64,000 bases of DNA from the IMG/VR virus record IMGVR_UViG_3300020411_003715, positions 1-64,000 of that record; one strand, 5' to 3'. Each line of letters starts with the position of its first letter. Position 1 is the stretch's first letter. The notes beneath the pieces are model-generated. The model saw only the letters and a program-made list of their open reading frames with translations, was not told the origin of the DNA and did no database searches. The stretch is from a virus. This document shows, in pieces, positions 1 to 64,000 of the stretch. The position numbers were made by a program, and so were the translations under genes.

Positions 1-54
1 AGCAGGGGGCGCAGCAGGGGGCGCAGCAGGGGGCGCAGCAGGGGGCGCAGCAGG
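1..54. repeat. 12-bp tandem repeat, coding
   Basis: Four perfect tandem copies of AGCAGGGGGCGC (1-48) are followed by a degenerate fifth copy. The unit is a multiple of three, so it encodes a Gln-Gly-Ala-Gln repeat in the partial gene that covers it. The array may start upstream of the window. Such arrays vary readily in copy number by slippage. Confidence 0.9.
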
Positions 55-461
55 CCCCGGGACAAGAGGGCGGGATGGCCGAGCAGCCACAACCCCCTGC
101 GGGACAAGCGGAACAGCAGCCTGGGATGCAGCAGGGGCAGATGCAACAACCACCTCCTCAGCAGGGGTCGCCGATGCCACAGCAGCCCGAGCCGCAGCAG
201 GCCGGGATTGATCAAAGTCCGGTAGGGGCGGGTCAGCAAGGAGGAATGGTTGACCTGTTTGCACAAGCAAAGAGAATAACGTCCCAGATAAAAAAGATGG
301 ACGAGGTTGATAGATACCGAGCGCTGTCACAGCTTCGGGCAACGAACCCGGATATGTACATGCTGGTAAACAATGCCTTGTCTGGGGCAGGCGTCAAGAC
401 GATGAGTCCGCTTCCTGAGCAGCTTCCGCCAAGGGCCGCCCCAGACAGGGCACAAATCTAA
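1..461 (+). CDS. Gln/Pro-rich protein, 3' part of a gene
   Basis: The frame is open from the first base (codons begin at position 3), so the gene starts upstream of the window. An internal ATG at 75 is not needed as a start. The visible N-terminal half is low complexity: QGAQ repeats, then a Q/P/G-rich stretch. The last ~65 residues look like an ordinary folded helical domain (VDLFAQAKRITSQIKK onward). No family recognised. It lies on the late strand ahead of the RNA polymerase gene and is probably a virion or scaffold-type protein by context only. Its last four bases overlap a convergent small gene. Confidence 0.6.
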   Translation, partial: QGAQQGAQQGAQQGAQQAPGQEGGMAEQPQPPAGQAEQQPGMQQGQMQQPPPQQGSPMPQQPEPQQAGIDQSPVGAGQQGGMVDLFAQAKRITSQIKKMDEVDRYRALSQLRATNPDMYMLVNNALSGAGVKTMSPLPEQLPPRAAPDRAQI

Positions 462-679
462 TGAACCGCTATGAGCATTGCGGAGAATTGGTCACATCGA
501 TCACAACGACCGCGCTGGTAAAATGAAGAGGGATTATCGTTTTGTTTGACGCAACGACAGCACACCCACACAACGCACCCGGTGTTCTCAATAAAGTGGG
601 GACACTCCCCGCAGTTCTTGGGTTCATGGCACCAGATGCCAGCAACGTCACAAGCAATGGCTTTTGGTGCTTTTGTCAA
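458..679 (-). CDS. small Cys-rich zinc-ribbon-like protein
   Basis: A 73-aa protein starting at a TTG codon. GAGGAG sits at good spacing upstream and decides this start. It carries several cysteine pairs: C23-x2-C26, C40/C41-x-C43 and C59-x2-C62. Together with C10, C17 and C35 these could bind one or two zinc ions. No family recognised. It is the second gene of a two-gene minus-strand unit inserted between late plus-strand genes, downstream of a 37-aa gene, and likely shares its GGTATAAG promoter at 849-856. A longer frame shift on the same strand (469-657) is an overlapping shadow. Confidence 0.6.
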   Translation of the reverse strand: MTKAPKAIACDVAGIWCHEPKNCGECPHFIENTGCVVWVCCRCVKQNDNPSSFYQRGRCDRCDQFSAMLIAVH

Positions 680-694
680 CGGGTCTCCTCACGA

Positions 695-808
695 TTAGGT
701 GTTTGGAACGAGCGCGGTGTCGACTGCACGAGCAAGCTCACTAAGCGTGGACTCACAGTAAGCGGTGGTGCTTACAAGAGGCCCGCAGGTTTTTACGAAA
801 CTATTCAT
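695..808 (-). CDS. 37-aa small protein
   Basis: A short frame starting with ATG at 808, with AAGGAG six bases upstream, and ending TAA at 695. The peptide begins MNSFVKTCGPLVSTTAYC. It has two cysteines and an amphipathic C-terminal half (ESTLSELARAV). It lies just upstream of the Cys-rich TTG-start gene, and a GGTATAAG box lies 41 bases upstream of its ATG. The strong ribosome site, the promoter-like box and the fit into an otherwise empty 210-base gap make a real gene likely. Function unknown. Confidence 0.55.
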   Translation of the reverse strand: MNSFVKTCGPLVSTTAYCESTLSELARAVDTALVPNT

Positions 809-848
809 ACTTTACTCCTTTTGTTTAAGGGCGTCATCACCCATAGTT

Positions 849-856
849 CTTATACC
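849..856 (-). promoter_or_regulatory. GGTATAAG promoter-like box
   Basis: GGTATAAG on the minus strand, 41 bases upstream of the 37-aa gene start. It is identical to boxes at 45021, 56878, 57519 and 60510, all upstream of genes transcribed in the same direction as the box. Confidence 0.5.
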
Positions 857-889
857 TAATATGGAGGCCGGGTTAGCGCGGAGGATCCA

Positions 890-3800
890 ATGTCGAATAT
901 TCTAGATCCCGAGGGGGTAATGAAGACCCTCGAAGATGGGACCATAGATAAAATAAGTAAGTTCTTCCCCTTGGTAGGGAAGAAGCAGACTCTGGTCGCC
1001 AAGAGAATTTACTCGGGCGGCGACGTCAATATCGACGATATACCAAGCCAGAAGAAGGCTAGGCTGCGGGGCAGAACCTGGGCCCAAGGCCTTTACGGCG
1101 ACTTCGAACTCGTCGACAACAGCACGGGCAAGGTTGTTGACCGCGCAAATAAGATTAAAGTCGCTGCGATACCAAAGATAACGCGCCGGTTCAGCTACAT
1201 TGTGGATGGCACGGAGTACCAAGTCGACAACCAGTGGCGTCTTAAGTCGGGCGTTTACGCAAGAAGAAAGGCCAACGGCGAACTGGAGAGCCAGTTTAAC
1301 CTTGCGCAGGGCCGTGGGTTTAGAATGGGCTTCAACCCAGAGCGCAGACGATTCATGGTCACTTACGGGTCCTCGAATATCCAGCTCTTGCCAGTTCTTC
1401 AGGCGTTAGGTGTTCCGGACGAGAAGATCAGAGCGGCCTGGGGTAACGAGTTATATTCCCGAAGCATGGCAGACAAAAAGCGTGGAGAAGTCATAAAGCT
1501 GGCCAAGGCCCTGGACAGGAAGGCAACGCCTGCCACAGATACGGAGGCGGCTGAGGTTGTCGCCAAGGCCTATGGGGCCACAAAGCTTCTTCCGGAAACG
1601 ACAAAGATAACCCTTGGGGAGGGGTTTGACGCTGTGGGTGGTGGCGCACTGCTCGCAGCGTCATCAAAACTATTAAGGGTAAATAAAGGCGAAGAAGAAG
1701 TTGATAATCGAGACTCCCTGAGGTTCAAGGAGCTTTGGTCCATAAACGACTTTATCCCTGAGCGGATTGAGAACTCTGCCAGGAGGATAAATTACAAACT
1801 TGGCAATAACGTTGATCGTAAGGACAACATCCGAGCAATCGTTACCCCTGACATTTTTAATGTTCCGGTAAAGACATTTTTTACATCGACAAGCCTGTCC
1901 CAGCAGCCAAACCAAGTTAACCCTGTTGACATGGTAGGTGGGTTCTTGCGGACCACGATCATGGGGCAGGGCGGGATCGCTAGTGAGAATGCGATCTCCG
2001 ACGAAGCTAAGATGATCGACACAAGTTATTTGGGGTTCATGGACCCAGTCCACACCCCGGAGGGCAAGCGCACCGGTATCAGCGGGCACCTATCTCTTGG
2101 TGTAACGAAGGACGGCAAGGCTCCAAAGATTAAGGTCTATGATGTTAGGGCAGGCGGCTTTGTCATGAAGAGCCCGACAGAGCTTGCCAATAAGGCGCTT
2201 GCTTTCCCTGACCAATACTCCTTCTCGGGCAAAAGCCCCAAGCCTCTTCAGGACACAGTTACTGTTGTTCGAAAGGATGGGGGCGATCCGGAGAATGTGT
2301 CTCCCGATGAGGTGGACTACGTAATAACGTCGCCTAAGCAGATGTTCTCCATAACGGCTAACCTGATCCCGTTCCTTCCCTCTGATCAGGCCAACCGGGC
2401 GGGAATGGCTACACGCCACCTGGAACAAGCAATTTCTCTTAAGGACAGGGAAGCGCCGCTGGTTCAGGTGAAGTCGGGCAGTCCGGAAAAACGGTACGGA
2501 ACATGGGAGGGTATGCTTGGCTCATTCACGTCTCACGATAGTCCTGACTCAGGTGTTGTTGAGAGCGTAAGCTCCTCAAAAATTGTTGTTAAGACGGCCA
2601 AAGGGGAGAGGAAGACCGTATCTCTCTACGAGAATTTCCCGCTCAACGACAAGAAGGCGTTCATAAACAGCACACCTCTGGTTAAAAAGGGGGACTCTGT
2701 TAAAAGAGGTCAACCTTTGGCAGACACGAATTTCACCAAGGGCGGAACCTTGGCGATGGGCACAAACCTTGCAGTTGCTTACCTGCCCTATAAGGGACTC
2801 GTTTTCGAGGACGGCATAGTTATTTCGGAGTCCGCCTCAAAGAAGCTAACAAGCGAGCATTTGCACAAGAGCAGATCCTATGTTGATAGGGGCATGGCTT
2901 TAGGCCTGAAGAAGTTTCGCGCCAATTTTCCCGGTGCGGTAACGGAAAAGAATGCAGAAAAGCTAGATCCAGACGGAGTCATAAAAAAGGGTCAAAGAGT
3001 TGACCCCGGTGACGTATTGATGACGGTTCTTCAAAAGACCGAGCCTTCTAAAGAGCAGCTTCTTCTTAAAGGCATACACAAGTCTTTGATACGCCCGTAC
3101 AAGAACAAGTCTGTCACCTGGGACAAGCCTTATTCTGGGGTGGTCACTGACGTCGTCCGGAACGGAAAAGAGGTTGTTGTCTACACCAAAACTGAAGAGT
3201 CTGCTGACGTTGGGGACAAGCTTACGGGAAGACACGGTAACAAGGGCGTTATCACTGCCGTGGTACCAGATGAGGAGATGCCCAGGGATGCAGATGGAAA
3301 CACAATACAGCTAATACTTAATCCTTCCGGTGTCCCTGGCCGAATTAATCTTGGTCAGGTTCTTGAGACAAGCTTAGCTAAGGTTGCTGACGCACAGGGC
3401 GAGCCGTACGCGGTTGACAACTTCCAGACAAACGACACCAAGAAAGTTGTAAAGGTAAAGGAGCATACCCGAACAATCCAAACCAAAGAAGGCCCTAAGA
3501 AGATCACGATCAAAGAGCATGAAAGGGAGCTTGGTTACCAGGAGCGCGTTAAACAAGTCTTGGCAGAGGCGGGCATATCTGAAACTACGGAACTGTTTGA
3601 TCCGGCAACAGGTAAGAGTCTTGGCGAAGTTCTTGTCGGGAAGCAGTACACGCTAAAGCTTCTCCATCAGGTGGATAAAAAGCTTCGGGCTCGTGCGCAT
3701 GGCTATGGCCATGATTATGATGCCAACCTCGTCCCTAAAGGGGGCGGAGAATCGGGAGCGGCGCAGAGATTTGGGGAGCTTGGTCTTTATGCGATGCTAT

Positions 3801-6800
3801 CTCACGGATCTACGGCAAACATACGCGATGCTCTGACCTACAAAAGCGATAAGGCGCAAGACGAGGTATGGACAGCGGTCCAGACTGGGGCGATCCTCCC
3901 AGCCCCAAAGCCCTCTTTTGCGTACGAGAAGTTAATATCCTACATGCGAGCTTTGGGGCTTGATGTTGAGAAGGAAGGCAACGGCCTCGTCGTCAGCCCG
4001 CTCACTGATAAGCAAATACTTGAGTCTTCGAGCGGTGAGATAAAGGACGGAAGCAAGGTTATACGTGGCAAAGATCTGAAACCCGAAAAGGGGGGTCTTT
4101 TTGACGAGGAAGTAACGGGCGGCCCTGGAGGCAAAAAGTGGTCTCATATCGCCCTTGCCACTGGGATGCCAAACCCGATGTTTGAGAAGTCTGTGCGCTC
4201 CCTTTTAGGAATAACGGGTAAGCAATATGATTCCATAATGTCCGGAAAAGAAGGCCTGACAGAGGACGGGAGCGTAGCCCCAGCAGGAAAGGGTGTTGCC
4301 TCAGGCCCGGAGGGCCTTATTCAAGCGTTGGCTGGGATCAATGTTGATAAGGCGCTTTCAGAGTCCAAAGAAGAGATAAAGACCGCCAGACGCTCTGAGC
4401 TTGACAGGGTGAACAAGAGAATTAAGTACCTGCTAATGCTTAAAAAGCAGGGGCTTACCCCCCAAGAGGCTTACTCAATATCCAATGTCCCTGTCCTCCC
4501 CCCTGTGTTTCGCCCAATCACCGCTATGGAGGGAGGAGACCTTAATATCGATGGCACTAACATGCTCTACCGGGATATCGCCATACTTAACCAAAAGCTC
4601 GGCGAGGCAAAGGGCGTACTCCCAGATTCAGCGGTAGCTCAGCTTAAGTCAGATTTGTATGACGCTGTTGACGCGTTGATGGGCACGTCGACACCGTCTG
4701 AGTCTGCGCTTACTTTGGATGGTCAGGCCAGACCGCCGGGGATACTGACTATCCTCTCTGGTCGGCAGTCTCCAAAACAGAGCTTCTTTCACAAAAGAAT
4801 CCTGGACCGTAAGCAGGACATTTCGATGCGGTCCGTTATTGTTCCAAACATGGATCTTCATCTCGATGAGATCGGCCTCCCCAGGAAGGGGGCCATGAAG
4901 ATGTACAGGCCTTTTGTGGTCAAAGAGCTTGTTCGTATGGGGTATACCCCCCTAAAGGCCCGGGAGGAGATAGAGAGCAAATCCACTCTTGCCGACAGGG
5001 CGCTGGAGATTGCTGTTAAGAAGCGTCCGGTTCTTTTTAAGCGTGACCCTGTATTGCATAAATTTGGGATTATGGCCTTCAAGCCTAAGCTCCACAATGA
5101 GTCATCTATCCACATCCACCCACTAGTCACCGGTGGATTTAATGCGGACTTTGATGGCGACACAATGGCCGTGTTCGTTCCCGTATCGCAGGACGCGGTA
5201 GACGAAGCGCATAAAATGATGCCGTCAAAAAATCTGTTCAACCCCGCAACGGGTAGGGTCATGTATCAGCCCAGCCTGGAGGGGCAGCTGGGCCTTTACC
5301 TCCTGACCCAGATGGGGCGGAAGACGCGGGCGGTATTTGGTAGTGATAAGGAAGCTATTTCTGCCGCCAAGTCCGGTGAAATTTCCATGACAGATGTTGT
5401 CACCGTTGACGGGAAGAGGACCACTGCCGGCCGGCTTGTCTTTAGCAACGCCCTCCCGAAGAAGCTTAGAAGCGACGCTATGCTCACGGACGAGTCTATG
5501 TTCATGGGTAAAGAAAATCTCCAGTCCGTTCTTAGGGAGGTTGCCACTAAGACGCCGGCGGAGTTTCAAGAGACTGCTGACAAGATTAAAGATCTTGGTT
5601 TCGGTCACGCGTACAACATAGGGTTTTCGTTTAGTCTTTCTGACTTTGACGCCATGCGCGAGATACGAGCAAAGAAGATCGGCGCAGCCAAGGTAAAAGA
5701 AGCGGCGATCAGAAAGAAGCGCAAGATGAACTTGATTTCAAAAAGCGCTGCGGATCAGCAGATAATTGATCTTTACACCGCCGTCACAGAGGAAATGAAC
5801 GTAGAGGTAAAGAAGGTTCTGGATAAGAGCGGTAATAAGCTTCGGGCCATGAATAAGGCCGGGGTTAAGCCCTCATGGTCACAGGTTCAGCAAATGCTTG
5901 TTGGGCCAATGCTCGTTGAAAACGCGAAGGGGCGCGTAATCCCCGTTCCGATTTCCAGATCTTACTCAGAGGGGCTTAAGTCGTCAGACTATTGGGTGGC
6001 GTCGTCGGGGGCCAGGAAAGGCCTAATCGAAAAGGTTCAATCGGTTCAAAAACCGGGCGCTCTGAATAAGCAGCTTGCCAATACGATGATGCCTTTTGTT
6101 GTTACCGAGGATGATTGTGGAACTACAAAGGGTGTTGCGATGGACAGCGCTGACTCCGATCTGGTGGATCGGTTTACCGCAAAGGCTATCTCTACTAAAG
6201 GCTTCCGGGTGGCCGCAAACACAGCGATAACGCCGTCGCTCATATCTAAGATAAAATCTGCGAAGGTAACTAAGGTTTTAGCTCGATCGCCCCTCAAGTG
6301 CGAGTCCGCCAAAGGCATGTGTTCAAAATGCTACGGACTTATGGATGGTGGCAGGCCTATTGAAAAAGGTACCAATATCGGGGTGATAGCGGGAACCTCC
6401 TTGGGCGAACGCGGCACACAGCTTGCTATGAAGACCTTCCATACCGGTGGTGTCGCTGGCTCTTCTGCTGGGGTTGTGGGCGGAATCGATAGAGTTACGC
6501 AAATACTTAAGATGCCCGCAACCCTCCCAAATGCAGCCGTCTTGTCACCCTCAACCGCAACAGTTTCTTCTATTAAGGAGAGCCCCGTTGGCGGGTATGA
6601 CCTTACTATTGGGACAGAGGATGTGTACGTCCCTGCGGGTAGAACGCTTAATGTGTCTGAAGGATCAAAGGTTAAGAAAGGTCAAAAACTTTCTAGCGGG
6701 GTTGTTGATCCAAGAGATCTTCTTGAGAAGACGAATGTGGATACCGTCCAGGCCTATATCGCTGATGAGATCAACAAGGTGTACAAGAATGAGGGTATCA

Positions 6801-7159
6801 AACGTAGGAACATCGAGGTTGTAACAAAAGGGATAACCAACCTCGGAAGGGTTTCCGATCCTGGGGACTCTAATTTCGTAAAGAACGACTACGTATCCCT
6901 GTCTCATGCAGCAGCACTAAACAGATCAGGAAAGATGGCCAAGCCGATCGTAGTGGAGCCAACCCTACGAGGTATCGAGACCCTCCCGCTTGACCAAACC
7001 ACCGACTGGATTGCCAGACTGCAGTACAGGAAACTAAAGGAGACATTTATCAGAGCCGCGAACGAGGGGTGGGAGTCTGATATCCACGGCATACACCCTG
7101 CTCCCGGAATTACGTATTCCGCTGAGTTCGGGAAGAGCAAAGGGGAGGGGCCCTACTAA
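890..7159 (+). CDS. single-chain multisubunit-type RNA polymerase, beta/beta-prime fusion
   Basis: A 2089-aa DNA-dependent RNA polymerase combining both large bacterial subunits in one chain. The beta-like half (about 1-1060) carries the PVHTPEGKRTGISGHLSLG region, EDGIVISES, the VGDKLTGRHGNKGV core (GRHGNKG 780-786), NPSGVPGRINLGQVLET and the QRFGELGLYA C-terminal clamp. The beta-prime-like half (about 1070-2089) carries the SGRQSPKQ/KRILDRKQDISMRSV double-psi barrel and the catalytic Mg loop NADFDGD (D1420, D1422, D1424). It also has a bridge helix (SSGARKGL), the full second zinc site (C1743, C1804, C1811, C1814) and a trigger loop (SLGERGTQLAMKTFHTGG). The beta-prime N-terminal zinc ribbon is absent. 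The start is supported by GGAGG five bases upstream. It sits in the late block, so it could be packaged in the virion or transcribe late genes. No alpha, omega or sigma gene is visible. Confidence 0.93.
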   Translation: MSNILDPEGVMKTLEDGTIDKISKFFPLVGKKQTLVAKRIYSGGDVNIDDIPSQKKARLRGRTWAQGLYGDFELVDNSTGKVVDRANKIKVAAIPKITRRFSYIVDGTEYQVDNQWRLKSGVYARRKANGELESQFNLAQGRGFRMGFNPERRRFMVTYGSSNIQLLPVLQALGVPDEKIRAAWGNELYSRSMADKKRGEVIKLAKALDRKATPATDTEAAEVVAKAYGATKLLPETTKITLGEGFDAVGGGALLAASSKLLRVNKGEEEVDNRDSLRFKELWSINDFIPERIENSARRINYKLGNNVDRKDNIRAIVTPDIFNVPVKTFFTSTSLSQQPNQVNPVDMVGGFLRTTIMGQGGIASENAISDEAKMIDTSYLGFMDPVHTPEGKRTGISGHLSLGVTKDGKAPKIKVYDVRAGGFVMKSPTELANKALAFPDQYSFSGKSPKPLQDTVTVVRKDGGDPENVSPDEVDYVITSPKQMFSITANLIPFLPSDQANRAGMATRHLEQAISLKDREAPLVQVKSGSPEKRYGTWEGMLGSFTSHDSPDSGVVESVSSSKIVVKTAKGERKTVSLYENFPLNDKKAFINSTPLVKKGDSVKRGQPLADTNFTKGGTLAMGTNLAVAYLPYKGLVFEDGIVISESASKKLTSEHLHKSRSYVDRGMALGLKKFRANFPGAVTEKNAEKLDPDGVIKKGQRVDPGDVLMTVLQKTEPSKEQLLLKGIHKSLIRPYKNKSVTWDKPYSGVVTDVVRNGKEVVVYTKTEESADVGDKLTGRHGNKGVITAVVPDEEMPRDADGNTIQLILNPSGVPGRINLGQVLETSLAKVADAQGEPYAVDNFQTNDTKKVVKVKEHTRTIQTKEGPKKITIKEHERELGYQERVKQVLAEAGISETTELFDPATGKSLGEVLVGKQYTLKLLHQVDKKLRARAHGYGHDYDANLVPKGGGESGAAQRFGELGLYAMLSHGSTANIRDALTYKSDKAQDEVWTAVQTGAILPAPKPSFAYEKLISYMRALGLDVEKEGNGLVVSPLTDKQILESSSGEIKDGSKVIRGKDLKPEKGGLFDEEVTGGPGGKKWSHIALATGMPNPMFEKSVRSLLGITGKQYDSIMSGKEGLTEDGSVAPAGKGVASGPEGLIQALAGINVDKALSESKEEIKTARRSELDRVNKRIKYLLMLKKQGLTPQEAYSISNVPVLPPVFRPITAMEGGDLNIDGTNMLYRDIAILNQKLGEAKGVLPDSAVAQLKSDLYDAVDALMGTSTPSESALTLDGQARPPGILTILSGRQSPKQSFFHKRILDRKQDISMRSVIVPNMDLHLDEIGLPRKGAMKMYRPFVVKELVRMGYTPLKAREEIESKSTLADRALEIAVKKRPVLFKRDPVLHKFGIMAFKPKLHNESSIHIHPLVTGGFNADFDGDTMAVFVPVSQDAVDEAHKMMPSKNLFNPATGRVMYQPSLEGQLGLYLLTQMGRKTRAVFGSDKEAISAAKSGEISMTDVVTVDGKRTTAGRLVFSNALPKKLRSDAMLTDESMFMGKENLQSVLREVATKTPAEFQETADKIKDLGFGHAYNIGFSFSLSDFDAMREIRAKKIGAAKVKEAAIRKKRKMNLISKSAADQQIIDLYTAVTEEMNVEVKKVLDKSGNKLRAMNKAGVKPSWSQVQQMLVGPMLVENAKGRVIPVPISRSYSEGLKSSDYWVASSGARKGLIEKVQSVQKPGALNKQLANTMMPFVVTEDDCGTTKGVAMDSADSDLVDRFTAKAISTKGFRVAANTAITPSLISKIKSAKVTKVLARSPLKCESAKGMCSKCYGLMDGGRPIEKGTNIGVIAGTSLGERGTQLAMKTFHTGGVAGSSAGVVGGIDRVTQILKMPATLPNAAVLSPSTATVSSIKESPVGGYDLTIGTEDVYVPAGRTLNVSEGSKVKKGQKLSSGVVDPRDLLEKTNVDTVQAYIADEINKVYKNEGIKRRNIEVVTKGITNLGRVSDPGDSNFVKNDYVSLSHAAALNRSGKMAKPIVVEPTLRGIETLPLDQTTDWIARLQYRKLKETFIRAANEGWESDIHGIHPAPGITYSAEFGKSKGEGPY

Positions 7160-8646
7160 TGGTCATGAATGATGCTTGGGGCAAATCCTCAGAAGCCGCC
7201 CATGGGCCAGCAAAGGTAATGCTCGCCAAGATAACTTCCGTAAACATGCGCGAGTTTACTGTCGACTTGGTGACAATATACACGCACCAGCCTATCCCAG
7301 ACGTACCGTTTACCTCTCCGTATTGCCACCATACTCACCCTGGTGGCACATACTTTATGCCAGAAGTTGGGTCGTACTGTTACGTTTGCGAAGCTGCTGA
7401 TGGCACCTCATTTGTCTTCGCGTTTGTGACAAACCCACAAACAGTTGCTCCCGAAAAAGAGGTAGACCCCAAAGCGGGGACCGACCTTGAGTACATAGAA
7501 GAGGTCGGGGACATGGGACCAAACTTCCGTGGAGCTAGGGAGATCCTTGAGCCTGGAGACATCTTCCTAGGAACAATCGACGGGAACAGCGTTATTGTGA
7601 GAAGGGGCGGCGTTGTCCAGATAGGCGCAACAGGGATGTCTCAAAGAATATACATACCCATAGAGAATGTGGTTCGGGACTACTTTCAAAGGTATCAGGC
7701 CTACAGCCCTGTTGGTGAAATTGAGTGGGGCCACGCGGTCCTTGTTGAAGGAGAAAAACCAACACACACCGACGGATACCTCGCGAAAGACTACACGGAC
7801 GCGGACCTCCAAGAGTCCCTTAAGGTGGCCGCCGAAACACCGGTGCTGGTTAAGTATAGTATTAAAGACTTGTGCCAAGAGGACGTATCCACAGGAAAGC
7901 ATACGGTAGAGCTTAGAGTTGGACGACTCACCAAGGACCAACTAGATCCAGAGGAAGACAAAGAGCACATCTTCGCCCAGCCCGAGCATAAGACAGGAGA
8001 CAGTGCCCGGGCAGATAAGCCGGTTTTCCCTGAGCGGGACAATAAAGGGGAGTCGAAGGGAATAATCAAAGAGGAAAGAGGGGTCATAAGCCTAACCGTA
8101 TACCAGCACGACGAAAAAGATGATCAGGGCACGTCTTTTGGCGATGTTGGGAAGGACTCAAAAAGGGTTCGCTACGTGTTCCAAGTAAGCAGGGATGGGG
8201 ACAACTTTATATTTACACGTGGTAATATACACGTGGAAGTGGCGCAAACCGTGTATGCAAACGTCCAAGAGGGGGTTAAGCTTGTATACGGAGATGGCGG
8301 CGGCAGCAATTCCGTTGCCGACAACAAACAGTCCGTACTTGAATTATTAAAGGATAATAATCTTAAAGCACAGATTAAGGCGCTTCTTGTGGAATGTTTG
8401 GACGAAATGGACTTTAAGGTTGAAAAGTCTGTGAAGATCCAGGGTAAGAAGGACATACAGCTGGGTCCGGATGGGGCAGACCTGCAAGAGGTTGTTCTTG
8501 TGTCTGACTTGCAGACTTGGTTTACAAGTAAGTTTAAAACCATTTGCGGCGCTGGGCCGGGGCAAATAGATCCTTCATGCCTCCAAACCTTCAAGTCTGA
8601 CGTTGCATCATACGAGGTTAAAGCAAAAAAGGGGTCGCAGGGATAA
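7159..8646 (+). CDS. putative baseplate hub/spike-like virion protein
   Basis: A 495-aa protein whose ATG overlaps the RNA polymerase stop, with GGGGAGGGG upstream. The N-terminal ~150 residues resemble an OB-fold of phage spike or hub proteins: an aqueous beta-rich stretch with SPYCHHTHPGG and MPEVGSYCYV, where hub proteins have the P-x-V-G-x-x-V-x-V strand. The middle is beta-rich and charged. Near the C-terminus a short repetitive segment (FKVEKSVKIQGKKDIQLG) resembles the start of a spike beta-helix. The assignment rests on these patterns and the late context. No enzymatic motif is seen. It could be another beta-structured tail protein. Confidence 0.45.
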   Translation: MVMNDAWGKSSEAAHGPAKVMLAKITSVNMREFTVDLVTIYTHQPIPDVPFTSPYCHHTHPGGTYFMPEVGSYCYVCEAADGTSFVFAFVTNPQTVAPEKEVDPKAGTDLEYIEEVGDMGPNFRGAREILEPGDIFLGTIDGNSVIVRRGGVVQIGATGMSQRIYIPIENVVRDYFQRYQAYSPVGEIEWGHAVLVEGEKPTHTDGYLAKDYTDADLQESLKVAAETPVLVKYSIKDLCQEDVSTGKHTVELRVGRLTKDQLDPEEDKEHIFAQPEHKTGDSARADKPVFPERDNKGESKGIIKEERGVISLTVYQHDEKDDQGTSFGDVGKDSKRVRYVFQVSRDGDNFIFTRGNIHVEVAQTVYANVQEGVKLVYGDGGGSNSVADNKQSVLELLKDNNLKAQIKALLVECLDEMDFKVEKSVKIQGKKDIQLGPDGADLQEVVLVSDLQTWFTSKFKTICGAGPGQIDPSCLQTFKSDVASYEVKAKKGSQG

Positions 8647-9152
8647 TGGCACTGGCTGACACACTTCAAGGGGTCAAGAACGCGGTTGACGCGGTGAGCC
8701 TATTTATGCCCGGAAACGAGAGCGCACACCTGGGCGAACAGTGGGCCTACGTTGCGAGCGAGTTCTTCTCTGGCGGAACTAATCCCGAATGGACGCCCGC
8801 CGGAATCGACGCTGGAAGGGCTGCTTTTGCCGCAGCGTTTGGGAATACCCTGCCTCCAGACCCTACAGGCGCGGTGCTTATTTTAAAGCTTCAAACCGCT
8901 TTTAAGGCTTTTGCGGACTTGGCCGCAATCCCAGCAAACGCGGTGCCCGTTTCCCCACCAGCGCAGATACCCCCTATACAGCCTCCGCCAGCACCAATGG
9001 CACCAATAACAATTCCCCCACCGAGTGATAGCACAGAGCCTTTAGCTATTGAGATATTCTCTAAGCTTATTGCCTGGGCACCAACCGGACTGGTTTCTAT
9101 CCCAAATCCCGCAGGGGCCGGACCACCGGTTCCGACAACCCCATGGTCTTAG
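8646..9152 (+). CDS. unknown Pro-rich virion-type protein
   Basis: A 168-aa protein whose ATG overlaps the previous stop (TAATG), indicating translational coupling. The N-terminal ~95 residues are Ala-rich and helical (LILKLQTAFKAFADLAAIP). A proline-rich linker follows (PPIQPPPAPMAPITIPPP), then a short C-terminal segment. No family recognised. Its position between the hub-like protein and a large structural-type protein suggests a minor tail or baseplate role. Confidence 0.6.
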   Translation: MALADTLQGVKNAVDAVSLFMPGNESAHLGEQWAYVASEFFSGGTNPEWTPAGIDAGRAAFAAAFGNTLPPDPTGAVLILKLQTAFKAFADLAAIPANAVPVSPPAQIPPIQPPPAPMAPITIPPPSDSTEPLAIEIFSKLIAWAPTGLVSIPNPAGAGPPVPTTPWS

Positions 9153-9247
9153 GAGAAGTCAGTGTCTTCAACAGTCGGTACATACAATGTATTATTGAAA
9201 CGGGCTGAGGGTAAACACACAAACCGTTTAGTCGTAGGAGCATTATT

Positions 9248-11239
9248 ATGAAGTTGACAAGAAAAGTGCAGGGCCCTTTATTTGAAAAGGTCGCAGCCAA
9301 ATTTTTACTAGGGGATAACCCAAGCACGTACCCGAGCGAACTTATCGCTCACCTGTACAAGCAGCACCCTTTCCTTGGTCAGTACCAAGTGAATATCTCG
9401 ATCCAGGGTCAGGACAAGAGTATGGGTTATATGTACGGAGTGTTTTTGGTTGCGCAAGCATCTGACGTTCCACCCTCTGATGGGGTGCAGCGAATGGGTG
9501 AAGTCGTCAGCCAGGGGCAGCCCCCGGCGGACCCAAAGCAGAGCATTAGAATCCCAATCATTGTTGAGAACAAGCGCGCATACTCCTACGACGTGTTTAT
9601 CTCGCCTGATGGGAAGTTCTTCCCTCTCAACGAGGCCAGGGTCGCAGCGATGATGTTCCAGTCCAGCCCCTACGCGGAAGCTCCTCCGTTAAAAGGTATG
9701 CAGGGAGGGGGCGGGTCTGCCGCCTCGCAGAACATGGATCCGTCTATGCCCGCGTCTGCACATGGGGGCCAAAACCCAGCAAGCTCCACCATGGGTAAGA
9801 TGGGGTCTGTTCTTGACCTTGTCCATATCGAGGGTGACGCCGTTGACACGTTTTTAAACTCGGTTGCGACAGATTCCACGCTTCTTGACGCTGCCAAGAT
9901 TAATGAGGATTTCTCCTCGTCGCTGTCAAAACTCTCCCATGCTGCAAAAATCAGTGTGCCAGATACCGATGCTGGCCCGAGCCTGGATTCTTTCGACTCT
10001 GCGGTAATCTCTAAAGTGGCAGGCGGGTATCGAGTCATTGGGGCGACACACTCGCCGTTCAATCAGGCGGAATTCTTTATAGGTAACCGCTACTCGGAGA
10101 CCATTCCCGTCGAACTCCGCCAGGGCATTGCTAAGCACGGATCGGTCCTTCTTACCGGGAATGACCATGAACTCTTAGAGGTTGAGCCTAGCTTCGGCCT
10201 CGAAGAGGCTGACGAAACGGGCGTATACTCAGTTATGAGCAAAGAGGGCGGGTCGCAGAAGGCCGTAGTCCTTAAGGATGTCGTCGCTCTCAGCGGCAGA
10301 AAGCTGGACTCCACTATTGTTGTTGGTCCTTCCGGGGCTTCTCTTCAGGAGAAGGTTGCCGGGATTAGGTGTGGCGACGTTAGCCTTGACGCTCTTGTGG
10401 GTTCTGAGCCTTTGGGTGAGGGTGTTTTCTTTCTCAAGGCGGCCTCTGCGGTTACCGAGCCTTTGGAAATAAAGCATACCGTCGAGAGTTCTGATGGCAG
10501 GTCGTACATCTATGAGCATGCCCTTTATGGGAGAGGGACCCTGAAGGTTGCAAAGGTTGTTAAGCCTGTGCAGGTGTCCGGGACGGACTACCTTATCCCG
10601 GAAGACAGCGTCTTTGTCCCCATGCCCCTGTCCGGGGAAAACTACCTGTCTGATACGGTCGCGATCAACAAGATCGCTTCTCGGCATGATGAGATGAAAA
10701 GAGTTCGAATTCTTTCTGACGGATCTGAGTTCACCTTCTCCGGTGGGCCGGTATCAGGGATAGAAAAAGTTGCGAAGCTTTCGTGTGATGACGCGTTACT
10801 TATTGTGGGCTTGTTGGGGGACACTCCGGACGGTGCTCTCGAAAAAGTTGCGGCTGCAGCATCAAGCGGCGAGGTGTCTTTTGTCGCCACTAGAAATTTG
10901 GTCAAAGAATCTGTTATTGACGAGACGGACGAAGAAGTTGTTAAACTAGCTTCTGTTATTAGGTTGAACCTTGTTAAGGAAGCAGCAGCACTTGTAGGCG
11001 CGGACACTGTTGATTCCGTATTATCTCTTAATTTTATTACTCCGGAGAATGTGGCTGGGTATTTAGACGCGATGCCCGTATTTGAAGAGTCCGCCTCAAA
11101 GTTAGCTGAACTCCTTATAGGGGTTAGGCTAGGTCTGTCAGACGTACCGGAGGCTGCTGTAGCCTCCGCTTTGTCTGGAATTGAGCGCGCCGTTCAGGGA
11201 CTTAAAAAGCTACAGATCAGGACAAATGTGGCGATTTAA
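9248..11239 (+). CDS. large virion-type protein, unknown family
   Basis: A 663-aa protein with AGGAG seven bases before its ATG. The first ~140 residues look like a folded domain (SELIAHLYKQHPFLGQYQVNI; RIPIIVENKRAYSYDVF). A Gly/Ser/Pro linker follows, then a long alpha/beta region. The sequence is dotted with K-[VTIL]-A motifs (FEKVAAK, SKVAGG, LQEKVAG, IEKVAKL, LEKVAAAA, VVKLAS), shared with neighbouring late proteins and possibly prohead-protease sites. No known domain recognised. Likely a structural or packaged protein. Confidence 0.6.
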   Translation: MKLTRKVQGPLFEKVAAKFLLGDNPSTYPSELIAHLYKQHPFLGQYQVNISIQGQDKSMGYMYGVFLVAQASDVPPSDGVQRMGEVVSQGQPPADPKQSIRIPIIVENKRAYSYDVFISPDGKFFPLNEARVAAMMFQSSPYAEAPPLKGMQGGGGSAASQNMDPSMPASAHGGQNPASSTMGKMGSVLDLVHIEGDAVDTFLNSVATDSTLLDAAKINEDFSSSLSKLSHAAKISVPDTDAGPSLDSFDSAVISKVAGGYRVIGATHSPFNQAEFFIGNRYSETIPVELRQGIAKHGSVLLTGNDHELLEVEPSFGLEEADETGVYSVMSKEGGSQKAVVLKDVVALSGRKLDSTIVVGPSGASLQEKVAGIRCGDVSLDALVGSEPLGEGVFFLKAASAVTEPLEIKHTVESSDGRSYIYEHALYGRGTLKVAKVVKPVQVSGTDYLIPEDSVFVPMPLSGENYLSDTVAINKIASRHDEMKRVRILSDGSEFTFSGGPVSGIEKVAKLSCDDALLIVGLLGDTPDGALEKVAAAASSGEVSFVATRNLVKESVIDETDEEVVKLASVIRLNLVKEAAALVGADTVDSVLSLNFITPENVAGYLDAMPVFEESASKLAELLIGVRLGLSDVPEAAVASALSGIERAVQGLKKLQIRTNVAI

Positions 11240-11241
11240 GA

Positions 11242-12051
11242 ATGAAACAACCGAACGAATATTGGCTGAAATATATGCTAATGTTCTCGGAAATGTCTTT
11301 GGAGCAGATAGCCGAAACAGCGGTAATGTATGAGATGCTTGAGCCCGAACCGGGGTATCTTGCTGAGCTTAGGGAAAAGCTTCTAGAGACTAGACCGACA
11401 CCATTTCGCATAGACTTCGGACCGACCAAAGCATGGGTTAGACGCCAAAGGATTATGTCCTTGGCCAAAGAAGACAAGCATGCGGTAGAGGCGCGGAACC
11501 TTCTGGGGGATTATAAGGCCAGACCCGTCCTGGAGGGCCTTTTGCTTTCCGGCATGGGCGCTGAAGAAGTTGCGTCCAACTTGAAGGAGATAACCGGAAA
11601 GGACGTTTCTAAGCGTACCATCAAGATGTTTAAGCATTATTTTTGGAACCTTGAACTTCTATCTACAAGCCAGTGGTTATCTTATCTGAAGAAGCACCCT
11701 GAGGGCCGGGTGCTCAAGTCTTGTTACTCGCGGGGGCCGGAGTTTGCCCTGTGGAAGCTTGGGAGTAGCCCGGAATTGGAGCAGAAAGCGGTCATACGCG
11801 GTCTGTTCAACGAATCCTCCATGCGCTTCTTTGAGACGGCCGGAATGCCCAATAGCCGAGAGACTGCACTGACAGCGAAACTTTGGGCAGAAAATATATT
11901 TAAGGCCACAGAGGAGCTGAATAGGACAGGTGACGCTGTGCAGCAGGTCGTGGACGGCCTCCGAGATATTGCTATTAAGTTAGGCAAGCGGGACGTATCC
12001 AGTATCCAGGACTTACCGTCTATAGACGATTTTGGGGATGATGATGTTTAA
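11242..12051 (+). CDS. unknown helical protein with possible HTH, small-terminase candidate
   Basis: A 269-aa, strongly helical protein three bases after the previous stop. Residues ~90-120 (LSGMGAEEVASNLKEITG, then VSKRTIKMFKHYF) have helix-turn-helix character, and the C-terminal tail is acidic (DFGDDDV). It lies 4.3 kb upstream of the large terminase. A DNA-recognising small terminase subunit would fit, but no diagnostic motif is present. Its last bases overlap the next gene in another frame. Confidence 0.5.
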   Translation: MKQPNEYWLKYMLMFSEMSLEQIAETAVMYEMLEPEPGYLAELREKLLETRPTPFRIDFGPTKAWVRRQRIMSLAKEDKHAVEARNLLGDYKARPVLEGLLLSGMGAEEVASNLKEITGKDVSKRTIKMFKHYFWNLELLSTSQWLSYLKKHPEGRVLKSCYSRGPEFALWKLGSSPELEQKAVIRGLFNESSMRFFETAGMPNSRETALTAKLWAENIFKATEELNRTGDAVQQVVDGLRDIAIKLGKRDVSSIQDLPSIDDFGDDDV

Positions 12052-12370
12052 CAATAACTTTTCAATCCTCCCGGTTAAATTTGTTGAAGCGAAAACAAAG
12101 ATTCCGGGAGTAAGGTCTGAGTACTACCGAACGGACAATGGTGTTAAATTCCATCTGTGGCCCGACCCAGAGTTTCCCGACCATATTGGGGAGTCGATTA
12201 GGGCTGCTTGGAAAAGTTTCCCTAAAGAGTCTGTAATAGAGGAGTACGTACCAGAGGTTAACAGCTGGTATGCTGAGATAAAGGACGTGGGTATCGGATT
12301 GAGTGAGGTCCTCATAGAATCCCTATTGTCGAAAGTGTCCGCAGAGGTCAGGAAGCGAGAAGATGGCTAA
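12038..12370 (+). CDS. small unknown protein
   Basis: About 110 aa, beginning at one of three consecutive ATG codons (12038-12046) that overlap the end of the preceding gene. GGGG just upstream does not settle which is used. The sequence has alternating beta-type segments (FSILPVKFVEAKTK; GVKFHLWPDPEF) and a helical C-terminal part (LSEVLIESLLSKVSAEVRK). No family recognised. Overlaps at both ends point to translational coupling in the late operon. Confidence 0.55.
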   Translation: MMMFNNNFSILPVKFVEAKTKIPGVRSEYYRTDNGVKFHLWPDPEFPDHIGESIRAAWKSFPKESVIEEYVPEVNSWYAEIKDVGIGLSEVLIESLLSKVSAEVRKREDG

Positions 12371-13142
12371 AACTAATAAAAAAGAGCCTGGGTACTTTAA
12401 GTCTCTTGCTGCGGCAGCACCGGTGTTTGGGGCGAAGGCGGTTATTGGCGACCTTCCCAAGGGTGCGATCGAAAAAGCCGTAGACACAAAGGTTTGGAGC
12501 AAATTATCTCCCACCCCAGGGGCTAAATCGCCAACTTGGCGTGAAGCCTTCAAAAGCGGCGTAAAGGGAAGAGGTCTTGGGCGCGCCATTGGGGCAGGTA
12601 CGGGGGTTTTGACCGCGCCTGTGTACATGAAGGGCATCAAACTTCTCGGGTCCAAGAGCAAGAAAGACCGCAAACGCGGGATTGCCATTATCGGGGGCAA
12701 CACCGCCCTGTATCAATTGCAGAAGGGTGTCATAGAAGGAAGCGTCGAAAATATTCAGGCCGGGGCCGGTAGAGCGAGCGCCCTGAAGTCTGCAGTCGGT
12801 CTCGGTCTTGGCAGGTTGTCGTACAAGGTTCCGGCCGCACTAATTATGGCCAAAGGCCTTGCTTCTGGCGAAAAGAAGGGCAAGGGCAATAAGGGCTTGG
12901 CAACCGCGATGGCCGGAGGGGCGCTTGCGGGTGCGGTTAACAGAATGGGTGATGAGGGTTTTAAAGAAATCACCAAGGCGGTAACCGCAAAAGGCAAAGC
13001 TGGGTACAAGTTCAAACCCAAGCATTTTGGTAAACGGCTGGTTAGTGGGGGTATGGGCGGTGTGGCAGGCGGCCTTTTGGGAGGGCTCGTCCTGTCTAAG
13101 GCTATCAGCTACGCCAAAAAATCATTAAAAGGTGATAAGTAA
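12363..13142 (+). CDS. Gly/Lys-rich virion-type protein with glycine-zipper segments
   Basis: A 259-aa basic protein. It contains several Gly/Ala-rich, weakly hydrophobic stretches (LATAMAGGALAGAVNRMG; VSGGMGGVAGGLLGGLVLS) separated by Lys-rich loops. This is the pattern of glycine-zipper proteins that can insert in membranes or be ejected with DNA. The start overlaps the previous gene by eight bases. No enzymatic motif. An internal or ejected protein is a reasonable inference only. Confidence 0.55.
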   Translation: MAKTNKKEPGYFKSLAAAAPVFGAKAVIGDLPKGAIEKAVDTKVWSKLSPTPGAKSPTWREAFKSGVKGRGLGRAIGAGTGVLTAPVYMKGIKLLGSKSKKDRKRGIAIIGGNTALYQLQKGVIEGSVENIQAGAGRASALKSAVGLGLGRLSYKVPAALIMAKGLASGEKKGKGNKGLATAMAGGALAGAVNRMGDEGFKEITKAVTAKGKAGYKFKPKHFGKRLVSGGMGGVAGGLLGGLVLSKAISYAKKSLKGDK

Positions 13143-13200
13143 TGTGCAGTTTTTGGGAAGCTCTCCTCAGAGGTCTGTCTAACAACCCATGGAGAAAAAA

Positions 13201-14178
13201 ATGAAAACAAAACTCTCTTTCTATGGTCATTCGCTTTTGGGAACGTCGCGACCGAAAAAAACACTAGGGCAGACCCTTGTTGATCTCGGGGAGCAAACAG
13301 CCGCGAAAATACAACCCCTAAAAACCAATACCAATACCAAGAACCCGTACGCCCAGAAGGGGCTGGCTTCGGGCTCGAAGGGCCTCAAGACCATGGCTTC
13401 CCTATCTGGGGTAAAACATGCTGCCGCTAAAACAAAACTTTCTTATGACGGCAGCAAGTCCGTCTACGATAGCGATGGGAACCTGACTGGGGAGGTCAAG
13501 CTCGATCACGGGGAAGTTATAAGGATCTCCCCACCTCCTCCTAAAAAGTTTAAGAAGCCTGTCGTCACCGCCGCTTCGGCCGCTGCGACAGCGGCAAAGC
13601 AAAACCCGTACGCGGGGAAATCTTTGGCTTCCGGGAGAAAAGGTCTTAGTACTATGACCGCCCTTTCCGGGATAAAGCATGCTTCCGTAGACGTTACAAA
13701 GCCACTGCCGAAGGTCCGCTTCGCTGGCGTCCCAGGCACCAAGCCCAATAGAAACTCAGTGATTGCGTCGGTGAAGGATACGCTATTAAACCCGTATCGC
13801 GGTAAAGCGATGGCTTCGGGCACGAAGGGCCTTAGCACCATGTCTTCCCTATCTGGCGTAAAGCATGCTTCCGCCAATATGAACGCACTGGAAAAATATG
13901 CCGCTAAGCAACTTTTGATTGAAAAACTTAGCGGCGCTAGGCGGCTGCTTCGGCTATCCAAGGCTGTCCGCAAAGGAAAGCAGGGCAAGACGCTGGACGC
14001 GTGGGCACGAGCAGCAGATAAGCAAGATCGGCGTATGAAGTCTTTTGGGAAGAGTAGATACGCGAAAAGGTCTGGCGCGGGTAAAGAGCCAGGAATTGAC
14101 CTTGACGACCTCGCCGGTACAGACGCTAAAGCTATGAATTGGATTAAGCAGATGGCCAAAGGCGGAGGGAAGTCCTAG
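13201..14178 (+). CDS. virion-type protein with three 27-residue repeats
   Basis: About 325 aa. I chose ATG 13201 because GGAG lies at proper spacing before it; an in-frame ATG at 13189 overlaps that site. The protein carries three copies of a 27-residue element that starts NPY and contains ASG-x-KGL-(S/K)TM and (S/A)LSG(V/I)KHA. They are encoded at 13342-13422, 13603-13683 and 13789-13869 and separated by variable linkers. A diverged fourth copy lies in the protein encoded at 19762-20661. The C-terminal third is Lys/Arg-rich and helical. No known domain. The repeats could be protease sites, packaging tags or binding motifs for a shared partner. Confidence 0.6.
   Translation: MKTKLSFYGHSLLGTSRPKKTLGQTLVDLGEQTAAKIQPLKTNTNTKNPYAQKGLASGSKGLKTMASLSGVKHAAAKTKLSYDGSKSVYDSDGNLTGEVKLDHGEVIRISPPPPKKFKKPVVTAASAAATAAKQNPYAGKSLASGRKGLSTMTALSGIKHASVDVTKPLPKVRFAGVPGTKPNRNSVIASVKDTLLNPYRGKAMASGTKGLSTMSSLSGVKHASANMNALEKYAAKQLLIEKLSGARRLLRLSKAVRKGKQGKTLDAWARAADKQDRRMKSFGKSRYAKRSGAGKEPGIDLDDLAGTDAKAMNWIKQMAKGGGKS
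13342..13869 (+). repeat. three dispersed 81-bp coding repeats (27-aa tag)
   Basis: Copies at 13342-13422, 13603-13683 and 13789-13869 start 261 and 186 bases apart. They are conserved at protein level (NPY...ASG.KGL.TM..LSG.KHA) with many synonymous differences, so the peptide rather than the DNA appears to be under selection. Confidence 0.75.
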
Positions 14179-14180
14179 CC

Positions 14181-16007
14181 ATGAGTCTCGGGGATTACAT
14201 ATTAAAGGCTGCTGCGGCTGAAGAAGCCGTCGAAGCCAAGCCTGCGCACGGGACAGGTATCCCCACCATGGCGGAGTGGTTTAAGCCGTACCCGCACCAA
14301 AAGAAAGCGATCGACCGCTTATTCGCAAACAAGGGTAAGATGATCCTTGCCCACGAGATGGGCACAGGGAAGACCGCCGCAGCTATCTACGGCTTTGAGC
14401 GGCTTCGTCATGAGGGTAAGGCCAAAAAGGTCTTGGTTGTGGTTCCCTCCGGGCTTCGCGCTAACTTCGCAGATAACGGGGTTAAGAAGTTCACGACAAG
14501 TAGTGTCGAGGTTATCGGCTCCCAGTCCGAAGTTTCTAAGAAAGAGGGGTACGTCCGACCCGGGAAAGAGACAGGTAAAGATTACACAATCGTGAGCTAC
14601 GCGCAGTTCCGGCGAGATCCTGAAGGGATTATGCAGAGAACTGGCGCGGACTCCCTAATTTTCGACGAGTTTCACAAGACTCGGAACGAGAGGGCCTCAA
14701 CCTTCAAAGCGGCCATTGCCGCCAGAAAGTACGCAGTTAACTTCATGGGGCTCACGGCCTCTATGATCAACAACAACCCTGGTGAGGTTGCCACACTCCT
14801 CACCATCTCCGAGAAGAACCGGGAGATGTCTCCGGCCCAGTTTAAGAAGAAGTTTACTAAGACGATTGGGTTCGCAAAAGGGTTTACGGGAAAGAAGAAA
14901 AAAGTAAAGGGCTATAAGAACGTCGAGGAGCTAAAGAGGCGAACGCAACCAAAGATTGACTACGTAGAGACCTCAGACCTGAAGGGCAAGACCATGCCCA
15001 AAAAGCAGGTATCCAATGTGGACGTTGAGATGTCTCCCCAGCAGTACCAGATGTACGAGCTTGCCCTGAACCGTCTAGGTCCCCTCAAAGAGCGTATCAT
15101 TCGTAGAGACCCGAATATCTCCGTTAAAGATGCGGAGTTCTTGTTCGCGCAGATATCCGCAGCAAGGCAGGTTGCCAACTCCATGCACACGGCGCGGAAG
15201 GACATCACACCAGAGCAGTCTGCGGAAGTCACCCCCAAGGTGAAAAGGGTTCTAGACGACACAGACTCTCACCTGAAAGCTAAGCAGGACAATAAGGTCG
15301 TTCTGTATTCTAACCTTGTTCGGGGAGGGGTAGACGTTTTGTCTGCGGGCCTCAAGTCTCGCGGAATTGATCACGCTGTCTTTGTCGGTAAAGGTACGGA
15401 GGTCGGAGGCAGCAAGGTTACTGCACTAAGTAGGCAGCAAGGGGTCCAAGACTACAAAGATGGGAAAAAGCGCGTGATCGTACTTAGTGGTGCGGGCGCT
15501 GAGGGCCTTGACCTAAAGAACTCTACCGCATTCTATGCTCTGGACGGACATTTCAACCCCCAAAGGATTTTGCAGGCTGAGGCCCGCGCCCGACGACTGG
15601 GGGGACAAAAACATAGACCCGAGGCCGAGCGCTCAGTCGATGTTAGGCGGTACCGAAGCGTTGTCCCTGAGTCTAAGAGGCCTGGGATCATTGGCCGTGC
15701 CTTAGGGAAGACAACGCCGCAGACAACAGATCAGTGGATGTACGGTGTTGCGGGCCGTAAGTTTGAAGAGCAGAAGCGTTTCTATAAGCATTTCAAAGCC
15801 CCCCCAAAGCACCTTTACAAATACAGAACCGCTAGCGGGGAGATAAGATATGTCTATCCTAAAAAGAGGCGAACAGAGCCAAAGAAACCAGGACTATTCT
15901 CCAGGCTATTCGGGGGGAAGAAGTCTGCTGTACCATCTCCAGAGCAAGCTGGCCGAGTCGCGGCCACCAGGATTGCGACTAGCCCAGTCAACCAAAACGT
16001 GTCTTAA
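14181..16007 (+). CDS. SNF2-like superfamily 2 helicase/ATPase
   Basis: A 608-aa DNA-dependent ATPase of the SF2/SNF2 type. The N-terminal RecA-like lobe has a Q-motif-like YPHQKKAIDRL, Walker A MGTGKT (61-65) and motif II DEFH (162-165), followed by TAS in motif III position. The C-terminal lobe has VVLYSNLVRGG, LSGAGAEGLDLK and the motif VI-like AEARARRLG (about 465-472). The Arg/Lys-rich tail ends in a short linker. Family members translocate on duplex DNA or remodel protein-DNA complexes. It lies directly upstream of TerL in the late block rather than among replication genes, so a role in packaging, virion-carried host takeover or transcription with the phage RNA polymerase is possible. 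Its 3' end overlaps a Cys-motif gene by 158 bases. Confidence 0.85.
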   Translation: MSLGDYILKAAAAEEAVEAKPAHGTGIPTMAEWFKPYPHQKKAIDRLFANKGKMILAHEMGTGKTAAAIYGFERLRHEGKAKKVLVVVPSGLRANFADNGVKKFTTSSVEVIGSQSEVSKKEGYVRPGKETGKDYTIVSYAQFRRDPEGIMQRTGADSLIFDEFHKTRNERASTFKAAIAARKYAVNFMGLTASMINNNPGEVATLLTISEKNREMSPAQFKKKFTKTIGFAKGFTGKKKKVKGYKNVEELKRRTQPKIDYVETSDLKGKTMPKKQVSNVDVEMSPQQYQMYELALNRLGPLKERIIRRDPNISVKDAEFLFAQISAARQVANSMHTARKDITPEQSAEVTPKVKRVLDDTDSHLKAKQDNKVVLYSNLVRGGVDVLSAGLKSRGIDHAVFVGKGTEVGGSKVTALSRQQGVQDYKDGKKRVIVLSGAGAEGLDLKNSTAFYALDGHFNPQRILQAEARARRLGGQKHRPEAERSVDVRRYRSVVPESKRPGIIGRALGKTTPQTTDQWMYGVAGRKFEEQKRFYKHFKAPPKHLYKYRTASGEIRYVYPKKRRTEPKKPGLFSRLFGGKKSAVPSPEQAGRVAATRIATSPVNQNVS

Positions 16008-16131
16008 TTGTCCGCAGTACATGTATGTTGCGGGGCGGGCACACCTTGGTGACGGGGAGTGCACGCTCTATAGAACCCACGTTAAGGATACGTTTGTCTG
16101 TGACAGCTGGTCAGACATTAACGACTCTTGA
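15850..16131 (+). CDS. HiPIP-like / four-Cys small phage protein
   Basis: A 93-aa protein read in a different frame from the end of the helicase gene, with GGGGAG at good spacing before ATG 15850. The C-terminal 40 residues carry CLNCPQYMYV, GDGECTLYR and FVCDSW. This C-x2-C ... C ... C arrangement with a closing V-C-D-x-W is known from small phage and prophage proteins resembling high-potential iron-sulfur proteins. The N-terminal ~45 residues are constrained by the overlap and may be unstructured. A later non-ATG start cannot be excluded. Role unknown. Confidence 0.6.
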   Translation: MSILKRGEQSQRNQDYSPGYSGGRSLLYHLQSKLAESRPPGLRLAQSTKTCLNCPQYMYVAGRAHLGDGECTLYRTHVKDTFVCDSWSDINDS

Positions 16132-16351
16132 TAACTATGGTCACGGTCCCGGCCCTCTTATTAATGGAGATTTTGGCCTTAGGAAGGAAGTCTTTGACTA
16201 TTTGCACAAGTAGTCGTTTATTATCTTGTGATATTGGTGGCCACATTTTTAGAACGTAGGTGTTGTCTTCTGTTGTTTCGTACTCCACAAGATCGTTACC
16301 CACTGCCCTCGATATTGAACCAATTGCTTTCGATATGGTGTCTTTGAGCAT
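16118..16351 (-). CDS. small antisense gene between late genes
   Basis: A 77-aa frame (MLKDTISKAIGSISRAV start; C-terminal KISINKRAGTVTIVIKSR) with a convincing alternation of helix and beta segments. It fills a 218-base gap that would otherwise be empty. Its ATG (16351-16349) overlaps the TerL ATG in opposite orientation, and its end overlaps the preceding plus-strand gene by 14 bases. The ribosome site is weak. A longer version starting at 16504 would run antisense through TerL and is less likely. Function unknown. Confidence 0.5.
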   Translation of the reverse strand: MLKDTISKAIGSISRAVGNDLVEYETTEDNTYVLKMWPPISQDNKRLLVQIVKDFLPKAKISINKRAGTVTIVIKSR

Positions 16352-17990
16352 GATAAACCTAAACGAGCGAATTAGAGATAAAGTGCACTCCCCTGAGGAG
16401 GCAAAGCTTTTTCCGAGTGAGTTCGTTTCCTCGTTTTTTAATATTCCTAATAGCGGTGATTTAAGCAACTTCTCTTTTAAGGGCCGCAGGTATCTTGTGC
16501 CCATTTACGACACGCCCGCACAGAGACTCCTTTTGCAGTGCGGCCGGCAGGTTGAGAAGAGCACAACGCTTGGGAACATCATGCTTACCTACGCAACACT
16601 GAGAAGACACTTCAGGTCCCTCTTTGTTAGTCCCACGCAGCAGCAAACAGAGACTTTCTCTAGAGACCGTATCGCGACACCTATAACGCTTTCGGACACG
16701 CTGAAGGCCTTTACTCGCGGAGAAGGGGTCAAGGATAACGTGCTGTACAAAAAGTTTGTCACTGGGTCAGACATAACTTTGAGGTACGCGTTTCTTCATG
16801 CAGACCGAGTCCGTGGTATCTCCGCAGACATGCTTCTTCTTGACGAGATCCAGGACATCCTGACGGAGACCATCCCTGTTATTGAGGAGGCTTTGTCGCA
16901 CTCCCCTTTTAAGATTCTTCGATACTCAGGGACCCCAAAGAGCCTTGATAATACGATCAGCTACTACTGGAACCAGTACTCAACCCAGAACGAATGGGTC
17001 ATTCCTTGTGAAGGGTGCAATAAGTGGAATGTTATAAGCGAGAAAAACATCGGGCCTAAAGGTCTTATCTGCGATAAATGCGGAAGGCCTATACACGCAG
17101 ACCACCCAAAGGCGCAGTGGGCATCTATGCGGTCGCCCCAATGGCTTAGAAACCCGCCCGTAAACACCCCGTTTGAGGGCTATAGAATACCCCAGCTTAT
17201 CGCTCCTTGGACTGATTGGGGTGACATCCTAGACAAACAAAAACGTTATAATCGTGCACAGTTTTTTAATGAGGTCTTGGGGCTTGGGTACGATTCCGGA
17301 GAGAAGCCAATCAGCAGAGAGGCTCTGATAGATACCTGTATTGATGGGGTCAAAAACACCGTCGAAGACGCGCTAGCCAGGACAAAGAAGAGAAACGTGG
17401 ATGCGTACATGGGTATTGACTGGGGTACCGGGGAGAACGCTTACACCGTTTTGACTATAGGGGCCTATCTTGGCGGCCGGTTCACTTATTTGTACTTTCG
17501 GAGGTTCGAGGGAATTGAGGCCGAGCCTGAGAGGACTATGCAGGAAGTCCGACGCTTGGTAGACCTATTTGGAATCAAAATAATTGGTGTAGACTATGGC
17601 GGAGGCTTTGACCGCAACGATAATCTTATTCGAACCTACGGAATAACACGTGTATCCAGATATCAGTATGTAAATACCCGCAGGATCTACTTCGACAAAA
17701 GCCTTGCACGGTTTATGGTAAATAGGACGGAGGCCTTGATGGCTGTCATAAATGCTATTAATCGAAAGGATACGTTCTCGTTTCCTAACTGGACTAGTTT
17801 CGAAACGCCGTATGGAAGTGACTTGTTGTCCGTATTTACAGAGTACAACGAAGCGAGAAGAACGACTATTATTAGTAAGACCCCGGGGACAACAGATGAT
17901 AGTCTACATGCAATGACTTACTGCTTTTTAGCATCTATGATAAAACATCCAAGGCCTGATATTATTGCGCCAAGGGGCGATAAAGATTAG
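16350..17990 (+). CDS. terL: terminase large subunit
   Basis: DNA-packaging motor ATPase and headful nuclease, about 546 aa. The ATPase half has a Walker A-like CGRQVEKST, adenine/coupling region SPTQQQTETFSRDR, Walker B MLLLDEIQDI and the SGTP coupling motif. A zinc-finger-like insert follows (CEGC ... CDKCGRP). The RNase H-like nuclease has MGIDWGTGENAYT, GVDYGGGFDRND and TDDSLHAMTY acidic motifs. I place the start at 16350 because residues upstream read as the antisense of another good frame. Starts at 16260 or 16335 are alternatives, since no clear SD is present. Genes on both sides are virion-type. Confidence 0.92.
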   Translation: MINLNERIRDKVHSPEEAKLFPSEFVSSFFNIPNSGDLSNFSFKGRRYLVPIYDTPAQRLLLQCGRQVEKSTTLGNIMLTYATLRRHFRSLFVSPTQQQTETFSRDRIATPITLSDTLKAFTRGEGVKDNVLYKKFVTGSDITLRYAFLHADRVRGISADMLLLDEIQDILTETIPVIEEALSHSPFKILRYSGTPKSLDNTISYYWNQYSTQNEWVIPCEGCNKWNVISEKNIGPKGLICDKCGRPIHADHPKAQWASMRSPQWLRNPPVNTPFEGYRIPQLIAPWTDWGDILDKQKRYNRAQFFNEVLGLGYDSGEKPISREALIDTCIDGVKNTVEDALARTKKRNVDAYMGIDWGTGENAYTVLTIGAYLGGRFTYLYFRRFEGIEAEPERTMQEVRRLVDLFGIKIIGVDYGGGFDRNDNLIRTYGITRVSRYQYVNTRRIYFDKSLARFMVNRTEALMAVINAINRKDTFSFPNWTSFETPYGSDLLSVFTEYNEARRTTIISKTPGTTDDSLHAMTYCFLASMIKHPRPDIIAPRGDKD

Positions 17991-17999
17991 AGGTTCAAT

Positions 18000-19088
18000 A
18001 TGATGACAGATCTCGAACAATACTTAACTTCTAAGGATGACACTGGCGTCAGCCCTCAAGAATTAAGATCTTTGGGCTCACGCGCAGCCACTCAATATGT
18101 CCAGGATAAAAAGCCTCTCAACGAAAGCATTTCGGAGATGGCGAAGTCTGCAGGGCTAAAAATTGAGCAGGTTCGAAGGGTTGCGGAGTACGCAAACAAC
18201 GAAACGTTTAACCGGCTGTTTAGGGCTGGGTACGATAAAAACATCACGTTCCCTATGGCAGACGCATCAGCCATCCTCCAGGCTTCTTCGGAAACTGGTG
18301 GTATGCAGAAATCAGCCTCCGCAAAGCCGTATCTTCCTAGCGGAGGCTACGTCGCAGGCCAAGAGTTTGTTTCCATTGAGGACGCGTTTGGCCCCACGGA
18401 GGAGTTGGAAAAGGTCGCAGGTATTTCCGACAGCGAGAGGCACACTAAAGGGCTTGAATTTGTCAGCCTCCATAGACATCGCGCCAACCTTGAGGCCGAC
18501 CTCGAAGGGGACGCAGACACATTTATGATTAGACTGGCCGCCCTGAGAGACCTTTGCAAGGAGGCAGCCAGCAGCGGATACAACCCAAGCACCGTGGGCG
18601 CAGCCATTGAGTTTGCTAACCCGTCTGATGGCCTTCTTGGTGTAATCAAGGCGGAACTGGGAGATGCCGTAGACTTTGGGCATATGAAGAAGCTTGCCAT
18701 GAATGGTATGGCGGTTATGCCCGGTAACCCAATCACAGGGCTCACTCAGGAGTTAGAGGGAGTCAGTGGGAAGCTTGTAGCCACGCAGCAGGCCATTCAG
18801 CAGGTCCAGATCGCAATGTCTAACCTGTTGAATATTCTAAGAGGTCCTGCTCCAGGCAGCGCTATGGCCAACACCGTCTTCAATCCAGGCGGGATGGGCT
18901 CACAGCCTGCCCCTCCACCCGATGCCGCTGGTGCCGCTCCACAGGCAGCCCCTCAGGGACCGCCCGCACCAGCAGCCCCATCACAAGGAGGCTCCCCTCC
19001 CGCAGGAGCGGAGGGAGCGGCCCCACCACAGCCCAGCGCGCCTTCTGGCGGTCCAGGTCTGGGACAACTATTTGGGGGTAATAAATGA
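18000..19088 (+). CDS. virion-type protein with Pro/Ala-rich C-terminus
   Basis: A 362-aa protein with GAGG six bases before ATG. The N-terminal ~260 residues are helical, with K-x-A motifs (MQKSASAK, LEKVAGIS, LCKEAASS). The last ~85 residues are low-complexity Pro/Ala/Gly (APAAPSQGGSPPAGAEGA) ending GQLFGGNK. No portal-like features despite following TerL. The stop overlaps the next start (ATGA). Likely a structural or internal head protein; family unknown. Confidence 0.6.
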   Translation: MMTDLEQYLTSKDDTGVSPQELRSLGSRAATQYVQDKKPLNESISEMAKSAGLKIEQVRRVAEYANNETFNRLFRAGYDKNITFPMADASAILQASSETGGMQKSASAKPYLPSGGYVAGQEFVSIEDAFGPTEELEKVAGISDSERHTKGLEFVSLHRHRANLEADLEGDADTFMIRLAALRDLCKEAASSGYNPSTVGAAIEFANPSDGLLGVIKAELGDAVDFGHMKKLAMNGMAVMPGNPITGLTQELEGVSGKLVATQQAIQQVQIAMSNLLNILRGPAPGSAMANTVFNPGGMGSQPAPPPDAAGAAPQAAPQGPPAPAAPSQGGSPPAGAEGAAPPQPSAPSGGPGLGQLFGGNK

Positions 19089-19759
19089 TTGACCCAAGAA
19101 GACGGATTGTGCTCCTGGAGAAAATGGCCGCAGACAAGACTGCTAGTCTTGATGAGCTTAGTAGAAAGTATGACGGCCTCCTTGAAAAAATTAAAGGCGG
19201 CGTAGACAAGGCGGCAAAGACCCCTATCGGGGGAGTCTCCATGAGTGACCTGGGCAGGAATCTTTCTGAGGGAGTTTGGAGTGGCCCTGGAAAGCTGGGC
19301 AAGGCTGGATACGAAAGCACAAGTGAGAAGTTGAAGCGCTGGCTCCTAGGTAAGAAGGCCACGTCCGGCCCGCAGGCTGGTAAGAGGCTTCACGCTGTCC
19401 CCGGTGGTCTGGGGGAGGGCATTAAGCAAATCAGCAAGGCTGAGTATGACGCTGTTAAGGCTGGCAAGAAGGCCGGTGAAGTTATGACGGGTAAGGTCGG
19501 AAAAGAAACGGCCTACTTCGGAAGGAAGTTTAGGCCAAAAGGTTTGGCCGGCTTAGTCATGAAGCACCCTGGCAAGTCAGGCTTGGCCGCGCTTGCCGCA
19601 TATTGGCTGCTTAAGGATAAGGGCTCAAGGCAGGCTGCTGGTCAAGTCGCCAGCCAGATTGCTCCAAAGCCTCAGCGCGGACTTACTGCTGACGCCCAAA
19701 AAGAGTGGGCAAAAGAATTAAATTACTCAAATCCGTTAGCTGAGAAGGCGTGGGGTTAA
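19085..19759 (+). CDS. basic virion-type protein, unknown
   Basis: A 224-aa Lys/Gly-rich protein, translationally coupled to its upstream neighbour through ATGA. Near the N-terminus LLEKMAADKTASLDEL contains two of the recurring K-x-A motifs. A short hydrophobic stretch near residues 160-175 (GKSGLAALAAYWLLKDKG) could be membrane-active. No family recognised. Composition is typical of packaged internal proteins. Confidence 0.55.
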   Translation: MIDPRRRIVLLEKMAADKTASLDELSRKYDGLLEKIKGGVDKAAKTPIGGVSMSDLGRNLSEGVWSGPGKLGKAGYESTSEKLKRWLLGKKATSGPQAGKRLHAVPGGLGEGIKQISKAEYDAVKAGKKAGEVMTGKVGKETAYFGRKFRPKGLAGLVMKHPGKSGLAALAAYWLLKDKGSRQAAGQVASQIAPKPQRGLTADAQKEWAKELNYSNPLAEKAWG

Positions 19760-19761
19760 TC

Positions 19762-20661
19762 ATGAAAAGTGTTGAGCAGGTTCTCAGGGATAAGCTAGCT
19801 AGTAAAAAAGAAAAGAAAGATCCCAGCGTTCTGAAGCACACCGCAGCCGGGGCTGCAGCGGGTGCGGGACTTGGTGTGGCCGAAACGCTTGCCAGAGGTG
19901 GGATCCTTTCCGTCAAGGGGACGGGAGGGGCGATTACCGGGGCTGGTCTCGGTGCGATAATCGGAGCCATCAAGAAGAAAAAGGCTAAGGAAGACAAAAA
20001 GAAACACGCCATGCCTGCGCATCAGGGCACTTGGACTGTTCCTCCTCCTGCAACCACTACCACTAGCGTCCCGAAAGTGGGAAAGAAGATTAGGCCGCTT
20101 AAAAACCCACACACAGCCCAGGCCGTGGGCACGAAGGGAGTTTCGACAATGGCGAGCCTGAGCAAGGTTTCTGGGGCAATGTCAAAAGAGGCTAGGTTTG
20201 GCGCACTCAAAGCGGGGCTCAAAAACTCAGCCATTGGGAAGATGTTCGCCTCGGCGTTAGCTGATGAGGGGGTTAAGTCCGGTCTCAAGAAGGCCCTTGT
20301 CTTCGGGACGGCCGGCGCTGGGCTTACTGCAGGTATTCGTGGAGCGGACGCCGCGATTGATTCTATCCGGAAGCCTCTCCATAAGCGCAGATCCTTTAAC
20401 AATATGATGGAAGACAATCCTTCCCTTAAGCGGGAGGATGAAAAAGATGTGAAGCGCATCTTCAACACGCTTCACAGGTTCAATCCTGAAATGGCATCAG
20501 ACCCACTTGTTTCGGGGTCCTTTATGCGAAGGGCGCTACAATTCAAGGAGGAGGGGATCCAGCCTGTTGATGTTAAAACGCTCGCAGAGGTAGGAAAGCT
20601 ATCACGAGAGGGTCGCAACAAAGAGAGTCTTTTAAAGGCAATGTTCGGCTCGGCTCTATGA
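19762..20661 (+). CDS. virion-type protein with one copy of the 27-residue tag
   Basis: About 300 aa. ATG 19762 is preferred because GGGG lies six bases upstream and it follows the previous stop; an in-frame GTG at 19750 is less likely. The N-terminal part has a Gly/Ala-rich segment (HTAAGAAAGAGLGVAETLA; GAITGAGLGAIIGAIKKKK). Residues encoded at 20104-20184 match the 27-residue element of the protein at 13201-14178 (KGVSTMASLSKV). The C-terminal half is helical and charged. Unknown family, probably packaged with or processed in the head. Confidence 0.55.
   Translation: MKSVEQVLRDKLASKKEKKDPSVLKHTAAGAAAGAGLGVAETLARGGILSVKGTGGAITGAGLGAIIGAIKKKKAKEDKKKHAMPAHQGTWTVPPPATTTTSVPKVGKKIRPLKNPHTAQAVGTKGVSTMASLSKVSGAMSKEARFGALKAGLKNSAIGKMFASALADEGVKSGLKKALVFGTAGAGLTAGIRGADAAIDSIRKPLHKRRSFNNMMEDNPSLKREDEKDVKRIFNTLHRFNPEMASDPLVSGSFMRRALQFKEEGIQPVDVKTLAEVGKLSREGRNKESLLKAMFGSAL
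20104..20184 (+). repeat. diverged fourth copy of the 27-aa tag
   Basis: Encodes NPH...GTKGVSTMASLSKV, matching the order and spacing of the three copies at 13342-13869, but in another gene 6 kb away. Confidence 0.55.
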
Positions 20662-20669
20662 GGGACTAA

Positions 20670-21377
20670 ATGGCTGAGGGCTCTAAAAACGATAGATCCA
20701 GGACCGCTGAGTTCCTTGCTTCAAGAACGGGCAAGGCGCTTACCGGTGCAGGCTTTACTGCTGCAAGCCTCCTTGCTTTGCGTAAGATTGTGGGTAGCCG
20801 AGCAATCTCCCGTAGCGGACTTGGCTCAAAGCTCTTGGCGAATCTTAAAAATAGAGACATAGCCACATCTTCAGGCTTGGCAGGAGCCTTTGGTGCTGGC
20901 TTTGCCAACTACGACAGAAACGACTACGCGAAGCACTTGGCGGCCAAGCTCAGGGCTGGGGACAAAGATTTTACCAAAACAGAGAAACGCTTCTTAAGTA
21001 AGCACATGGACCTCCGCACAACCCCTGAGAATAAGCGTAAAAAGGGCTTCAGCGATGTATATTGGTCCCCGGCAAAATGGGGCGCTACCAGCGCTGGACT
21101 TTCTGGGCTCGGGGCGCTGCTAGGATCTAAAACCAAGAAGGTGACCACCCCCGAAGGGGTGAAGTCGGTGTCTCGGTTTGCCTTAACCCCGAAAGCGGTG
21201 GTCCCTGCGGCGTTAACGTCCTTACCAACAATGGTGGGGGAGACTGCGATCCGGAGAGCTGTTCACGCCAAGGCGCTTGCAAGCAGGCTATCTTCTGGAA
21301 AAGACCTCTTCCCAGAAGAGAAGAAACTGTTGCAGACTATCAAAAGGTTGCGACAAGAGAAGGCTAGAAATGCTTAA
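20670..21377 (+). CDS. basic virion-type protein, unknown
   Basis: A 235-aa basic protein with GAGGG five bases before ATG. Two Ala/Gly-rich hydrophobic segments (TGAGFTAASLLALRKIVGS; GATSAGLSGLGALLGSK) resemble those in the two upstream neighbours, so the group may be paralogous in design. It overlaps the prohead protease start by eight bases. No recognised domain. Confidence 0.55.
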   Translation: MAEGSKNDRSRTAEFLASRTGKALTGAGFTAASLLALRKIVGSRAISRSGLGSKLLANLKNRDIATSSGLAGAFGAGFANYDRNDYAKHLAAKLRAGDKDFTKTEKRFLSKHMDLRTTPENKRKKGFSDVYWSPAKWGATSAGLSGLGALLGSKTKKVTTPEGVKSVSRFALTPKAVVPAALTSLPTMVGETAIRRAVHAKALASRLSSGKDLFPEEKKLLQTIKRLRQEKARNA

Positions 21378-23055
21378 ACTGCTCACATTCCCAGGGTCGG
21401 ACGATGACGGGAACATCTTTGTTCAGGCGATTGAGCCTGAGTCCGGACTCACCAAGATTGCTTCACAAGGAAAGCTATCCCAAGAAATAGAGGATTATAT
21501 ATCCTCCATCAGACCCTCTTCTTGCACTACCTACGTTATGGTTAACGCTCTGGGTGCAGGAGAGTATTACGGCAGTAATATTAACGGAGACTACTTTGAG
21601 GAGTCTGAGCTTAATCCCAAGGCGGACACTGAGCTTTCTGGGTTTCGGACCTTTGCTAACGCTGGTATATACAGACACCACAAGAACAAGGATAAGGCCC
21701 GGTCCATGGGCGAGATCGTTTGTTCTGCGTACAACCCGGTCATGCATAGGGTTGAGCTTATACTTAAGATTGATCGGAAAAAGGCTGAGGCTGAGGGGCA
21801 CGGTGATCTTCTAAGAAAGCTTGACGCGGGAGAGCATCCAGCCGTCAGCATGGGGTGCAAGGTCAAGTACGACATTTGTTCAATATGCGGGCACAAGTCC
21901 AAAACAAGAAAAGACTACTGTGTCCACACCAAGACAATGATGGGCAAGGTTTTTCCTGATGGAAGAAAGGTTTTTGTATACAACCCCAAGCCCAGGTTTT
22001 TTGACCTGAGCTTTGTTGTTATCGGAGCCGATCGAACAAGCTATGCAATGGCTAAGGTTGCTTCCGCACCCAACCCATCGTCTGCACTTGCGGCAGAAGA
22101 GGGTGGACTAAGGGATGGAGATGCGATTAGAAGACTCAAGACGAAGCTTGCTAAGAAGCAGAAGCTTTCTGAGATCTTAAAACGCGTTCCCGCAATGTCG
22201 TCCAAAGTAATGAAGCCTATTAACGAATCGGAGCCAGATATCCCACGCTCAGTCTTAAGTCGCCTTGGGGGCCACAGCCTAGACAAGGTTTTGACGACAA
22301 GCGCAGCAAGCGGGATTGTCCTTAAGCCGCGTGAGTATCAGAAGATAATTCTGATCCGTATCGGTAAGCCCGATATGGCGGAAAGGCTAGACCGCGCTGG
22401 GCACGTGTTCCCCCAGACTTCTGCTGTGGATAAGAGTGTTCCGCTTGGCCGTCCAAGCGATCACTCCCACAGCATTAGAAACTTATTGCTGAACATTATA
22501 CCGGAAAGAAGTATGTTCAGCCCGGTTCTGCATAAACGCATTACCGTTATTAAACCTTTAGGGGGTTCCACTTCCCCTGAGATGAAGCGTATGCTTCTGA
22601 TGCGAAAGCTAGGTAGCACTGTTGATATCAATCTATCAGATGACGAAAAAGGTCTTCTTAATAAGATTGCAGCAAGTTACAATGGTTATCGCATACAGCT
22701 TATGGAAAATATGCCTTCCATAGTTGATGATATTACTAGAGGTGATATAAAGTTGCTTTCCACGATTGACGACGGCGCAGGACTTGAGGACGCGTTTATG
22801 GGACCAGACATAACCAAAGAAGCAAAATTGCCTTTTGCGCTTCTAGGGGTTTTGCCCATGGCGTATCTTTACGGGGCTCATGCTCGAAAAGAGCGGGGTC
22901 AAGGTAAGTCTCTCGGCGCACTAGACAAGTTTGTGGAGCGGCATCCGGTTTTGGCAACTTCTGTTTTTGTTGGCCTTACTCGTCTAGGCGCTAAGATGCA
23001 TGGGGCGGGTATGTTTGGCAAAGGGATGGAGAAATTACTTGCTAAGATCGACTAA
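21370..23055 (+). CDS. prohead (capsid maturation) serine protease
   Basis: A 561-aa protein. I start at ATG 21370, overlapping the previous gene by eight bases, rather than at 21277 where the extra residues are antisense-like shadow. The N-terminal ~250 residues match phage prohead proteases: YGSNINGDYFEE, then FANAGIYRHHKNKD with candidate catalytic His103/His104, a beta-rich core and PAVSMGCKV with candidate nucleophile Ser160. A Cys/His cluster follows (ICSICGHK, DYCVH). The long C-terminal extension carries K-x-A motifs (LNKIAAS, ITKEAKL) and may be self-processed. Its place before scaffold-like acidic proteins and the capsid gene is the usual order. It would cleave scaffold and capsid precursors inside the procapsid. 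Confidence 0.8.
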   Translation: MLKLLTFPGSDDDGNIFVQAIEPESGLTKIASQGKLSQEIEDYISSIRPSSCTTYVMVNALGAGEYYGSNINGDYFEESELNPKADTELSGFRTFANAGIYRHHKNKDKARSMGEIVCSAYNPVMHRVELILKIDRKKAEAEGHGDLLRKLDAGEHPAVSMGCKVKYDICSICGHKSKTRKDYCVHTKTMMGKVFPDGRKVFVYNPKPRFFDLSFVVIGADRTSYAMAKVASAPNPSSALAAEEGGLRDGDAIRRLKTKLAKKQKLSEILKRVPAMSSKVMKPINESEPDIPRSVLSRLGGHSLDKVLTTSAASGIVLKPREYQKIILIRIGKPDMAERLDRAGHVFPQTSAVDKSVPLGRPSDHSHSIRNLLLNIIPERSMFSPVLHKRITVIKPLGGSTSPEMKRMLLMRKLGSTVDINLSDDEKGLLNKIAASYNGYRIQLMENMPSIVDDITRGDIKLLSTIDDGAGLEDAFMGPDITKEAKLPFALLGVLPMAYLYGAHARKERGQGKSLGALDKFVERHPVLATSVFVGLTRLGAKMHGAGMFGKGMEKLLAKID

Positions 23056-23148
23056 TCGCCATGAGGTATTGAGGTTGAATATCAGCCAAAGACAGTGCCC
23101 CCGGCAGGTCCACTTTAATTTTAAACGTAACCCTGGAGGGTACAGAAA

Positions 23149-23757
23149 ATGAACGAATTACTTGCACAAGCATATGGCACCGGTGCGAACATCGAGGCCA
23201 ACACTGGAGTTGAGAAGACCGCTGAGGCTGTTCTTCTTGAGGAACTGGAAAAGATCGCAACCGCTGAGGGCATTGACCTCAACGAGTTTGATGACAATGA
23301 CATCATGGAGATCATTGGCGAGGCTCTTGGCGAGACTCAGATCAAGACCGCTTCTGCCGAAGGCGAAGAGGTTGATGTTGAGGAAGGCGAGGCCAAGCTG
23401 GCTGAGGCTGACTTCTTGGGTCGCACCATGGCGCACGCTTTCTATGACGAGCTTACTTCCATCCAGCACACTGGAGTTGAGAAGACCGCTGGTCGCAACA
23501 GCGACAACTTCTTGATTGAGAAGACCGCTGCTGAGGGCGACATCGATCCTGAGTTAATGGCCGCTTTTGAGGAAGCTGCTGTTGCTCGTGCCAACGAGAT
23601 CATCGACTACCTCGACACTGGTGAAGTCAAGCAGTCTTCGGCTGCCTATGACGATGAGGAGCTTGACGGTGCGATCACTGAGCGTGCTGGTGAGCTTCTT
23701 GCCGAGAATGGTTATGATGTTGATGCAATTGCTACTGCTCTCACCGAGGCTGAGTAA
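23149..23757 (+). CDS. acidic, highly expressed scaffold-like protein
   Basis: A 202-aa, very acidic helical protein with a strong GGAGG ribosome site and strongly biased codons, indicating high expression. It contains repeated motifs (GVEKTAEAV, LEKIATAEG, QIKTASAEG, GVEKTAGRN, IEKTAAEGD). The first and fourth are also near-identical in DNA for about 23 bases (near 23203 and 23468). Position between prohead protease and capsid, acidity and repeated potential cleavage motifs suggest a scaffold or internal core protein. No sequence family recognised. Confidence 0.65.
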   Translation: MNELLAQAYGTGANIEANTGVEKTAEAVLLEELEKIATAEGIDLNEFDDNDIMEIIGEALGETQIKTASAEGEEVDVEEGEAKLAEADFLGRTMAHAFYDELTSIQHTGVEKTAGRNSDNFLIEKTAAEGDIDPELMAAFEEAAVARANEIIDYLDTGEVKQSSAAYDDEELDGAITERAGELLAENGYDVDAIATALTEAE

Positions 23758-23762
23758 TATTG

Positions 23763-23948
23763 ATGTCTGATACGGGTAAAAAGCCTGAACTTGATCGCCT
23801 CAAGAAGGTGTTTCGCCAAGCCAGCAAAGATGGGAAAACCTCACTTAAGGCTGGAAAGGCGGTCATGGATAAAGATCCTGACAAGGCTGCTTTGTTTACC
23901 CTATTAGCTGGTAATATTATCAGTAGTAGCAAGTCGCAGAAGCGATAG
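23763..23948 (+). CDS. 61-aa basic protein
   Basis: Begins MSDTGKKPELDRLKKVF at ATG 23763, five bases after the preceding stop. Lys-rich and helical, with an Ala/Leu-rich segment (DKAALFTLLAGNIISSS). The coding bias resembles its neighbour. No family recognised; perhaps a minor head component. Confidence 0.5.
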   Translation: MSDTGKKPELDRLKKVFRQASKDGKTSLKAGKAVMDKDPDKAALFTLLAGNIISSSKSQKR

Positions 23949-23953
23949 TGTGA

Positions 23954-23984
23954 CGGCCCCGCCCGGGGATGACTCGGGTGGGGC
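23954..23984 (+). terminator. GC-rich hairpin without a U-run
   Basis: GGCCCCGCCCG and CGGGTGGGGCT form an 11-pair stem (with G-U pairs) around an 8-9 base loop between the 61-aa gene and the next. No T-run follows, so this is more likely a partial terminator or RNA-processing/stability hairpin than a full terminator. Confidence 0.45.
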
Positions 23985-24005
23985 TAGTCCCCAGGAGAAA
24001 AGAAT

Positions 24006-24794
24006 ATGTCATCTTTAGATACACTGATTCAGAAGCTTGCTGGGGCACCATCTTCCGTTTCCGCGTCCGATAGCACCGAGGGTGAAGTACCGGTAGTTGA
24101 TCGCGTGGAACTCATCGATCCTGTATACGTTGAAAAGCTAGCCTCTGCGGTTGACTTTATTATGGATAACTGGTCCGGTGAAGAAGAGGTGCTTGCAACA
24201 GAAAGCGATACCGATCCTACTGAGACCAAGGAAGCTGCAGCAGAGGTTGTTGCCCCTGTCCAGAACCAAGCTCCCCCCGAAGAGACTGTTTCGGCGATGT
24301 CCGACCTTCTCCGCAATAAGCTTCAGGCCCGAATGTCTGAGAAGACTGCTGCTGCGGAACAGGAAACAAATCAAAACAATAAGGATGTTGCGGAGGCAAT
24401 TCTTGGAAAGCTTTTACAGCTTAAGTCCAGTGCTGACGTGGCAACCGATCTGGGAGACTCCGATAAGACGGCCCAACCTCTTGAGGATGAGGCTGCTCTA
24501 GAGGAAAGCTTCTCTGTAGAAGAAAACATTTATAGTGATAGTAATAACTCGGACGTATCAAATGATGCGGACGGCGACGCAGCGATCAAAGCGGCTTCCG
24601 CAGGTCAAAGTCTCGCAGATGTGCTGAATGCAGCACTTGGTACTGACGAACAGTCCGTCGAGAGCGCTTCAGAGGAAAGCGCGAAGACCGCTGGGGTTCG
24701 TGGTAGCGAAGAGTCAACAAAGACTCGTAAGGCAGCCACTCAGGTTCTCAAAACGAAGCTGATGGCAAAGGTCGGTGAGGAGGCACAATCATGA
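24006..24794 (+). CDS. acidic virion-type precursor with many K-x-A motifs
   Basis: A 262-aa acidic, Ala/Ser-rich protein with AGGAG before ATG. K-x-A motifs recur along its length (IQKLAGA, VEKLASA, SEKTAAA, SDKTAQP, SAKTAGV). The spacing suggests a polyprotein-like precursor cut into peptides during head maturation. Ends coupled to the next gene through ATGA. No family recognised. Confidence 0.6.
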   Translation: MSSLDTLIQKLAGAPSSVSASDSTEGEVPVVDRVELIDPVYVEKLASAVDFIMDNWSGEEEVLATESDTDPTETKEAAAEVVAPVQNQAPPEETVSAMSDLLRNKLQARMSEKTAAAEQETNQNNKDVAEAILGKLLQLKSSADVATDLGDSDKTAQPLEDEAALEESFSVEENIYSDSNNSDVSNDADGDAAIKAASAGQSLADVLNAALGTDEQSVESASEESAKTAGVRGSEESTKTRKAATQVLKTKLMAKVGEEAQS

Positions 24795-25138
24795 GCACAA
24801 TTAATCCTGATTCCACCCGAGAGGTTTTATCCAAGGTCCCAGACACCCTTAGGGCTCTGGTCGAGGAAAACACCAAACTCGCTTCTGCTCTAGAAGAGTA
24901 TCAGCGACGGGAAAAAGCAGAAGAAATCGTAAGCATGATGGACGCTCGTGGATTCTCTGACAAAGCAACTCCTTTCAAGAAGAAGGTAGCAGCACTGCTG
25001 GCTTCTAAGAAGGATTTGGGTGTTGTCAAGGAAGCATTAGCACTATCCGCACCAGACATGTCCTTTGCATCAATCTCCGATGTGCCGGAATCATCTGATG
25101 CAACTTCCGCTTTCGAGAACTTCCTTCTCGAAAACTAA
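24791..25138 (+). CDS. small coiled-coil protein ahead of capsid genes
   Basis: A 115-aa helical protein. LRALVEENTKLASALEEYQ reads as a short coiled coil. It is acidic at the C-terminus and has GGAGG before ATG 24791. Location immediately upstream of the head-surface and capsid genes suggests a scaffold or chaperone role. Unknown family. Confidence 0.55.
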   Translation: MSTINPDSTREVLSKVPDTLRALVEENTKLASALEEYQRREKAEEIVSMMDARGFSDKATPFKKKVAALLASKKDLGVVKEALALSAPDMSFASISDVPESSDATSAFENFLLEN

Positions 25139-25168
25139 CTTTTAACCTGTAAGAAGGAGAAATCCAAA

Positions 25169-25747
25169 ATGGCATTAGTACCATTACAGGCCAATAAGAG
25201 GCGGAGCGTTAGCCCTACCACGTCAACTCTTCACATGCTTGTCGAAGACGTAGACTGTAGCGCCCTCGCTGCGGCTCCTGAGGATGGCCAGTTTATTGTT
25301 GCAGTTTCCAAGACCGCCGGTGCAAACCCTGCGGACGAGGCGTTGTCAAACAACAACGCAGCGTTGACCACCGAATTAGGTCATGGACTTTGTATGGTAT
25401 GGGGGTCGGCCCAACGGTCTGACCGCTCTGCGCTGGGTGACCAGCGTGTTCCTGTTATCCGTAAAGGCGGCGGACGCTTTAAGACTAAGTTCTTTCTGCA
25501 CGAAGCTGGGGATCCCGCGATCTCGACCAAGTACGTTGAGGGCGCTCCCCTCACCGTGATGCACACACCCGATGCTGTCCAGGGTTCTGCTGATCGACTG
25601 ATGTTAGCTCCGGCTGCTTCCGCGAGCGGCAACAGCTGCTGGATTGTTGGTTACTGCGTCCGCGTGATCAATGACTCTCAGGTGTCTGGCACCGGTGAGA
25701 TTGAGTTTTACCTTTACGATCAACCACGACTCGTCGTGAAAGCCTAA
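25169..25747 (+). CDS. putative head decoration/capsid-associated protein
   Basis: A 192-aa, beta-rich protein with AAGGAG before ATG and highly biased codons like the capsid gene 16 bases downstream. The C-terminal strand pattern (IEFYLYDQPRLVVKA) and lack of charge clusters fit an exposed structural protein. Function inferred from position and expression signature only. Confidence 0.5.
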   Translation: MALVPLQANKRRSVSPTTSTLHMLVEDVDCSALAAAPEDGQFIVAVSKTAGANPADEALSNNNAALTTELGHGLCMVWGSAQRSDRSALGDQRVPVIRKGGGRFKTKFFLHEAGDPAISTKYVEGAPLTVMHTPDAVQGSADRLMLAPAASASGNSCWIVGYCVRVINDSQVSGTGEIEFYLYDQPRLVVKA

Positions 25748-25763
25748 TAAGGGGGATTGAAAA

Positions 25764-26957
25764 ATGTCTAGTGTACCTAGCGAAGTCCTCAACGAGCTTT
25801 TTGTTTCTAAGCTCGATAGTGAGGCTGGTAAAGAAAAGATTGCCGCCCTTGGTGGTGACTACATTCGTGACCGTCTGCGTGAGGAGAGTTTTGCTCGCAA
25901 GATTCTTCCCCCAAAGACTGTTTCCCGTTCTGACCTTCAGGTCAGTGTTTCCCATGATACCCTGGTTAAGATCGTAGAGGTCGAACCCCAGAGCCGTGCC
26001 ATGAGTATGTCTTTCCGAGGCCAGCCCTCGGTTAAGTACTACACTGGTCCGCGCTTTGAGGTGCCCTTCCACACGGTGGGCTCCGAGCGATACGAGCAGA
26101 CTGAGCAGGAGTTGATGGCATACACGATGCCTATTACGGAGATCATCCGTCGTAACATCGTGAACGATATCCAAGAGGTTGAGGACACCGTGTTCTTGAA
26201 CCACATGGAGTCGGCATGTCAGTCGCTTCAGCAGGATGCACAAGGCCTTACGTTCGGTGATGATTACGCTGCTGCTGCGGCGTTCTCCGCTAAGAACGTC
26301 AACGGAGGCGTTGCCGAAGTTGGTAAGGTTAAGGGTGTCGATGTCCTTCAGAACTCGGACTCTGCTCTTGCAGATGCCGCTGCTTGTGACGAGGATCTTG
26401 CGTTCCCCGTCCAGAAGGATGACTTCATTAAGCTGTTCCAGCTGTTCACGGGCTCGGGTAACCGAGGTTCGCGTCTGCGCTGCGATCAGTTCTTGATGAC
26501 TGACACTGATTTCGAAGACCTCAATGCTTGGGCTCATAGCGACATGGGTGACAAGATTGTTGGCGAGACCACCGTTGATGGATACAAGTACTCCACGGTC
26601 ATTGGCCGTAAGTTCGTTCGTACCCTGAAGACGGATATCCTGCGTCCCGGCAACATCTACGCATTCTGTGCGCAAGAGTTCTTGGGCGGCTTCTTGCTTC
26701 TCAACAAGACGAAGTTCTACGCTGACAAAGAGCGTAACCGAGTCTCGTTCGAGGCGTGGGAAGACATTGGTATGTACGTCGGTAACGTTGCCGGTGTGCG
26801 TAAGCTTGAGCTTTACGCTGGTTCTGTTGAGACCGTCACTGGCGCTCCCAACCCGAACACGCGTGCTGCGCGGCTCCCAGTGTCTGAGGAAGACCTCGGA
26901 TCGAAGAACAACCTTGTTGAGGAAGGCGAGACTTTCCCGAAGGTTACGTCCTTCTAG
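25764..26957 (+). CDS. major capsid protein, HK97-like
   Basis: A 397-aa protein with strong codon bias and a GGGGG-type ribosome site. The architecture fits an HK97-fold capsid subunit. A short helical N-arm ([20 protein letters not shown]) is followed by an E-loop-like region ([16 protein letters not shown]). The spine helix has [26 protein letters not shown], and the P/A domain ends [15 protein letters not shown]. The N-terminal EKIAALGG resembles the K-x-A motif of neighbouring head proteins and could be the maturation site. It lies after the protease and scaffold-like genes. No large delta domain is visible, consistent with separate scaffold proteins. Confidence 0.75.
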
Positions 26958-26968
26958 TTTGAATGTGG

Positions 26969-27000
26969 GGGGTGCTCTCGGCTTCGGTCGGGGGCATCCC
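26969..27000 (+). terminator. hairpin downstream of the capsid gene
   Basis: GGGTGC and GCATCC form a stem around an inner CTTCG-containing loop, 12 bases after the capsid stop. No T-run follows. It may attenuate transcription into the next genes or stabilise the abundant capsid mRNA 3' end. Confidence 0.4.
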
Positions 27001-27027
27001 TTGCATCTTTATCAGGAGATAATAATT

Positions 27028-27576
27028 ATGCCTTATGTGATTAAGAACTTGATGAATACGCGAAGAGATCCAAATAGGCGTCCCAAGAAGGGCGGTCGAC
27101 ACAAGGTCCCGGGTATTCGACGTGCTTATGCGCGGCTGACGATCGGTAAGCGATCTATCAAGGTTGGCAAGCAGATTTCTATCAGCGACGCTGTTTACGA
27201 AAAGTTCAAAGCCAAGATTGATGCGTTGGCGCTCAATGGAATCATTAGTTTGACTAAGATCGGTTCCGCAGACAGTAACTGGGAGCCGGAGCCACTCCAC
27301 GTTCCAGCACCACCTCCGCCCGAGCCTCCTAAGGAAGAAAAGCCTGAGAAAGAGGACGATGGCGTGATTGAGATTCAGCTTTCGGAGGAGCCCGCCCCTG
27401 AGCCTGCTCCTGAGCCTGCTCCCGAACCTGAGCCAGAGCCTGAGCCGGAGCCTGAGCCGGAGCCCGAACCTGAGCCGGAGCCTGAGCCGGAACCTGCTCC
27501 AGAGCCTGAGCCAGAAGAGAAGCCTAAGAAGAAGAAGACTACTCGTAGGCGTTCTAGAAAGAAAAAGGATGACTAG
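27028..27576 (+). CDS. basic-headed protein with Pro-Glu repeat tail
   Basis: 182 aa from ATG 27028 (AGGAG upstream). The frame also reads through the capsid gene but that part is a shadow. The N-terminal ~90 residues are basic and folded-looking ([22 protein letters not shown]). A Pro/Glu stretch of about 40 residues (PEPEPEPE) follows, ending in a Lys/Arg-rich tail ([16 protein letters not shown]). The PE segment should be extended, spacing a folded head from a nucleic-acid-binding tail. Virion location inferred from context. Confidence 0.6.
27391..27516 (+). repeat. Pro-Glu coding repeat tract
   Basis: Imperfect tandem repeat of CCTGAGCC-type hexamers encoding alternating Pro and Glu with occasional Ala. 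Codon variation (CCT/CCC/CCG/CCA, GAG/GAA) means it is maintained at protein level as well as being slippage-prone. Confidence 0.8.
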
Positions 27577-27578
27577 CG

Positions 27579-27935
27579 ATGTTTCTTCGAAGCGAAAAGA
27601 GATCTATACGAATTAAAGGCGTTTACCTGTTGAAGGGCGACACTGTGGAGATCCCTGCGACCGAAGCAAGCATCTACAAAGAGATTATTGACAGTGGCCT
27701 TGTGTCTCTGCTGGACAGGGACCCAAACAAGAAGGCCAGCACTACGCCCAAAGCTGCGTGCAAACCTAAATGCTCTAATGCGGCAGATGATGGTGAGTGC
27801 AAGACCGAGTGTAAGGTCGAGGCTAAGAGCAAGACGAAAGAGAAGAAGGCCGCCACCCCCGCAGGGAAGAAATCTCGCCGAAAGCGAGGTCCACGCGCAA
27901 AGGCGTCCGGGGGCAACCTAACTGATGGCAAATGA
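27579..27935 (+). CDS. small protein with Cys-rich and basic tail
   Basis: 118 aa. The first ~45 residues (SIRIKGVYLLKGDTVEIPATEA) look like a small beta domain. The rest is low complexity with four cysteines (CKPKCSNAADDGECKTEC) and a Lys/Arg-rich end (GKKSRRKRGPRAK). AGGA precedes ATG 27579. Design resembles the previous protein: a small domain plus nucleic-acid-binding tail. Unknown family. Confidence 0.55.
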   Translation: MFLRSEKRSIRIKGVYLLKGDTVEIPATEASIYKEIIDSGLVSLLDRDPNKKASTTPKAACKPKCSNAADDGECKTECKVEAKSKTKEKKAATPAGKKSRRKRGPRAKASGGNLTDGK

Positions 27936-28458
27936 TCCCAAAAAACCTAGTGCAGAAGAGACAGGTATTGAAGCCTCGGCGAAGAAAGGTCTTCCCAAGA
28001 AGCTAGTAAATATCATTGCTCTTATACGCGCTAAGTTGCGGGACTTTCCTGAGCTAAATCGTCTGATCGAGGGTCATGAGACATCGGACAGAGAGATAGC
28101 TTTTGCCATCATGGAGGCTATTGATGACTTCAACACAACGCCTCCCTTAATCGGCTCCTACTCCCTTGAGAATTTTCCATCTACCTCTCTTCTAATAAGA
28201 GGGGCTATAATCAACGTTCTTGAGTCTGTGGGGCTTTTACAGACTCGCAACCAAATGAACTACTCTGATGGTCAGGGCGTTCAAGTTGGGGTTTCTGACA
28301 AGACGCCTATGTTGATGAACTGGATTAACTTATATACAAACCAGTATGAGCAGAAGAAGTTCAGACTTAAGCAGGCCCTCAATCTTGGTGGCGCTTTGAA
28401 TGGCACAGCCGTTCCCTCTGAGTATGCTCTTATCAACGGCTATTTTGACGACTTATAG
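27925..28458 (+). CDS. putative head/neck structural protein
   Basis: A 177-aa helical protein overlapping the previous gene by 11 bases. It contains LIRAKLRDFPELNRLI and YTNQYEQKKFRLKQALNLGG, and it follows the capsid group and precedes connector-like genes. No diagnostic family motif. Head-tail connector is a positional guess. Confidence 0.5.
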   Translation: MANDPKKPSAEETGIEASAKKGLPKKLVNIIALIRAKLRDFPELNRLIEGHETSDREIAFAIMEAIDDFNTTPPLIGSYSLENFPSTSLLIRGAIINVLESVGLLQTRNQMNYSDGQGVQVGVSDKTPMLMNWINLYTNQYEQKKFRLKQALNLGGALNGTAVPSEYALINGYFDDL

Positions 28459-28469
28459 GAGAGGCTGGG

Positions 28470-28838
28470 ATGGCACAGATTCCAAATAAGAAGAAAGTTC
28501 GAGTTTCTATCACTGGTACCGGTGCCGCTAATGTTACCGCGGTGATTCCGGATTCCGGACACTACACAAAGTTTACGATCTCGTGCCCTGCAGTTACGGG
28601 GATCGGTGACATTGAGGGTGACATGGGTGGGGGGTTTCTCCCAGTGGCGTTCGTTAACACCATGAATGCTGGGGTTACTAAGCTCGCCCTCTCCGCTAGC
28701 CACATCTGCACCTTTGAATTGCATACCCCCATCCCTGGCGGCCTGCGTATTGTGAATATTAATCACGCCGAAAATGCAGTCGCCCATTTTGACATCATGA
28801 TGAGTGGTTCACTCTATAGCTCCGGGAGGAATTCATGA
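28470..28838 (+). CDS. small beta-rich virion-type protein
   Basis: 122 aa with AGGAGAGG before ATG. Beta-strand pattern (VRVSITGTGAANVTAVIP; LRIVNINHAENAVAHFDI) like small head fibre or decoration domains. The stop overlaps the following start (ATGA). Unknown family. Confidence 0.5.
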   Translation: MAQIPNKKKVRVSITGTGAANVTAVIPDSGHYTKFTISCPAVTGIGDIEGDMGGGFLPVAFVNTMNAGVTKLALSASHICTFELHTPIPGGLRIVNINHAENAVAHFDIMMSGSLYSSGRNS

Positions 28839-29197
28839 GCGATCCTTTTGACAAACTCATTGGTAGCGATACTGACGACCATTACATGGACAGGGCGGAA
28901 TTCTTCCTTGGCCTAAAGGAAAAGCTGGGAGCTAAGATTACCGCTATTGCCAGAGACGAAGTTAAGGAACTTCTGGATGCAAAGGGCACCAGCACGGCTA
29001 AGCTTAGAAAGAGCCTTTCCGGGAAGATGGAAAAGCCTAAAGACATCCCAGGCTACACCAAGGGCACAAAGATCAAAAAGCTTGAGCAGCCCAAGCAAGA
29101 TAAGCTCCCCTCCACGAAGCTAAAAGCAACCCCAAAAAACCTTAAGGCTAGCCTGAAGAAGGCACTGGCCAAGAAGGTTGATGCCAAAAAGGCTTGA
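28835..29197 (+). CDS. Lys-rich small protein
   Basis: 120 aa. The acidic first 30 residues (DKLIGSDTDDHYMDR) are followed by a helical, then a Lys-rich C-terminal half (KALAKKVDAKKA). GGGAGG precedes ATG 28835, which overlaps the previous stop. No family recognised; virion role by context. Confidence 0.5.
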   Translation: MSDPFDKLIGSDTDDHYMDRAEFFLGLKEKLGAKITAIARDEVKELLDAKGTSTAKLRKSLSGKMEKPKDIPGYTKGTKIKKLEQPKQDKLPSTKLKATPKNLKASLKKALAKKVDAKKA

Positions 29198-29203
29198 TGA
29201 CAG

Positions 29204-30103
29204 GTGATCAAGGTATCGGACATAAGGGTTAGAAGTTTTGACGTAGACTACCTAGACATCTACTGGGAACTTGAGCCTGCCTTTGAGGATCTCTACAACT
29301 ACGAATTTACTGTAGAGCGTTCCGATAATGAGTTTGGTCCATATGTCGCTATAACCAATCCGATTGTAGACAGGTACCATGTCCGGGATACCACGGTCCG
29401 TGGTCGTTACACGTACTACACTAAAATATACTATCGGATCTCTGTCAGGAATAAGGGTACCGGAGAGGTTGCTGTGTACCCCGAAAGGGGTGGAGCTAAG
29501 CTCGCCGCCAAGCCTGATCTGGCTGCGCTTGAGATGGCCCGCCTAAACAATCTCCGTCTAAAAGAGTTCTCCGGCCGAAAGATTTGGATCTTTCCTAAAA
29601 AGAAGCACGGCCAGAGATGCGGGTTGTGCTACGACACAACGACCAGCAGAAAGCTTAGATCGCAGTGCCCCAATTGTTTCGACACTACCTGGGTCGGTGG
29701 GTACCACGCCCCTGTCGAGACCTACGGAATGATTGTTAGCCCAAACGAGCAAACCATTCACGCAAACTTTGGCAATGTCGAGAACGAAAACACATCCCTA
29801 ATGCTCGGTAATTACCCAGAGGTTTTTGAGGGTGACCTTATTGTTGAAGCTGAGAATATTCGGTGGAGAGTCGCCTCTTCAATATCAAAAGTGAAGAAAG
29901 CCAGATCCCTGGTACGACAACAGCTCGCTTTGCATAGAATACCTAAAGGGGACATTGAGTATAAAATCCCAGTGAACCTTACTGAGCAGGAGACCCGGGA
30001 CTTGATAGCTTCTCCGGAAAGAAACTACACGAATCCGCACACGCTTGAGTCAGCAAAGCTCTCGAATGTGCTTACCAATGTGTTTGGAAACAGTAATCAA
30101 TGA
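29204..30103 (+). CDS. connector-like protein with FnIII-like domain and zinc ribbon
   Basis: 299 aa starting at GTG 29204. Residues ~1-105 have the strand pattern of a fibronectin type III fold (DIYWELEPAF ... YNYEFTVERSDNEFGPY ... YYTKIYYRISVRNKG). A four-cysteine zinc ribbon follows (CGLCYDTTTSRK ... CPNCFDTTW), then a beta-rich region (GMIVSPNEQTIHANFGN) like neck or adaptor proteins. It ends coupled to the next gene. Position between capsid and sheath genes favours a head-tail joining role; the exact family is not recognised. Confidence 0.5.
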   Translation: MIKVSDIRVRSFDVDYLDIYWELEPAFEDLYNYEFTVERSDNEFGPYVAITNPIVDRYHVRDTTVRGRYTYYTKIYYRISVRNKGTGEVAVYPERGGAKLAAKPDLAALEMARLNNLRLKEFSGRKIWIFPKKKHGQRCGLCYDTTTSRKLRSQCPNCFDTTWVGGYHAPVETYGMIVSPNEQTIHANFGNVENENTSLMLGNYPEVFEGDLIVEAENIRWRVASSISKVKKARSLVRQQLALHRIPKGDIEYKIPVNLTEQETRDLIASPERNYTNPHTLESAKLSNVLTNVFGNSNQ

Positions 30104-30720
30104 GTTCACTCGCCCCACAAGAACAGTTTGAGCTTCCTGACGACAGGCTGCTTATTGCTACTCGGGCGTGGCTTATATTTTTACAGGGCCTATTCAAGGC
30201 TCGACCTGCAGGTTTCTTTCGTTGGTCTCCCAACATAGATGAGACTGAGATTATAATTACTGATCAGAACCCCACGCATGTGGAAAACACAAACAAACGT
30301 CCGATAATTAGTACATCTAGGGGCCCAGCAACATGGTCAGGAACCTCATTAAGTCAGTCGATGCAGCCGGTGTTTCAGTCACCAAAAAAGGTTGTGTCAG
30401 ACATGATGGGTTCTTCCATAACGATAAGTGTTGTGGCAAGAGAAGGTCTAGAGGCTCAGCAAATCGGATACACTTTATTTAGAATGATACCTGTATTTAA
30501 ACCTCAAATTATGAGGCTTGGTAGAATGCACGCAATAGGTAATAATATAACCTTGACGCAGGAAACCCAACAAGGTCAGATTGTCCCGGGCTCCTCTACA
30601 CCAGAATGGAAGATGGTACAGTTGATTATACCCTTTTATATACAGGATGTTATTTCAGCTGAGGAGAAGGACTTCTACTCATTAATGCAAGCTGTTAACC
30701 TACATATGGGTTTAGACTAG
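30100..30720 (+). CDS. putative neck/tail-completion protein
   Basis: 206 aa, starting at ATG 30100 within ATGA. Beta-rich core (SSITISVVAREGLEAQQIGYTLFRMIPVF) followed by LIIPFYIQDVISAEEKDFYSL. Size, position just before the sheath and composition fit a tail terminator or neck protein, but no motif proves it. Confidence 0.45.
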   Translation: MSSLAPQEQFELPDDRLLIATRAWLIFLQGLFKARPAGFFRWSPNIDETEIIITDQNPTHVENTNKRPIISTSRGPATWSGTSLSQSMQPVFQSPKKVVSDMMGSSITISVVAREGLEAQQIGYTLFRMIPVFKPQIMRLGRMHAIGNNITLTQETQQGQIVPGSSTPEWKMVQLIIPFYIQDVISAEEKDFYSLMQAVNLHMGLD

Positions 30721-30744
30721 CGACCCGACAGGAGTAATAAAGAC

Positions 30745-33700
30745 ATGGCAACGCTTACTCGTCCAGGCGTAGAGATCTCACAAGTAGTTACTGCGGGAGC
30801 GCCTACAATTTTAACACCGACTTTGGTTCCTTGCCTTGTCGGTCCTTGTTTTCAAATCGTAAGCCCAATTACCGAAGAGGGCTCCCTTAACTCGGGAGCG
30901 CTTGTGGCTGTTGCGGCAATCGTCCAAAGCGATACAGCCTTATCTGAGGAGCTTGGCCTCTCTGGAAGGCGTATGGCTATCAAGGTCGACGGCGGCAGCG
31001 TACAGGACATCAATTTTCCTGTTACGATTAACGCGGAAACCATTGATCACAAGTTGACGGTGAACACCATCAACAAGCAGTTGACCAATGCTGTGGCTTT
31101 CATCCTTGGTGATAAACTCAACATTGTTTCCACATCTACGGGCAGCAACGCTAGTCTCGAATTGATGGCTGCCGGAAGTGACGGTGTGGCAATTCCCGCT
31201 GAGGAGTCTGCCTACGCTCTTCTTGAGGTTGATCACTTGGTCGGCCAAACCATCAGCGGGCAGGGTCAGTACACTAATATGTCGTACACGGTCCCTTACT
31301 CCAGCTTCCCGTCGCCGATGGCCTCTGTGGACGAGGTGGTCATCAATGACGCGGACACCAAGATGTACCGGTACTTCGGTGGAACTCTGCGCGAGTTCTC
31401 TGAAGACAGTGCAATCAATATCAACGCTTACGCGAAGACGGCTTCCCGTTACGGGCTCACGCACGTCGCTGGATCGCACCAGCCCGCTTTTCAAGACGAG
31501 AAGCAGTGGTTGTTTGGTCGGCCCGCGTCAGGGTCCAAGACAAACGAACTAGTCAGTCTTGGCAAAGATGCTACTCTCGAAATCCCTCTTTGTCATGATT
31601 TGAGCGTCCCAGCAGATGGGGCTGCCAACTGGCCAGATCCGTCCGGAAAGAACAAGCTAGTCATTAAGGCCGTAGGGATGAGTCTCTACTCCGAAACTGG
31701 TGCCACTTCCGACCTCGGTACTGCTGCAAGCCTCGGTGCTGCTGGTAACCTATTACAGGTTAATATTAATTACGCCGCACAGCCGGATGGTGCGAACGAC
31801 GATTCGGCAACCGTTAGTTATGTTGCTGGGACTGGTGTCACGTTCACAGTTTCTCACAACACGACGTTTGCCACGCTGGATGCCGCCATTAAGGGCAGCG
31901 CTGACTTGGCTGCGAATGCTAAGGAAATCAGCGTAAGTTTACAGATGGGTGGCCTCATTAACGCAGCTAGCGCATCCCACTGCTTAGACTTTAGTGGTCA
32001 AGGCGGTGCGGCTGCGTGGCCAACCCCTCTTTGGGGAGGAAATGCGGGGCTTGCTACAACACTTTCTGGTGGTGCAGACCCGATTGACTTCTCTGCGGAC
32101 GCTTCGGCAACGCAGCAAGTTGGGCCGCAAGGCGCGACGGTTGCAGAAGATCAGCAACAGGCTTGGGTTTGTGGAGCGGTCAACATTGGCGGTGGCGACA
32201 CGGCGGCTGACCTTGGCATTACTGCCGAGACCCTAAAGGTTTCAATTGACGGCGGTGCCCCTGTTTCGATTACATTTGCGGGTACGGATGTTGTTCACAG
32301 CACCATCAACGCCGCTCTGGGAACACAGGGTGGTTGTGCGATTACTGGCTACGACGTGACCAACGCGTTGGGAGAGACGTTTACACCTCTTCGCATACAT
32401 TCGGCCTCGTCAAACGGGCACGACTCCACTGTTGAGATCTCCGCAAATAACCCCCTGGTTATCCAAAGATTGTTCAGTGGGTCAACCTCAGAGACAAGCG
32501 CTCCGGTTAGCTCCGGTGTTGCCCTCACTCAAGGTCGAGGCATTTCGCTTAACAGCGCGGACTACAACCCTATTGGCTCTCTGAACCACACTTCTTTCCA
32601 GAAGTCTGTTGTTCCTGGAACGCTCAAAGCCGTCTTCAGTGATGTCATCGCACTCCCCCATATTGCTTTGGAGGGAGAGCCTGACGCATTGCTTGTGGAG
32701 GCGGGTAACACGGTCAATCTTGGCATTAAGATTGATGGGGCTGGGGCCATTGCTGTGCCCATTGTTGTTCCTAACACCGGGTTCATCACACAGGAAGGCG
32801 GGACTACTGCACAGGAAAAGCTTGTTGACGCCCTGAACACCGGGCTTGCTGCCGCTCCTGGGGGAGATCTCAGCGGAGTCTTAATGGCCTCTACGCTCGA
32901 TGGTTCCGTCCTAATCTCCCACCACAATGCAAACGACAATAGCACTCTTGAGTTTGAAGACGCTGCTGGCGCATCTGACGCCGCCACGGTTACCCTTATG
33001 GGGGCTAGCTGTTTTGGGGTCGTTTCTACCGCTGCAAGAGTGTCAGTCACCGTTTCTGATAGCGGGACAGACTTTGCGCTAGTGTGTGAGTCCGTTTCAA
33101 ACGGCTTCGGCAACGCAGTCAATCCCCATTCGGCTGACATTCAAAACTGGTGCTTCGGCTCCGGAAGTACGAATGTCGGAAACGCTGGTATTGCTTCTAG
33201 CACCATGGACTACTCGTCCGGAGATCTGGTTATCGCATGGTCCGGAGATAGTGAGACGGCCTTAGCCGCTCAAGCGCTGCCGGCCACACTTAGGAACGAT
33301 GGGTCTACCCTTGTCCAGGTCACCTACAACCGGTCATGGGCTAACGCTGTCCAAGCCGCCCCACAGGGGTACTCTGGCAGAGTTCATCATGGAACAAGTA
33401 TCGCTACCGAGCTTTCAGATATGGCTTGGAATAACGGTCAGGTTCTTGCCCGTGTCGTTGAGATTAATCCTGCTAACGGATTTGCAGGCTCATCCCTTAC
33501 CCTGTCCGAGTTCGCTGTCGACAATAAGGCGAAACTTAGCAAGTGGTACGTTGTCGCTGAGGGTCTTCCTAGCAGCGGTAGAACGCTGCAGCCAGAGGCT
33601 ACGGGTAACGACCTAGAGCAAACGTACAGCATCAAGCACGCTCTCAATAGGGACGCTGGCGGGGTTGCTGTTTCGGGAGGCGCGGATGTTTACGTTGATT

Positions 33701-35169
33701 ACAAGGCTCTCCGCCTGGACGTTTCGGCAAAGGCTTCTAGCCCAGGACTACTGGTGTTTAGTAGCATTGCAGAGGTTGAGGCCAATATTGGGCCCATCGA
33801 CACTCGCAACCCCCTTGCTTTCGGCCTTTATCTGGCATTCCTGAACACCACCAATATTAATATTGCTGGCATGGGTGTGGATGAGGTTACGGCGGATGCT
33901 CCGGACGGAACTGTGAAGGCTTACGCCAATACGCTTGACTACCTTAAGCTTAAGGAGGTTTACGCGCTGGCCCCGCTTACTCACGATATGGAGGTCTTCA
34001 AGGTCTTCAATCAGCATGTCACTGACATGTCTGCTCCGACGGCCAAGAAAGAGCGTATGGCAATCGTATGCCCCAATCTCCCAACAGAGAAGCCTGCCAC
34101 TTTGGCATTCTCCTCTTCGGACTTTGAGATTGCGGCTGCAGGTGGCGGTAAGTTTACTGTCACAGACGCTACAGGCGGAAACATCATGCTTGCCCTGAAC
34201 GAGTCTACCGTTAAGGACTCCAAGGGTAATCCGCTTGATATCTCTGTGGGTGGGTCCTTCGCGCCAGAGCAGGATGTCTATCTTGACCGAGAGGGTGATC
34301 CCTACCGGTACTTGATTACCGGACTTCCTGATCATCCTACGGGATCGGCTATCACAATTGAGCCCACTAACGACGTTTGGCGTCCAGGGTTGTTTGGTCC
34401 GGGAACCGGCGGGAACGACGATGCGTATTACCACACGTCCAACCCTGTCGACTGGGCCGCTTCAGGTGAGGCCGCGACCATCTTTGTCCGACAGCCGTCT
34501 ACGGACCTGTCTACTACGGGTGGCAAGCTTGCAACCTGCGAAACCCTCGCAGAGTGGGCTGGCGGTGTGACTGGTTTTCAGAATAGAAGACTTGTCATGC
34601 TTCAGCCAGATCAGGTTGGCGTTAGCATCGGTGGTCTTGAGACGCTTGTTCCGGGCTACTACTTGACCGGTGCTATTGCGGCCATGATTGGTCAGCAAAA
34701 CCCGTCGCAACCGTTCACTAACCTCCCAATGGTTGGGTTTACCCGCCCGGTAGGTTCGAGTGACTTATTTAGTGAGAACCAGATGTCAACGGCAGCCGCT
34801 GGTGGTATCTACTGGGTTATTCAGGATATCCCTGGAGGAGCACTGGTCTCCAGGCATCAGTTAACCACTGATCTCACCTCAATTAAGACAAGAGAGTTAT
34901 CGATTCTTAAGTCGGTTGACTATGTTGCCAAGCTTCTTAGAAGTCAGGTTAAGCGTTTTATTGGGAGAAACAACATTACCAAGCAGCTTCTTGAGGCTGT
35001 GTCTCTTGGTATCAGCGGCGCTCTTGCAAGCGTTACTGGGTCTGTCGTGGCGGGAGCCTCTTTAGATGCCATTACGCAAGATAAGGATGCACCTGATACA
35101 ATTCAGTGCGAAGTTTCGATTACGCCGTTCTACCCGGCTAACTACATTAAAATCACTATTTTCGTGTAA
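30745..35169 (+). CDS. giant tail sheath protein with inserted repeat domains
   Basis: 1474 aa, about two to three times the usual sheath length. The N-terminus (LTRPGVEISQVVTAG) and C-terminus (ISGALASVTGSVVAGAS ... IQCEVSITPFYPANYI) are typical of contractile tail sheaths, and the KTRELSILKSVDYVAKLLRS region matches the conserved C-terminal domain. The middle holds at least three related beta-rich segments (around nt 30964-31190, 32233-32460 and 32716-32980). They share the pattern I-x-I-D-G-(G/A) ... T-I ... I-N-x-x-L ... S-T-L-E. These should project from the sheath surface. AGGAG precedes ATG. Codon use is biased toward high expression. Confidence 0.8.
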   Translation: MATLTRPGVEISQVVTAGAPTILTPTLVPCLVGPCFQIVSPITEEGSLNSGALVAVAAIVQSDTALSEELGLSGRRMAIKVDGGSVQDINFPVTINAETIDHKLTVNTINKQLTNAVAFILGDKLNIVSTSTGSNASLELMAAGSDGVAIPAEESAYALLEVDHLVGQTISGQGQYTNMSYTVPYSSFPSPMASVDEVVINDADTKMYRYFGGTLREFSEDSAININAYAKTASRYGLTHVAGSHQPAFQDEKQWLFGRPASGSKTNELVSLGKDATLEIPLCHDLSVPADGAANWPDPSGKNKLVIKAVGMSLYSETGATSDLGTAASLGAAGNLLQVNINYAAQPDGANDDSATVSYVAGTGVTFTVSHNTTFATLDAAIKGSADLAANAKEISVSLQMGGLINAASASHCLDFSGQGGAAAWPTPLWGGNAGLATTLSGGADPIDFSADASATQQVGPQGATVAEDQQQAWVCGAVNIGGGDTAADLGITAETLKVSIDGGAPVSITFAGTDVVHSTINAALGTQGGCAITGYDVTNALGETFTPLRIHSASSNGHDSTVEISANNPLVIQRLFSGSTSETSAPVSSGVALTQGRGISLNSADYNPIGSLNHTSFQKSVVPGTLKAVFSDVIALPHIALEGEPDALLVEAGNTVNLGIKIDGAGAIAVPIVVPNTGFITQEGGTTAQEKLVDALNTGLAAAPGGDLSGVLMASTLDGSVLISHHNANDNSTLEFEDAAGASDAATVTLMGASCFGVVSTAARVSVTVSDSGTDFALVCESVSNGFGNAVNPHSADIQNWCFGSGSTNVGNAGIASSTMDYSSGDLVIAWSGDSETALAAQALPATLRNDGSTLVQVTYNRSWANAVQAAPQGYSGRVHHGTSIATELSDMAWNNGQVLARVVEINPANGFAGSSLTLSEFAVDNKAKLSKWYVVAEGLPSSGRTLQPEATGNDLEQTYSIKHALNRDAGGVAVSGGADVYVDYKALRLDVSAKASSPGLLVFSSIAEVEANIGPIDTRNPLAFGLYLAFLNTTNINIAGMGVDEVTADAPDGTVKAYANTLDYLKLKEVYALAPLTHDMEVFKVFNQHVTDMSAPTAKKERMAIVCPNLPTEKPATLAFSSSDFEIAAAGGGKFTVTDATGGNIMLALNESTVKDSKGNPLDISVGGSFAPEQDVYLDREGDPYRYLITGLPDHPTGSAITIEPTNDVWRPGLFGPGTGGNDDAYYHTSNPVDWAASGEAATIFVRQPSTDLSTTGGKLATCETLAEWAGGVTGFQNRRLVMLQPDQVGVSIGGLETLVPGYYLTGAIAAMIGQQNPSQPFTNLPMVGFTRPVGSSDLFSENQMSTAAAGGIYWVIQDIPGGALVSRHQLTTDLTSIKTRELSILKSVDYVAKLLRSQVKRFIGRNNITKQLLEAVSLGISGALASVTGSVVAGASLDAITQDKDAPDTIQCEVSITPFYPANYIKITIFV

Positions 35170-35199
35170 TAGAGGAAATTACACACAGGAGGAAATAAA

Positions 35200-35970
35200 A
35201 TGGCTAGCAAGTCTTTTGGAAGTAAGAAGCGACCGGCCGGAAAAGAGTTCCGGGATGGTATTGTGGGCGAGGCCCTCGATGATGTCTACAATGACATCGA
35301 AGAGGCTTTCGCTGGATTAGAGGGTGGTAGCTCGTCTCCGAGATGTCACACAATAAAGGGAGCGGCCTCAGCTGCGGCAGACTGTGAGGTTTCCTCTGTT
35401 GAGATTTCTGGGGCGAACTTTCTGCTCGGCGGTACCATTGGTGCTGCATCGTTAGAGATTAAGAACGCTGCAACCCCTGCGAACACGTTAGTTTTCGACG
35501 CGCTCGACGTTGGTAAGGCTGGTAACGACATCACTATCACTATTGACGCGGGTGAGGCTGACGCCGTTACAGTGGACGGGAAAGCTATCACTATCACCCT
35601 TGATAATGATAACGCCACCACAGGTACCGAAATCAAGGCCGTATACGACGCTGTCGCAGATGCTGTTGCTCTTGCGACTTTGACGCTTGGCGGCAATGCA
35701 GGTGACACTTGGCATTCAGCGAATGACGCTGCTGAAGCCACCAAGCTTGATGGCGGTAAGGGTGATACTCTGGAAGTGTTTATTGGTGGTGAAGCGGGTG
35801 AGCAGAAGGTTGCCATGTTGGCCGCCAGCCAGCCGACGGACACCTTGATTAAGCTTGCTACCGAAAACATCTCTGTCGCCACGAACAATGGTGCGGCCAA
35901 TCAGGGGTTGGGCGTGATGTTGAAGTACGGCGACAGCATCTACCAGATTGGAAGCCTCACCCCTGCTTAG
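35200..35970 (+). CDS. tail-associated virion protein with sheath-like repeat segment
   Basis: 256 aa with AGGAGG before ATG. The middle (ITITIDAGEADAVTVDGKAI and DNATTGTEIKAVYDAVADAV) resembles the repeated domains inserted in the sheath. The first ~45 residues are helical and charged. Located between sheath and tube genes, so probably a tail surface or tube-associated protein. Confidence 0.5.
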   Translation: MASKSFGSKKRPAGKEFRDGIVGEALDDVYNDIEEAFAGLEGGSSSPRCHTIKGAASAAADCEVSSVEISGANFLLGGTIGAASLEIKNAATPANTLVFDALDVGKAGNDITITIDAGEADAVTVDGKAITITLDNDNATTGTEIKAVYDAVADAVALATLTLGGNAGDTWHSANDAAEATKLDGGKGDTLEVFIGGEAGEQKVAMLAASQPTDTLIKLATENISVATNNGAANQGLGVMLKYGDSIYQIGSLTPA

Positions 35971-36005
35971 TAAGTTAATCTATGCGAATAGATAAGGAGT
36001 AAATA

Positions 36006-36770
36006 ATGCCCGGTTTAGAAAATTGGTCACCATATAAGACCCACGTTCAGGGTGGTCTGCGAGAGGGCAACTTCCTTAACGGGCAGTTTATTCTCATCTG
36101 TGCAGGGCCCCCGTTTTTTAGTCAGTTAGCAATGGGATCAGGCGATTCCGATATGGCCAACACGATTGTGTACCCTATCGGTCTCACCCAGAACATTGCC
36201 CTTTCTCAGAATAAGGCGATTAGTCGAATCTTTGAGATCGGATCGGATCGAAGTTACTTTATCTCTGGACGTAGCGTTGGCCAGCTTTCTCTTGGCCGAG
36301 TTGTGTACCACGGACCAAGCTTGCTCCGATGCATGTACGCGTACTACGACACCACAAATGGTGGACCAGACGAGTACAGAATCCGACCCCTCATGGAGAC
36401 GGCTGGTATGGGCATCAATCCGTTTGCAACGGATGGTGCTGACGGTGTTAGTTCGGGACTTCATAGCGTTAAGATTCCTCCCGGCTATGACAATATGTTC
36501 CTCAATCTGGCGTCCGACTTGTTTAGCCAGCCTTTAGGCTTGCTTCTCATCTTTAAGGACAATGAGGAGAACAACATCGCCAGCGTCTATCTGGACCAGT
36601 GCTATATTCCTCAGCACTCGTTGGCTGTGGATGCTCAAGGTCTTCTTATTCAAGAGTCTGTAGGTATTCAGTACGAAAAGATGGTCCCGATTAAGCTCGC
36701 ACAGCTTAACCTCGTTTCGGGAATTCTCGCTGATGATACTGGCGGCTTCGGGTCTGCGGATCAGGTGTAA
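36006..36770 (+). CDS. probable tail tube protein
   Basis: 254 aa with AAGGAG before ATG. Beta-rich with conserved-looking ISRIFEIGSDRSYFISGR, GQLSLGRVVYHGPSLL and ASVYLDQCYIPQHSL, the strand pattern of tube proteins of large myoviruses. The gene directly follows the sheath and its partner, the usual place for the tube. Strong codon bias agrees with high copy number. Confidence 0.6.
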   Translation: MPGLENWSPYKTHVQGGLREGNFLNGQFILICAGPPFFSQLAMGSGDSDMANTIVYPIGLTQNIALSQNKAISRIFEIGSDRSYFISGRSVGQLSLGRVVYHGPSLLRCMYAYYDTTNGGPDEYRIRPLMETAGMGINPFATDGADGVSSGLHSVKIPPGYDNMFLNLASDLFSQPLGLLLIFKDNEENNIASVYLDQCYIPQHSLAVDAQGLLIQESVGIQYEKMVPIKLAQLNLVSGILADDTGGFGSADQV

Positions 36771-36775
36771 TAATT

Positions 36776-37078
36776 ATGCCGCCACTGATGGAGTTAGCTG
36801 CTGTTTTGTTCTTGTCTGGCGTAGTAAGCTACGGCCTGACTCAAGTTCTAAAAGCTCTTGCTGGTAAATGGGTAGGACGAGACGTAAACAGCAGTGACCC
36901 TCCTCTTTGGCAGGCATTTTTCAGGGTCATTCCGATCATCATCGGAACCTCTATTGGGTGGTTCTTTTTCACCCCCCAATGGGGTCTTTCCGTAGGGGCA
37001 TCGGGCGGGGTACTGTCAGTTATTCTTTATAAGAAGGCCACTAGCTTGGTCGAAGATATTAGGAGTCCTCAAAAATGA
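36776..37078 (+). CDS. holin-like small membrane protein
   Basis: 100 aa with three hydrophobic segments: ELAAVLFLSGVVSYGLTQVL, FFRVIPIIIGTSIGWFFF and LSVGASGGVLSVILY. A charged C-terminal tail follows (SLVEDIRSPQK). Size, topology and proximity to a spanin-like pair 1 kb downstream suggest a holin, but small membrane proteins of this kind have other roles too. Confidence 0.5.
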   Translation: MPPLMELAAVLFLSGVVSYGLTQVLKALAGKWVGRDVNSSDPPLWQAFFRVIPIIIGTSIGWFFFTPQWGLSVGASGGVLSVILYKKATSLVEDIRSPQK

Positions 37079-37881
37079 AGAAGATGAATCCGCTAGAAAA
37101 GCTTGCTGCTAAAAGGAAGCTTGCGAATCTCATTAAAGAGGCAAACCCCGACAATGCCGCAGGAATCACTGTGACCCAAAAGGGCGCTCCGGGCGGAGTC
37201 AAGACTGCTCCTATCAAGACTCCTGGCGGAGAAGGCTCTGTGAAGAGTGTTCCGGTTCAGAAGTACCAAGCCGCAGCTAAGCTTATTCAGGGTCGGCCGA
37301 AAGTCCGCTTTGGTTCACTTCTTGGCGCTAAGGCCGATGACACTCCTCGAAACAGAGCAATCGCTGCCGAGCGGAAGCGCGCCAAGACAGAGAGACGCTC
37401 TAACTACGAAGACCAGATGAAGCGCTTAAGGCTCTTTGGATCAAAATCCCTCCAAGAGGGGTGGAAGCCTCCTACTGCTGGGAAGGATGGTCGCCCGTTA
37501 ACTGGTATGCAGAGAGATTACATCGCCTCCCTCGGCGGAAAGCCTGCTAAGGCGCATCTCACTGCTTCCGGAGAATTCATTAAAAAGAAGAAGCGAGACC
37601 TCCGACACTTAGAGAGTGATCGCTCATACGCACAATGGCAGAAGAAGCAAAAGCCCTCTTCCGCCCCTGCTCCAGCGGTCGCGAAAGCCGCTCCTGCTAA
37701 ACCAAAGGCACCAGCAGCTAAGCACGACTGGGCCAACATGGGCTATAAGCAGCGTGTCGCCCTAAAGAAGACAATGAGCAGAAAAGAGTGGAGAAAAGGA
37801 ATGAATACGTGGTGGAACGCCCGTAAAGCACGCCGAAGACTCGCCCGCGCAGCAACCCCAACAGCTCCCCCGGCTACTTAA
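37075..37881 (+). CDS. basic Ala/Lys-rich protein, last late gene
   Basis: 268 aa, strongly basic. The N-terminus holds recurring motifs (LEKLAAKRKLANLIKEA). The middle is Arg-rich (AAERKRAKTERRSNYEDQM), with a Pro/Ala linker (SSAPAPAVAKAAPAKPKAP) and a basic C-terminal helix (SRKEWRKGMNTWWNARK). AGGAG precedes ATG 37075. Probably DNA-binding or internal virion protein; family unknown. A terminator follows about 45 bases after its stop. Confidence 0.55.
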   Translation: MKKMNPLEKLAAKRKLANLIKEANPDNAAGITVTQKGAPGGVKTAPIKTPGGEGSVKSVPVQKYQAAAKLIQGRPKVRFGSLLGAKADDTPRNRAIAAERKRAKTERRSNYEDQMKRLRLFGSKSLQEGWKPPTAGKDGRPLTGMQRDYIASLGGKPAKAHLTASGEFIKKKKRDLRHLESDRSYAQWQKKQKPSSAPAPAVAKAAPAKPKAPAAKHDWANMGYKQRVALKKTMSRKEWRKGMNTWWNARKARRRLARAATPTAPPAT

Positions 37882-37924
37882 GGTCTAAGCGGGCCCTATA
37901 ACTTATATTCTCTCTTTGACACAC

Positions 37925-37950
37925 AGCCCCCGCTTGGGGGCTTTTTATTT
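37925..37950 (+). terminator. rho-independent terminator of the late block
   Basis: AGCCCCC-GCTT-GGGGGCT followed by TTTTATTT. The perfect seven-pair stem with T-run works only on the plus strand, ending transcription before the convergent minus-strand genes. Confidence 0.9.
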
Positions 37951-37985
37951 GAGAAGTGTACGGGTGCGACACAGCTTGTCGCACA

Positions 37986-38405
37986 CTACTCAGTGGAAGG
38001 GTGCACCGCGTAAACGATTCCGATTGTTGCAACCGTTGCCACCACGAAGCCTAGGGCGAAGTAGAACTCGTTTGTTTCGTACCAAGCGGTTTTTTGTACC
38101 GTTGATATCCCCTGCAACTGCTGGAACAAACTATCACCTCTTTTCTGCTCTATCGTAAGAAGGGATTTATACCGCTTCTCCCGACTCTCCCAGAGGCGCT
38201 CCTGGTACTCCAGATCTAGCTTTAGCTTGGGTAGTTTGATCTTCAAGCACTGAAGGCCCTCAGTGGCGGCTGACGTGGGCAGGAGCACCCCAGAGCATGG
38301 AGAGGTCACAGCCACGGGATCTTTGCACGCAGGGGTCTCTGCGTGAACCACTGCGGGAGTGAGGGCTAAAAAGAGAGAAAGCGGTAGCGCTAAGAGTGTT
38401 TTCAT
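37986..38405 (-). CDS. spanin-partner-like exported membrane protein
   Basis: 139 aa from ATG 38405 (GGGAGG upstream; an earlier ATG at 38438 lacks a ribosome site). It has a clear signal peptide (MKTLLALPLSLFLALTPAVV, likely cleaved after HA at residue 22). A central charged helical region (LDLEYQERLWESREKRY) and a C-terminal transmembrane segment (ALGFVVATVATIGIVYAV) follow. It overlaps the end of the upstream coiled-coil membrane protein by four bases, as spanin genes often do. An exported protein with a C-terminal membrane anchor is not the usual o-spanin lipoprotein, so the assignment is tentative. Confidence 0.5.
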   Translation of the reverse strand: MKTLLALPLSLFLALTPAVVHAETPACKDPVAVTSPCSGVLLPTSAATEGLQCLKIKLPKLKLDLEYQERLWESREKRYKSLLTIEQKRGDSLFQQLQGISTVQKTAWYETNEFYFALGFVVATVATIGIVYAVHPSTE

Positions 38406-38785
38406 TTCTCCTTCCTCCCGGACAGAAACTCCTTCCATTCGTTAGCAACAGCCACTGGTCCCTCAGAAGCAGCTTCCATAATGATGCGCTCTTCTTCTCG
38501 AAGCTCTTCAATGCGTTCCTCGAACTCTGCGTTTATAGCTTCCTCTTCTTCTGTGGACGTGTTGTGTATTTCGGTAATGGCCTCTGCGCGGTCTTTTTCA
38601 GTATTGGCCACCTCTCGCTGAATTTCCGTCAACCGGGCCTGTGCCGCTGACCTCTGTATCAGCCACCAAGCGAACGCGAACAAAAGAAGGAAGGCGATTA
38701 CCGCCCAGTGTGGAAGTTTTTTAATAGCCTCCCACGCCTTTGAGAAGAATCCTTTAATCCCTCCCCATATGGATACCCAATTCAT
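38402..38785 (-). CDS. i-spanin-like membrane coiled-coil protein
   Basis: 127 aa with AGGAG five bases before ATG. N-terminal transmembrane segment at about 27-43 (WAVIAFLLLFAFAWWLI), then a long charged coiled coil (LTEIQREVANTEKDRAEAIT onward to about 110). Inner-membrane anchor plus periplasmic coiled coil is the i-spanin (Rz-like) layout, which implies a Gram-negative host with an outer membrane. Confidence 0.55.
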   Translation of the reverse strand: MNWVSIWGGIKGFFSKAWEAIKKLPHWAVIAFLLLFAFAWWLIQRSAAQARLTEIQREVANTEKDRAEAITEIHNTSTEEEEAINAEFEERIEELREEERIIMEAASEGPVAVANEWKEFLSGRKEK

Positions 38786-38806
38786 ACCTACTCCTAAGTT
38801 ATGGCT

Positions 38807-38835
38807 AAAAAAACGCGCCCGGTTAGGACGCGTTT
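38807..38835 (-). terminator. rho-independent terminator (minus strand)
   Basis: On the minus strand AAACGCG-loop-CGCGTTT is followed by TTTT. It ends the operon that runs from the ParB-like gene to DUF1257, just upstream of the spanin-like genes. Confidence 0.8.
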
Positions 38836-38841
38836 ATAATA

Positions 38842-39264
38842 TTATCCTCTCGCAAGGACAACAAGCTTACCACCTTCCTCTTTAACCTTGGCAGTCAGCC
38901 CCTGACTTTTTAAAGCCTTCTGTGCTTTTAGGGCGCTATACCATTGGTTTACAGATTGTGAGAAGCTTTCAGATGCGCTGGTCTCTCTTACAAGACCACC
39001 TCGGTCATCCATGTCATCGACATGAATCCCATAGGTACCGTCAGGGTTTTTTGAAAACCCAAAACCTGAGTACCCGTTGTGGAAGTCCTTCTCTACCAGG
39101 ATATCGACCTCCGCTTTTGCGGATGAGTAGTATCCCTGAAGAGTGAGAGTCTTCCCTTCTTCCGCAACCTGAATCATAGAGGCCGGAACCCCCAGCTTCT
39201 TCAGAGCGGATAGAACAGTCTTCTTGTCTTTCATGCAAGACTTGCATGTTACTAAGTGCGACAT
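38842..39264 (-). CDS. DUF1257 (Ycf35-like) protein
   Basis: 140 aa. It matches the DUF1257/Ycf35 family pattern: an MSHL N-terminus, a short alpha-beta unit (KTVLSALKKLGV), GYSGFGFSKNPDGTYGIHVDD, a central helix ending VNQWYSALKAQKALKSQGL and a final strand GGKLVVLARG. Family proteins occur in cyanobacteria, plastids, bacteria and phages and have no settled function. Here it is the last gene of an operon that also holds DUF2997 and a Ycf46-like ATPase, a combination I recall as recurring elsewhere. Two N-terminal CxxC cysteines (C7, C10) could bind metal. Confidence 0.75.
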   Translation of the reverse strand: MSHLVTCKSCMKDKKTVLSALKKLGVPASMIQVAEEGKTLTLQGYYSSAKAEVDILVEKDFHNGYSGFGFSKNPDGTYGIHVDDMDDRGGLVRETSASESFSQSVNQWYSALKAQKALKSQGLTAKVKEEGGKLVVLARG

Positions 39265-39267
39265 TTT

Positions 39268-39852
39268 TTACCCCTTGATCTCTTTGTTCAGTTCATAGCG
39301 AAGATCTTTTGAGGGGAAGCCAGCCACAGTGACAAGGTCATCATCAAGATGAACCTCAACCTGTGGAAGATCTTCCAGATCTTCTTCAGTTATTTTGTCC
39401 GACAGAAATATAAGCTCTTGGTTCGAAGACCCCCTTAAGGGTTCTTCACAGTGAAGCTCTTTTACGTATGGCCCCGCCACAACAAGGTCTAAAACGTCCC
39501 GCATCTTGCCCCAGCCATCATGCTCCTCTAGCTCGGCTAAAGACAGGCCGGTAAACATCAACCTGTTGATCCCCGCGTTCATCGCCTTAGTAAGACACAG
39601 AATCTGGTACACAGGAACCCACTGCTCCATAGGCTCCCCACCGCTTATTGTTATGCCGTCAGGGTTATCAGACGTAAGCTCTGTGTACACAGCGTGCCAT
39701 CTTCGGTCCTCGCCACCGGACTTTTTCCATGTGTGCGGATTAAAGCAACCCTTACACTTAATACTACAGCCCTGAAGATGGAGAACATTCCTTCTTCCGG
39801 GCCCGTTGACATAGCTTCCTTTGGTTACGGAGGATACTCTTACTGAACTCAT
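39268..39852 (-). CDS. radical SAM activase-like protein (NrdG-like)
   Basis: 194 aa. VNGPGRRNVLHLQGCSIKC carries the Cys-x3-Cys-x2-Cys 4Fe-4S/SAM motif (GCSIKCKGCFNPHTW), and ISGGEPM follows as the SAM-binding GGE motif. The length and the GPGxR...NPxTW signature match anaerobic ribonucleotide reductase activases. No class III reductase (nrdD) is in the window; the reductase at 60629 is class II and needs no activase. It may serve an off-window partner or a glycyl-radical/peptide-modifying role with its DUF1257/DUF2997 neighbours. The ATG overlaps the end of the previous gene. Confidence 0.75.
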   Translation of the reverse strand: MSSVRVSSVTKGSYVNGPGRRNVLHLQGCSIKCKGCFNPHTWKKSGGEDRRWHAVYTELTSDNPDGITISGGEPMEQWVPVYQILCLTKAMNAGINRLMFTGLSLAELEEHDGWGKMRDVLDLVVAGPYVKELHCEEPLRGSSNQELIFLSDKITEEDLEDLPQVEVHLDDDLVTVAGFPSKDLRYELNKEIKG

Positions 39853-40124
39853 TCTCCACCCACCATCTCCAAATGGTCCCCGAGGAACTCTTCCACGTCA
39901 GACCACGCCAGCCAAGACTCATGCGCTGGGTACGAGGGCTCATTTTCATTCGGGCCTACGAAAGGCCAGACATCTAAGGATATACCATCCTTGTTTACAA
40001 GCACCCCAATATCGGCAGAGGGCCCCCCACCAGGGCGAGTAACCTTTATCCACAGGCGCTCATCTCCATACGCCTCCGTTCTTACAAACTCTAAGTCGCC
40101 CACCTGGGCCAGCGCCATCTTCAT
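39849..40124 (-). CDS. small unknown protein
   Basis: 91 aa with a beta-rich N-terminal half (ERLWIKVTRPGGGPSADIGV) and acidic C-terminus (EEFLGDHLEMVGGE). Its start and stop overlap both neighbours by a few bases, so it is translated as part of the ParB-Ycf46-DUF operon. It ends in Gly-Gly-Glu, which may be coincidental. No family recognised. Confidence 0.55.
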   Translation of the reverse strand: MKMALAQVGDLEFVRTEAYGDERLWIKVTRPGGGPSADIGVLVNKDGISLDVWPFVGPNENEPSYPAHESWLAWSDVEEFLGDHLEMVGGE

Positions 40125-40306
40125 TAGTTTTTCACGCTGTTAGAGTCAGTCTCGTAGTAAGAAGGCTTAAGCTCTTCCTTTAGGACTTCCCCTCCAAGGG
40201 CCTTGATGACTGCGTCGGTGTATTGTTTGCAGCCGGTCCCCTTAACCCCATTAACTTCAGTTTCTACCGACCCATCCTCATGGATCGTTACTTTGACTTC
40301 CACCAT
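40124..40306 (-). CDS. DUF2997 protein
   Basis: 60 aa with GGAGG seven bases before ATG. VEVKVTIHEDGSVETEVNGV, then KGTGCKQYTDAVIKALG and EELKPSYYE match the DUF2997 pattern: a beta hairpin with the conserved G-x-x-C ... helix ... LG and closing K-P-x-Y-Y. Members of this tiny family are commonly found beside DUF1257, as here. Function unknown. The conserved Cys27 is a possible modification or metal site. Confidence 0.75.
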   Translation of the reverse strand: MVEVKVTIHEDGSVETEVNGVKGTGCKQYTDAVIKALGGEVLKEELKPSYYETDSNSVKN

Positions 40307-41150
40307 TGTAGTACCTCCAGTACTTATTGAATTCGTTTTCGATCTGCTTTGCGGCCTCTAGATACCCAGGCCCTAGCGAAGACCCGTCTGGGCTCTTCAA
40401 ATAAGCGCCCGCTTGGGATAAAGTATTATTCGCTAATAGTGCGCGCATAAGCTCAAAACCTCTATTAAAACCTTCTTGGTTGAACAAGAACCCATAAGCT
40501 CTGTCGCTGGGTGGGCACACAAGAGATCTGTAAATGTTAAACCTTACTTTAAGGTAGGCTAACTTACCGTACTCATTTCGTGTCTGTTCTCTCAAGGTTC
40601 GTATGCGGACCGCACACAGTTTGTTTATGGTTCCTTCAAAAGAGGATCTGGGCTTTGGGACCAAATCATTTACCGCTACCCTTAGTTGATTCACCACTAT
40701 AACTAAGGAGTCTCTTTTTATGGCCTCCTCTCTGAGCAGGCTAAGGCCATGAAAAGCAGCCTTTCTTGATGCGAAGGGGACGAAATCTCCGACCCCTAAC
40801 GCTTTATCGCAAAGAGGCTCTGTTGCAGAAAGCGTATCAATAGCCACTACTCTGAATCCTTCTCTTAGCGCTTGGTACGCGGACTCTATGGCCGACTCCA
40901 TGCTGTCTGGGACTACGGATAGGAGGTTTTTTGGCCCAGCGGTTGTTATGTATCGCCTGTCTGGAAGTCCCTCAGTGTGAATTAGGGCAGTAGGGAGGCC
41001 CCCGAAAGAGGCCTCCCTCATCACACTTAAGCAGAGTGTTGATTTACCACTGGCGTCTTCGCCTATGATTTCACACACCCCGCTAGGTAGACCGCCCAGA
41101 AGGAATTCATCTAGTTGGTAAATACCTGTGCGATGTCGCCCGTTAAACAT
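40278..41150 (-). CDS. RecA/UvsX-like recombinase ATPase
   Basis: 290 aa. GLPSGVCEIIGEDASGKST gives the RecA-type Walker A (residues 30-38), FRVVAIDTLSATEP the Walker B strand, and SLVIVVNQLRVAVND the L2/sensor region. Shorter than bacterial RecA, it lacks a clear C-terminal domain. Likely strand-exchange or DNA-repair recombinase, although a RadA/KaiC-like regulator is possible. It lies between the Ycf46-like ATPase and DUF2997 in one operon, an unusual place for a recombinase. Confidence 0.75.
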   Translation of the reverse strand: MFNGRHRTGIYQLDEFLLGGLPSGVCEIIGEDASGKSTLCLSVMREASFGGLPTALIHTEGLPDRRYITTAGPKNLLSVVPDSMESAIESAYQALREGFRVVAIDTLSATEPLCDKALGVGDFVPFASRKAAFHGLSLLREEAIKRDSLVIVVNQLRVAVNDLVPKPRSSFEGTINKLCAVRIRTLREQTRNEYGKLAYLKVRFNIYRSLVCPPSDRAYGFLFNQEGFNRGFELMRALLANNTLSQAGAYLKSPDGSSLGPGYLEAAKQIENEFNKYWRYYNGGSQSNDP

Positions 41151-41157
41151 TAAGGGT

Positions 41158-42756
41158 TTACTCCGCCTTCTTCAGGTCGCCCCACCCGCCTGCTTTCTTA
41201 TCAGAAACCACTCGGGCAGTGCGCCTTTTGCTCTTGGAAGGACTCTTCTTTTTACTACTGTCCATCTCCTCGTTGGCTCGTAACGCTCGTCCGCTTGCCC
41301 ACTTCCGGAGAGACTCAATCCTCTTCTCCATCGTTACAGACAGCGGGACCGTTCTAGCTGCGGCAGACTCCATGTCCTCGATAGTCAATTCGCGGCCATT
41401 ATCAAAGGCGGCGTATAGACCATCAACGACAACCTGCTCAATCTCTGCGCCAGTAAAGGACTCCGTTGCTGACACAAGACTTTTGAGATCAAAGTTTTGA
41501 GGCTCTCTCCCCATTCGGTTTAGGTGAATCTTAAACACCTCTTCCCGATCGGAAGCATTTGGGAGGTCAACGAAGAATAGCTCGTCAAACCGACCCTTTC
41601 GGAGCATTTCAGGCGGAAGCGCTGAAACATCGTTTGCGGTAGCAACCACAAAAACCTGGGAAGTCTTTTCTGACATCCAGGAGAGAAAGCTACCAAAAAC
41701 ACGCGCAGACGTACCGCTATCATGTGATCCTTGAGCAGAACCAAAGCCCTTCTCGATCTCATCAATCCAAAGAACGCACGGAGAGATTGCTTCAGCAGTC
41801 TTGATGGCTTTTCGAAAATTCGCTTCCGATTGACCAACGTACTGCCCAAATAGAGCCCCAACATCCATACGTAGAACGGGCATATTCCAAGCAGCGCCGA
41901 TACACTTAGCAGTGAGCGACTTCCCTGTGCCCGGGATTCCTACAATCAAGACCCCCTTTGGGTGAGGTAGTCCGAATTTACGGGCATCTTCACTAAAGGC
42001 TTTTCCTCGCTGACCGAGCCAGCTTTTAAGAGTGACGAGCCCCCCAACGTCTTTCATCTCACGATCTACGTCATGGAATTGCAGCACACCGGACTTGCGT
42101 ATGATGTGCTTTTTCTCTTCCATAACAACTCGTGGGTCGAGGGTCTCACACTTAGCCAGAGATTTGGAGAATACGTTCTCTACCTCTCCGAGCGTAAGAC
42201 CGAGGGCTGCACGACAGCCAACACCCACTAATTGATCCTGCTCTTCTTTTGGGACAGCGTCCCCGAAAAAGTCATTCACAATTGGAGAGGTCCATACGCG
42301 AAGCTCATCGGCGCTTGGTAGATCAAAGTCCACAACAGACATAATCTTCTCAAGGCGTGGTGGGATTTTAAGCTCACTATCAATTATTACAATAGTAATA
42401 CCTGGGTTCATCGAAGACGTAAGGTCACGAAGCTTCCTTTGTACCGGATAGCATGGCCCCTCGTTCAACCAGTAACCGAAGTCCTTCAAAAGAAAAACCG
42501 CTGACTGGTCGTGATCCCCGATTTTATCCAGAATCTCTAGGGGTGTCTCGATGTCAGGAAAGTGATCTTTCCCGCAATAGGCACCCTCTGTAAAAGACCA
42601 AGTCCACAGTGCGGAGTTGGCTTCACTAAGTTTGTTCTTGCCCTCAACGATTCTGGACAAGGCTTGCGCAACCCGGTGTTCTTCGTGACTAACCACGTAA
42701 ACCACCGGGTGCGCTGCCCTGATCAGAACGTCGAGTTCTTCGACGCTTTGGTTCAT
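41158..42756 (-). CDS. Ycf46-like AAA+ ATPase
   Basis: 532 aa. The N-terminal ~235 residues match the Ycf46 layout ([50 protein letters not shown]). A classic AAA+ module follows, with Walker A GIPGTGKS (273-280), Walker [10 protein letters not shown] (about 327-334), sensor 1 VVATANDVS and an Arg-finger region [14 protein letters not shown]. The tail is Lys-rich and basic. ATP-driven remodeller with unknown substrate. The start overlaps the ParB-like stop by one base. Occurrence with DUF1257 (Ycf35) and DUF2997 argues that these three act together. Confidence 0.85.
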
Positions 42757-43667
42757 TACTCTCCTACTCGAATGCGACGCTTGCGCTTCACAGTCTTCTT
42801 CTTAGAAGTGCTCGCCTCTTCCACTACAGGCTCCTCTTCGGAGTCGATAATGTTGAGAAGCTCTTCGGTTTCAAGCTCACAGAAGTACCATCGAACAACA
42901 CGATCGATAGCATCTCGATACTCTTTGTCGAGTTCTGTGTCCCGGTTGTTCGCGATATACGTACGAATCTCTTCCATCTCCTTCTTGGACCTGTAAGTCT
43001 TCGCCCGCTTCCGCTGCTTAGTCTCAGGAACCTCGTCCTTACCCATTCCGAGAATCTGCTCCAGGATCTCATCCTGTCCCTTCTCGTTCGGGGTGCCGTC
43101 TTGGTTGACAACCTTGGCCAGCTTTTTGGCCTGGGTCATCGTGATACGGCCATGACGAAGCGCCTCAAAGGCTACCGTGCTCAACCCCTTATAGGTTGAA
43201 CAAAGGACACTCACTTGAGGCTGCGAAATATTAAGCATGCTGGCGACCTTTTCCTGTGTGCCTACACGCTCATTAAGTCGATAAACAGCCTCACACTTAT
43301 CAGCAAAGTTCAACGTCTCGCGCTGAAGGTTCTCACTGATGTTTAGTGCGAGTGCGTCCTCAAGGTTACCATCGTGGACACCACAAGAAATGGTATCGAA
43401 AAACCCTCCGGTGTCACCACCACTGTCCAGACGCGTCTGACGTTCGTCAGCAATTGCCTGCATGCGGCGATAGCCCGCAACAAGGACTACCCGCTCCTCA
43501 CCATTAGCGTCAGTTGTGATGTGAACAATAGGAGGGTTCATCAAACCATCAGACACAATAGAGGCCTGAAGGTCTCTTGTGTCACCGATGTCGGACCGGC
43601 TATTCCTAAAGCCGAGCACATTCTTCTCAATCTTCTCAATAGGAAATGTTCGCTGTTCTAGCTGCAT
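42756..43667 (-). CDS. ParB-like DNA-binding protein
   Basis: 303 aa with GGAG six bases before ATG. ParB N-terminal domain motifs are present: LQASIVSDGLMNPPIV, VLVAGYRRMQAI (GxRR box) and LNISENLQRETLN (ENxxR box). A helix-turn-helix follows (QEKVASMLNISQPQVSVL), then an acidic linker and a basic tail (KKKTVKRKRRIRV). ParB-type proteins load as CTPase clamps or act as repressors. It heads the operon with Ycf46, RecA, DUF2997 and DUF1257. The inverted-repeat sites at 43771-43886, about 100 bases upstream of its start, are natural candidate binding sites. With the nearby E1/JAB/E2/UBL genes it recalls PRTRC cassettes. Confidence 0.8.
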   Translation of the reverse strand: MQLEQRTFPIEKIEKNVLGFRNSRSDIGDTRDLQASIVSDGLMNPPIVHITTDANGEERVVLVAGYRRMQAIADERQTRLDSGGDTGGFFDTISCGVHDGNLEDALALNISENLQRETLNFADKCEAVYRLNERVGTQEKVASMLNISQPQVSVLCSTYKGLSTVAFEALRHGRITMTQAKKLAKVVNQDGTPNEKGQDEILEQILGMGKDEVPETKQRKRAKTYRSKKEMEEIRTYIANNRDTELDKEYRDAIDRVVRWYFCELETEELLNIIDSEEEPVVEEASTSKKKTVKRKRRIRVGE

Positions 43668-43770
43668 TTTCTTCTCCGTGTTGGTGTTCCTAACACCTGA
43701 ATCATCGTTTTGGGTTACCAGTAGTCAAAGTTTATAACCCGTAATATCTCCATGTAAATCGTGTCTATTG

Positions 43771-43886
43771 ATGACAATGTAGTTATTGTCAGTGACAGGT
43801 TTATTGTTGTCACCGAATAACTATTAAATTCAAACACTTACACAAAGGTGTCTTCTAGGGACGTGTGACAATAACTACTCTGTCAC
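43771..43886. promoter_or_regulatory. operator/centromere-like cluster A, three GTGACA-N10-TGTCAC sites
   Basis: Three inverted repeats of the form (G/A)TGACA-10 bases-TGTCA(C/G) lie at 43771-43792, 43792-43813 and 43865-43886. The first two share one base and are centred 21 bp apart, about two helical turns. The third is 73 bp further. The cluster lies upstream of the ParB-like gene and mirrors the spacing of cluster B at 44995-45110. Confidence 0.8.
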
Positions 43887-43892
43887 CCCTGC

Positions 43893-44969
43893 CTAGTTCT
43901 TAGTCTTCGCTGCAATGTTTCTTCTTCTTCTCTTGGGAGCGCCTTCTGTGGCGACAGCTCCAGAAGTTCCCATATAGGTCTTTAGCGCTGCTGGGTCCCC
44001 TTCAACCTTAACTCCTGAGGAGGTCAGAATGATCTTTAACCCAGTAAGATTTACGACCACGTTATCCCCATGGACGCTGATCTTGCTTAGTGAAGGGAAC
44101 CATTGGCCAAGCTGACCAAGCTCATGACTGAGTGTTCCTATATGCGCTGGTATAGAGAAAGGATCTACTTGCTCAGAGTCTACTCTGAACTTATGAATGG
44201 CTTCCCTCTCAAACCTGGAAAAGTTTACTCTGTTTAGAGCATTGACTGCTGCATTGATTCGATCAGTCTCAGAAGATGCTCTTACGTAGTCAGTATCTCT
44301 TCCAACTTCCATACTCAGCTTATCAAGAAGCTTTGCTATTCCGCCTTGTCTATTTTTGACCTCTGAGATCATTTCTCTAAACCAAGCGAACTCTTTTAGT
44401 ACAGAGTCTAGATCTTCTTGAGTAAGAATCTTCAACTCACTTGTTACACTACAACGCTTCTCTCTGAGAGCTTGTATGTCAGAAATAAGCTTAGCTGAGT
44501 CTGTAACTAAAAGTTCTATCTCAGAAAGTAAGCTCTCCAGATTGACTTCATCTTTTTCAATTATACCCCCATTTGAGATAACTCGGCTAGAAAAGATTTT
44601 GAAGTCAGTCTTACTGATAGAGAAGTCTTGAAGACAAGATCTCATTTTTCTCACTAAGACTTGGGGGATGTTTCTAGCTATGTATGGTCTCAGACTCTTA
44701 AAAGAGTTTAATGAGACTAGGAAAGAAGCAGTGACAGAGTCCATAATTCTGAATGGCATATGTACATGAATCTCTCCTGTATTTGTTTCTTTCCATAAGT
44801 AAACATGACCTTTTTCAACAGGCGTAAGGTCATCGTCGTAAAAGGCTGCCTCTTCTGGATCAGATGGGTCACAGAATAAGTTCTCTGAATATGTAGAGGT
44901 CTTCTTCGTAACCAGCCCCTTTACCAGAATCGGTGGATCAACCCTATCGTTGGTTAGTCGTAGTTCCAC
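43893..44969 (-). CDS. unknown protein flanked by operator clusters
   Basis: 358 aa from GTG 44969, with AGGAG five bases upstream. Residues ~140-215 form a helical, coiled-coil-like region (LLSEIELLVTDSAKLISDI), the C-terminal third is beta-rich (KISVHGDNVVVNLTGLKI) and the tail is basic (KRRRRNIAAKTKN). No family recognised. It lies between two mirror-image sets of GTGACA-N10-TGTCAC sites, so it is probably controlled by, or itself binds, those sites. By position it could correspond to one of the unassigned PRTRC proteins, but I see no sequence evidence for that. Confidence 0.65.
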   Translation of the reverse strand: MELRLTNDRVDPPILVKGLVTKKTSTYSENLFCDPSDPEEAAFYDDDLTPVEKGHVYLWKETNTGEIHVHMPFRIMDSVTASFLVSLNSFKSLRPYIARNIPQVLVRKMRSCLQDFSISKTDFKIFSSRVISNGGIIEKDEVNLESLLSEIELLVTDSAKLISDIQALREKRCSVTSELKILTQEDLDSVLKEFAWFREMISEVKNRQGGIAKLLDKLSMEVGRDTDYVRASSETDRINAAVNALNRVNFSRFEREAIHKFRVDSEQVDPFSIPAHIGTLSHELGQLGQWFPSLSKISVHGDNVVVNLTGLKIILTSSGVKVEGDPAALKTYMGTSGAVATEGAPKRRRRNIAAKTKN

Positions 44970-44994
44970 AGGTTCTCCTAAGATGTGTGATAGC

Positions 44995-45110
44995 GTGACA
45001 AGTTATTCTCTGTCACCATGCTTATACCACAAATGTTTGTTAACTAGCTGTAATCACTGGATTACATGTGACAGGATAGAGTCTGTCACTGACAACAACT
45101 AGTCTGTCAC
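44995..45110. promoter_or_regulatory. operator cluster B, three GTGACA-N10-TGTCAC sites
   Basis: Sites at 44995-45016, 45068-45089 and 45089-45110 have 73- and 21-bp steps, the mirror order of cluster A. The total span is 116 bp in both clusters. The GGTATAAG box at 45021-45028 lies between the single site and the pair, so a bound protein would cover the start region of the 43893-44969 transcript. Confidence 0.8.
45021..45028 (-). promoter_or_regulatory. GGTATAAG promoter-like box inside operator cluster
   Basis: TTTGTGGTATAAG on the minus strand, 52 bases upstream of the GTG at 44969 and flanked by GTGACA-N10-TGTCAC sites on both sides. Confidence 0.55.
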
Positions 45111-45163
45111 TATTAGTGATCTATGTATACAGATCAATACATAGCATATCAAGGATTAGTTGT

Positions 45164-45532
45164 TTAATCGGAACCCGCTGTGAGATAGCTTAGGTCTGGG
45201 AGCCTCATCTCTGGGTCCGTGTCTGTGCGCTGAATCTTTCTTCTCTCCTCACGAACTCGTTTGTCATGAGACATGAGCATGCACTCAGCATCTACTCGGA
45301 TATGTCGAGGGTCTCCGCCCTGGCAAATCCTTACCCGGTCCCCGTCATGTAAGACTATGACCGGATCACCGGACAGCACGTGGGGGAGCTTGACAAAACT
45401 TAGGGCGGACATCGGGTGGGCATACCGCAGGTGTCTTGGGGTGAATTTGTTTGTCGAGAATTTTCCGTCCACGGCGTCAACTGACACCCGCGACCCCTCG
45501 AATAGCCACCGTATTTGTCTTATGTCTATCAC
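45164..45532 (-). CDS. small unknown protein
   Basis: 122 aa from GTG 45532; no clear ribosome site, so the start is uncertain. Beta-rich middle (HVLSGDPVIVLHDGDRVRIC) followed by a charged helical segment (MSHDKRVREERRKIQR). Stop at 45164, just upstream of operator cluster B. No family recognised. Confidence 0.45.
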   Translation of the reverse strand: MIDIRQIRWLFEGSRVSVDAVDGKFSTNKFTPRHLRYAHPMSALSFVKLPHVLSGDPVIVLHDGDRVRICQGGDPRHIRVDAECMLMSHDKRVREERRKIQRTDTDPEMRLPDLSYLTAGSD

Positions 45533-45574
45533 ACAGTAATAATAGCAGTGTCCGGGTTTGCTTAGAACTCTTGG

Positions 45575-45606
45575 TTTAAATAAAAAGGAGAGGATAACCC
45601 CCTCCT
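45575..45606 (-). terminator. rho-independent terminator after the E1-operon's last gene
   Basis: On the minus strand an AGGAG-x-CC.../...GG-x-CTCCT hairpin (45586-45606) is followed by TTTTTATTT. It lies about 40 bases beyond the stop of the 241-aa gene. Confidence 0.75.
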
Positions 45607-45615
45607 AGGCGACTA

Positions 45616-45633
45616 CACCCCCTTTCGGGGGTG
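45616..45633 (-). terminator. second hairpin, CACCCCC/GGGGGTG
   Basis: Perfect seven-pair stem with a four-base loop between the 241-aa gene and the terminator. No T-run of its own; may protect the mRNA 3' end or reinforce termination. Confidence 0.5.
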
Positions 45634-45646
45634 CGTCACCAAAAGG

Positions 45647-46372
45647 CTACTTAGTAGCCGAGACCTTCTTTTTCTTACGGGACCGACGGACCCGCTGAAA
45701 CCGAAGGCCTGCTTCGGACATGAGCTTGACGTGAGCCCACGGAAGAGCGCTAGTAAGCGCAACCCTCTCACTCTCGTCATCCCATTCCCCCTCGACAACC
45801 TTTGCGTAGCTTGGCTGTACGTGCTTGGCCATGAACTCTTTGATGTCCACGGTAAACCGCAAGCCTCGACTAGCCGCAAAGCTGACAAGGTAAGCAGGGA
45901 CTTGGAGAAGAGCCATGAGGTCCTTGTCCTCATTTGTCATCTCCCCAACGAGGACCTTAAGCCCTGTATCCCTTTCGAGAACAGAGATCATCTCCTCATT
46001 CTTCTCAAGCCCAACGAGCATGATCGCCGAGCTTACAAATGCTCGGATAAACTCTGCTCGGGACTTTGCCTTCTCCTCGACAGAGGGCTTCTTGGTGCCT
46101 CGGCCCCATCCACCTTGGCAGATGAAGTTCATTGCACCGCTTCCGTCGAAGTACCCATTGGTCTCAAGCTGGAAGGCGTACTTACAACGCATTCCACTCT
46201 CCGAGACCGGGTTACCGACATAGGAGACGGAACCATCTCCGTTCTCCCGCTTCAGCAACTCGGTTACCGTTTTGTTGTACGTGATCGTGATCACGTCGGG
46301 AGCACGCTTAGGATCAATAAGGCTTTGCATTGGGAGACCAGACGCCCAACTTTTCTTAGTATCAAAACTCAT
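45647..46372 (-). CDS. unknown protein downstream of the E1 gene, basic tail
   Basis: 241 aa with AGGAGG eight bases before ATG and biased codons, suggesting high expression. Central helical region (AEFIRAFVSSAIMLVGLEKNEE), second half VPAYLVSFAASRGLRFTV, and a short strongly basic C-terminus (RSRKKKKVSATK). No family recognised. As the last gene of the UBL-E2-JAB-E1 run it could be a substrate or effector of that system, but this is inference. The Lys-rich tail is a conceivable conjugation site. Confidence 0.6.
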   Translation of the reverse strand: MSFDTKKSWASGLPMQSLIDPKRAPDVITITYNKTVTELLKRENGDGSVSYVGNPVSESGMRCKYAFQLETNGYFDGSGAMNFICQGGWGRGTKKPSVEEKAKSRAEFIRAFVSSAIMLVGLEKNEEMISVLERDTGLKVLVGEMTNEDKDLMALLQVPAYLVSFAASRGLRFTVDIKEFMAKHVQPSYAKVVEGEWDDESERVALTSALPWAHVKLMSEAGLRFQRVRRSRKKKKVSATK

Positions 46373-46406
46373 AACAAGGACCTCCTAGGACACTGTGGTT
46401 TATGAA

Positions 46407-47072
46407 TTAAGCGGTCCGGTTCAACCTCCAGTTTGTAAAGTCAATCTCTACAACCTTGAAGTTGATCGGCTCGCAAATAACACTCTTTGCCACGGCAGAG
46501 CAGATAAGCGAAGCCAGCCCGTATGCGCAGAAAATGGTAGCTTTCTCCGTACACGGAAGTGGCATAGCTTCTTCATCACTGAATAAACTTTTCTCATAGT
46601 TTTCGACAGTTTCGCGATCCCCCTTATCTACAAAGAAAACCTGTCCAAAACGCGCAGCCATTCGACCGTCAATAAAGAATCTTGCTGACGGGCTCATGAG
46701 AAATGATTCGAAGATGGCCTTCCTGGAAGACATGCTGTCCACTGCGGACACTACGTAGGTTTCTTCAAACGTGTGACCCTCTTCGACTCTAGCAAATTCA
46801 GCGATAATTTCAGCGCCAGTCCCTTCGGATAAACGCTTAGCTAAGGCTTCAACTTTCTTATACCCAATTTCTGGTATGAAATAGCCTTGGTTGGCTAGGT
46901 TATGGGACTCTACCGTGTCGTCATCAAAGACCTTGATTCTTCGAACACCCATTTTAGTTAGCGTCTCGACGGTGTGGGAGCCGATAGCCCCAGCACCGAC
47001 AACGCCTACAGTGATGTTATTGATTAGGCCATCAGGAATAATCCCTGATTGCCGAGTAGTATCGATCATCAT
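46407..47072 (-). CDS. E1-like / ThiF family adenylating enzyme
   Basis: 221 aa from ATG 47072, which overlaps the JAB stop (TAATG); two ATGs nearby are alternatives. N-terminal Rossmann nucleotide-binding loop VGVVGAGAIGSHTVETL (G26, G28, G31), then KVFDDDTVESHNLANQGY, the Asp/Asn/Gln signature of ThiF/MoeB/E1 adenylation domains. YVVSAVDSMSSRK matches the conserved Asp strand. Near the end PLPCTEKATIFCAYGL offers C174 and C182 as possible thioester or metal cysteines. It should adenylate the C-terminus of the ubiquitin-like protein encoded three genes upstream in the same operon. Confidence 0.85.
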   Translation of the reverse strand: MMIDTTRQSGIIPDGLINNITVGVVGAGAIGSHTVETLTKMGVRRIKVFDDDTVESHNLANQGYFIPEIGYKKVEALAKRLSEGTGAEIIAEFARVEEGHTFEETYVVSAVDSMSSRKAIFESFLMSPSARFFIDGRMAARFGQVFFVDKGDRETVENYEKSLFSDEEAMPLPCTEKATIFCAYGLASLICSAVAKSVICEPINFKVVEIDFTNWRLNRTA

Positions 47073-48133
47073 TAGCATACCCCCTTCTTCAAAAGCTCTG
47101 GATCGGTCATGTAGCCAAAGGCACTTTCCTCTTCCTCATCATCAAAACCCTCATCGACATCGAACTCTTCGTCCGATTTATCGTCGGGGTTCCCAACGAG
47201 CGTGTAGTTGTGAACCTCTTCAAGCTCCTGCTCCACCTCCTCGGTAGACAGCTCTTTAGCGCACCACTTTCCGAAAAGCTGAACGGCCTCGTTAGAGTCA
47301 ATATCCCCCCCATCATAAGCGTCTTGGAGGTGTACCAACTCATCCGGGAACTTAATGTCCTGGTCGTCGTAGCGATACTCGTACCCCCGGGTAGTTACCT
47401 CTTCTTCCGGAGCCTCTTCCTCTTCAACATCGCTTTCCCACATCCACCGGTTTCCGTGGAGGACACGGCTTCCGTTTGTTACGATTGGGCGAGAAGACCG
47501 ACTCCAGTCGGAGTACCCTGAGTACCAAGACTTATTCTTACCGGCACGCTTCACGGACGTAAGTGTTTCCACAGTCCGGGCAGACCGTGTCACATATTTT
47601 TCCACCATCTCTTCACCCCACCCATCCGGGAGGATGTTGATCTGGTCGACTGACCATGTGCACCTTTCAAAGGTCTGCCTAAACGGCTTAAACATTTCTA
47701 CACGAACATTAAGCTCGCGCTTCTTGTTAGCGATGATGAAGATACCAACGTCACCGAGAAGCTCGTTACCAGCAATAGTCTCAATCCACTGCTCATCTAC
47801 ACCTGACTGGGATACCCCCATATTCACGTGGCTGTGGAAGTGGACAGCCCTCCGCTTCCCAGGGTTCTCCCAGCCCTCATCCTTCAAGGACATAAGCTGG
47901 TCTGTCAGACCATCTGAGTCCATCTCAGTGTACGTTCCTGTACACGATTGAGAGGAGGGTCTGAACTCTGAGATATAGAAGTCCTCCTTAACGCCTGCCT
48001 TTTTCTTGTCTTCGTTGGTAGCCAAAAACCCCATTGCACTAATTTCGATGTCGCACGCATCTACTAAGGCAAACATTTGCTGATACGCACGAGTAGTAAA
48101 CCTAACTGTTGGTTTCGTCGTTGTTTTGGACAT
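47072..48133 (-). CDS. JAB/JAMM metalloprotease (deubiquitinase-like)
   Basis: 353 aa. The N-terminal ~170 residues form a JAB domain with the full JAMM set: Glu30 in DACDIEISAMGF, and His100-x-His102, Ser110 and Asp113 in HFHSHVNMGVSQSGVDEQ. Such enzymes trim ubiquitin-like precursors and remove conjugates. The C-terminal half is acidic and apparently disordered (DKSDEEFDVDEGFDDEEEES). It overlaps E2-like and E1 genes at both ends, so the three are co-translated. The likely substrate is the GG-NAC end of the UBL encoded upstream. Confidence 0.88.
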   Translation of the reverse strand: MSKTTTKPTVRFTTRAYQQMFALVDACDIEISAMGFLATNEDKKKAGVKEDFYISEFRPSSQSCTGTYTEMDSDGLTDQLMSLKDEGWENPGKRRAVHFHSHVNMGVSQSGVDEQWIETIAGNELLGDVGIFIIANKKRELNVRVEMFKPFRQTFERCTWSVDQINILPDGWGEEMVEKYVTRSARTVETLTSVKRAGKNKSWYSGYSDWSRSSRPIVTNGSRVLHGNRWMWESDVEEEEAPEEEVTTRGYEYRYDDQDIKFPDELVHLQDAYDGGDIDSNEAVQLFGKWCAKELSTEEVEQELEEVHNYTLVGNPDDKSDEEFDVDEGFDDEEEESAFGYMTDPELLKKGVC

Positions 48134-49208
48134 TTGCTTCTTCTCCGTAAGTTTGGATTGTCTTTAATGCCTCTTCGGCCATACTTATAAACGGGACCAC
48201 CTCTGCCAGAACACACTGCCCATTCTTAGAGGAAGGGTGACTATTTCGGTGGTAGAGCATGCATTCTGAGTGCGTTAGTCCACACGCAGCCTTTTGCTGC
48301 TCTTCCGATTCCTTCGCACACTCCGGACAATTGAGCTTGAATTCGCTACTATGTCTTGGGCAGCTATGGTGATCCCATAGATTCTGGACACCCAAGTCCC
48401 TAAGCTTAATATAGGGGTCTGCGGGGTTATACGTACGAAGATATTCAGTCATTGTATAAATGACGTTTGCCACATCATAGGATCCCATATGCTCGATGAG
48501 CATACGCTCAACGTTTCCAAGACAGGGGTTACCCTCTGATTGAACGTGTGGATGGGCATACCCACGCACGCTAATATTATCCTCAAAAGGGATAACTTTG
48601 GCCTGGACTCTTCGATATCCGCCCGAGTAGTAAAACAAGACCGACACCTCGAACCTACCGAAAGAGTTAGGGAAGGACTCGGGCTTGAAACGCCTCTTTA
48701 TGTAGATGTCGTTAGTGAACCACTTTAGCGTAGTTCTTTTCTCCGCCTCATCATGACTAAACACAACAGGCTTTGTCCTATCTACATACTCCATAACGGA
48801 GCTGAGCATGAATGCCCTATTTTCTATTGATTGCTCAGTATAAAGCTCTTCGTGACGATTCCCGTAGGCCGCACTTTCATTAAGTTCTCTTTGAAGCTCG
48901 TCGCGAGTTGTTTTTACCTTGTAGAGAACATCTTGGTTGTTCATCAACTTACGTCTAGCGTCTGCCCAAGATTTCTTTCTCTTCTCAAGTCTTGCCCTGG
49001 CCAGATCAACAGACTTAGCTGTTTCCTCTAGAACTCTTGAGCGCTTGTTGAACTTTTCCTCTGCTGCTGAAATCTTGCTTGATAACTTTTTGATCTCTGA
49101 CTCAAGGGCTTGAATCTGTGCCTGATTTCTCTCACCAGAGGTCGCAACTATATTAGAAAGTAATTCTTTAATTTCCTGATCGCCCCGAAGCTCGATTGCG
49201 ATATCCAT
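48102..49208 (-). CDS. E2-like (UBC-fold) conjugating enzyme with coiled-coil and Cys-rich tail
   Basis: 368 aa from ATG 49208 (AGGAGG four bases upstream). Residues ~30-115 form a long coiled coil (IQALESEIKKLSSKISAAEE). Residues ~150-270 read as an E2/RWD-type fold: strands FGRFEVSVLFYYSGGYRRVQAK, the flap His-Pro-His at 219-221 and candidate catalytic Cys229 in EGNPCLGNVERML. The HP(H/N)-x-G-x-x-CL order is the hallmark of E2 active sites, and long helices follow. The C-terminal ~80 residues hold a Cys/His cluster (HHSCPRHSSEF, CPECAKE, CGLTHSEC) likely binding zinc. Would accept the UBL from the E1-like protein. The fold is inferred from motifs. Confidence 0.7.
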   Translation of the reverse strand: MDIAIELRGDQEIKELLSNIVATSGERNQAQIQALESEIKKLSSKISAAEEKFNKRSRVLEETAKSVDLARARLEKRKKSWADARRKLMNNQDVLYKVKTTRDELQRELNESAAYGNRHEELYTEQSIENRAFMLSSVMEYVDRTKPVVFSHDEAEKRTTLKWFTNDIYIKRRFKPESFPNSFGRFEVSVLFYYSGGYRRVQAKVIPFEDNISVRGYAHPHVQSEGNPCLGNVERMLIEHMGSYDVANVIYTMTEYLRTYNPADPYIKLRDLGVQNLWDHHSCPRHSSEFKLNCPECAKESEEQQKAACGLTHSECMLYHRNSHPSSKNGQCVLAEVVPFISMAEEALKTIQTYGEEANVQNNDETNS

Positions 49209-49224
49209 GCTTCCTCCTGGTAAC

Positions 49225-49260
49225 AAAAAAGGGGCGAAGTCAAAAAGACTCCGCCCCTCT
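49225..49260 (-). terminator. intrinsic terminator between UBL and E2-like genes
   Basis: On the minus strand GGGGCGGAGTC-TTTTT-GACTTCGCCCC is followed by TTTTTT. It lies after the UBL stop and before the E2-like ATG, so most transcripts would end after the UBL, with read-through making E2, JAB and E1. Confidence 0.85.
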
Positions 49261-49285
49261 TAGTGGGTCTATGTTTGCTGTGTAT

Positions 49286-49738
49286 TTAGCAGGCGTTGCC
49301 GCCGGCCACTTTGCCCGAGATGAAGATCTCATGCTCACCACTACCAAGCTTTTCGTTGATATTGGTGATCTCTACCGTCTGACCTGGGCCGACGCGCTTC
49401 TTAAAGGTAAAACCATCAACAGCCCAATCAAGGGTTACCATCAGGTCTGCCAATGATGTGTCAGCAGGAACCTGGACGCACCGGTCACTCTTACCGCTTC
49501 GGATGAGAGAGACCACAGCGTTAGTATCGCTGTCTACAGGCGTAGCGACCTGGACGTTCAACTTAGCGGCTTCGGCAGCCTCGATTGCCGCCTTGCTGTC
49601 TGACACCATCTTCTGGAGCGCGGAAAGGCGATCCATATCCTGCTGGCAGAAATCATCGGCCATGGACTTAAGGTGGTCATCTCGCTGAGTAACAGCCTGT
49701 GCAAGCTCTTCTTTGAGTCGTGCTAGATTATCCGACAT
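49286..49738 (-). CDS. ubiquitin-like / ThiS-MoaD-like protein precursor
   Basis: 150 aa from ATG 49738, with GAGGAG seven bases upstream (in-frame ATG 49744 is too close to that site). The N-terminal ~60 residues are a helical coiled-coil extension. The C-terminal ~65 residues have a beta-grasp pattern: DRCVQVPADTSLADLMVTLD, FTFKKRVGPGQTVEI, then HEIFISGKVAGGNAC. The end V-A-G-G (146-147) is the typical terminus of ThiS/MoaD/ubiquitin-type modifiers. The extra N-A-C tail would need removal, which the JAB protease of the same operon could do. Codon use suggests high expression, in line with the terminator directly after the gene. Confidence 0.75.
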   Translation of the reverse strand: MSDNLARLKEELAQAVTQRDDHLKSMADDFCQQDMDRLSALQKMVSDSKAAIEAAEAAKLNVQVATPVDSDTNAVVSLIRSGKSDRCVQVPADTSLADLMVTLDWAVDGFTFKKRVGPGQTVEITNINEKLGSGEHEIFISGKVAGGNAC

Positions 49739-50087
49739 TAACATTCTCCTCTTCTTCCCAGGAATATCCCGGAAAGGTTTCTTCAATCTTTTTCGTTAGT
49801 TCTTCTAGATTTCCTCCCGACCACCAGATTACCGATTTCTGGTCGAAGTCAACGCGCATAGCTCCGCCTTTTGATAGGTCGGGCTCTTCGCTAGCGTTCT
49901 TGTTTTCTGTTGTGGCAGAGGCTGAGAATTCTAGGCATTTAACGCCCCCTGCTACATTTGGTGCTGGACCAAAGTAGGCGGTGACGTACCATCCTTTGAA
50001 TTTTCTATTCTTTACTATCTTTTGTTTGCCGAGGACGGCGAACTGTTCTTCCATCTGATTGAGGTAATCAGAGCTTTGCTTATCCAT
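49728..50087 (-). CDS. small unknown protein at head of the UBL operon
   Basis: 119 aa with GGAG before ATG. Helical N-terminus, then a beta-rich region (KGWYVTAYFGPAPNVAGGVKCLEFS; GGAMRVDFDQKSVIWWSGG) and an acidic end. Overlaps the UBL start by 11 bases, so it is translationally coupled to it. No family recognised. Possibly a partner of the UBL system. Confidence 0.55.
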   Translation of the reverse strand: MDKQSSDYLNQMEEQFAVLGKQKIVKNRKFKGWYVTAYFGPAPNVAGGVKCLEFSASATTENKNASEEPDLSKGGAMRVDFDQKSVIWWSGGNLEELTKKIEETFPGYSWEEEENVNVG

Positions 50088-50139
50088 AACACTCCACGTA
50101 AGTTTTTTGACTACTGTGTTTGTGGAGATCTAGTGTGAT

Positions 50140-50742
50140 TCAGAGTGACAGTCTATTCTTTGAACGTTCGCGCTTAAGGAACCGTAGGTTTCTTTTGACG
50201 CTTCTGGAGTATCGGGCTGGTCGTCCACACTTTTTACAACGAGCCTCAGGGTTCTCAGCCAGCTTACACTTTTCAAGGCAGCGGGCTTTGACTTTTTCCC
50301 AACTAGGACCACCGTTGTAACAAGCGTATACCTTCTGCTTGCGACACCTCTTATATTTCTTTCGCATCAGCTGCATTATATGCACGCCCGCACGAACACT
50401 GTTTTCGACGGACATCATGTCCTTCTCACAGTCTTTTAAACCAAAGACTTTTTTCAGTCTTTTTCTGTGTATCCTGCAGTTCACCTGCATCAGGCCGTAG
50501 TCCCCAGTGTGACTAATCGCAGTTGGGGTAAGCCTTGACTCAACCAGGGCAATAGCTATGACTTCTAGTGGGTCCACACCCTCAGGGATATGGGGAACCA
50601 TCTGAGCAATAACCTTCATCTGTCGGTCAGAAATCTTTCGCGGGGGCTTCCGCCCACTACCGCTGTAACTCTGTCCGAGCGCAGTGCTCAAAATTGTAAG
50701 TAAGAAAAGGGACGTCAGTGATAGTATTAACTTAGTTTTCAA
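50140..50742 (-). CDS. exported lytic transglycosylase/lysozyme-like protein (SLT family)
   Basis: 200 aa. I choose TTG 50742 because GGAG lies about eight bases upstream and a signal peptide (KTKLILSLTSLFLLTILSTAL) starts there; ATG 50811 would put 23 odd residues before it. The catalytic domain has IAIALVESRLTPTAIS with Glu68, SHTGDYGLMQVN and VYACYNGGPSWEKV, the SLT signature. A basic, Cys-containing tail (CLEKCKLAENPEARCKKC) ends the protein. Would cleave peptidoglycan in the periplasm for lysis or entry. It is the only obvious endolysin in the window. Confidence 0.8.
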   Translation of the reverse strand: MKTKLILSLTSLFLLTILSTALGQSYSGSGRKPPRKISDRQMKVIAQMVPHIPEGVDPLEVIAIALVESRLTPTAISHTGDYGLMQVNCRIHRKRLKKVFGLKDCEKDMMSVENSVRAGVHIMQLMRKKYKRCRKQKVYACYNGGPSWEKVKARCLEKCKLAENPEARCKKCGRPARYSRSVKRNLRFLKRERSKNRLSL

Positions 50743-50939
50743 AATCTTGTCTCCACGCTCGAAATTAAAATTGGACGGCCAACCGGGAGGCGCAGAGATT
50801 ACTCCCCACATCTCCCAGTTGTCCAGCCCTAAGGCCTTGTTTCGGCAGAAGGCTTGTCCTAGCCGGTCCTTGATTGTCTCCTCGGAGATCGAAGTCCCAT
50901 GAATATGCTTTGTCGATGTGTATAGGACCTAATCGGTCA

Positions 50940-51110
50940 CGCACCACGTATCATATTCCGTCTTTCCGGGCTGTCATCCCGTCTCCACCCGTCTACACGG
51001 AAAACCGTGCAGGGAGCGACCGAACCGGGAGCGGTCGAGCGGTCCTAAACAGTTAACCTCAAGAAGCTCACGCGTAAGCTACTCGCTGCTAATAGTCTAG
51101 AAGCACTCAA
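50940..51110 (-). ncRNA. candidate structured RNA in a 350-bp gene-free gap
   Basis: Between the lysozyme and a 38-aa gene no good coding frame is seen. Several hairpins lie close together: CACGG-AAAA-CCGTG (50996-51009), CGACCG-9-CGGTCG (51017-51037) and AGCT-CACGCGTA-AGCT (51065-51080). A GGGTATAATAC box on the minus strand at about 51111-51121 could start a transcript. No known RNA family recognised. It might instead be a long leader of the lysozyme mRNA. Confidence 0.35.
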
Positions 51111-51161
51111 TAGTATTATACCCATACATTATTTATTTTTGCGCGGGCACAGAGGCTAGTA

Positions 51162-51278
51162 TTACTCACTAATAATGTATCCTCTGCGAGACGCGGGGCT
51201 CTCCCCGGTGACCGTAAGATACATAGCAAGCGCCATACAAATTGACGCGAGGGCAACTAACAAACGAACATTATTCAT
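51162..51278 (-). CDS. 38-aa membrane peptide
   Basis: MNNVRLLVALASICMALAMY followed by LTVTGESPASRRGYIISE. Start ATG 51278 with GGAG five bases upstream, TAA at 51162. A single hydrophobic segment (residues 4-22) with a short polar tail is typical of tiny phage membrane or exported peptides. It lies upstream of the lysozyme and could take part in lysis. Too short for family recognition. Confidence 0.55.
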   Translation of the reverse strand: MNNVRLLVALASICMALAMYLTVTGESPASRRGYIISE

Positions 51279-51289
51279 AAAAGCTCCGT

Positions 51290-51574
51290 TTAGTCTAGCA
51301 CGCGAAGCCCCTCGTTACTTGAGTAAGCATTCGCGAAATCCACAATGCTTGTCCCCACAGCATCACTGTAGTAGCTGCCATCTAGAGTGCATAGGTGCCT
51401 GTGGATAATCCTCGCTGCTTCGATTAATTCAAGGCTTTTTGGGTCGTAGGTTCTGGTAAAGAACCCGTGATCTTCTAGAGTATTAAAGAACGCCTTTGCC
51501 CGCTCCCTCTTTCCGTCTGGCAGATCCCCCAGGTGACCGTAGACCTCAAAGTCTCTTTCTACACTTTCACTCAT
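51290..51574 (-). CDS. small acidic unknown protein
   Basis: 94 aa, helical and acidic (SVERDFEVYGHLGDLPDGKRE; LELIEAARIIHRHLCTLDG). Overlaps the end of the Api92-like gene by eight bases. No family recognised; part of the chain of small early/middle-type genes. Confidence 0.55.
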   Translation of the reverse strand: MSESVERDFEVYGHLGDLPDGKRERAKAFFNTLEDHGFFTRTYDPKSLELIEAARIIHRHLCTLDGSYYSDAVGTSIVDFANAYSSNEGLRVLD

Positions 51575-52298
51575 TTTCTTTCTCCCATTCGCGCTCAGCT
51601 TCTTTTAACATTTCCAGGTCATCCTCGCAGAACGCGTATACAAGCCTCCCCGTAGAGGTCTCGTCATCAGGGGCCCCGTCTGATCCCCGAACAAGCTCCC
51701 CATTTATATATTCTTTAAATCCCGCAAAGAACATCCCTAGCTCAGAGTACTCAAGGGTGAACACTAGGTCTGGGTAGAGCAGCGACGTTTCAGCAACCCA
51801 ACCCTCTGGAGGACTCCATGCCGTTTCAAACGAAAACTCCCAGTAGGTATCTTCATCCATTCGGGCCGCTGGGAGGTAGTCATTATGTAGGTCATCTACA
51901 GACACGTCCCACTTAGTTCCCCAGTTTTCAACACACCAACTGTACCAAGTCAGATGGCCATGGGTGTCCATATTGTGTTTGTATTGATCCGCCTTTTCTT
52001 TGGAAAAGCCGCGACCCTCTTTGGAGAAGTAGTCGATCAACTTCTCTCTGCAGTCTGGGTCCTCTTTAGTGATGCCGGAGGCAAGGACGTCCGCCCAGCC
52101 AAAGATGTACGAAGGGATCTCCCCGTAGTATATGTGATACATAAGCTCCTCGCTCCCAGCACTTACGGAGGTAAGCTCTTCCGGGGGAGGGAAGGTTGCG
52201 GAGAATATCTCTCCGTGCTTTTTTATCTTAGAAACAAGAAGGGCCAGCGTCTTTGCTGGCCCTGAGATTTTCACATTGTTTGTGCACCAATTAGGCAT
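51567..52298 (-). CDS. Api92-like protein with YubB/ferredoxin-like domain
   Basis: 243 aa. Begins MPNWCTNNVKISGPAKTLAL, the conserved start of Api92/YubB-type phage and plasmid proteins. It also has the family's WYSWCVENWGTKWDVS and FETAWSPPEGW, with a late FAGFKEY segment. The fold is ferredoxin-like; the function is unknown. The gene follows a short leader with an AGGAG-like site and overlaps its downstream neighbour. Confidence 0.8.
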   Translation of the reverse strand: MPNWCTNNVKISGPAKTLALLVSKIKKHGEIFSATFPPPEELTSVSAGSEELMYHIYYGEIPSYIFGWADVLASGITKEDPDCREKLIDYFSKEGRGFSKEKADQYKHNMDTHGHLTWYSWCVENWGTKWDVSVDDLHNDYLPAARMDEDTYWEFSFETAWSPPEGWVAETSLLYPDLVFTLEYSELGMFFAGFKEYINGELVRGSDGAPDDETSTGRLVYAFCEDDLEMLKEAEREWEKENE

Positions 52299-52311
52299 AA
52301 GCCTCTCCTAG

Positions 52312-52524
52312 TTATGTTACTTCTTTGAACTTAATACTCCACAGCGTCTCCTGATCTCCCCCAGTAATATCTGAGATACGTATGCCATCATTATCTACGC
52401 TAACAACGATACGCTTGTTGTTTGTAGAGGACTCGCTTGGAAGAATATCTACCCGCTTACTATCGTGCGGCTTCCCGCTTTCACCCAGGTAGACTGTAAG
52501 AGGATTGTTTTCATAAGTACTCAT
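52312..52524 (-). CDS. small beta-rich unknown protein
   Basis: 70 aa from ATG 52524 (AAGGA seven bases upstream; an upstream in-frame start at 52566 is an overlap shadow). Contains KRIVVSVDNDGIRISDI, a plausible beta meander, and ends WSIKFKEVT. No family recognised. Confidence 0.5.
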   Translation of the reverse strand: MSTYENNPLTVYLGESGKPHDSKRVDILPSESSTNNKRIVVSVDNDGIRISDITGGDQETLWSIKFKEVT

Positions 52525-52535
52525 TGAGAAATCCT

Positions 52536-53144
52536 TTAGTTGTGAAGGTCCACAGCCACAAGCCACTGCATTTCTGGCTCTTCTTTACATCTAGCATCTA
52601 CTCCGTTGCGCCAAACCCCGCCTTCTTCCCCGTCCAGAAATGGGGTGTCATACGTGTAGTCACCTTTAACAATTCTACACAGCTGTTCCATAGTCCAGGC
52701 AGCCATACTTTTATCACCGAGCGCATCCGGAGTTCTTGGAACTCTCTCCATAGCCATCACGCGCTTAAACGCATCTGCGTACTTATCATTCATTTCGTTA
52801 TTTCTTGCGACGTATGCTTCTTTATCAGAGATTGGTAACCCAAATACGTTATCCGTATCGGATACGTCTTCTAGGCTTATGTGCCTTCCTGTGATTCTAT
52901 CTTTTAGGTCGTTAAAGGTGCGGTCCATTCTCTCAAAGACAGCATCGATCGTCGCGCCCCATAGCTCCGGATTATCGCTATACCTGAGGGTGTTTTTTCC
53001 ACCCAGAGCACCATTCCACCTACCTCCAACATCGAACCAGTCCCAAACCCGCCCTTGACCATAGGGCTCTAGGGCGCTTTCTGCTGCCAAGATGGCATCC
53101 TCTTCATCCTCTGCAACTACCGCAATAATGTGTAATGTGTGCAT
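52536..53144 (-). CDS. unknown phage protein
   Basis: 202 aa. Begins MHTLHIIAVVAEDEEDAILA, an alpha-beta start. WDWFDVGGRWNGALGG is a Trp/Gly-rich motif seen in small phage proteins of unknown function. A helical middle and a Trp-rich end (MQWLVAVDLHN) follow. GGGAG lies upstream of ATG and the gene is tightly packed between neighbours. Function not recognised. Confidence 0.6.
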   Translation of the reverse strand: MHTLHIIAVVAEDEEDAILAAESALEPYGQGRVWDWFDVGGRWNGALGGKNTLRYSDNPELWGATIDAVFERMDRTFNDLKDRITGRHISLEDVSDTDNVFGLPISDKEAYVARNNEMNDKYADAFKRVMAMERVPRTPDALGDKSMAAWTMEQLCRIVKGDYTYDTPFLDGEEGGVWRNGVDARCKEEPEMQWLVAVDLHN

Positions 53145-53147
53145 AAA

Positions 53148-53324
53148 TTATTCTCCCGTTGTTGGGTACCACCGTGCGCAGGTCCTAAGGGCCTTGACGG
53201 CGGAAGCTATTTTTTCTTCGTCTGACCCCTCCGCTTTGCAGCAGAAGAGCAGGGCCTCTTTTATGGCCTCTATATGCTCCTTCCTGTTCAGGTTAAGCAT
53301 TGTTTCACTGTAGAAGTTACTCAC
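53148..53324 (-). CDS. 58-aa small protein
   Basis: Begins MSNFYSETMLNLNRKEHIEA at GTG 53324, which overlaps the previous stop as GTGA with GGAGG upstream. Helical, with two adjacent cysteines (LLFCCKAEG), and ends RTCARWYPTTGE. It fills a 175-base gap exactly between neighbours. Unknown function. Confidence 0.55.
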   Translation of the reverse strand: MSNFYSETMLNLNRKEHIEAIKEALLFCCKAEGSDEEKIASAVKALRTCARWYPTTGE

Positions 53325-53569
53325 TTTTCCTCCACGACTATCACGTCAACTGGGTTGTGGGTCTCTATCCACACTTGGGCCCCACAACTTAAAGGTTTCT
53401 CAGGACGGTAAACAACACGCGCAACTTCGTTATCGTTGCTGTCGTACAGTATAGCCTCATGCCCGTAAACGTTCTGCTTGTAGGTTTTCACTGTAAGCAC
53501 GGGCTCACTTACCCCGTTCTTACGGTTGCTTTTTATTACATGCTGATTTACGTGTATGACCGTCTTCAA
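53321..53569 (-). CDS. small beta-rich unknown protein
   Basis: 82 aa. Alternating strands (TVIHVNQHVIKSN; EPVLTVKTYKQNVYGHEAIL; AQVWIETHNPVDVIVVEEK). It lies directly downstream of tRNA-Arg and is coupled to the 58-aa gene. No family recognised. Confidence 0.55.
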   Translation of the reverse strand: MKTVIHVNQHVIKSNRKNGVSEPVLTVKTYKQNVYGHEAILYDSNDNEVARVVYRPEKPLSCGAQVWIETHNPVDVIVVEEK

Positions 53570-53598
53570 CGCCTTAACCTTCCGGGCTTCAAACTTAT

Positions 53599-53675
53599 TG
53601 GCACCCCCTAGTGGACTCGAACCACTGACCCTCGGCTTAGAAGGCCGATGCTCTATCCAGCTGAGCTAAGGGGGC
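53599..53675 (-). tRNA. tRNA-Arg(TCT)
   Basis: Full cloverleaf on the minus strand: acceptor GCCCCCT, D arm AGCTCAGCTGGATAGAGC, anticodon loop CTTCTAA (TCT, reads AGA) and T arm with GGTTCGAGTC. The 3' CCA is encoded. Position 1-72 is a G-U pair. Confidence 0.92.
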
Positions 53676-53681
53676 TAAGTT

Positions 53682-54188
53682 TTATGAAGAGATCGCAGAT
53701 CTCGTTTTTGGGTTAGACAGGTCCAAGAACTTGACTTCGTTACTTAAGATCTTTGGCGTCCAACTTCCGTCAAGCTTCTCACTAAAAAAGCATAATGCAA
53801 CGTCTTTGCCACCTCGGTCCTTAAGCAGGTCAAAGGATCTCAGAAGAGCTGAGTCGTTAGACATGATAACGATTTTTTCGTGACTTGACATCGCCGCCAC
53901 AACTCCAAGCTCAACCGAAAAATTCGGCTTAGTGTTGAAGTCGTAAACGTTTAGCCCAACACCAAGTTCGCCCAGCCTTGTGAGAAACTTTGACTGAGAT
54001 TGGTTTTTGGGGTCAGCAATAGTGAAAGCCTGAATGTCTACTATCGATGTAGACGGATTATCACCGCTCTCAAACAACTCCGAAAAGGCTGTCGTTTTTA
54101 ACCAACCAACCAGCTTTTCGTAGTTTACGGTGATGTTCAGACCCCTTATCGCAAAATATAAAGAGCTGAGGTCGATACATACCAACAT
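53682..54188 (-). CDS. NYN/PIN-like nuclease-domain protein
   Basis: 168 aa with AGGAGG before ATG. Reads as a NYN (LabA-like) RNase fold: MLVCIDLSSLYFAIRG with the first Asp, a middle helix FLTRLGELGVGLNVYDF, SVELGVVAAM and EKIVIMSNDSALLRSFDLL, which supplies the S-x-D-x-x-L motif. NYN proteins cleave structured RNA, often tRNA or mRNA. It sits between two phage tRNA genes, so a role in tRNA processing or in degrading host RNA is plausible but unproven. Confidence 0.65.
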   Translation of the reverse strand: MLVCIDLSSLYFAIRGLNITVNYEKLVGWLKTTAFSELFESGDNPSTSIVDIQAFTIADPKNQSQSKFLTRLGELGVGLNVYDFNTKPNFSVELGVVAAMSSHEKIVIMSNDSALLRSFDLLKDRGGKDVALCFFSEKLDGSWTPKILSNEVKFLDLSNPKTRSAISS

Positions 54189-54229
54189 TAGTTTTTCCTC
54201 CTAGTACGATCAATAAAATTAATAATTTG

Positions 54230-54302
54230 TGAGCCGGGTGGGGTTCGAACCCACGACTTACGGATTAAAAGTCCGCTACTCTGCCAACTGAGTTACCGGC
54301 CC
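54230..54302 (-). tRNA. tRNA-Lys(TTT)
   Basis: Cloverleaf on the minus strand: acceptor GGGCCGG with CCGGCTC, D arm AACTCAGTTGGCAGAGT, anticodon loop CTTTTAA (TTT) and T arm GTGGGTTCGAACCCCAC. CCA is not encoded, unlike the other three tRNAs. Confidence 0.92.
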
Positions 54303-54340
54303 GATAGCGAATGGGGAGCAACAGGCCCCCCCATACGCTT

Positions 54341-54610
54341 TTACCCCGTTGTGAAGTTTATAGCTAGTTGTTGCTGAGGAGTTAACTCAAGCGTATAGGA
54401 CGAGCCGGAGGAAATGAGAGCATAAAGCTCATCTATTTCGAGGTTCGTATCTACTTGAGTATGGTCGCAAAGCGTTATCCTTCGGGCATTCTCGTAGTCC
54501 CTACTGGCATCCACACAAACAACAAAACTCGTTTCTATCAGAATGCTTTCTACGATTGGCTCATTAGCCAACCCCTTTTCGCCTACTATGGCGGGTATCT
54601 TTATCAGCAT
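54341..54610 (-). CDS. small unknown protein
   Basis: 89 aa. N-terminal strand-helix pattern (MLIKIPAIVGEKGLANEPI) and acidic middle; the end is ELTPQQQLAINFTTG. Directly follows the 190-aa gene. No family recognised. Confidence 0.5.
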   Translation of the reverse strand: MLIKIPAIVGEKGLANEPIVESILIETSFVVCVDASRDYENARRITLCDHTQVDTNLEIDELYALISSGSSYTLELTPQQQLAINFTTG

Positions 54611-55183
54611 CTATCCGCCTTCCTCGCTTACGAGTTGGATCACTTTTCCGCCTTCCCCTCTTCCGGCTTCGATCCAACTGTGGATAGCGTTTGCGATTGA
54701 GTTGTACTGGAAACCTCTACCCATCTTCGGCTCGAAGCTTACGTCCAGATCCCGTGCGAGAGCATGGATGACGTCTAGTCCGTAGACAGCCTCCATCTCC
54801 TCAACAACCTTACCGTCTTTCCATATAGATAGTTTTGGATCCCAAGAAGAGATCTCCTCAAAACCCTGCTCGATAAGACTAGAAAAGACACCTTCAATCA
54901 TGTCCTCTATCGAGAAATTATCCAACATCGTCTTCAACGTATCGCCTTCGGCATAGCAGGTTTCTGCATATTCTCGGGCAACACCTTGGGCGACCTCTAG
55001 CGCTCTGTGGTTGCAGGTCTTTTTGCTCTTGTGGATCGACTTTATCTGGTCGACCACCTCTTGGGGCAGACCTACCTCCAAGTAAGTTGACGCCTCGAAC
55101 AGCGTGTGTCCATCACCGACGCCAATGATCTCTTTGATTGTTTTCGTGGGCAGCTTTTTCGCCCAACCCTTTTCGGCAGCCAT
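54611..55183 (-). CDS. unknown protein
   Basis: 190 aa with AAGGAGG five bases before ATG. Helical, with LPTKTIKEIIGVGDGHTLFE and an acidic central part (SIEDMIEGVFSSLIEQGFEE). No family recognised. The 5' end overlaps the preceding zinc-ribbon frame by about 70 bases. Confidence 0.6.
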   Translation of the reverse strand: MAAEKGWAKKLPTKTIKEIIGVGDGHTLFEASTYLEVGLPQEVVDQIKSIHKSKKTCNHRALEVAQGVAREYAETCYAEGDTLKTMLDNFSIEDMIEGVFSSLIEQGFEEISSWDPKLSIWKDGKVVEEMEAVYGLDVIHALARDLDVSFEPKMGRGFQYNSIANAIHSWIEAGRGEGGKVIQLVSEEGG

Positions 55184-55304
55184 AAGGCCCTCCTTCTGAA
55201 GTTATTTCATAATAATATTTGCCGTACGCGTTATGCCAACAGTACGGACAATGAGGTGTATCCAGCAGAAACACCTGTTTACAGTTCGAACATCTTGTTA
55301 CCAA
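55113..55304 (-). CDS. small zinc-ribbon protein (start uncertain)
   Basis: About 63 aa. A zinc ribbon RCSNCKQVFLLDTPHCPYCW (C-x2-C ... C-x2-C) is followed by a Tyr-rich segment and basic tail. TTG 55304 with a weak AGAG site is the best start; a longer upstream frame lacks one. Its last ~70 bases overlap the next gene, so this end may be non-functional. The zinc knuckles argue that at least the first part is real. Confidence 0.45.
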   Translation of the reverse strand: MVTRCSNCKQVFLLDTPHCPYCWHNAYGKYYYEITSEGGPYGCRKGLGEKAAHENNQRDHWRR

Positions 55305-55306
55305 GC

Positions 55307-55435
55307 TTATCTCTTTTGCTTGCAGACGTGGTAACCACACTTTGGGCAGGCCCTTATGGGCACCCCACGCTTTAACTTTGTTCGATACTTCTCGCCACAT
55401 TCGGGGCAACTGATCGACACCACTTTTTTAGCCAT
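55307..55435 (-). CDS. 42-aa zinc-ribbon protein
   Basis: MAKKVVSISCPECGEKYRTK, then KRGVPIRACPKCGYHVCKQK: two C-x2-C knuckles about 18 residues apart, a typical small zinc ribbon. ATG 55435; GGAGGG lies somewhat far (12 bases) upstream. TAA at 55307 directly precedes the second zinc-ribbon frame. Perhaps nucleic-acid binding. Confidence 0.55.
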   Translation of the reverse strand: MAKKVVSISCPECGEKYRTKLKRGVPIRACPKCGYHVCKQKR

Positions 55436-55540
55436 AAGTTGGCGTAACCCTCCATAACCGAAATAAAAAATGAGACATCTGTTTAGCTACTCTCTACGAC
55501 CGTCGAACAGATTTACTGGACAGCGGCGCTCCCCCATGCC

Positions 55541-55660
55541 TCCCTGCGGGTGCTCACGGAAAGAGGTAGTGCTGGTGGATTTTCCCAAATGCCGCCACCG
55601 AACAGCTTTTGGGGCTGCCCCGAAAGGGGTCGCGATAGCGGGGCGCGAGCACTATGTCTT
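55541..55660. ncRNA. candidate structured RNA near the tRNA cluster
   Basis: A 300-base stretch (55440-55740) lacks a convincing gene. Within it GTGCTC (550-555) can pair with GAGCAC (647-652). This encloses GGTGG...CCACC and CCCC-GAAA-GGGG (about 55617-55628), the last a GNRA tetraloop hairpin on the plus strand. The nested helices suggest a folded RNA. Strand and family are unknown; tmRNA and RNase P signatures were not recognised. Confidence 0.35.
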
Positions 55661-55741
55661 TCCGGAATCTGGTAGATCATAGGGAGAGTATACGTCAGTA
55701 AATCAATCTTGTGGTAGCAGTTAATATACGCGCTTAAAATT

Positions 55742-55774
55742 ATTCCCCCAGAGCCCTTAAAAGGGGTGGGGGAA
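55742..55774 (-). terminator. terminator downstream of CAT-anticodon tRNA
   Basis: ATTCCCCCA ... TGGGGGAAT with an inner CCCTT/AAGGGG stem. On the minus strand it is followed by AATTTT and lies 11 bases beyond the tRNA 3' end. Confidence 0.65.
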
Positions 55775-55784
55775 TTGATTGTAT

Positions 55785-55861
55785 TGGTGGACCCTCTCGG
55801 ACTTGAACCGAGGACCTACCGGTTATGAGCCGGGGGCTCTGACCAACTGAGCTAAGGGTCC
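55785..55861 (-). tRNA. tRNA with CAT anticodon (Ile2 or elongator Met)
   Basis: Minus-strand cloverleaf: acceptor GGACCCT, D arm AGCTCAGTTGGTCAGAGC, anticodon loop CTCATAA, T arm TCGGTTCAAGTCCGA and encoded CCA. The body resembles bacterial tRNA-Ile2 (lysidine-modified, reads AUA) at least as much as elongator Met. Identity needs determinant analysis. Confidence 0.85.
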
Positions 55862-55871
55862 GATAAGTGGG

Positions 55872-56279
55872 TTATATGAAATCCAATCCTGATTTGTAGA
55901 ACCTCAGGATGGAAATGTTTGGGGCGTAGGGTCCGCCCCTAAGGCGGTGGTCCTTAAACTTGAAGCGCTGCCAGCGTGCGTATCGGTCACCCAAACGGTT
56001 TGCTCTGGCGTCCAGAATGTCTGAGGACACCTTAATGGCGTGCCTTGATTCCAAGTAGGCAACAATCGCTTCCTGGTGCTCCCTAAGCGCTTGCATACAG
56101 ACTCTGCTTACGATTCCCTGGGCAGAATAGTAAAGATCGGAAAGCTCCGATTCTTCTGGCATGTAGTTCCCGTCGAACTCCAGAACAATGTCTTTGTTAA
56201 CGCTGACCTCTAGCTTCACAGGCATAGCGGTGTCTTCGCTGCACCCAATCTGATTCTCCAGACTCAGTTCTTCTTTCAT
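55872..56279 (-). CDS. unknown protein between tRNA genes
   Basis: 135 aa. Acidic N-terminus, then VKLEVSVNKDIVLEFDGNYM, a helical middle and a basic end (YARWQRFKFKDHRLRGG). No family recognised. It lies between tRNA-Leu and the CAT tRNA and is probably co-transcribed with them. Confidence 0.55.
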   Translation of the reverse strand: MKEELSLENQIGCSEDTAMPVKLEVSVNKDIVLEFDGNYMPEESELSDLYYSAQGIVSRVCMQALREHQEAIVAYLESRHAIKVSSDILDARANRLGDRYARWQRFKFKDHRLRGGPYAPNISILRFYKSGLDFI

Positions 56280-56322
56280 GGTCTTGCCATAAATTCCTCT
56301 CGACAGTTGTCAAGAGAGCAGG

Positions 56323-56409
56323 TGGTGGGGCTGGAGGGACTCGAACCCTCAATCCCAAGTGGGCGACAGATTTTAAGTCTGTTGCGTATACCAGTTCCGC
56401 CACAGCCCC
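56323..56409 (-). tRNA. tRNA-Leu(TAA)
   Basis: Minus-strand class II tRNA with a long variable arm: acceptor GGGGCTG, D arm GTGGCGGAACTGGTATACGC, anticodon loop CTTAAAA (TAA, reads UUA), T arm GAGGGTTCGAGTCCCTC and encoded CCA. Confidence 0.92.
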
Positions 56410-56418
56410 CAAGGACTA

Positions 56419-56775
56419 CTAGTTGAGCAGATCCTTGTCCATGTTCTTATATGCGGCGTAGGCCATAAGCTCTTCTTTTGTTAACCCGTGAGGGTTGCTT
56501 ACGGGAGCTTCCTTCATCTCAATGATTGCGTCTTTTAGCATCTCTAATTTCTGGTTGTGGTCTTCTAGGGTCGTACACACAAAAGCCAGCAGGGACGATA
56601 TTGACGGGTAATCTGAACTAAACTTTTTTGAGTCTCGAAGCTGGGCTTCGAGTCCCTCTATCATAGGGAGGATAGACTCACGTATGTCCTCATCCTCTTC
56701 TGCACGCTCTCGAATGAATTCCCCGAAGTGCTCGATTATCTGGAGCAGATCAGGTGCTTCTTTGTTCTTTGCCAT
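56419..56775 (-). CDS. unknown helical acidic protein
   Basis: 118 aa, strongly helical (LLQIIEHFGEFIRERAEEDE; IIEMKEAPVSN). A GGTATAAG box lies 103 bases upstream. It is the first gene of the tRNA-Leu-containing run. No family recognised. Confidence 0.55.
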   Translation of the reverse strand: MAKNKEAPDLLQIIEHFGEFIRERAEEDEDIRESILPMIEGLEAQLRDSKKFSSDYPSISSLLAFVCTTLEDHNQKLEMLKDAIIEMKEAPVSNPHGLTKEELMAYAAYKNMDKDLLN

Positions 56776-56877
56776 AGGGCAACTCCTTTTCCTAAGGGTT
56801 GGTTACGCTTGGATACTCAGACACTAACAGCTACTGGATTAAAATTGATAGCAGCTACAGACGGGTCCGACAAAGTG

Positions 56878-56885
56878 CTTATACC
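56878..56885 (-). promoter_or_regulatory. GGTATAAG promoter-like box
   Basis: GGTATAAG on the minus strand, 103 bases upstream of ATG 56775, in the gap between two minus-strand genes. Confidence 0.45.
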
Positions 56886-56908
56886 CCATAAGAAGTCATG
56901 ATTGCGCT

Positions 56909-57289
56909 CTAGAACTCGTCGTCCGATTCGGGCGGAACACGACCCTCGCACAGGGCGGTGTACTCTTTGTAAACATGGTTCCGAGCCTCTTCCGATCTAG
57001 GGCCTTCAAATATAAGCTCAAGCGCCATAGACGACAACATATGAACATAACAGCCACAGTTTGCCGAACATGGGAAGTTTTCTTTGCTTAGATTGTCTTG
57101 GCAATCCTTGTCAAATGAACCCCGATATTTCGTGGCCATATTCATACAAGCAATTGTGACCACCAAATCCTGTATGGCCGTTTCAGGGATCTCCAGAAGA
57201 GAAGCTATCTTCTCTTTCTGATTAACCCGGTCCATGGGAAACGGTATCACGTTCCCAAAACACCCGTCTTCGTTTTTATCGTCAGACAT
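56909..57289 (-). CDS. unknown small Cys-containing protein
   Basis: 126 aa. Starts MSDDKNEDGCFGNVIPFPMD. Has a Cys cluster (CQDNLSKENFPCSANCGCYV) that may bind metal, then a helical part. Faces a 280-base divergent gap with operator-like palindromes. No family recognised. Confidence 0.55.
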   Translation of the reverse strand: MSDDKNEDGCFGNVIPFPMDRVNQKEKIASLLEIPETAIQDLVVTIACMNMATKYRGSFDKDCQDNLSKENFPCSANCGCYVHMLSSMALELIFEGPRSEEARNHVYKEYTALCEGRVPPESDDEF

Positions 57290-57373
57290 TTCAATAACCT
57301 AGATGCCCCCCGGCGGACACGTAAGGATAGAGACACATTCTAACCCTAACCCTGGGGCGGTAAAAGCACCACG

Positions 57374-57448
57374 TATTACGATGTAATAAGCAATACAGGA
57401 TGTATATAAATAATTACCAAGATGTGGCCAAAAAAGTAAGCACTTACG
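57374..57448. promoter_or_regulatory. two palindromes in a divergent promoter region
   Basis: TATTAC-GAT-GTAATA (57374-57388) and GTAAG-CA-CTTAC (57437-57448) lie in the 280-base gap between a minus-strand gene (57289) and a plus-strand gene (57571). Their size and place suit repressor operators. No binding protein can be assigned. Confidence 0.4.
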
Positions 57449-57518
57449 GGCACATACAACACCCTGTATATCAAAGAGTAAACCTGTAGAGTCTGCGGGT
57501 AATTATGGTTCCTTTGTT

Positions 57519-57526
57519 GGTATAAG
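57519..57526 (+). promoter_or_regulatory. GGTATAAG promoter-like box
   Basis: TTTGTTGGTATAAG on the plus strand, 45 bases upstream of ATG 57571. It is the only plus-strand copy found. Confidence 0.55.
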
Positions 57527-57570
57527 CTTTTTGCGGAATCCCCCGCACGCCACCACCTAAGGAGTTTGTG

Positions 57571-58083
57571 ATGGAAATTAAGTTTGAGACTGTTAAGGGA
57601 ACTCTTTTCGGGGAGTTTCTAGGTTGTGCTTTTCAGGACCTTTTGCGGCAGACGCTCCTGGAAACACCAGAAGCCGCTGGCGAGTTAAATTGTGATATGC
57701 TTGATATACAGACAACGCTGAACGGGAAAGCGTTGGATTTTCAGAGACTGTTCTCCGCCTTTGAGGGAAAGCTCCCCTCTAGTAACGGCGAAGCCTCTAC
57801 TGAAGGTTCGGGCGATATGATCCTGGTTGACCGTAACAAGCTCAAGGAGGCTCTTGAGCAAGTAGACTACGCACAGAGCGAGTGTGGCAGCGTAGATAGC
57901 CGTGTTGAGGAATCCTTTAATGACGGAATCGCTGCGGCGTCTAGCTCATACTACTGTGGCGAGTACGCAAGTGAAGCTGCCTCTGAGGCTGGGTATGAGC
58001 ACTCACCGGGAGGGGAAGTGACGCACGAGATCTACAACCACCTTGACTCGGCTTCAGATATCCTCAGAGAACTCACTGATTAA
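57571..58083 (+). CDS. unknown acidic protein
   Basis: 170 aa from ATG 57571 (AAGGAG six bases upstream; GTG 57568 is too close to that site). Acidic, Ser/Ala/Gly-rich C-terminal half (AAASSSYYCGEYASEAASEA). A monocistronic unit with its own GGTATAAG box and a terminator 10 bases after its stop, on the strand opposite to its neighbours. Unknown function. Confidence 0.6.
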   Translation: MEIKFETVKGTLFGEFLGCAFQDLLRQTLLETPEAAGELNCDMLDIQTTLNGKALDFQRLFSAFEGKLPSSNGEASTEGSGDMILVDRNKLKEALEQVDYAQSECGSVDSRVEESFNDGIAAASSSYYCGEYASEAASEAGYEHSPGGEVTHEIYNHLDSASDILRELTD

Positions 58084-58094
58084 TATAGATAAGT

Positions 58095-58119
58095 GGGGGC
58101 TCGCGCCCCCGCTTTTTTT
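58095..58119 (+). terminator. rho-independent terminator
   Basis: GGGGGC-TCGC-GCCCCC followed by GCTTTTTTT, on the plus strand directly after the 170-aa gene. Confidence 0.92.
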
Positions 58120-58121
58120 AC

Positions 58122-59609
58122 CTATCCGTATAGATCTTGCGGAGGACCGTGTATGACAGCGATAAGCCCTCGGTCTTTGTCGTGGAGGTACAGAGGGAGA
58201 CTTTTCGGAGAACCCACGTACCCAGAACGTGCGTGCCACCTGTCAGGGCCGGACAAGCTAGGAAGCTGTCGTCGCGTCACACCATACGCAACGTCGGTTT
58301 CGGTCTTTTCGTAATGGAGGTGCCCGGTGTAGACCGTTCGGAACGGGCAGCTTGACCAGTCTTTAGCCGCCTCTCTTGCCATATGGCCAGCTAGATCTTT
58401 AGTCTTAGAGACGCCGTCTCCGTGAACAAACCCTATCAAGTTCCTTCCGTAGGCGATGTACTGACGGGGGACTTTTTCTTGAATTACGTTAACGTCGTCA
58501 GCCCCACGATAATACGCGCTAAGATATAGGAGCAGCACAAACCCCATGGCCCGGTCGTGGTTTCCGCTCATTAGTATAAGCTCCACCGGTGCCACTTGTC
58601 GGAGAGAGTCTACCCACTCCTCCATAAGCATACATGCGGACTCAATGATGTCGTAAAAGTTCCCGTCAGTATCTTGCGGAGTCCCCCGAGTGGTGTTCAG
58701 GAGGTCGTTATCAATGTGGAGGAAGTCACTCCCGATAGGCACTATAATCTTTTCCGGCTTACCGAATGGCGTCATCCGTGAAAGCACATCCTCTGTACAG
58801 GAGAACAATCTTTTCTTTGCGATGCTCCGGTCGTAAACTTCCCAGTTCTCTGAGTCTGAATACTTCCCCCAGTGGAAATCTGTCAGACCTACAACCACAG
58901 CGAACGGCTTGTCTGAGGTCTTGAGTGACAGCTGCTTTGCTTTTGGCGGCTTCCTGTCGCCTATTGCCTCTAAGATTCTTCTGAATACGTGGTCTTCAAA
59001 CTCACGCCATTTTTTAGCTTCCTTCTGGATGTCCTTCCACTTCTCTTGCTCAAACTTTCTGTAGAAGGATGCACGGCGCATCTGAAGAGCTTCAGACAGC
59101 AGGTCACTTTCTGACCGCTCCATCATCTCATCATTGGTGAAGGGCTCGTGGTCTTTTGTCCATCCGTGTATTCGCTTGTACTTCTCAAACCAAGCGCGGG
59201 GCATTTTGAACTCTCGGCAGATCTCGTTTATTGTCGCGGGATCACCGTCGAAGTTTGAGTAGGCCCTTAACATATCCCTGTGGACATCCCCAGGAACCTC
59301 AAGGGGGTGGGGCACGCCCGGAACAAAGGTAACGTATACATCCCTGTCGCCGTCGTACCAGTATCTACTGTCACTGACGTACCTTGCCGAACCATCGCCG
59401 TCTTCAGCGCCAACCTTTTTGGCTTCTTGCCGGACCCACTTTCCCCACGCCACAAGCTCGTCGTAGTCCATGGAGAAACGCTCACCGTATCTCTTGTGAA
59501 GAGCCCTCCACTCACGATGAACCAGCTGATTAAATAACCTGTCTCCGTATTCGGCTTTTAACTTCGCCCACTTGGGCGGTATTCCTGCGTCACTCAAAAG
59601 CGCCTCCAT
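58122..59609 (-). CDS. calcineurin-like metallophosphoesterase
   Basis: 495 aa. The first ~240 residues are helical and probably DNA-binding; an HTH-like ATINEICREFKMPRAWFEK lies around 130. The C-terminal half holds the metallophosphoesterase motifs in order: GLTDFHWGK (D-x-H), IGSDFLHID (G-D), LMSGNHDRA (GNHD), then FVHGDG and VYTGHLHYE (GHxH). Similar phage proteins are annotated as exonuclease- or phosphatase-like, sometimes SbcD-like. The added N-terminal part suggests a nucleic-acid substrate. A bulky hairpin lies just upstream. Confidence 0.8.
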   Translation of the reverse strand: MEALLSDAGIPPKWAKLKAEYGDRLFNQLVHREWRALHKRYGERFSMDYDELVAWGKWVRQEAKKVGAEDGDGSARYVSDSRYWYDGDRDVYVTFVPGVPHPLEVPGDVHRDMLRAYSNFDGDPATINEICREFKMPRAWFEKYKRIHGWTKDHEPFTNDEMMERSESDLLSEALQMRRASFYRKFEQEKWKDIQKEAKKWREFEDHVFRRILEAIGDRKPPKAKQLSLKTSDKPFAVVVGLTDFHWGKYSDSENWEVYDRSIAKKRLFSCTEDVLSRMTPFGKPEKIIVPIGSDFLHIDNDLLNTTRGTPQDTDGNFYDIIESACMLMEEWVDSLRQVAPVELILMSGNHDRAMGFVLLLYLSAYYRGADDVNVIQEKVPRQYIAYGRNLIGFVHGDGVSKTKDLAGHMAREAAKDWSSCPFRTVYTGHLHYEKTETDVAYGVTRRQLPSLSGPDRWHARSGYVGSPKSLPLYLHDKDRGLIAVIHGPPQDLYG

Positions 59610-59717
59610 ACCTATAGGACCTGTTTATGCCTACCAACAAAATATCTCTCTCTACTTGTTCCACTGGGTATGAAGATAAGCGCGTGTCTGTGGTAATAAA
59701 AAATAGATAATGAGAAG

Positions 59718-59774
59718 CCTTTGCTGGTCTGTCCCTACCCGGCATTATAACCGGCAGGGGCAGCCCAACAAAGG
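59718..59774. other. long imperfect hairpin, 57 nt
   Basis: CCTTTGCTGGTCTGTCCCTA (plus strand) pairs with the downstream GGCAGGGGCAGCCCAACAAAGG, giving about 22 near-continuous pairs with few mismatches and a loop around CATTATAA. It lies in the 197-base gap between the phosphoesterase and the 223-aa gene. It could terminate the minus-strand gene (a T-rich run follows about 18 bases on) or be processed RNA. Confidence 0.5.
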
Positions 59775-59806
59775 CACTCAAAAACCTAAAGGACACTTTG
59801 GATATT

Positions 59807-60478
59807 TTAGGGCAATGGCGATGCTGTCCAATTTCTCCAGTTATCAGCGGATAATACGGGGTCGGCAGATAGCGCCGACACAAGCGCCGATGTCTCAGTA
59901 TAGTCCTCATTGAGAAGCAGGTCGTAGGTCTTGTCAAAATATCGGTCTCGGAACTTAGGAAATCCGCTGACTCTGTATGACTCCGCGATACCCTCCTCAA
60001 TAAACCGCTCACGAATTCTATTGTATAGAGACCAAGCGCCTTCTCGATAAGTAGGGTCCTCGAAGCACTCACGCCTTGTAGCGTGTCTACTTGGGTACTC
60101 TGGCTGGAGAACAGCAAGACCGATCTCCACCCTTCCAGGGTGAATATTATTTGGGTCAAGAAGGACCGATTTTGTACAGGCAGTCCCGTACGGGCCTAGC
60201 TCGTAAAAAGACGTTTGTATTTGAGAAGCACCGGCTGCGCTGATCACCGCGAATGGGTGATGAGAGGTGCTTCCAAAGTCGTATCCCAGCGACTCAGGGC
60301 GCGCTGTAACTCGATCTAACTCATTGTAGTTGTCAAAACCTTGAAGAGCGCGTATAAAAGTCAGGCGCGCTAGGGAATCGCCGTACAAATGTATAAGACA
60401 TTCTATGTAATCTTTCCCTAGTATGCCTGAATGGTTTTCTAGGAATTTTTGGACGAACTTATGATTTGGGTATGTCAT
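59807..60478 (-). CDS. unknown protein
   Basis: 223 aa. Begins MTYPNHKFVQKFLENHSGIL. Mixed alpha-beta with FGSTSHHPFAVISAAGAS, PNNIHPGRVEIGLAVLQPEY, and YNRIRERFIEEGIAESYRV. No catalytic motif recognised. A TTGTTGGTATAAG box lies 32 bases upstream. Divergent from the ribonucleotide reductase gene. Confidence 0.6.
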   Translation of the reverse strand: MTYPNHKFVQKFLENHSGILGKDYIECLIHLYGDSLARLTFIRALQGFDNYNELDRVTARPESLGYDFGSTSHHPFAVISAAGASQIQTSFYELGPYGTACTKSVLLDPNNIHPGRVEIGLAVLQPEYPSRHATRRECFEDPTYREGAWSLYNRIRERFIEEGIAESYRVSGFPKFRDRYFDKTYDLLLNEDYTETSALVSALSADPVLSADNWRNWTASPLP

Positions 60479-60509
60479 TTAGCCTCCTTAGGTTATCTTT
60501 CCCAAAAGA

Positions 60510-60517
60510 CTTATACC
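60510..60517 (-). promoter_or_regulatory. GGTATAAG promoter-like box
   Basis: CTTGTTGGTATAAG on the minus strand, 32 bases upstream of ATG 60478. It shares TTGTTGGTATAAG with the box at 57519. Confidence 0.55.
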
Positions 60518-60628
60518 AACAAGTGGCTAAAACCTGCTACAAAACCACTCAATCAATACAGATACATTTCTCCACAACTTTGTGGGAAATGCCTAAGAAA
60601 CATAACAACTTAATTGGGAGGGCGATGA

Positions 60629-62608
60629 ATGATTTTTGCTCAACAAGAAGAAGGCCGCAAAGTTAGAAACTTTTCCTTAAGCACTGCATTCCTGGAACAG
60701 TACATCGACAAGCAGCCAGAGTGGGGGCCTCTCGGCTACTTCACATATAAGAGAACATATGCAAGGCCTCTTGAGGAAGGGGGCACGGAAGAATTTTGGC
60801 AAACATGCAAGCGCGTCATCGAGGGTGTTTATAATGTTCAGAAGATTCACTGCAGGGCCTTAAGGCTTCAGTGGAACGAGCCTAAGGCACAAAAGTCTGC
60901 CCAGGAAATGTTTGAGCGTATGTGGGCGTTCAAGTGGCTCCCTCCTGGAAGAGGGCTCTGGGTCATGGGGACCGACATGGTCCATGACAAAGGCTCTGCA
61001 GCACTAAACAACTGCGCTTTCGTAAGCACCGAAGAGATCGACGTAGATTTTGCCGCCCCCTTCACCTTCTTGATGGATATGTCCATGCTTGGCGTAGGCG
61101 TCGGCGGAGACACAAAGGGCGCAGGTAAAATCAAAATCCAGGTGCCCCGATTCACTGAAGAACCCTACGTGGTCGAGGACAGTCGAGAGGGGTGGGTAGA
61201 GTTAACCAAGGTTGTTTTAAACTCGTTTGTTGGCAAGGGGTACTACCCAAAGAGCATTGATTACTCACAGGTGAGAAAGCGCGGAGCCAAGATAAACGGA
61301 TTTGGTGGGGTGGCTTCTGGACCCCAGCCCCTGATCGATCTTGTAGAGAACCTCACAGAGCTTCTCATGCCGAAAGATGGAGAGCCTTACAGAATCAGCA
61401 GCGCGCACATAGTTGATATCTTTAATTTCGTAGGCAAGTGCGTTGTTAGTGGGGGGATCAGAAGAACGGCTGAGATAATGTTCGGCTACCCAACTGATAC
61501 CGAATTCGTAACCCTCAAGCAGGACAAAGAGGCATTAGAAGATAGAAGATGGGCCTCTAACAACAGTGTCTTTGGCTCCGTAGGCATGGACTATAGCAGC
61601 ATCGCCGATTCTATCGCCGTTAACGGTGAGCCCGGGGTGATATGGCTTGAGAACATGCAGCACTATCGACGGATGAACGGAAAGAGGAACAACTACGATG
61701 TTCGCGCTATGGGGAGCAACCCGTGCTCAGAGCAAACGCTTGAGTCCTTCGAGCTTTGTTGCTTAGTGGAGACTTTCCCTGCGCATCACGATAGTTTTGA
61801 GGACTACAAGCGGACCCTTAAGTTTGCCTACCTGTACGCCAAGACTGTCACCCTAATACCCACACACGACCCGAGAACGAATGCGGTCATGATGAGAAAT
61901 AGGAGAATAGGGTGCTCCATGAGCGGCATCGTGCAGGCCATGAACAAGCACGGACGCAGAGATTTCTTGAATTGGTGTGATTCTGGTTATGGCTATATAA
62001 GAGATTTGGACAGAAAGTACAGCGAGTGGCTGTGCATACCTAGATCAATTAAAGTCACGAGTGTGAAACCTAGCGGGACTGTGAGCCTTCTTTGCGGAGC
62101 AACCGCAGGGATACACTACCCACATAGCGAGTATTACATACGTAATATTAGGGTGGCCAACACGTCTCCATTGGTGGCTGCCGCAAAGGATGCCGGGTAT
62201 GTGGTGGAGCAGGATGTGTACGCCGATGACACCTCTTGCATCAGCTTCCCTGTAAGAGAGAAGGATTTCCAGAAGTGCAAAAAGGACGTCTCCATATGGG
62301 AACAGTTCGCCAATGCTGCTGATATGCAGGAGCACTGGGCAGACAATCAGGTTTCTATAACGATAACCTTTGGCGAAAGGGAGTCTCAGGACATAAAGTC
62401 TTGTCTTGAAATATATGAGACCAAACTCAAGTCTGTTTCGCTTCTTCCTCTTCTTGATGGCGATCACGGGTACAAGCAAGCGCCCTACATAGAGATCGAC
62501 AAGGAGACTTACGAAGCCATGTCTGCAAAGGTTCTTCCGATAGACCTGTCTAAGTCTAGGCACGAGGTCACGGAGAAATTTTGTGACGGGGACTCTTGCG
62601 TAATATAG
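60629..62608 (+). CDS. adenosylcobalamin-dependent ribonucleoside-triphosphate reductase (class II)
   Basis: 659 aa with GGGAGGG six bases before ATG. Matches the monomeric B12-dependent RTPR type. First redox cysteine C129 (LNNCAFVST), active-site C366 in GSNPCSEQ followed by ESFELCCLVE, and the C-terminal redox pair C652/C657 (FCDGDSCVI), spaced as in the Lactobacillus enzyme. GGIRRTAEI and KPSGTVSLLCGATAGIHYPH are further family signatures. Reduces NTPs to dNTPs for phage replication using host B12. Alone on the plus strand, with a bidirectional terminator after its stop. No cobalamin riboswitch recognised upstream. Confidence 0.92.
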   Translation: MIFAQQEEGRKVRNFSLSTAFLEQYIDKQPEWGPLGYFTYKRTYARPLEEGGTEEFWQTCKRVIEGVYNVQKIHCRALRLQWNEPKAQKSAQEMFERMWAFKWLPPGRGLWVMGTDMVHDKGSAALNNCAFVSTEEIDVDFAAPFTFLMDMSMLGVGVGGDTKGAGKIKIQVPRFTEEPYVVEDSREGWVELTKVVLNSFVGKGYYPKSIDYSQVRKRGAKINGFGGVASGPQPLIDLVENLTELLMPKDGEPYRISSAHIVDIFNFVGKCVVSGGIRRTAEIMFGYPTDTEFVTLKQDKEALEDRRWASNNSVFGSVGMDYSSIADSIAVNGEPGVIWLENMQHYRRMNGKRNNYDVRAMGSNPCSEQTLESFELCCLVETFPAHHDSFEDYKRTLKFAYLYAKTVTLIPTHDPRTNAVMMRNRRIGCSMSGIVQAMNKHGRRDFLNWCDSGYGYIRDLDRKYSEWLCIPRSIKVTSVKPSGTVSLLCGATAGIHYPHSEYYIRNIRVANTSPLVAAAKDAGYVVEQDVYADDTSCISFPVREKDFQKCKKDVSIWEQFANAADMQEHWADNQVSITITFGERESQDIKSCLEIYETKLKSVSLLPLLDGDHGYKQAPYIEIDKETYEAMSAKVLPIDLSKSRHEVTEKFCDGDSCVI

Positions 62609-62610
62609 GT

Positions 62611-62642
62611 AAAAAAAGGGGGGGAATAACTCCCCCCTTTTT
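62611..62642. terminator. bidirectional rho-independent terminator
   Basis: AAAAAAAGGGGGGG-loop-CCCCCCTTTTT between two convergent genes; the stem has T-runs on both strands. Confidence 0.92.
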
Positions 62643-62669
62643 ACTTATATACCTCCACACCAAGGACAG

Positions 62670-64000
62670 CTAGGGGCTCCGAACACCGTAGCGGTTGAGC
62701 GTTCTTTTATACCCTTCGCTCCAAGCCGCACCGTATTTAGATGCTACGGTAAACAGAGAGTCTTGGACCATCTGGTTCCCCCGACTTTTAGGAATCTCCG
62801 CCTTGGTTACGCCTTTCGCCGTAGCGATAAACATGCGCCCCAACTCAGACATTGCCACTAGGCGGTCGTCCATTTTATTATCCCTGGAAAGGGCCTCTTT
62901 CTTAGTAAGCTCCCATTCGTCGGGCACGTCTATCCCTGCGAATGCTTTACTCTCTAGTAGCAACGCAATGTTTGGGATCATCTTGTCGAGAAGCCTTTCA
63001 AGTAGAACATCTATGTCGGAAACAAGCCCGTCCTGAAGACTTCCCGTTCCATATTGAGCGGGTCTAATAACCTCAATTCCGGATCGATTAGGAATAACCT
63101 CGTTCACCCAAGCATCCCGTCGCTGTACTTCACCAAGAACAAACCTCATTTGGACGAGATAGTCCTCCATAACCCTCAGCCCTTCTTCTTTGCTGCCATA
63201 GCGCCCCGCCTTCAGCTGGTCTAAGACCGGGTGGGAAATACTTTCGTCGACAGGTTTTGAGAATTCTCCGGCGTAAATCTTAGCCTCAATTTCTTCCATG
63301 GAAGTTATCTCTCCAGACTTACATCCCTCAACGGTTTCTTGGATACGGACAACAAGCTCTTCCATTCTTTTTAGTTGCTCTCTGTCCATGTCCGCAGGGT
63401 CGTTGTTTGTAAGGCCGGACACGCTTGTAATCTTATTAATATCGATGTCGTCGTACCCCATGAACCATCTTGTGGTTTCTGTGTATTTATTTTGGCAGAT
63501 AGACCAATTCATACATGATATTGTTGGGTCCATGGCGGCCATGGTCATATGCGGGTTTGATAGGGGGTCGTAGATTGCGACCCTAGTAATGGCACGCGCA
63601 GGTATGACGCCCTTATAACTACAGTTCCCCAAAAACTTTATGGAGTCCTCTGCCATATGGGCAAACCTTTGGATGTTATCCCTCAGCCAGATGGTCCTTT
63701 CTTCCATCCCGCTTTCCCACGGAAATCCATCGAACATATCCAAGAGCCTCCGGTCCCCGCTTTCAAGAGAGATTTCTACTAGCTTCTCCGGAGAGTACTG
63801 GCGCATCATCTGCTCAAGGAAGTCTTCGTCCGGAAGAAGACGAACCCCATGTCCGGAGCCATGGAGATCGTTAACGAGATTGGTGTTGTTTTGCTCGTAT
63901 ACAGGAGTGAAACTTCTATATATTTTTGACGTTTCAATTTCTACGATACCCCACTTCTCTCCATCTTCAGCCACGCATCCCGCAAAGTAGGGGGCGTACC
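62670..64000 (-). CDS. large unknown protein, 5' end beyond the window
   Basis: The frame stays open to the window edge (YAPYFAGCVAEDGEKWGIVE), so the gene starts upstream of its visible part; a GTG at 63974 is not needed. The visible ~443 residues are alpha-beta at first (SKIYRSFTPVYEQNNTN; HGVRLLPDEDFLEQMM). A Cys/His/Met-containing stretch (LGNCSYKG; DPTISCMNWSICQNKY) and a long helical C-terminal half follow. No family recognised. Could be a replication, nuclease or structural protein. Confidence 0.6.
   Translation of the reverse strand, partial: YAPYFAGCVAEDGEKWGIVEIETSKIYRSFTPVYEQNNTNLVNDLHGSGHGVRLLPDEDFLEQMMRQYSPEKLVEISLESGDRRLLDMFDGFPWESGMEERTIWLRDNIQRFAHMAEDSIKFLGNCSYKGVIPARAITRVAIYDPLSNPHMTMAAMDPTISCMNWSICQNKYTETTRWFMGYDDIDINKITSVSGLTNNDPADMDREQLKRMEELVVRIQETVEGCKSGEITSMEEIEAKIYAGEFSKPVDESISHPVLDQLKAGRYGSKEEGLRVMEDYLVQMRFVLGEVQRRDAWVNEVIPNRSGIEVIRPAQYGTGSLQDGLVSDIDVLLERLLDKMIPNIALLLESKAFAGIDVPDEWELTKKEALSRDNKMDDRLVAMSELGRMFIATAKGVTKAEIPKSRGNQMVQDSLFTVASKYGAAWSEGYKRTLNRYGVRSP

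Follow-up and report, generated by a model that had tools for sequence, protein, structure and literature searches.

A predicted ubiquitin-like conjugation cassette encoded by a tailed phage beside its DNA recombination genes

The analysed window, i.e., the whole 64,000-nucleotide stretch of DNA under study, corresponds to positions 1 to 64,000 of an IMG/VR contig that is 180,106 bp long (IMGVR_UViG_3300020411_003715). The contig encodes a terminase large subunit (16260-17990; phrog_675, 4e-66), a head maturation protease and a phage helicase, and the presence of these genes confirmed the 180-kb contig as a tailed phage. Five packed genes, with neighbours separated by short overlaps or gaps, occupy the minus strand at 46407-50087. 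As the original prediction had stated, they are transcribed in the order of a small unknown protein, a ubiquitin-like protein (UBL), an E2-like protein, a JAMM protease and an E1-like protein. The first gene (49728..50087, minus strand) encodes a protein of 119 aa that was 33-42% identical in the close relatives checked and had no match in the family libraries; the gene shares 11 nt with the start of the UBL gene. The rest of the contig, checked as loci L003-L008, contained no further cassette genes.

The last gene of the cluster (46407..47078, minus strand) encodes an E1-like activating enzyme of the ThiF family (223 aa), the only cassette protein that the family libraries recognise; the others were identified through relatives. 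It matched Pfam ThiF at 1e-19 and PRTRC_ThiF at 9e-17, the latter under the cut-off of that family. The predicted G-x-G-x-x-G loop was located at G28, G30 and G33 and was present, together with D52, K75 and D114, in virtually every one of 177 aligned matches. C176 was kept in 158 of the 161 aligned matches without a gap at this position and sits in a conserved P-C-T context (C176-T177), resembling the catalytic-cysteine motif of conjugating E1s. The profile search against PDB placed UBA5 first (8e-17), followed by ThiF, Uba1, UBA3, MoeB and Cap2. The dN/dS values were 0.06-0.08 where estimable, with many dS values saturated, and E1 is under strong purifying selection.

The preceding gene (47072..48133, minus strand) encodes a putative JAMM/MPN+ isopeptidase of 353 aa carrying the E...HxH(x7)SxxD signature. 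The residues named beforehand as catalytic (E30, H100, H102, S110 and D113) were all present and invariant across 20 aligned phage homologues, 16 of which were also matched by Prok-JAB. In the profile comparison with PDB, RPN11 (5e-14) and CSN5 (2e-8) were recovered. The divergence within the JAMM alignment was too great for a pattern scan.

The UBL gene (49286..49738, minus strand) most likely starts at ATG 49738, which is preceded by a good Shine-Dalgarno sequence, and encodes 150 aa comprising an N-terminal coiled coil and a C-terminal beta-grasp domain. The V-A-G-G motif reported earlier is present, although it does not form the very end of the protein, being followed by a three-residue tail (-VAGG|NAC). 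The AlphaFold2 model built from 28 sequences (pLDDT 84) consisted of a helix plus a beta-grasp domain, and its top structural matches were beta-grasp/ubiquitin-like folds with a probability of 1.0. The beta-grasp assignment of the C-terminal domain is therefore supported by the model and its fold matches, and the profile comparison with PDB gave SAMP2 (2e-5) and MoaD (0.03). With a predicted beta-grasp fold and a C-terminal Gly-Gly, the protein has the features of a ubiquitin-like modifier. Across phages, the UBL C-termini consist of GG and 0-4 variable residues (NAC, I, RQ, F, R, NK, KI, SSC or none), with a longer tail past GG in one relative (L183). Such a combination, in which GG is conserved and the tail is not, would be expected of a precursor processed by its own, adjacent JAMM.

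The E2-like gene (48102..49208, minus strand) most likely starts at ATG 49208, where a Shine-Dalgarno sequence is found, and encodes 368 aa; its cysteine is accordingly numbered Cys229. The protein comprises a coiled coil at approximately residues 10-122, a UBC-like core and a Cys/His-rich C-terminal extension. This extension is partly conserved among close relatives and is perhaps a zinc site. The anticipated His-Pro-His and Cys229 were borne out, as the core contains H219-P-H221 and Cys229 in the motif HPHVxxxGxxC229. The relatives share HPH[VIL]xxxGxxC[WL]G[ND], and one of them (L220) carries the canonical HPN. No single sequence reached the cut-offs of the E2 families. The best 60 PDB sequences found with the profile of the core were almost exclusively UBC enzymes, with HPN and the catalytic Cys aligned in register; individual matches were not strongly significant (top E 0.011), and it is the consistency of the list that argues for a UBC relationship. 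In the AlphaFold2 model (17 sequences), a long N-terminal helix precedes a core of a helix, four strands, the catalytic loop and further helices, with a core pLDDT of mostly about 87-96. Foldseek against PDB ranked the bacterial E1-E2 protein Cap2 first (0.93) and UbcH5B lower (0.57), with TM-scores that were low because of the coiled coil; against a viral library it returned two unnamed proteins (probability 1.0) and a giant-virus E2. Both the profile match and the predicted topology support a UBC fold bearing a catalytic Cys after an HPN-like motif, as in the UBC/E2 superfamily. With E1, E2, JAMM and UBL all identified on a contig that also encodes a terminase and a head maturation protease, the earlier view that a phage carries the complete set was upheld.

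Single-protein searches of phages and viral contigs with E2 and JAMM gave almost no matches, and E1 alignments were therefore used as probes. A first IMG/VR scan, run with an E1 alignment of the window phage, a human-gut phage and crAss-like phages, yielded 80 loci, and a second scan with closer E1s yielded another 80, partly overlapping the first. There were 139 distinct viral loci, and in 99 of them the sequence upstream of E1 exceeded 4.5 kb. The presence of E1 in these loci is by construction, as they were found through it. A JAMM gene was nearby in 95 of the 99 loci, a profile-recognised E2 in 61 (42 of these with an HPx...CxG motif) and a strict GG-tailed UBL (GG followed by 0-4 residues) in 41, and the proposed UBL-E2-JAB-E1 neighbourhood was in this way recovered from viral genomes. 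Where no E2 was recognised, a gene for 300-600 aa nevertheless occupies the E2 position in many of the loci, and the order E2-E1-JAMM was observed instead in six loci (L027, L029, L213, L225, L239 and L252). The rarity of a phage-borne set that had been implied proved wrong, since crAss001 and roughly a hundred viral contigs carry similar cassettes. Among open-access full texts, no description of E1-E2-JAMM-UBL cassettes encoded by phages was found.

In six close relatives (L012, L013, L016, L177, L178 and L183), E1 was 59-77% identical to that of the window, and UBL, E2, JAMM, two unknown proteins, ParB and AAA+ followed the same order as far as the contigs reach. The E2, JAMM and UBL proteins of order-sharing relatives were only about 35-58% identical, and the retention of gene content and order despite this divergence indicates that the cassette is more than a chance association. 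The first of the two conserved unknowns in the window (241 aa; 45647..46372, minus strand) begins 34 nt past E1, was found in the same place in four close relatives (45-55% identity) and had no PDB match. The second (358 aa; 43893..44969, minus strand) contains a coiled coil, was 38-59% identical in relatives, likewise in the same place, and gave no useful PDB match, only weak coiled-coil ones. A gene for 122 aa between them (45164..45532, minus strand) is absent from relatives, and its membership of the cluster is uncertain. Further downstream on the minus strand lie a ParB-like protein (303 aa; 42756..43667; TIGR00180 1e-10 and TIGR03734 PRTRC_parB 1.5e-6, both under cut-offs), an AAA+ ATPase (532 aa; 41158..42756; AAA 1e-30, phrog_8638 1e-137) and a RecA-like recombinase (290 aa; 40278..41150; Pfam RecA 9e-13). 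This succession of the cassette, two conserved unknowns, ParB, AAA+ and a RecA-like gene characterises the clade of the window; ParB was linked to the cassette in 6/6 close relatives, and the RecA-like gene was kept with it.

Similar neighbours were observed more widely. Among the 80 loci of the first scan, a Sak4-like recombinase directly followed E1 in 39 and a DnaB/primase-like gene was near the cassette in 48. Other phage loci had a D5 primase, SbcC/Rad50, SNF2, DnaG or ParB nearby, crAss-like and Flavobacterium phages had a primase and/or a uracil-DNA glycosylase, and a Xanthomonas phage locus had a ligase and topoisomerases. Many of the compared loci share ancestry. The AAA+ gene (phrog_8638) was also found in phages of the mycobacterial, rhizobial and agrobacterial groups that have no cassette within 5 kb; it is not necessarily part of the system, and its candidacy as an obligate cassette part was rejected.

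The gene context points to DNA replication and recombination and away from virion modification. Virion modification and counter-defence were the functions considered initially, and both are possible. A cassette acting on the virion or tail of the phage that encodes it would parallel a suggestion made for the lambda tail UBL/JAB pair, and lambdoid phages do encode a UBL (TAPI) and a JAB/NlpC protein (TAPK) in their tail operons (PMC1779556). Those systems have neither E1 nor E2, whereas the window cassette has both and lies on the opposite strand, apart from the terminase/head genes (16-23 kb) and beside recombination genes, so that we regard this function as quite unlikely.

The nearest known system in gene order and context is PRTRC, a plasmid-borne set (type 6d of Iyer et al. 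2006) comprising ParB, E, C/UBL, F, B/E2, A/JAB and ThiF. The likeness extends to the E2-JAB-E1 order, the nearby ParB, the location on a mobile replicon, a similar P-Y/H...G-x-x-C-x-G motif around the E2 cysteine and the E1 match to TIGR03736 (9e-17). This match reached 61 bits against a cut-off of 144.75, and ParB scored 27 bits against TIGR03734 (PRTRC ParB; cut-off 278.6), with generic ParB scoring higher. The other cassette proteins matched no NCBIfam PRTRC family, equivalents of PRTRC A, B and C were present by profile or fold only, and E and F were absent from the window cassette. PRTRC-C ends in GAKG, whereas the phage UBL ends in GG plus a tail and has a coiled coil. PRTRC-B lacks a His before the Cys and has a conserved His after it (PMC1779556), in contrast to the HPH before the Cys in the window E2 and most of its relatives. 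The AAA+ and RecA-like neighbours in the window are a further difference. Canonical PRTRC affiliation was rejected, since the UBL tail, the E2 active site and the accessory genes differ and the cut-offs were missed. Profile-profile comparisons, based on thin alignments, paired the E2 core with PRTRC-B and the UBL with the candidate UBL from crAss; they returned only short motif matches of low probability, and homology to these families is therefore not claimed.

Phages are known to carry defence genes, and the cassette could serve as a Bil-like weapon tagging the virions of rival phages. This reading draws on the four functions shared with Bil, as UBL, E2, JAB and E1 are likewise encoded in one operon. 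Bil, a bacterial anti-phage defence, comprises a tandem UBL, an E2 with a CEHH motif and a two-domain E1 (PMC11354881). In contrast to the two UBL domains of BilA, the phage UBL has a single beta-grasp and a coiled coil; the phage E2 motif (HPHVxxxGxxC) lacks the CEHH spacing, and the 223-aa E1 has a single ThiF domain, whereas BilD has inactive and active adenylation domains. PADLOC gave no convincing match for UBL, E2 core or JAMM and only generic matches for E1. These architectures, together with the replication-gene context, leave an attack on rival phages improbable. An affiliation with Bil or PRTRC, the cassette types named at the outset, did not hold either, given the single UBL, the HPH-type E2, the minimal E1 and the missed PRTRC cut-offs. 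The cassette also differs from CBASS Cap2/Cap3, where E2 and E1 are fused and accompanied by a nucleotidyltransferase; the window E1 and E2 are separate, and no nucleotidyltransferase match was found among the ten window proteins scanned.

SAMPs serve both sulfur transfer and protein tagging, and the cassette resembles SAMP/UbaA/JAMM1 and Rpn11 in that the UBL profile is nearest to SAMP2 and the JAMM profile to RPN11. A sulfur carrier or cofactor pathway with a ThiS/MoaD-like thiocarboxylate, in place of protein tagging, would accord with the ThiF-type E1 and the SAMP2/MoaD-like UBL. It would not account for a dedicated E2-like protein with a UBC-type active site, which archaeal SAMP conjugation does not require (PMC11354881), nor for the P-C-T cysteine of E1; no sulfurtransferase or thiazole/molybdopterin gene was seen beside the cassette, and we consider such a pathway very unlikely. 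The ThiF loci of crAss-like, Flavobacterium and Xanthomonas phages are phage-borne as well, with E1 only about 28-33% identical. In the cultured crAss001, the operon is annotated only as thiamine biosynthesis/metalloprotease. It comprises a UBL candidate recognised by eye and without a clear GG (gp79), a protein with HSH...PC (gp78), a JAMM (gp77) and an E1 (gp76). The E2-position gene with HxH...C, the JAMM and the E1 thus stand in the same order and among replication genes, whereas the HSH motif with a longer loop and the C-terminal extension of the candidate UBL, with no evident GG end, set crAss001 apart. Judged from these sequences, the window cassette appears to be a phage variant of ubiquitin-like conjugation and is a member of neither Bil nor canonical PRTRC.

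The conjugation chemistry is well supported by the predicted enzymes, and we expect with considerable confidence that the conjugation reactions themselves take place. JAMM would trim the VAGG|NAC tail of UBL and expose the Gly-Gly. E1 would then adenylate the UBL C-terminus and take over the UBL as a thioester, probably on C176, from which it would pass to Cys229 of E2. E2 would attach UBL to amines on target proteins, and JAMM would also remove it from them. The likeliest targets would be components of the phage's replication and recombination machinery, such as ParB, the RecA-like protein, AAA+ and their partners, or host DNA-metabolism proteins recruited to this machinery. Gene context across diverse phages is the best available hint that the targets lie in replication and recombination; replication genes abound in the early regions of phages, which makes the co-location with the cassette suggestive only. 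No E3 was identified, and this was counted against the proposed function. Because the targets are inferred from the neighbourhood in early-gene regions, and from related loci, reversible UBL conjugation acting on phage DNA replication/recombination or on host proteins recruited there is put forward tentatively as a whole, at somewhat less than an even chance.

The cassette could otherwise serve host takeover or counter-defence, with UBL attached to, and disabling, proteins of the host such as defence proteins, nucleases or RNA polymerase. Between close relatives, E2 and JAMM have changed much faster than E1, UBL, ParB and AAA, a pattern that substrate-facing enzymes would show when selection changes; between L012 and L177, identity was 50% for E2 and 55% for JAMM versus 89% for E1 and 87% for UBL. 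However, E2 divergence between relatives was strongest in the coiled coil and N-terminus, not at the active site, and in the relatives examined the cassette stays beside replication genes and not in a variable accessory island. Host takeover is accordingly a possible function, with perhaps one chance in four.

If conjugation is real, phages possess regulated, reversible protein tagging, and PRTRC may serve the same purpose on plasmids. A more speculative and rather doubtful extension of the replication/recombination reading is that phages and, via PRTRC, plasmids have a widespread, replicon-dedicated UBL system that attaches its tag to recombination, partition and replication proteins during infection and takes it off again, with the adjacent Cdc48-like AAA+ of this clade extracting tagged proteins from DNA. 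This arrangement, if true, would be the phage counterpart of ubiquitin/SUMO and p97 in the DNA repair of eukaryotes. Bacterial ubiquitin-like conjugation has so far been studied as anti-phage defence; here the tagging enzymes are phage-owned, numerous and located beside replication genes, including those of the cultured crAss001. As many other phages have a similar set, the tagging of proteins probably belongs to the standard equipment of phages and is not confined to bacterial defence. In cellular genomes, among the matches listed, the same type of E2 was present in a few MAG contigs (L099, L101, L102, L105, L106 and L110).

Cassettes combining a JAMM and an E1 gene with an HPH-type E2, in which HPH precedes the catalytic Cys as in the window (H219-P-H221, Cys229), were also identified among the cellular matches listed, in six MAG contigs (L099, L101, L102, L105, L106 and L110). 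Within these listed matches, most of the MAG contigs carrying this cassette were assigned to Myxococcales, and one MAG contained two copies. These contigs may represent prophages, mobile elements or misbinned phages. A variant gene order, E2-E1-JAMM, with the motif GPHI or HPHI, was found in six further loci (L027, L029, L213, L225, L239 and L252). Beside the HPH-type group, the phage cassettes included another large group (several loci within L032-L085), in which the UBL ended in N-K-[TS]-G-G and the E2 position was occupied by a divergent gene of 430-600 aa, with no clear HxH...C motif seen. One phage contig (L020) carried a second E1-like gene (19138-19866) approximately 9 kb from its cassette. 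The gp79-gp76 genes of the cultured phage crAss001 (L010 2307-6717), which carry no annotation beyond hypothetical, thiamine biosynthesis and metalloprotease, probably constitute a UBL-E2-JAMM-E1 operon; its candidate UBL had a C-terminal extension, and no GG was evident in its sequence.

The E2-like protein of the window carried a Cys/His-rich C-terminal extension (48102-48390; CGLTxSECMxxHR...C), partly kept in close relatives and modelled by AF2 with low confidence, which is perhaps a zinc site or a built-in E3-like element. When two close relatives were compared (L012 versus L177), E2 (50%) and JAMM (55%) were far more diverged than E1 (89%), UBL (87%), ParB (84%) and AAA (87%). Close relatives also kept the gene immediately upstream of the cassette (50140-50811), whose product has an SLT transglycosylase domain (Pfam 3e-16) and probably a signal peptide. 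The neighbouring AAA+ ATPase (41158-42756; phrog_8638) was common to the window phage and phages of mycobacteria, rhizobia and agrobacteria. Mycobacteriophage Catdawg also had a ParB-like gene close to the AAA+ ATPase gene, and no UBL cassette near them. The window additionally contained four minus-strand tRNA genes (Arg, Lys, Met and Leu; 53599-56409).
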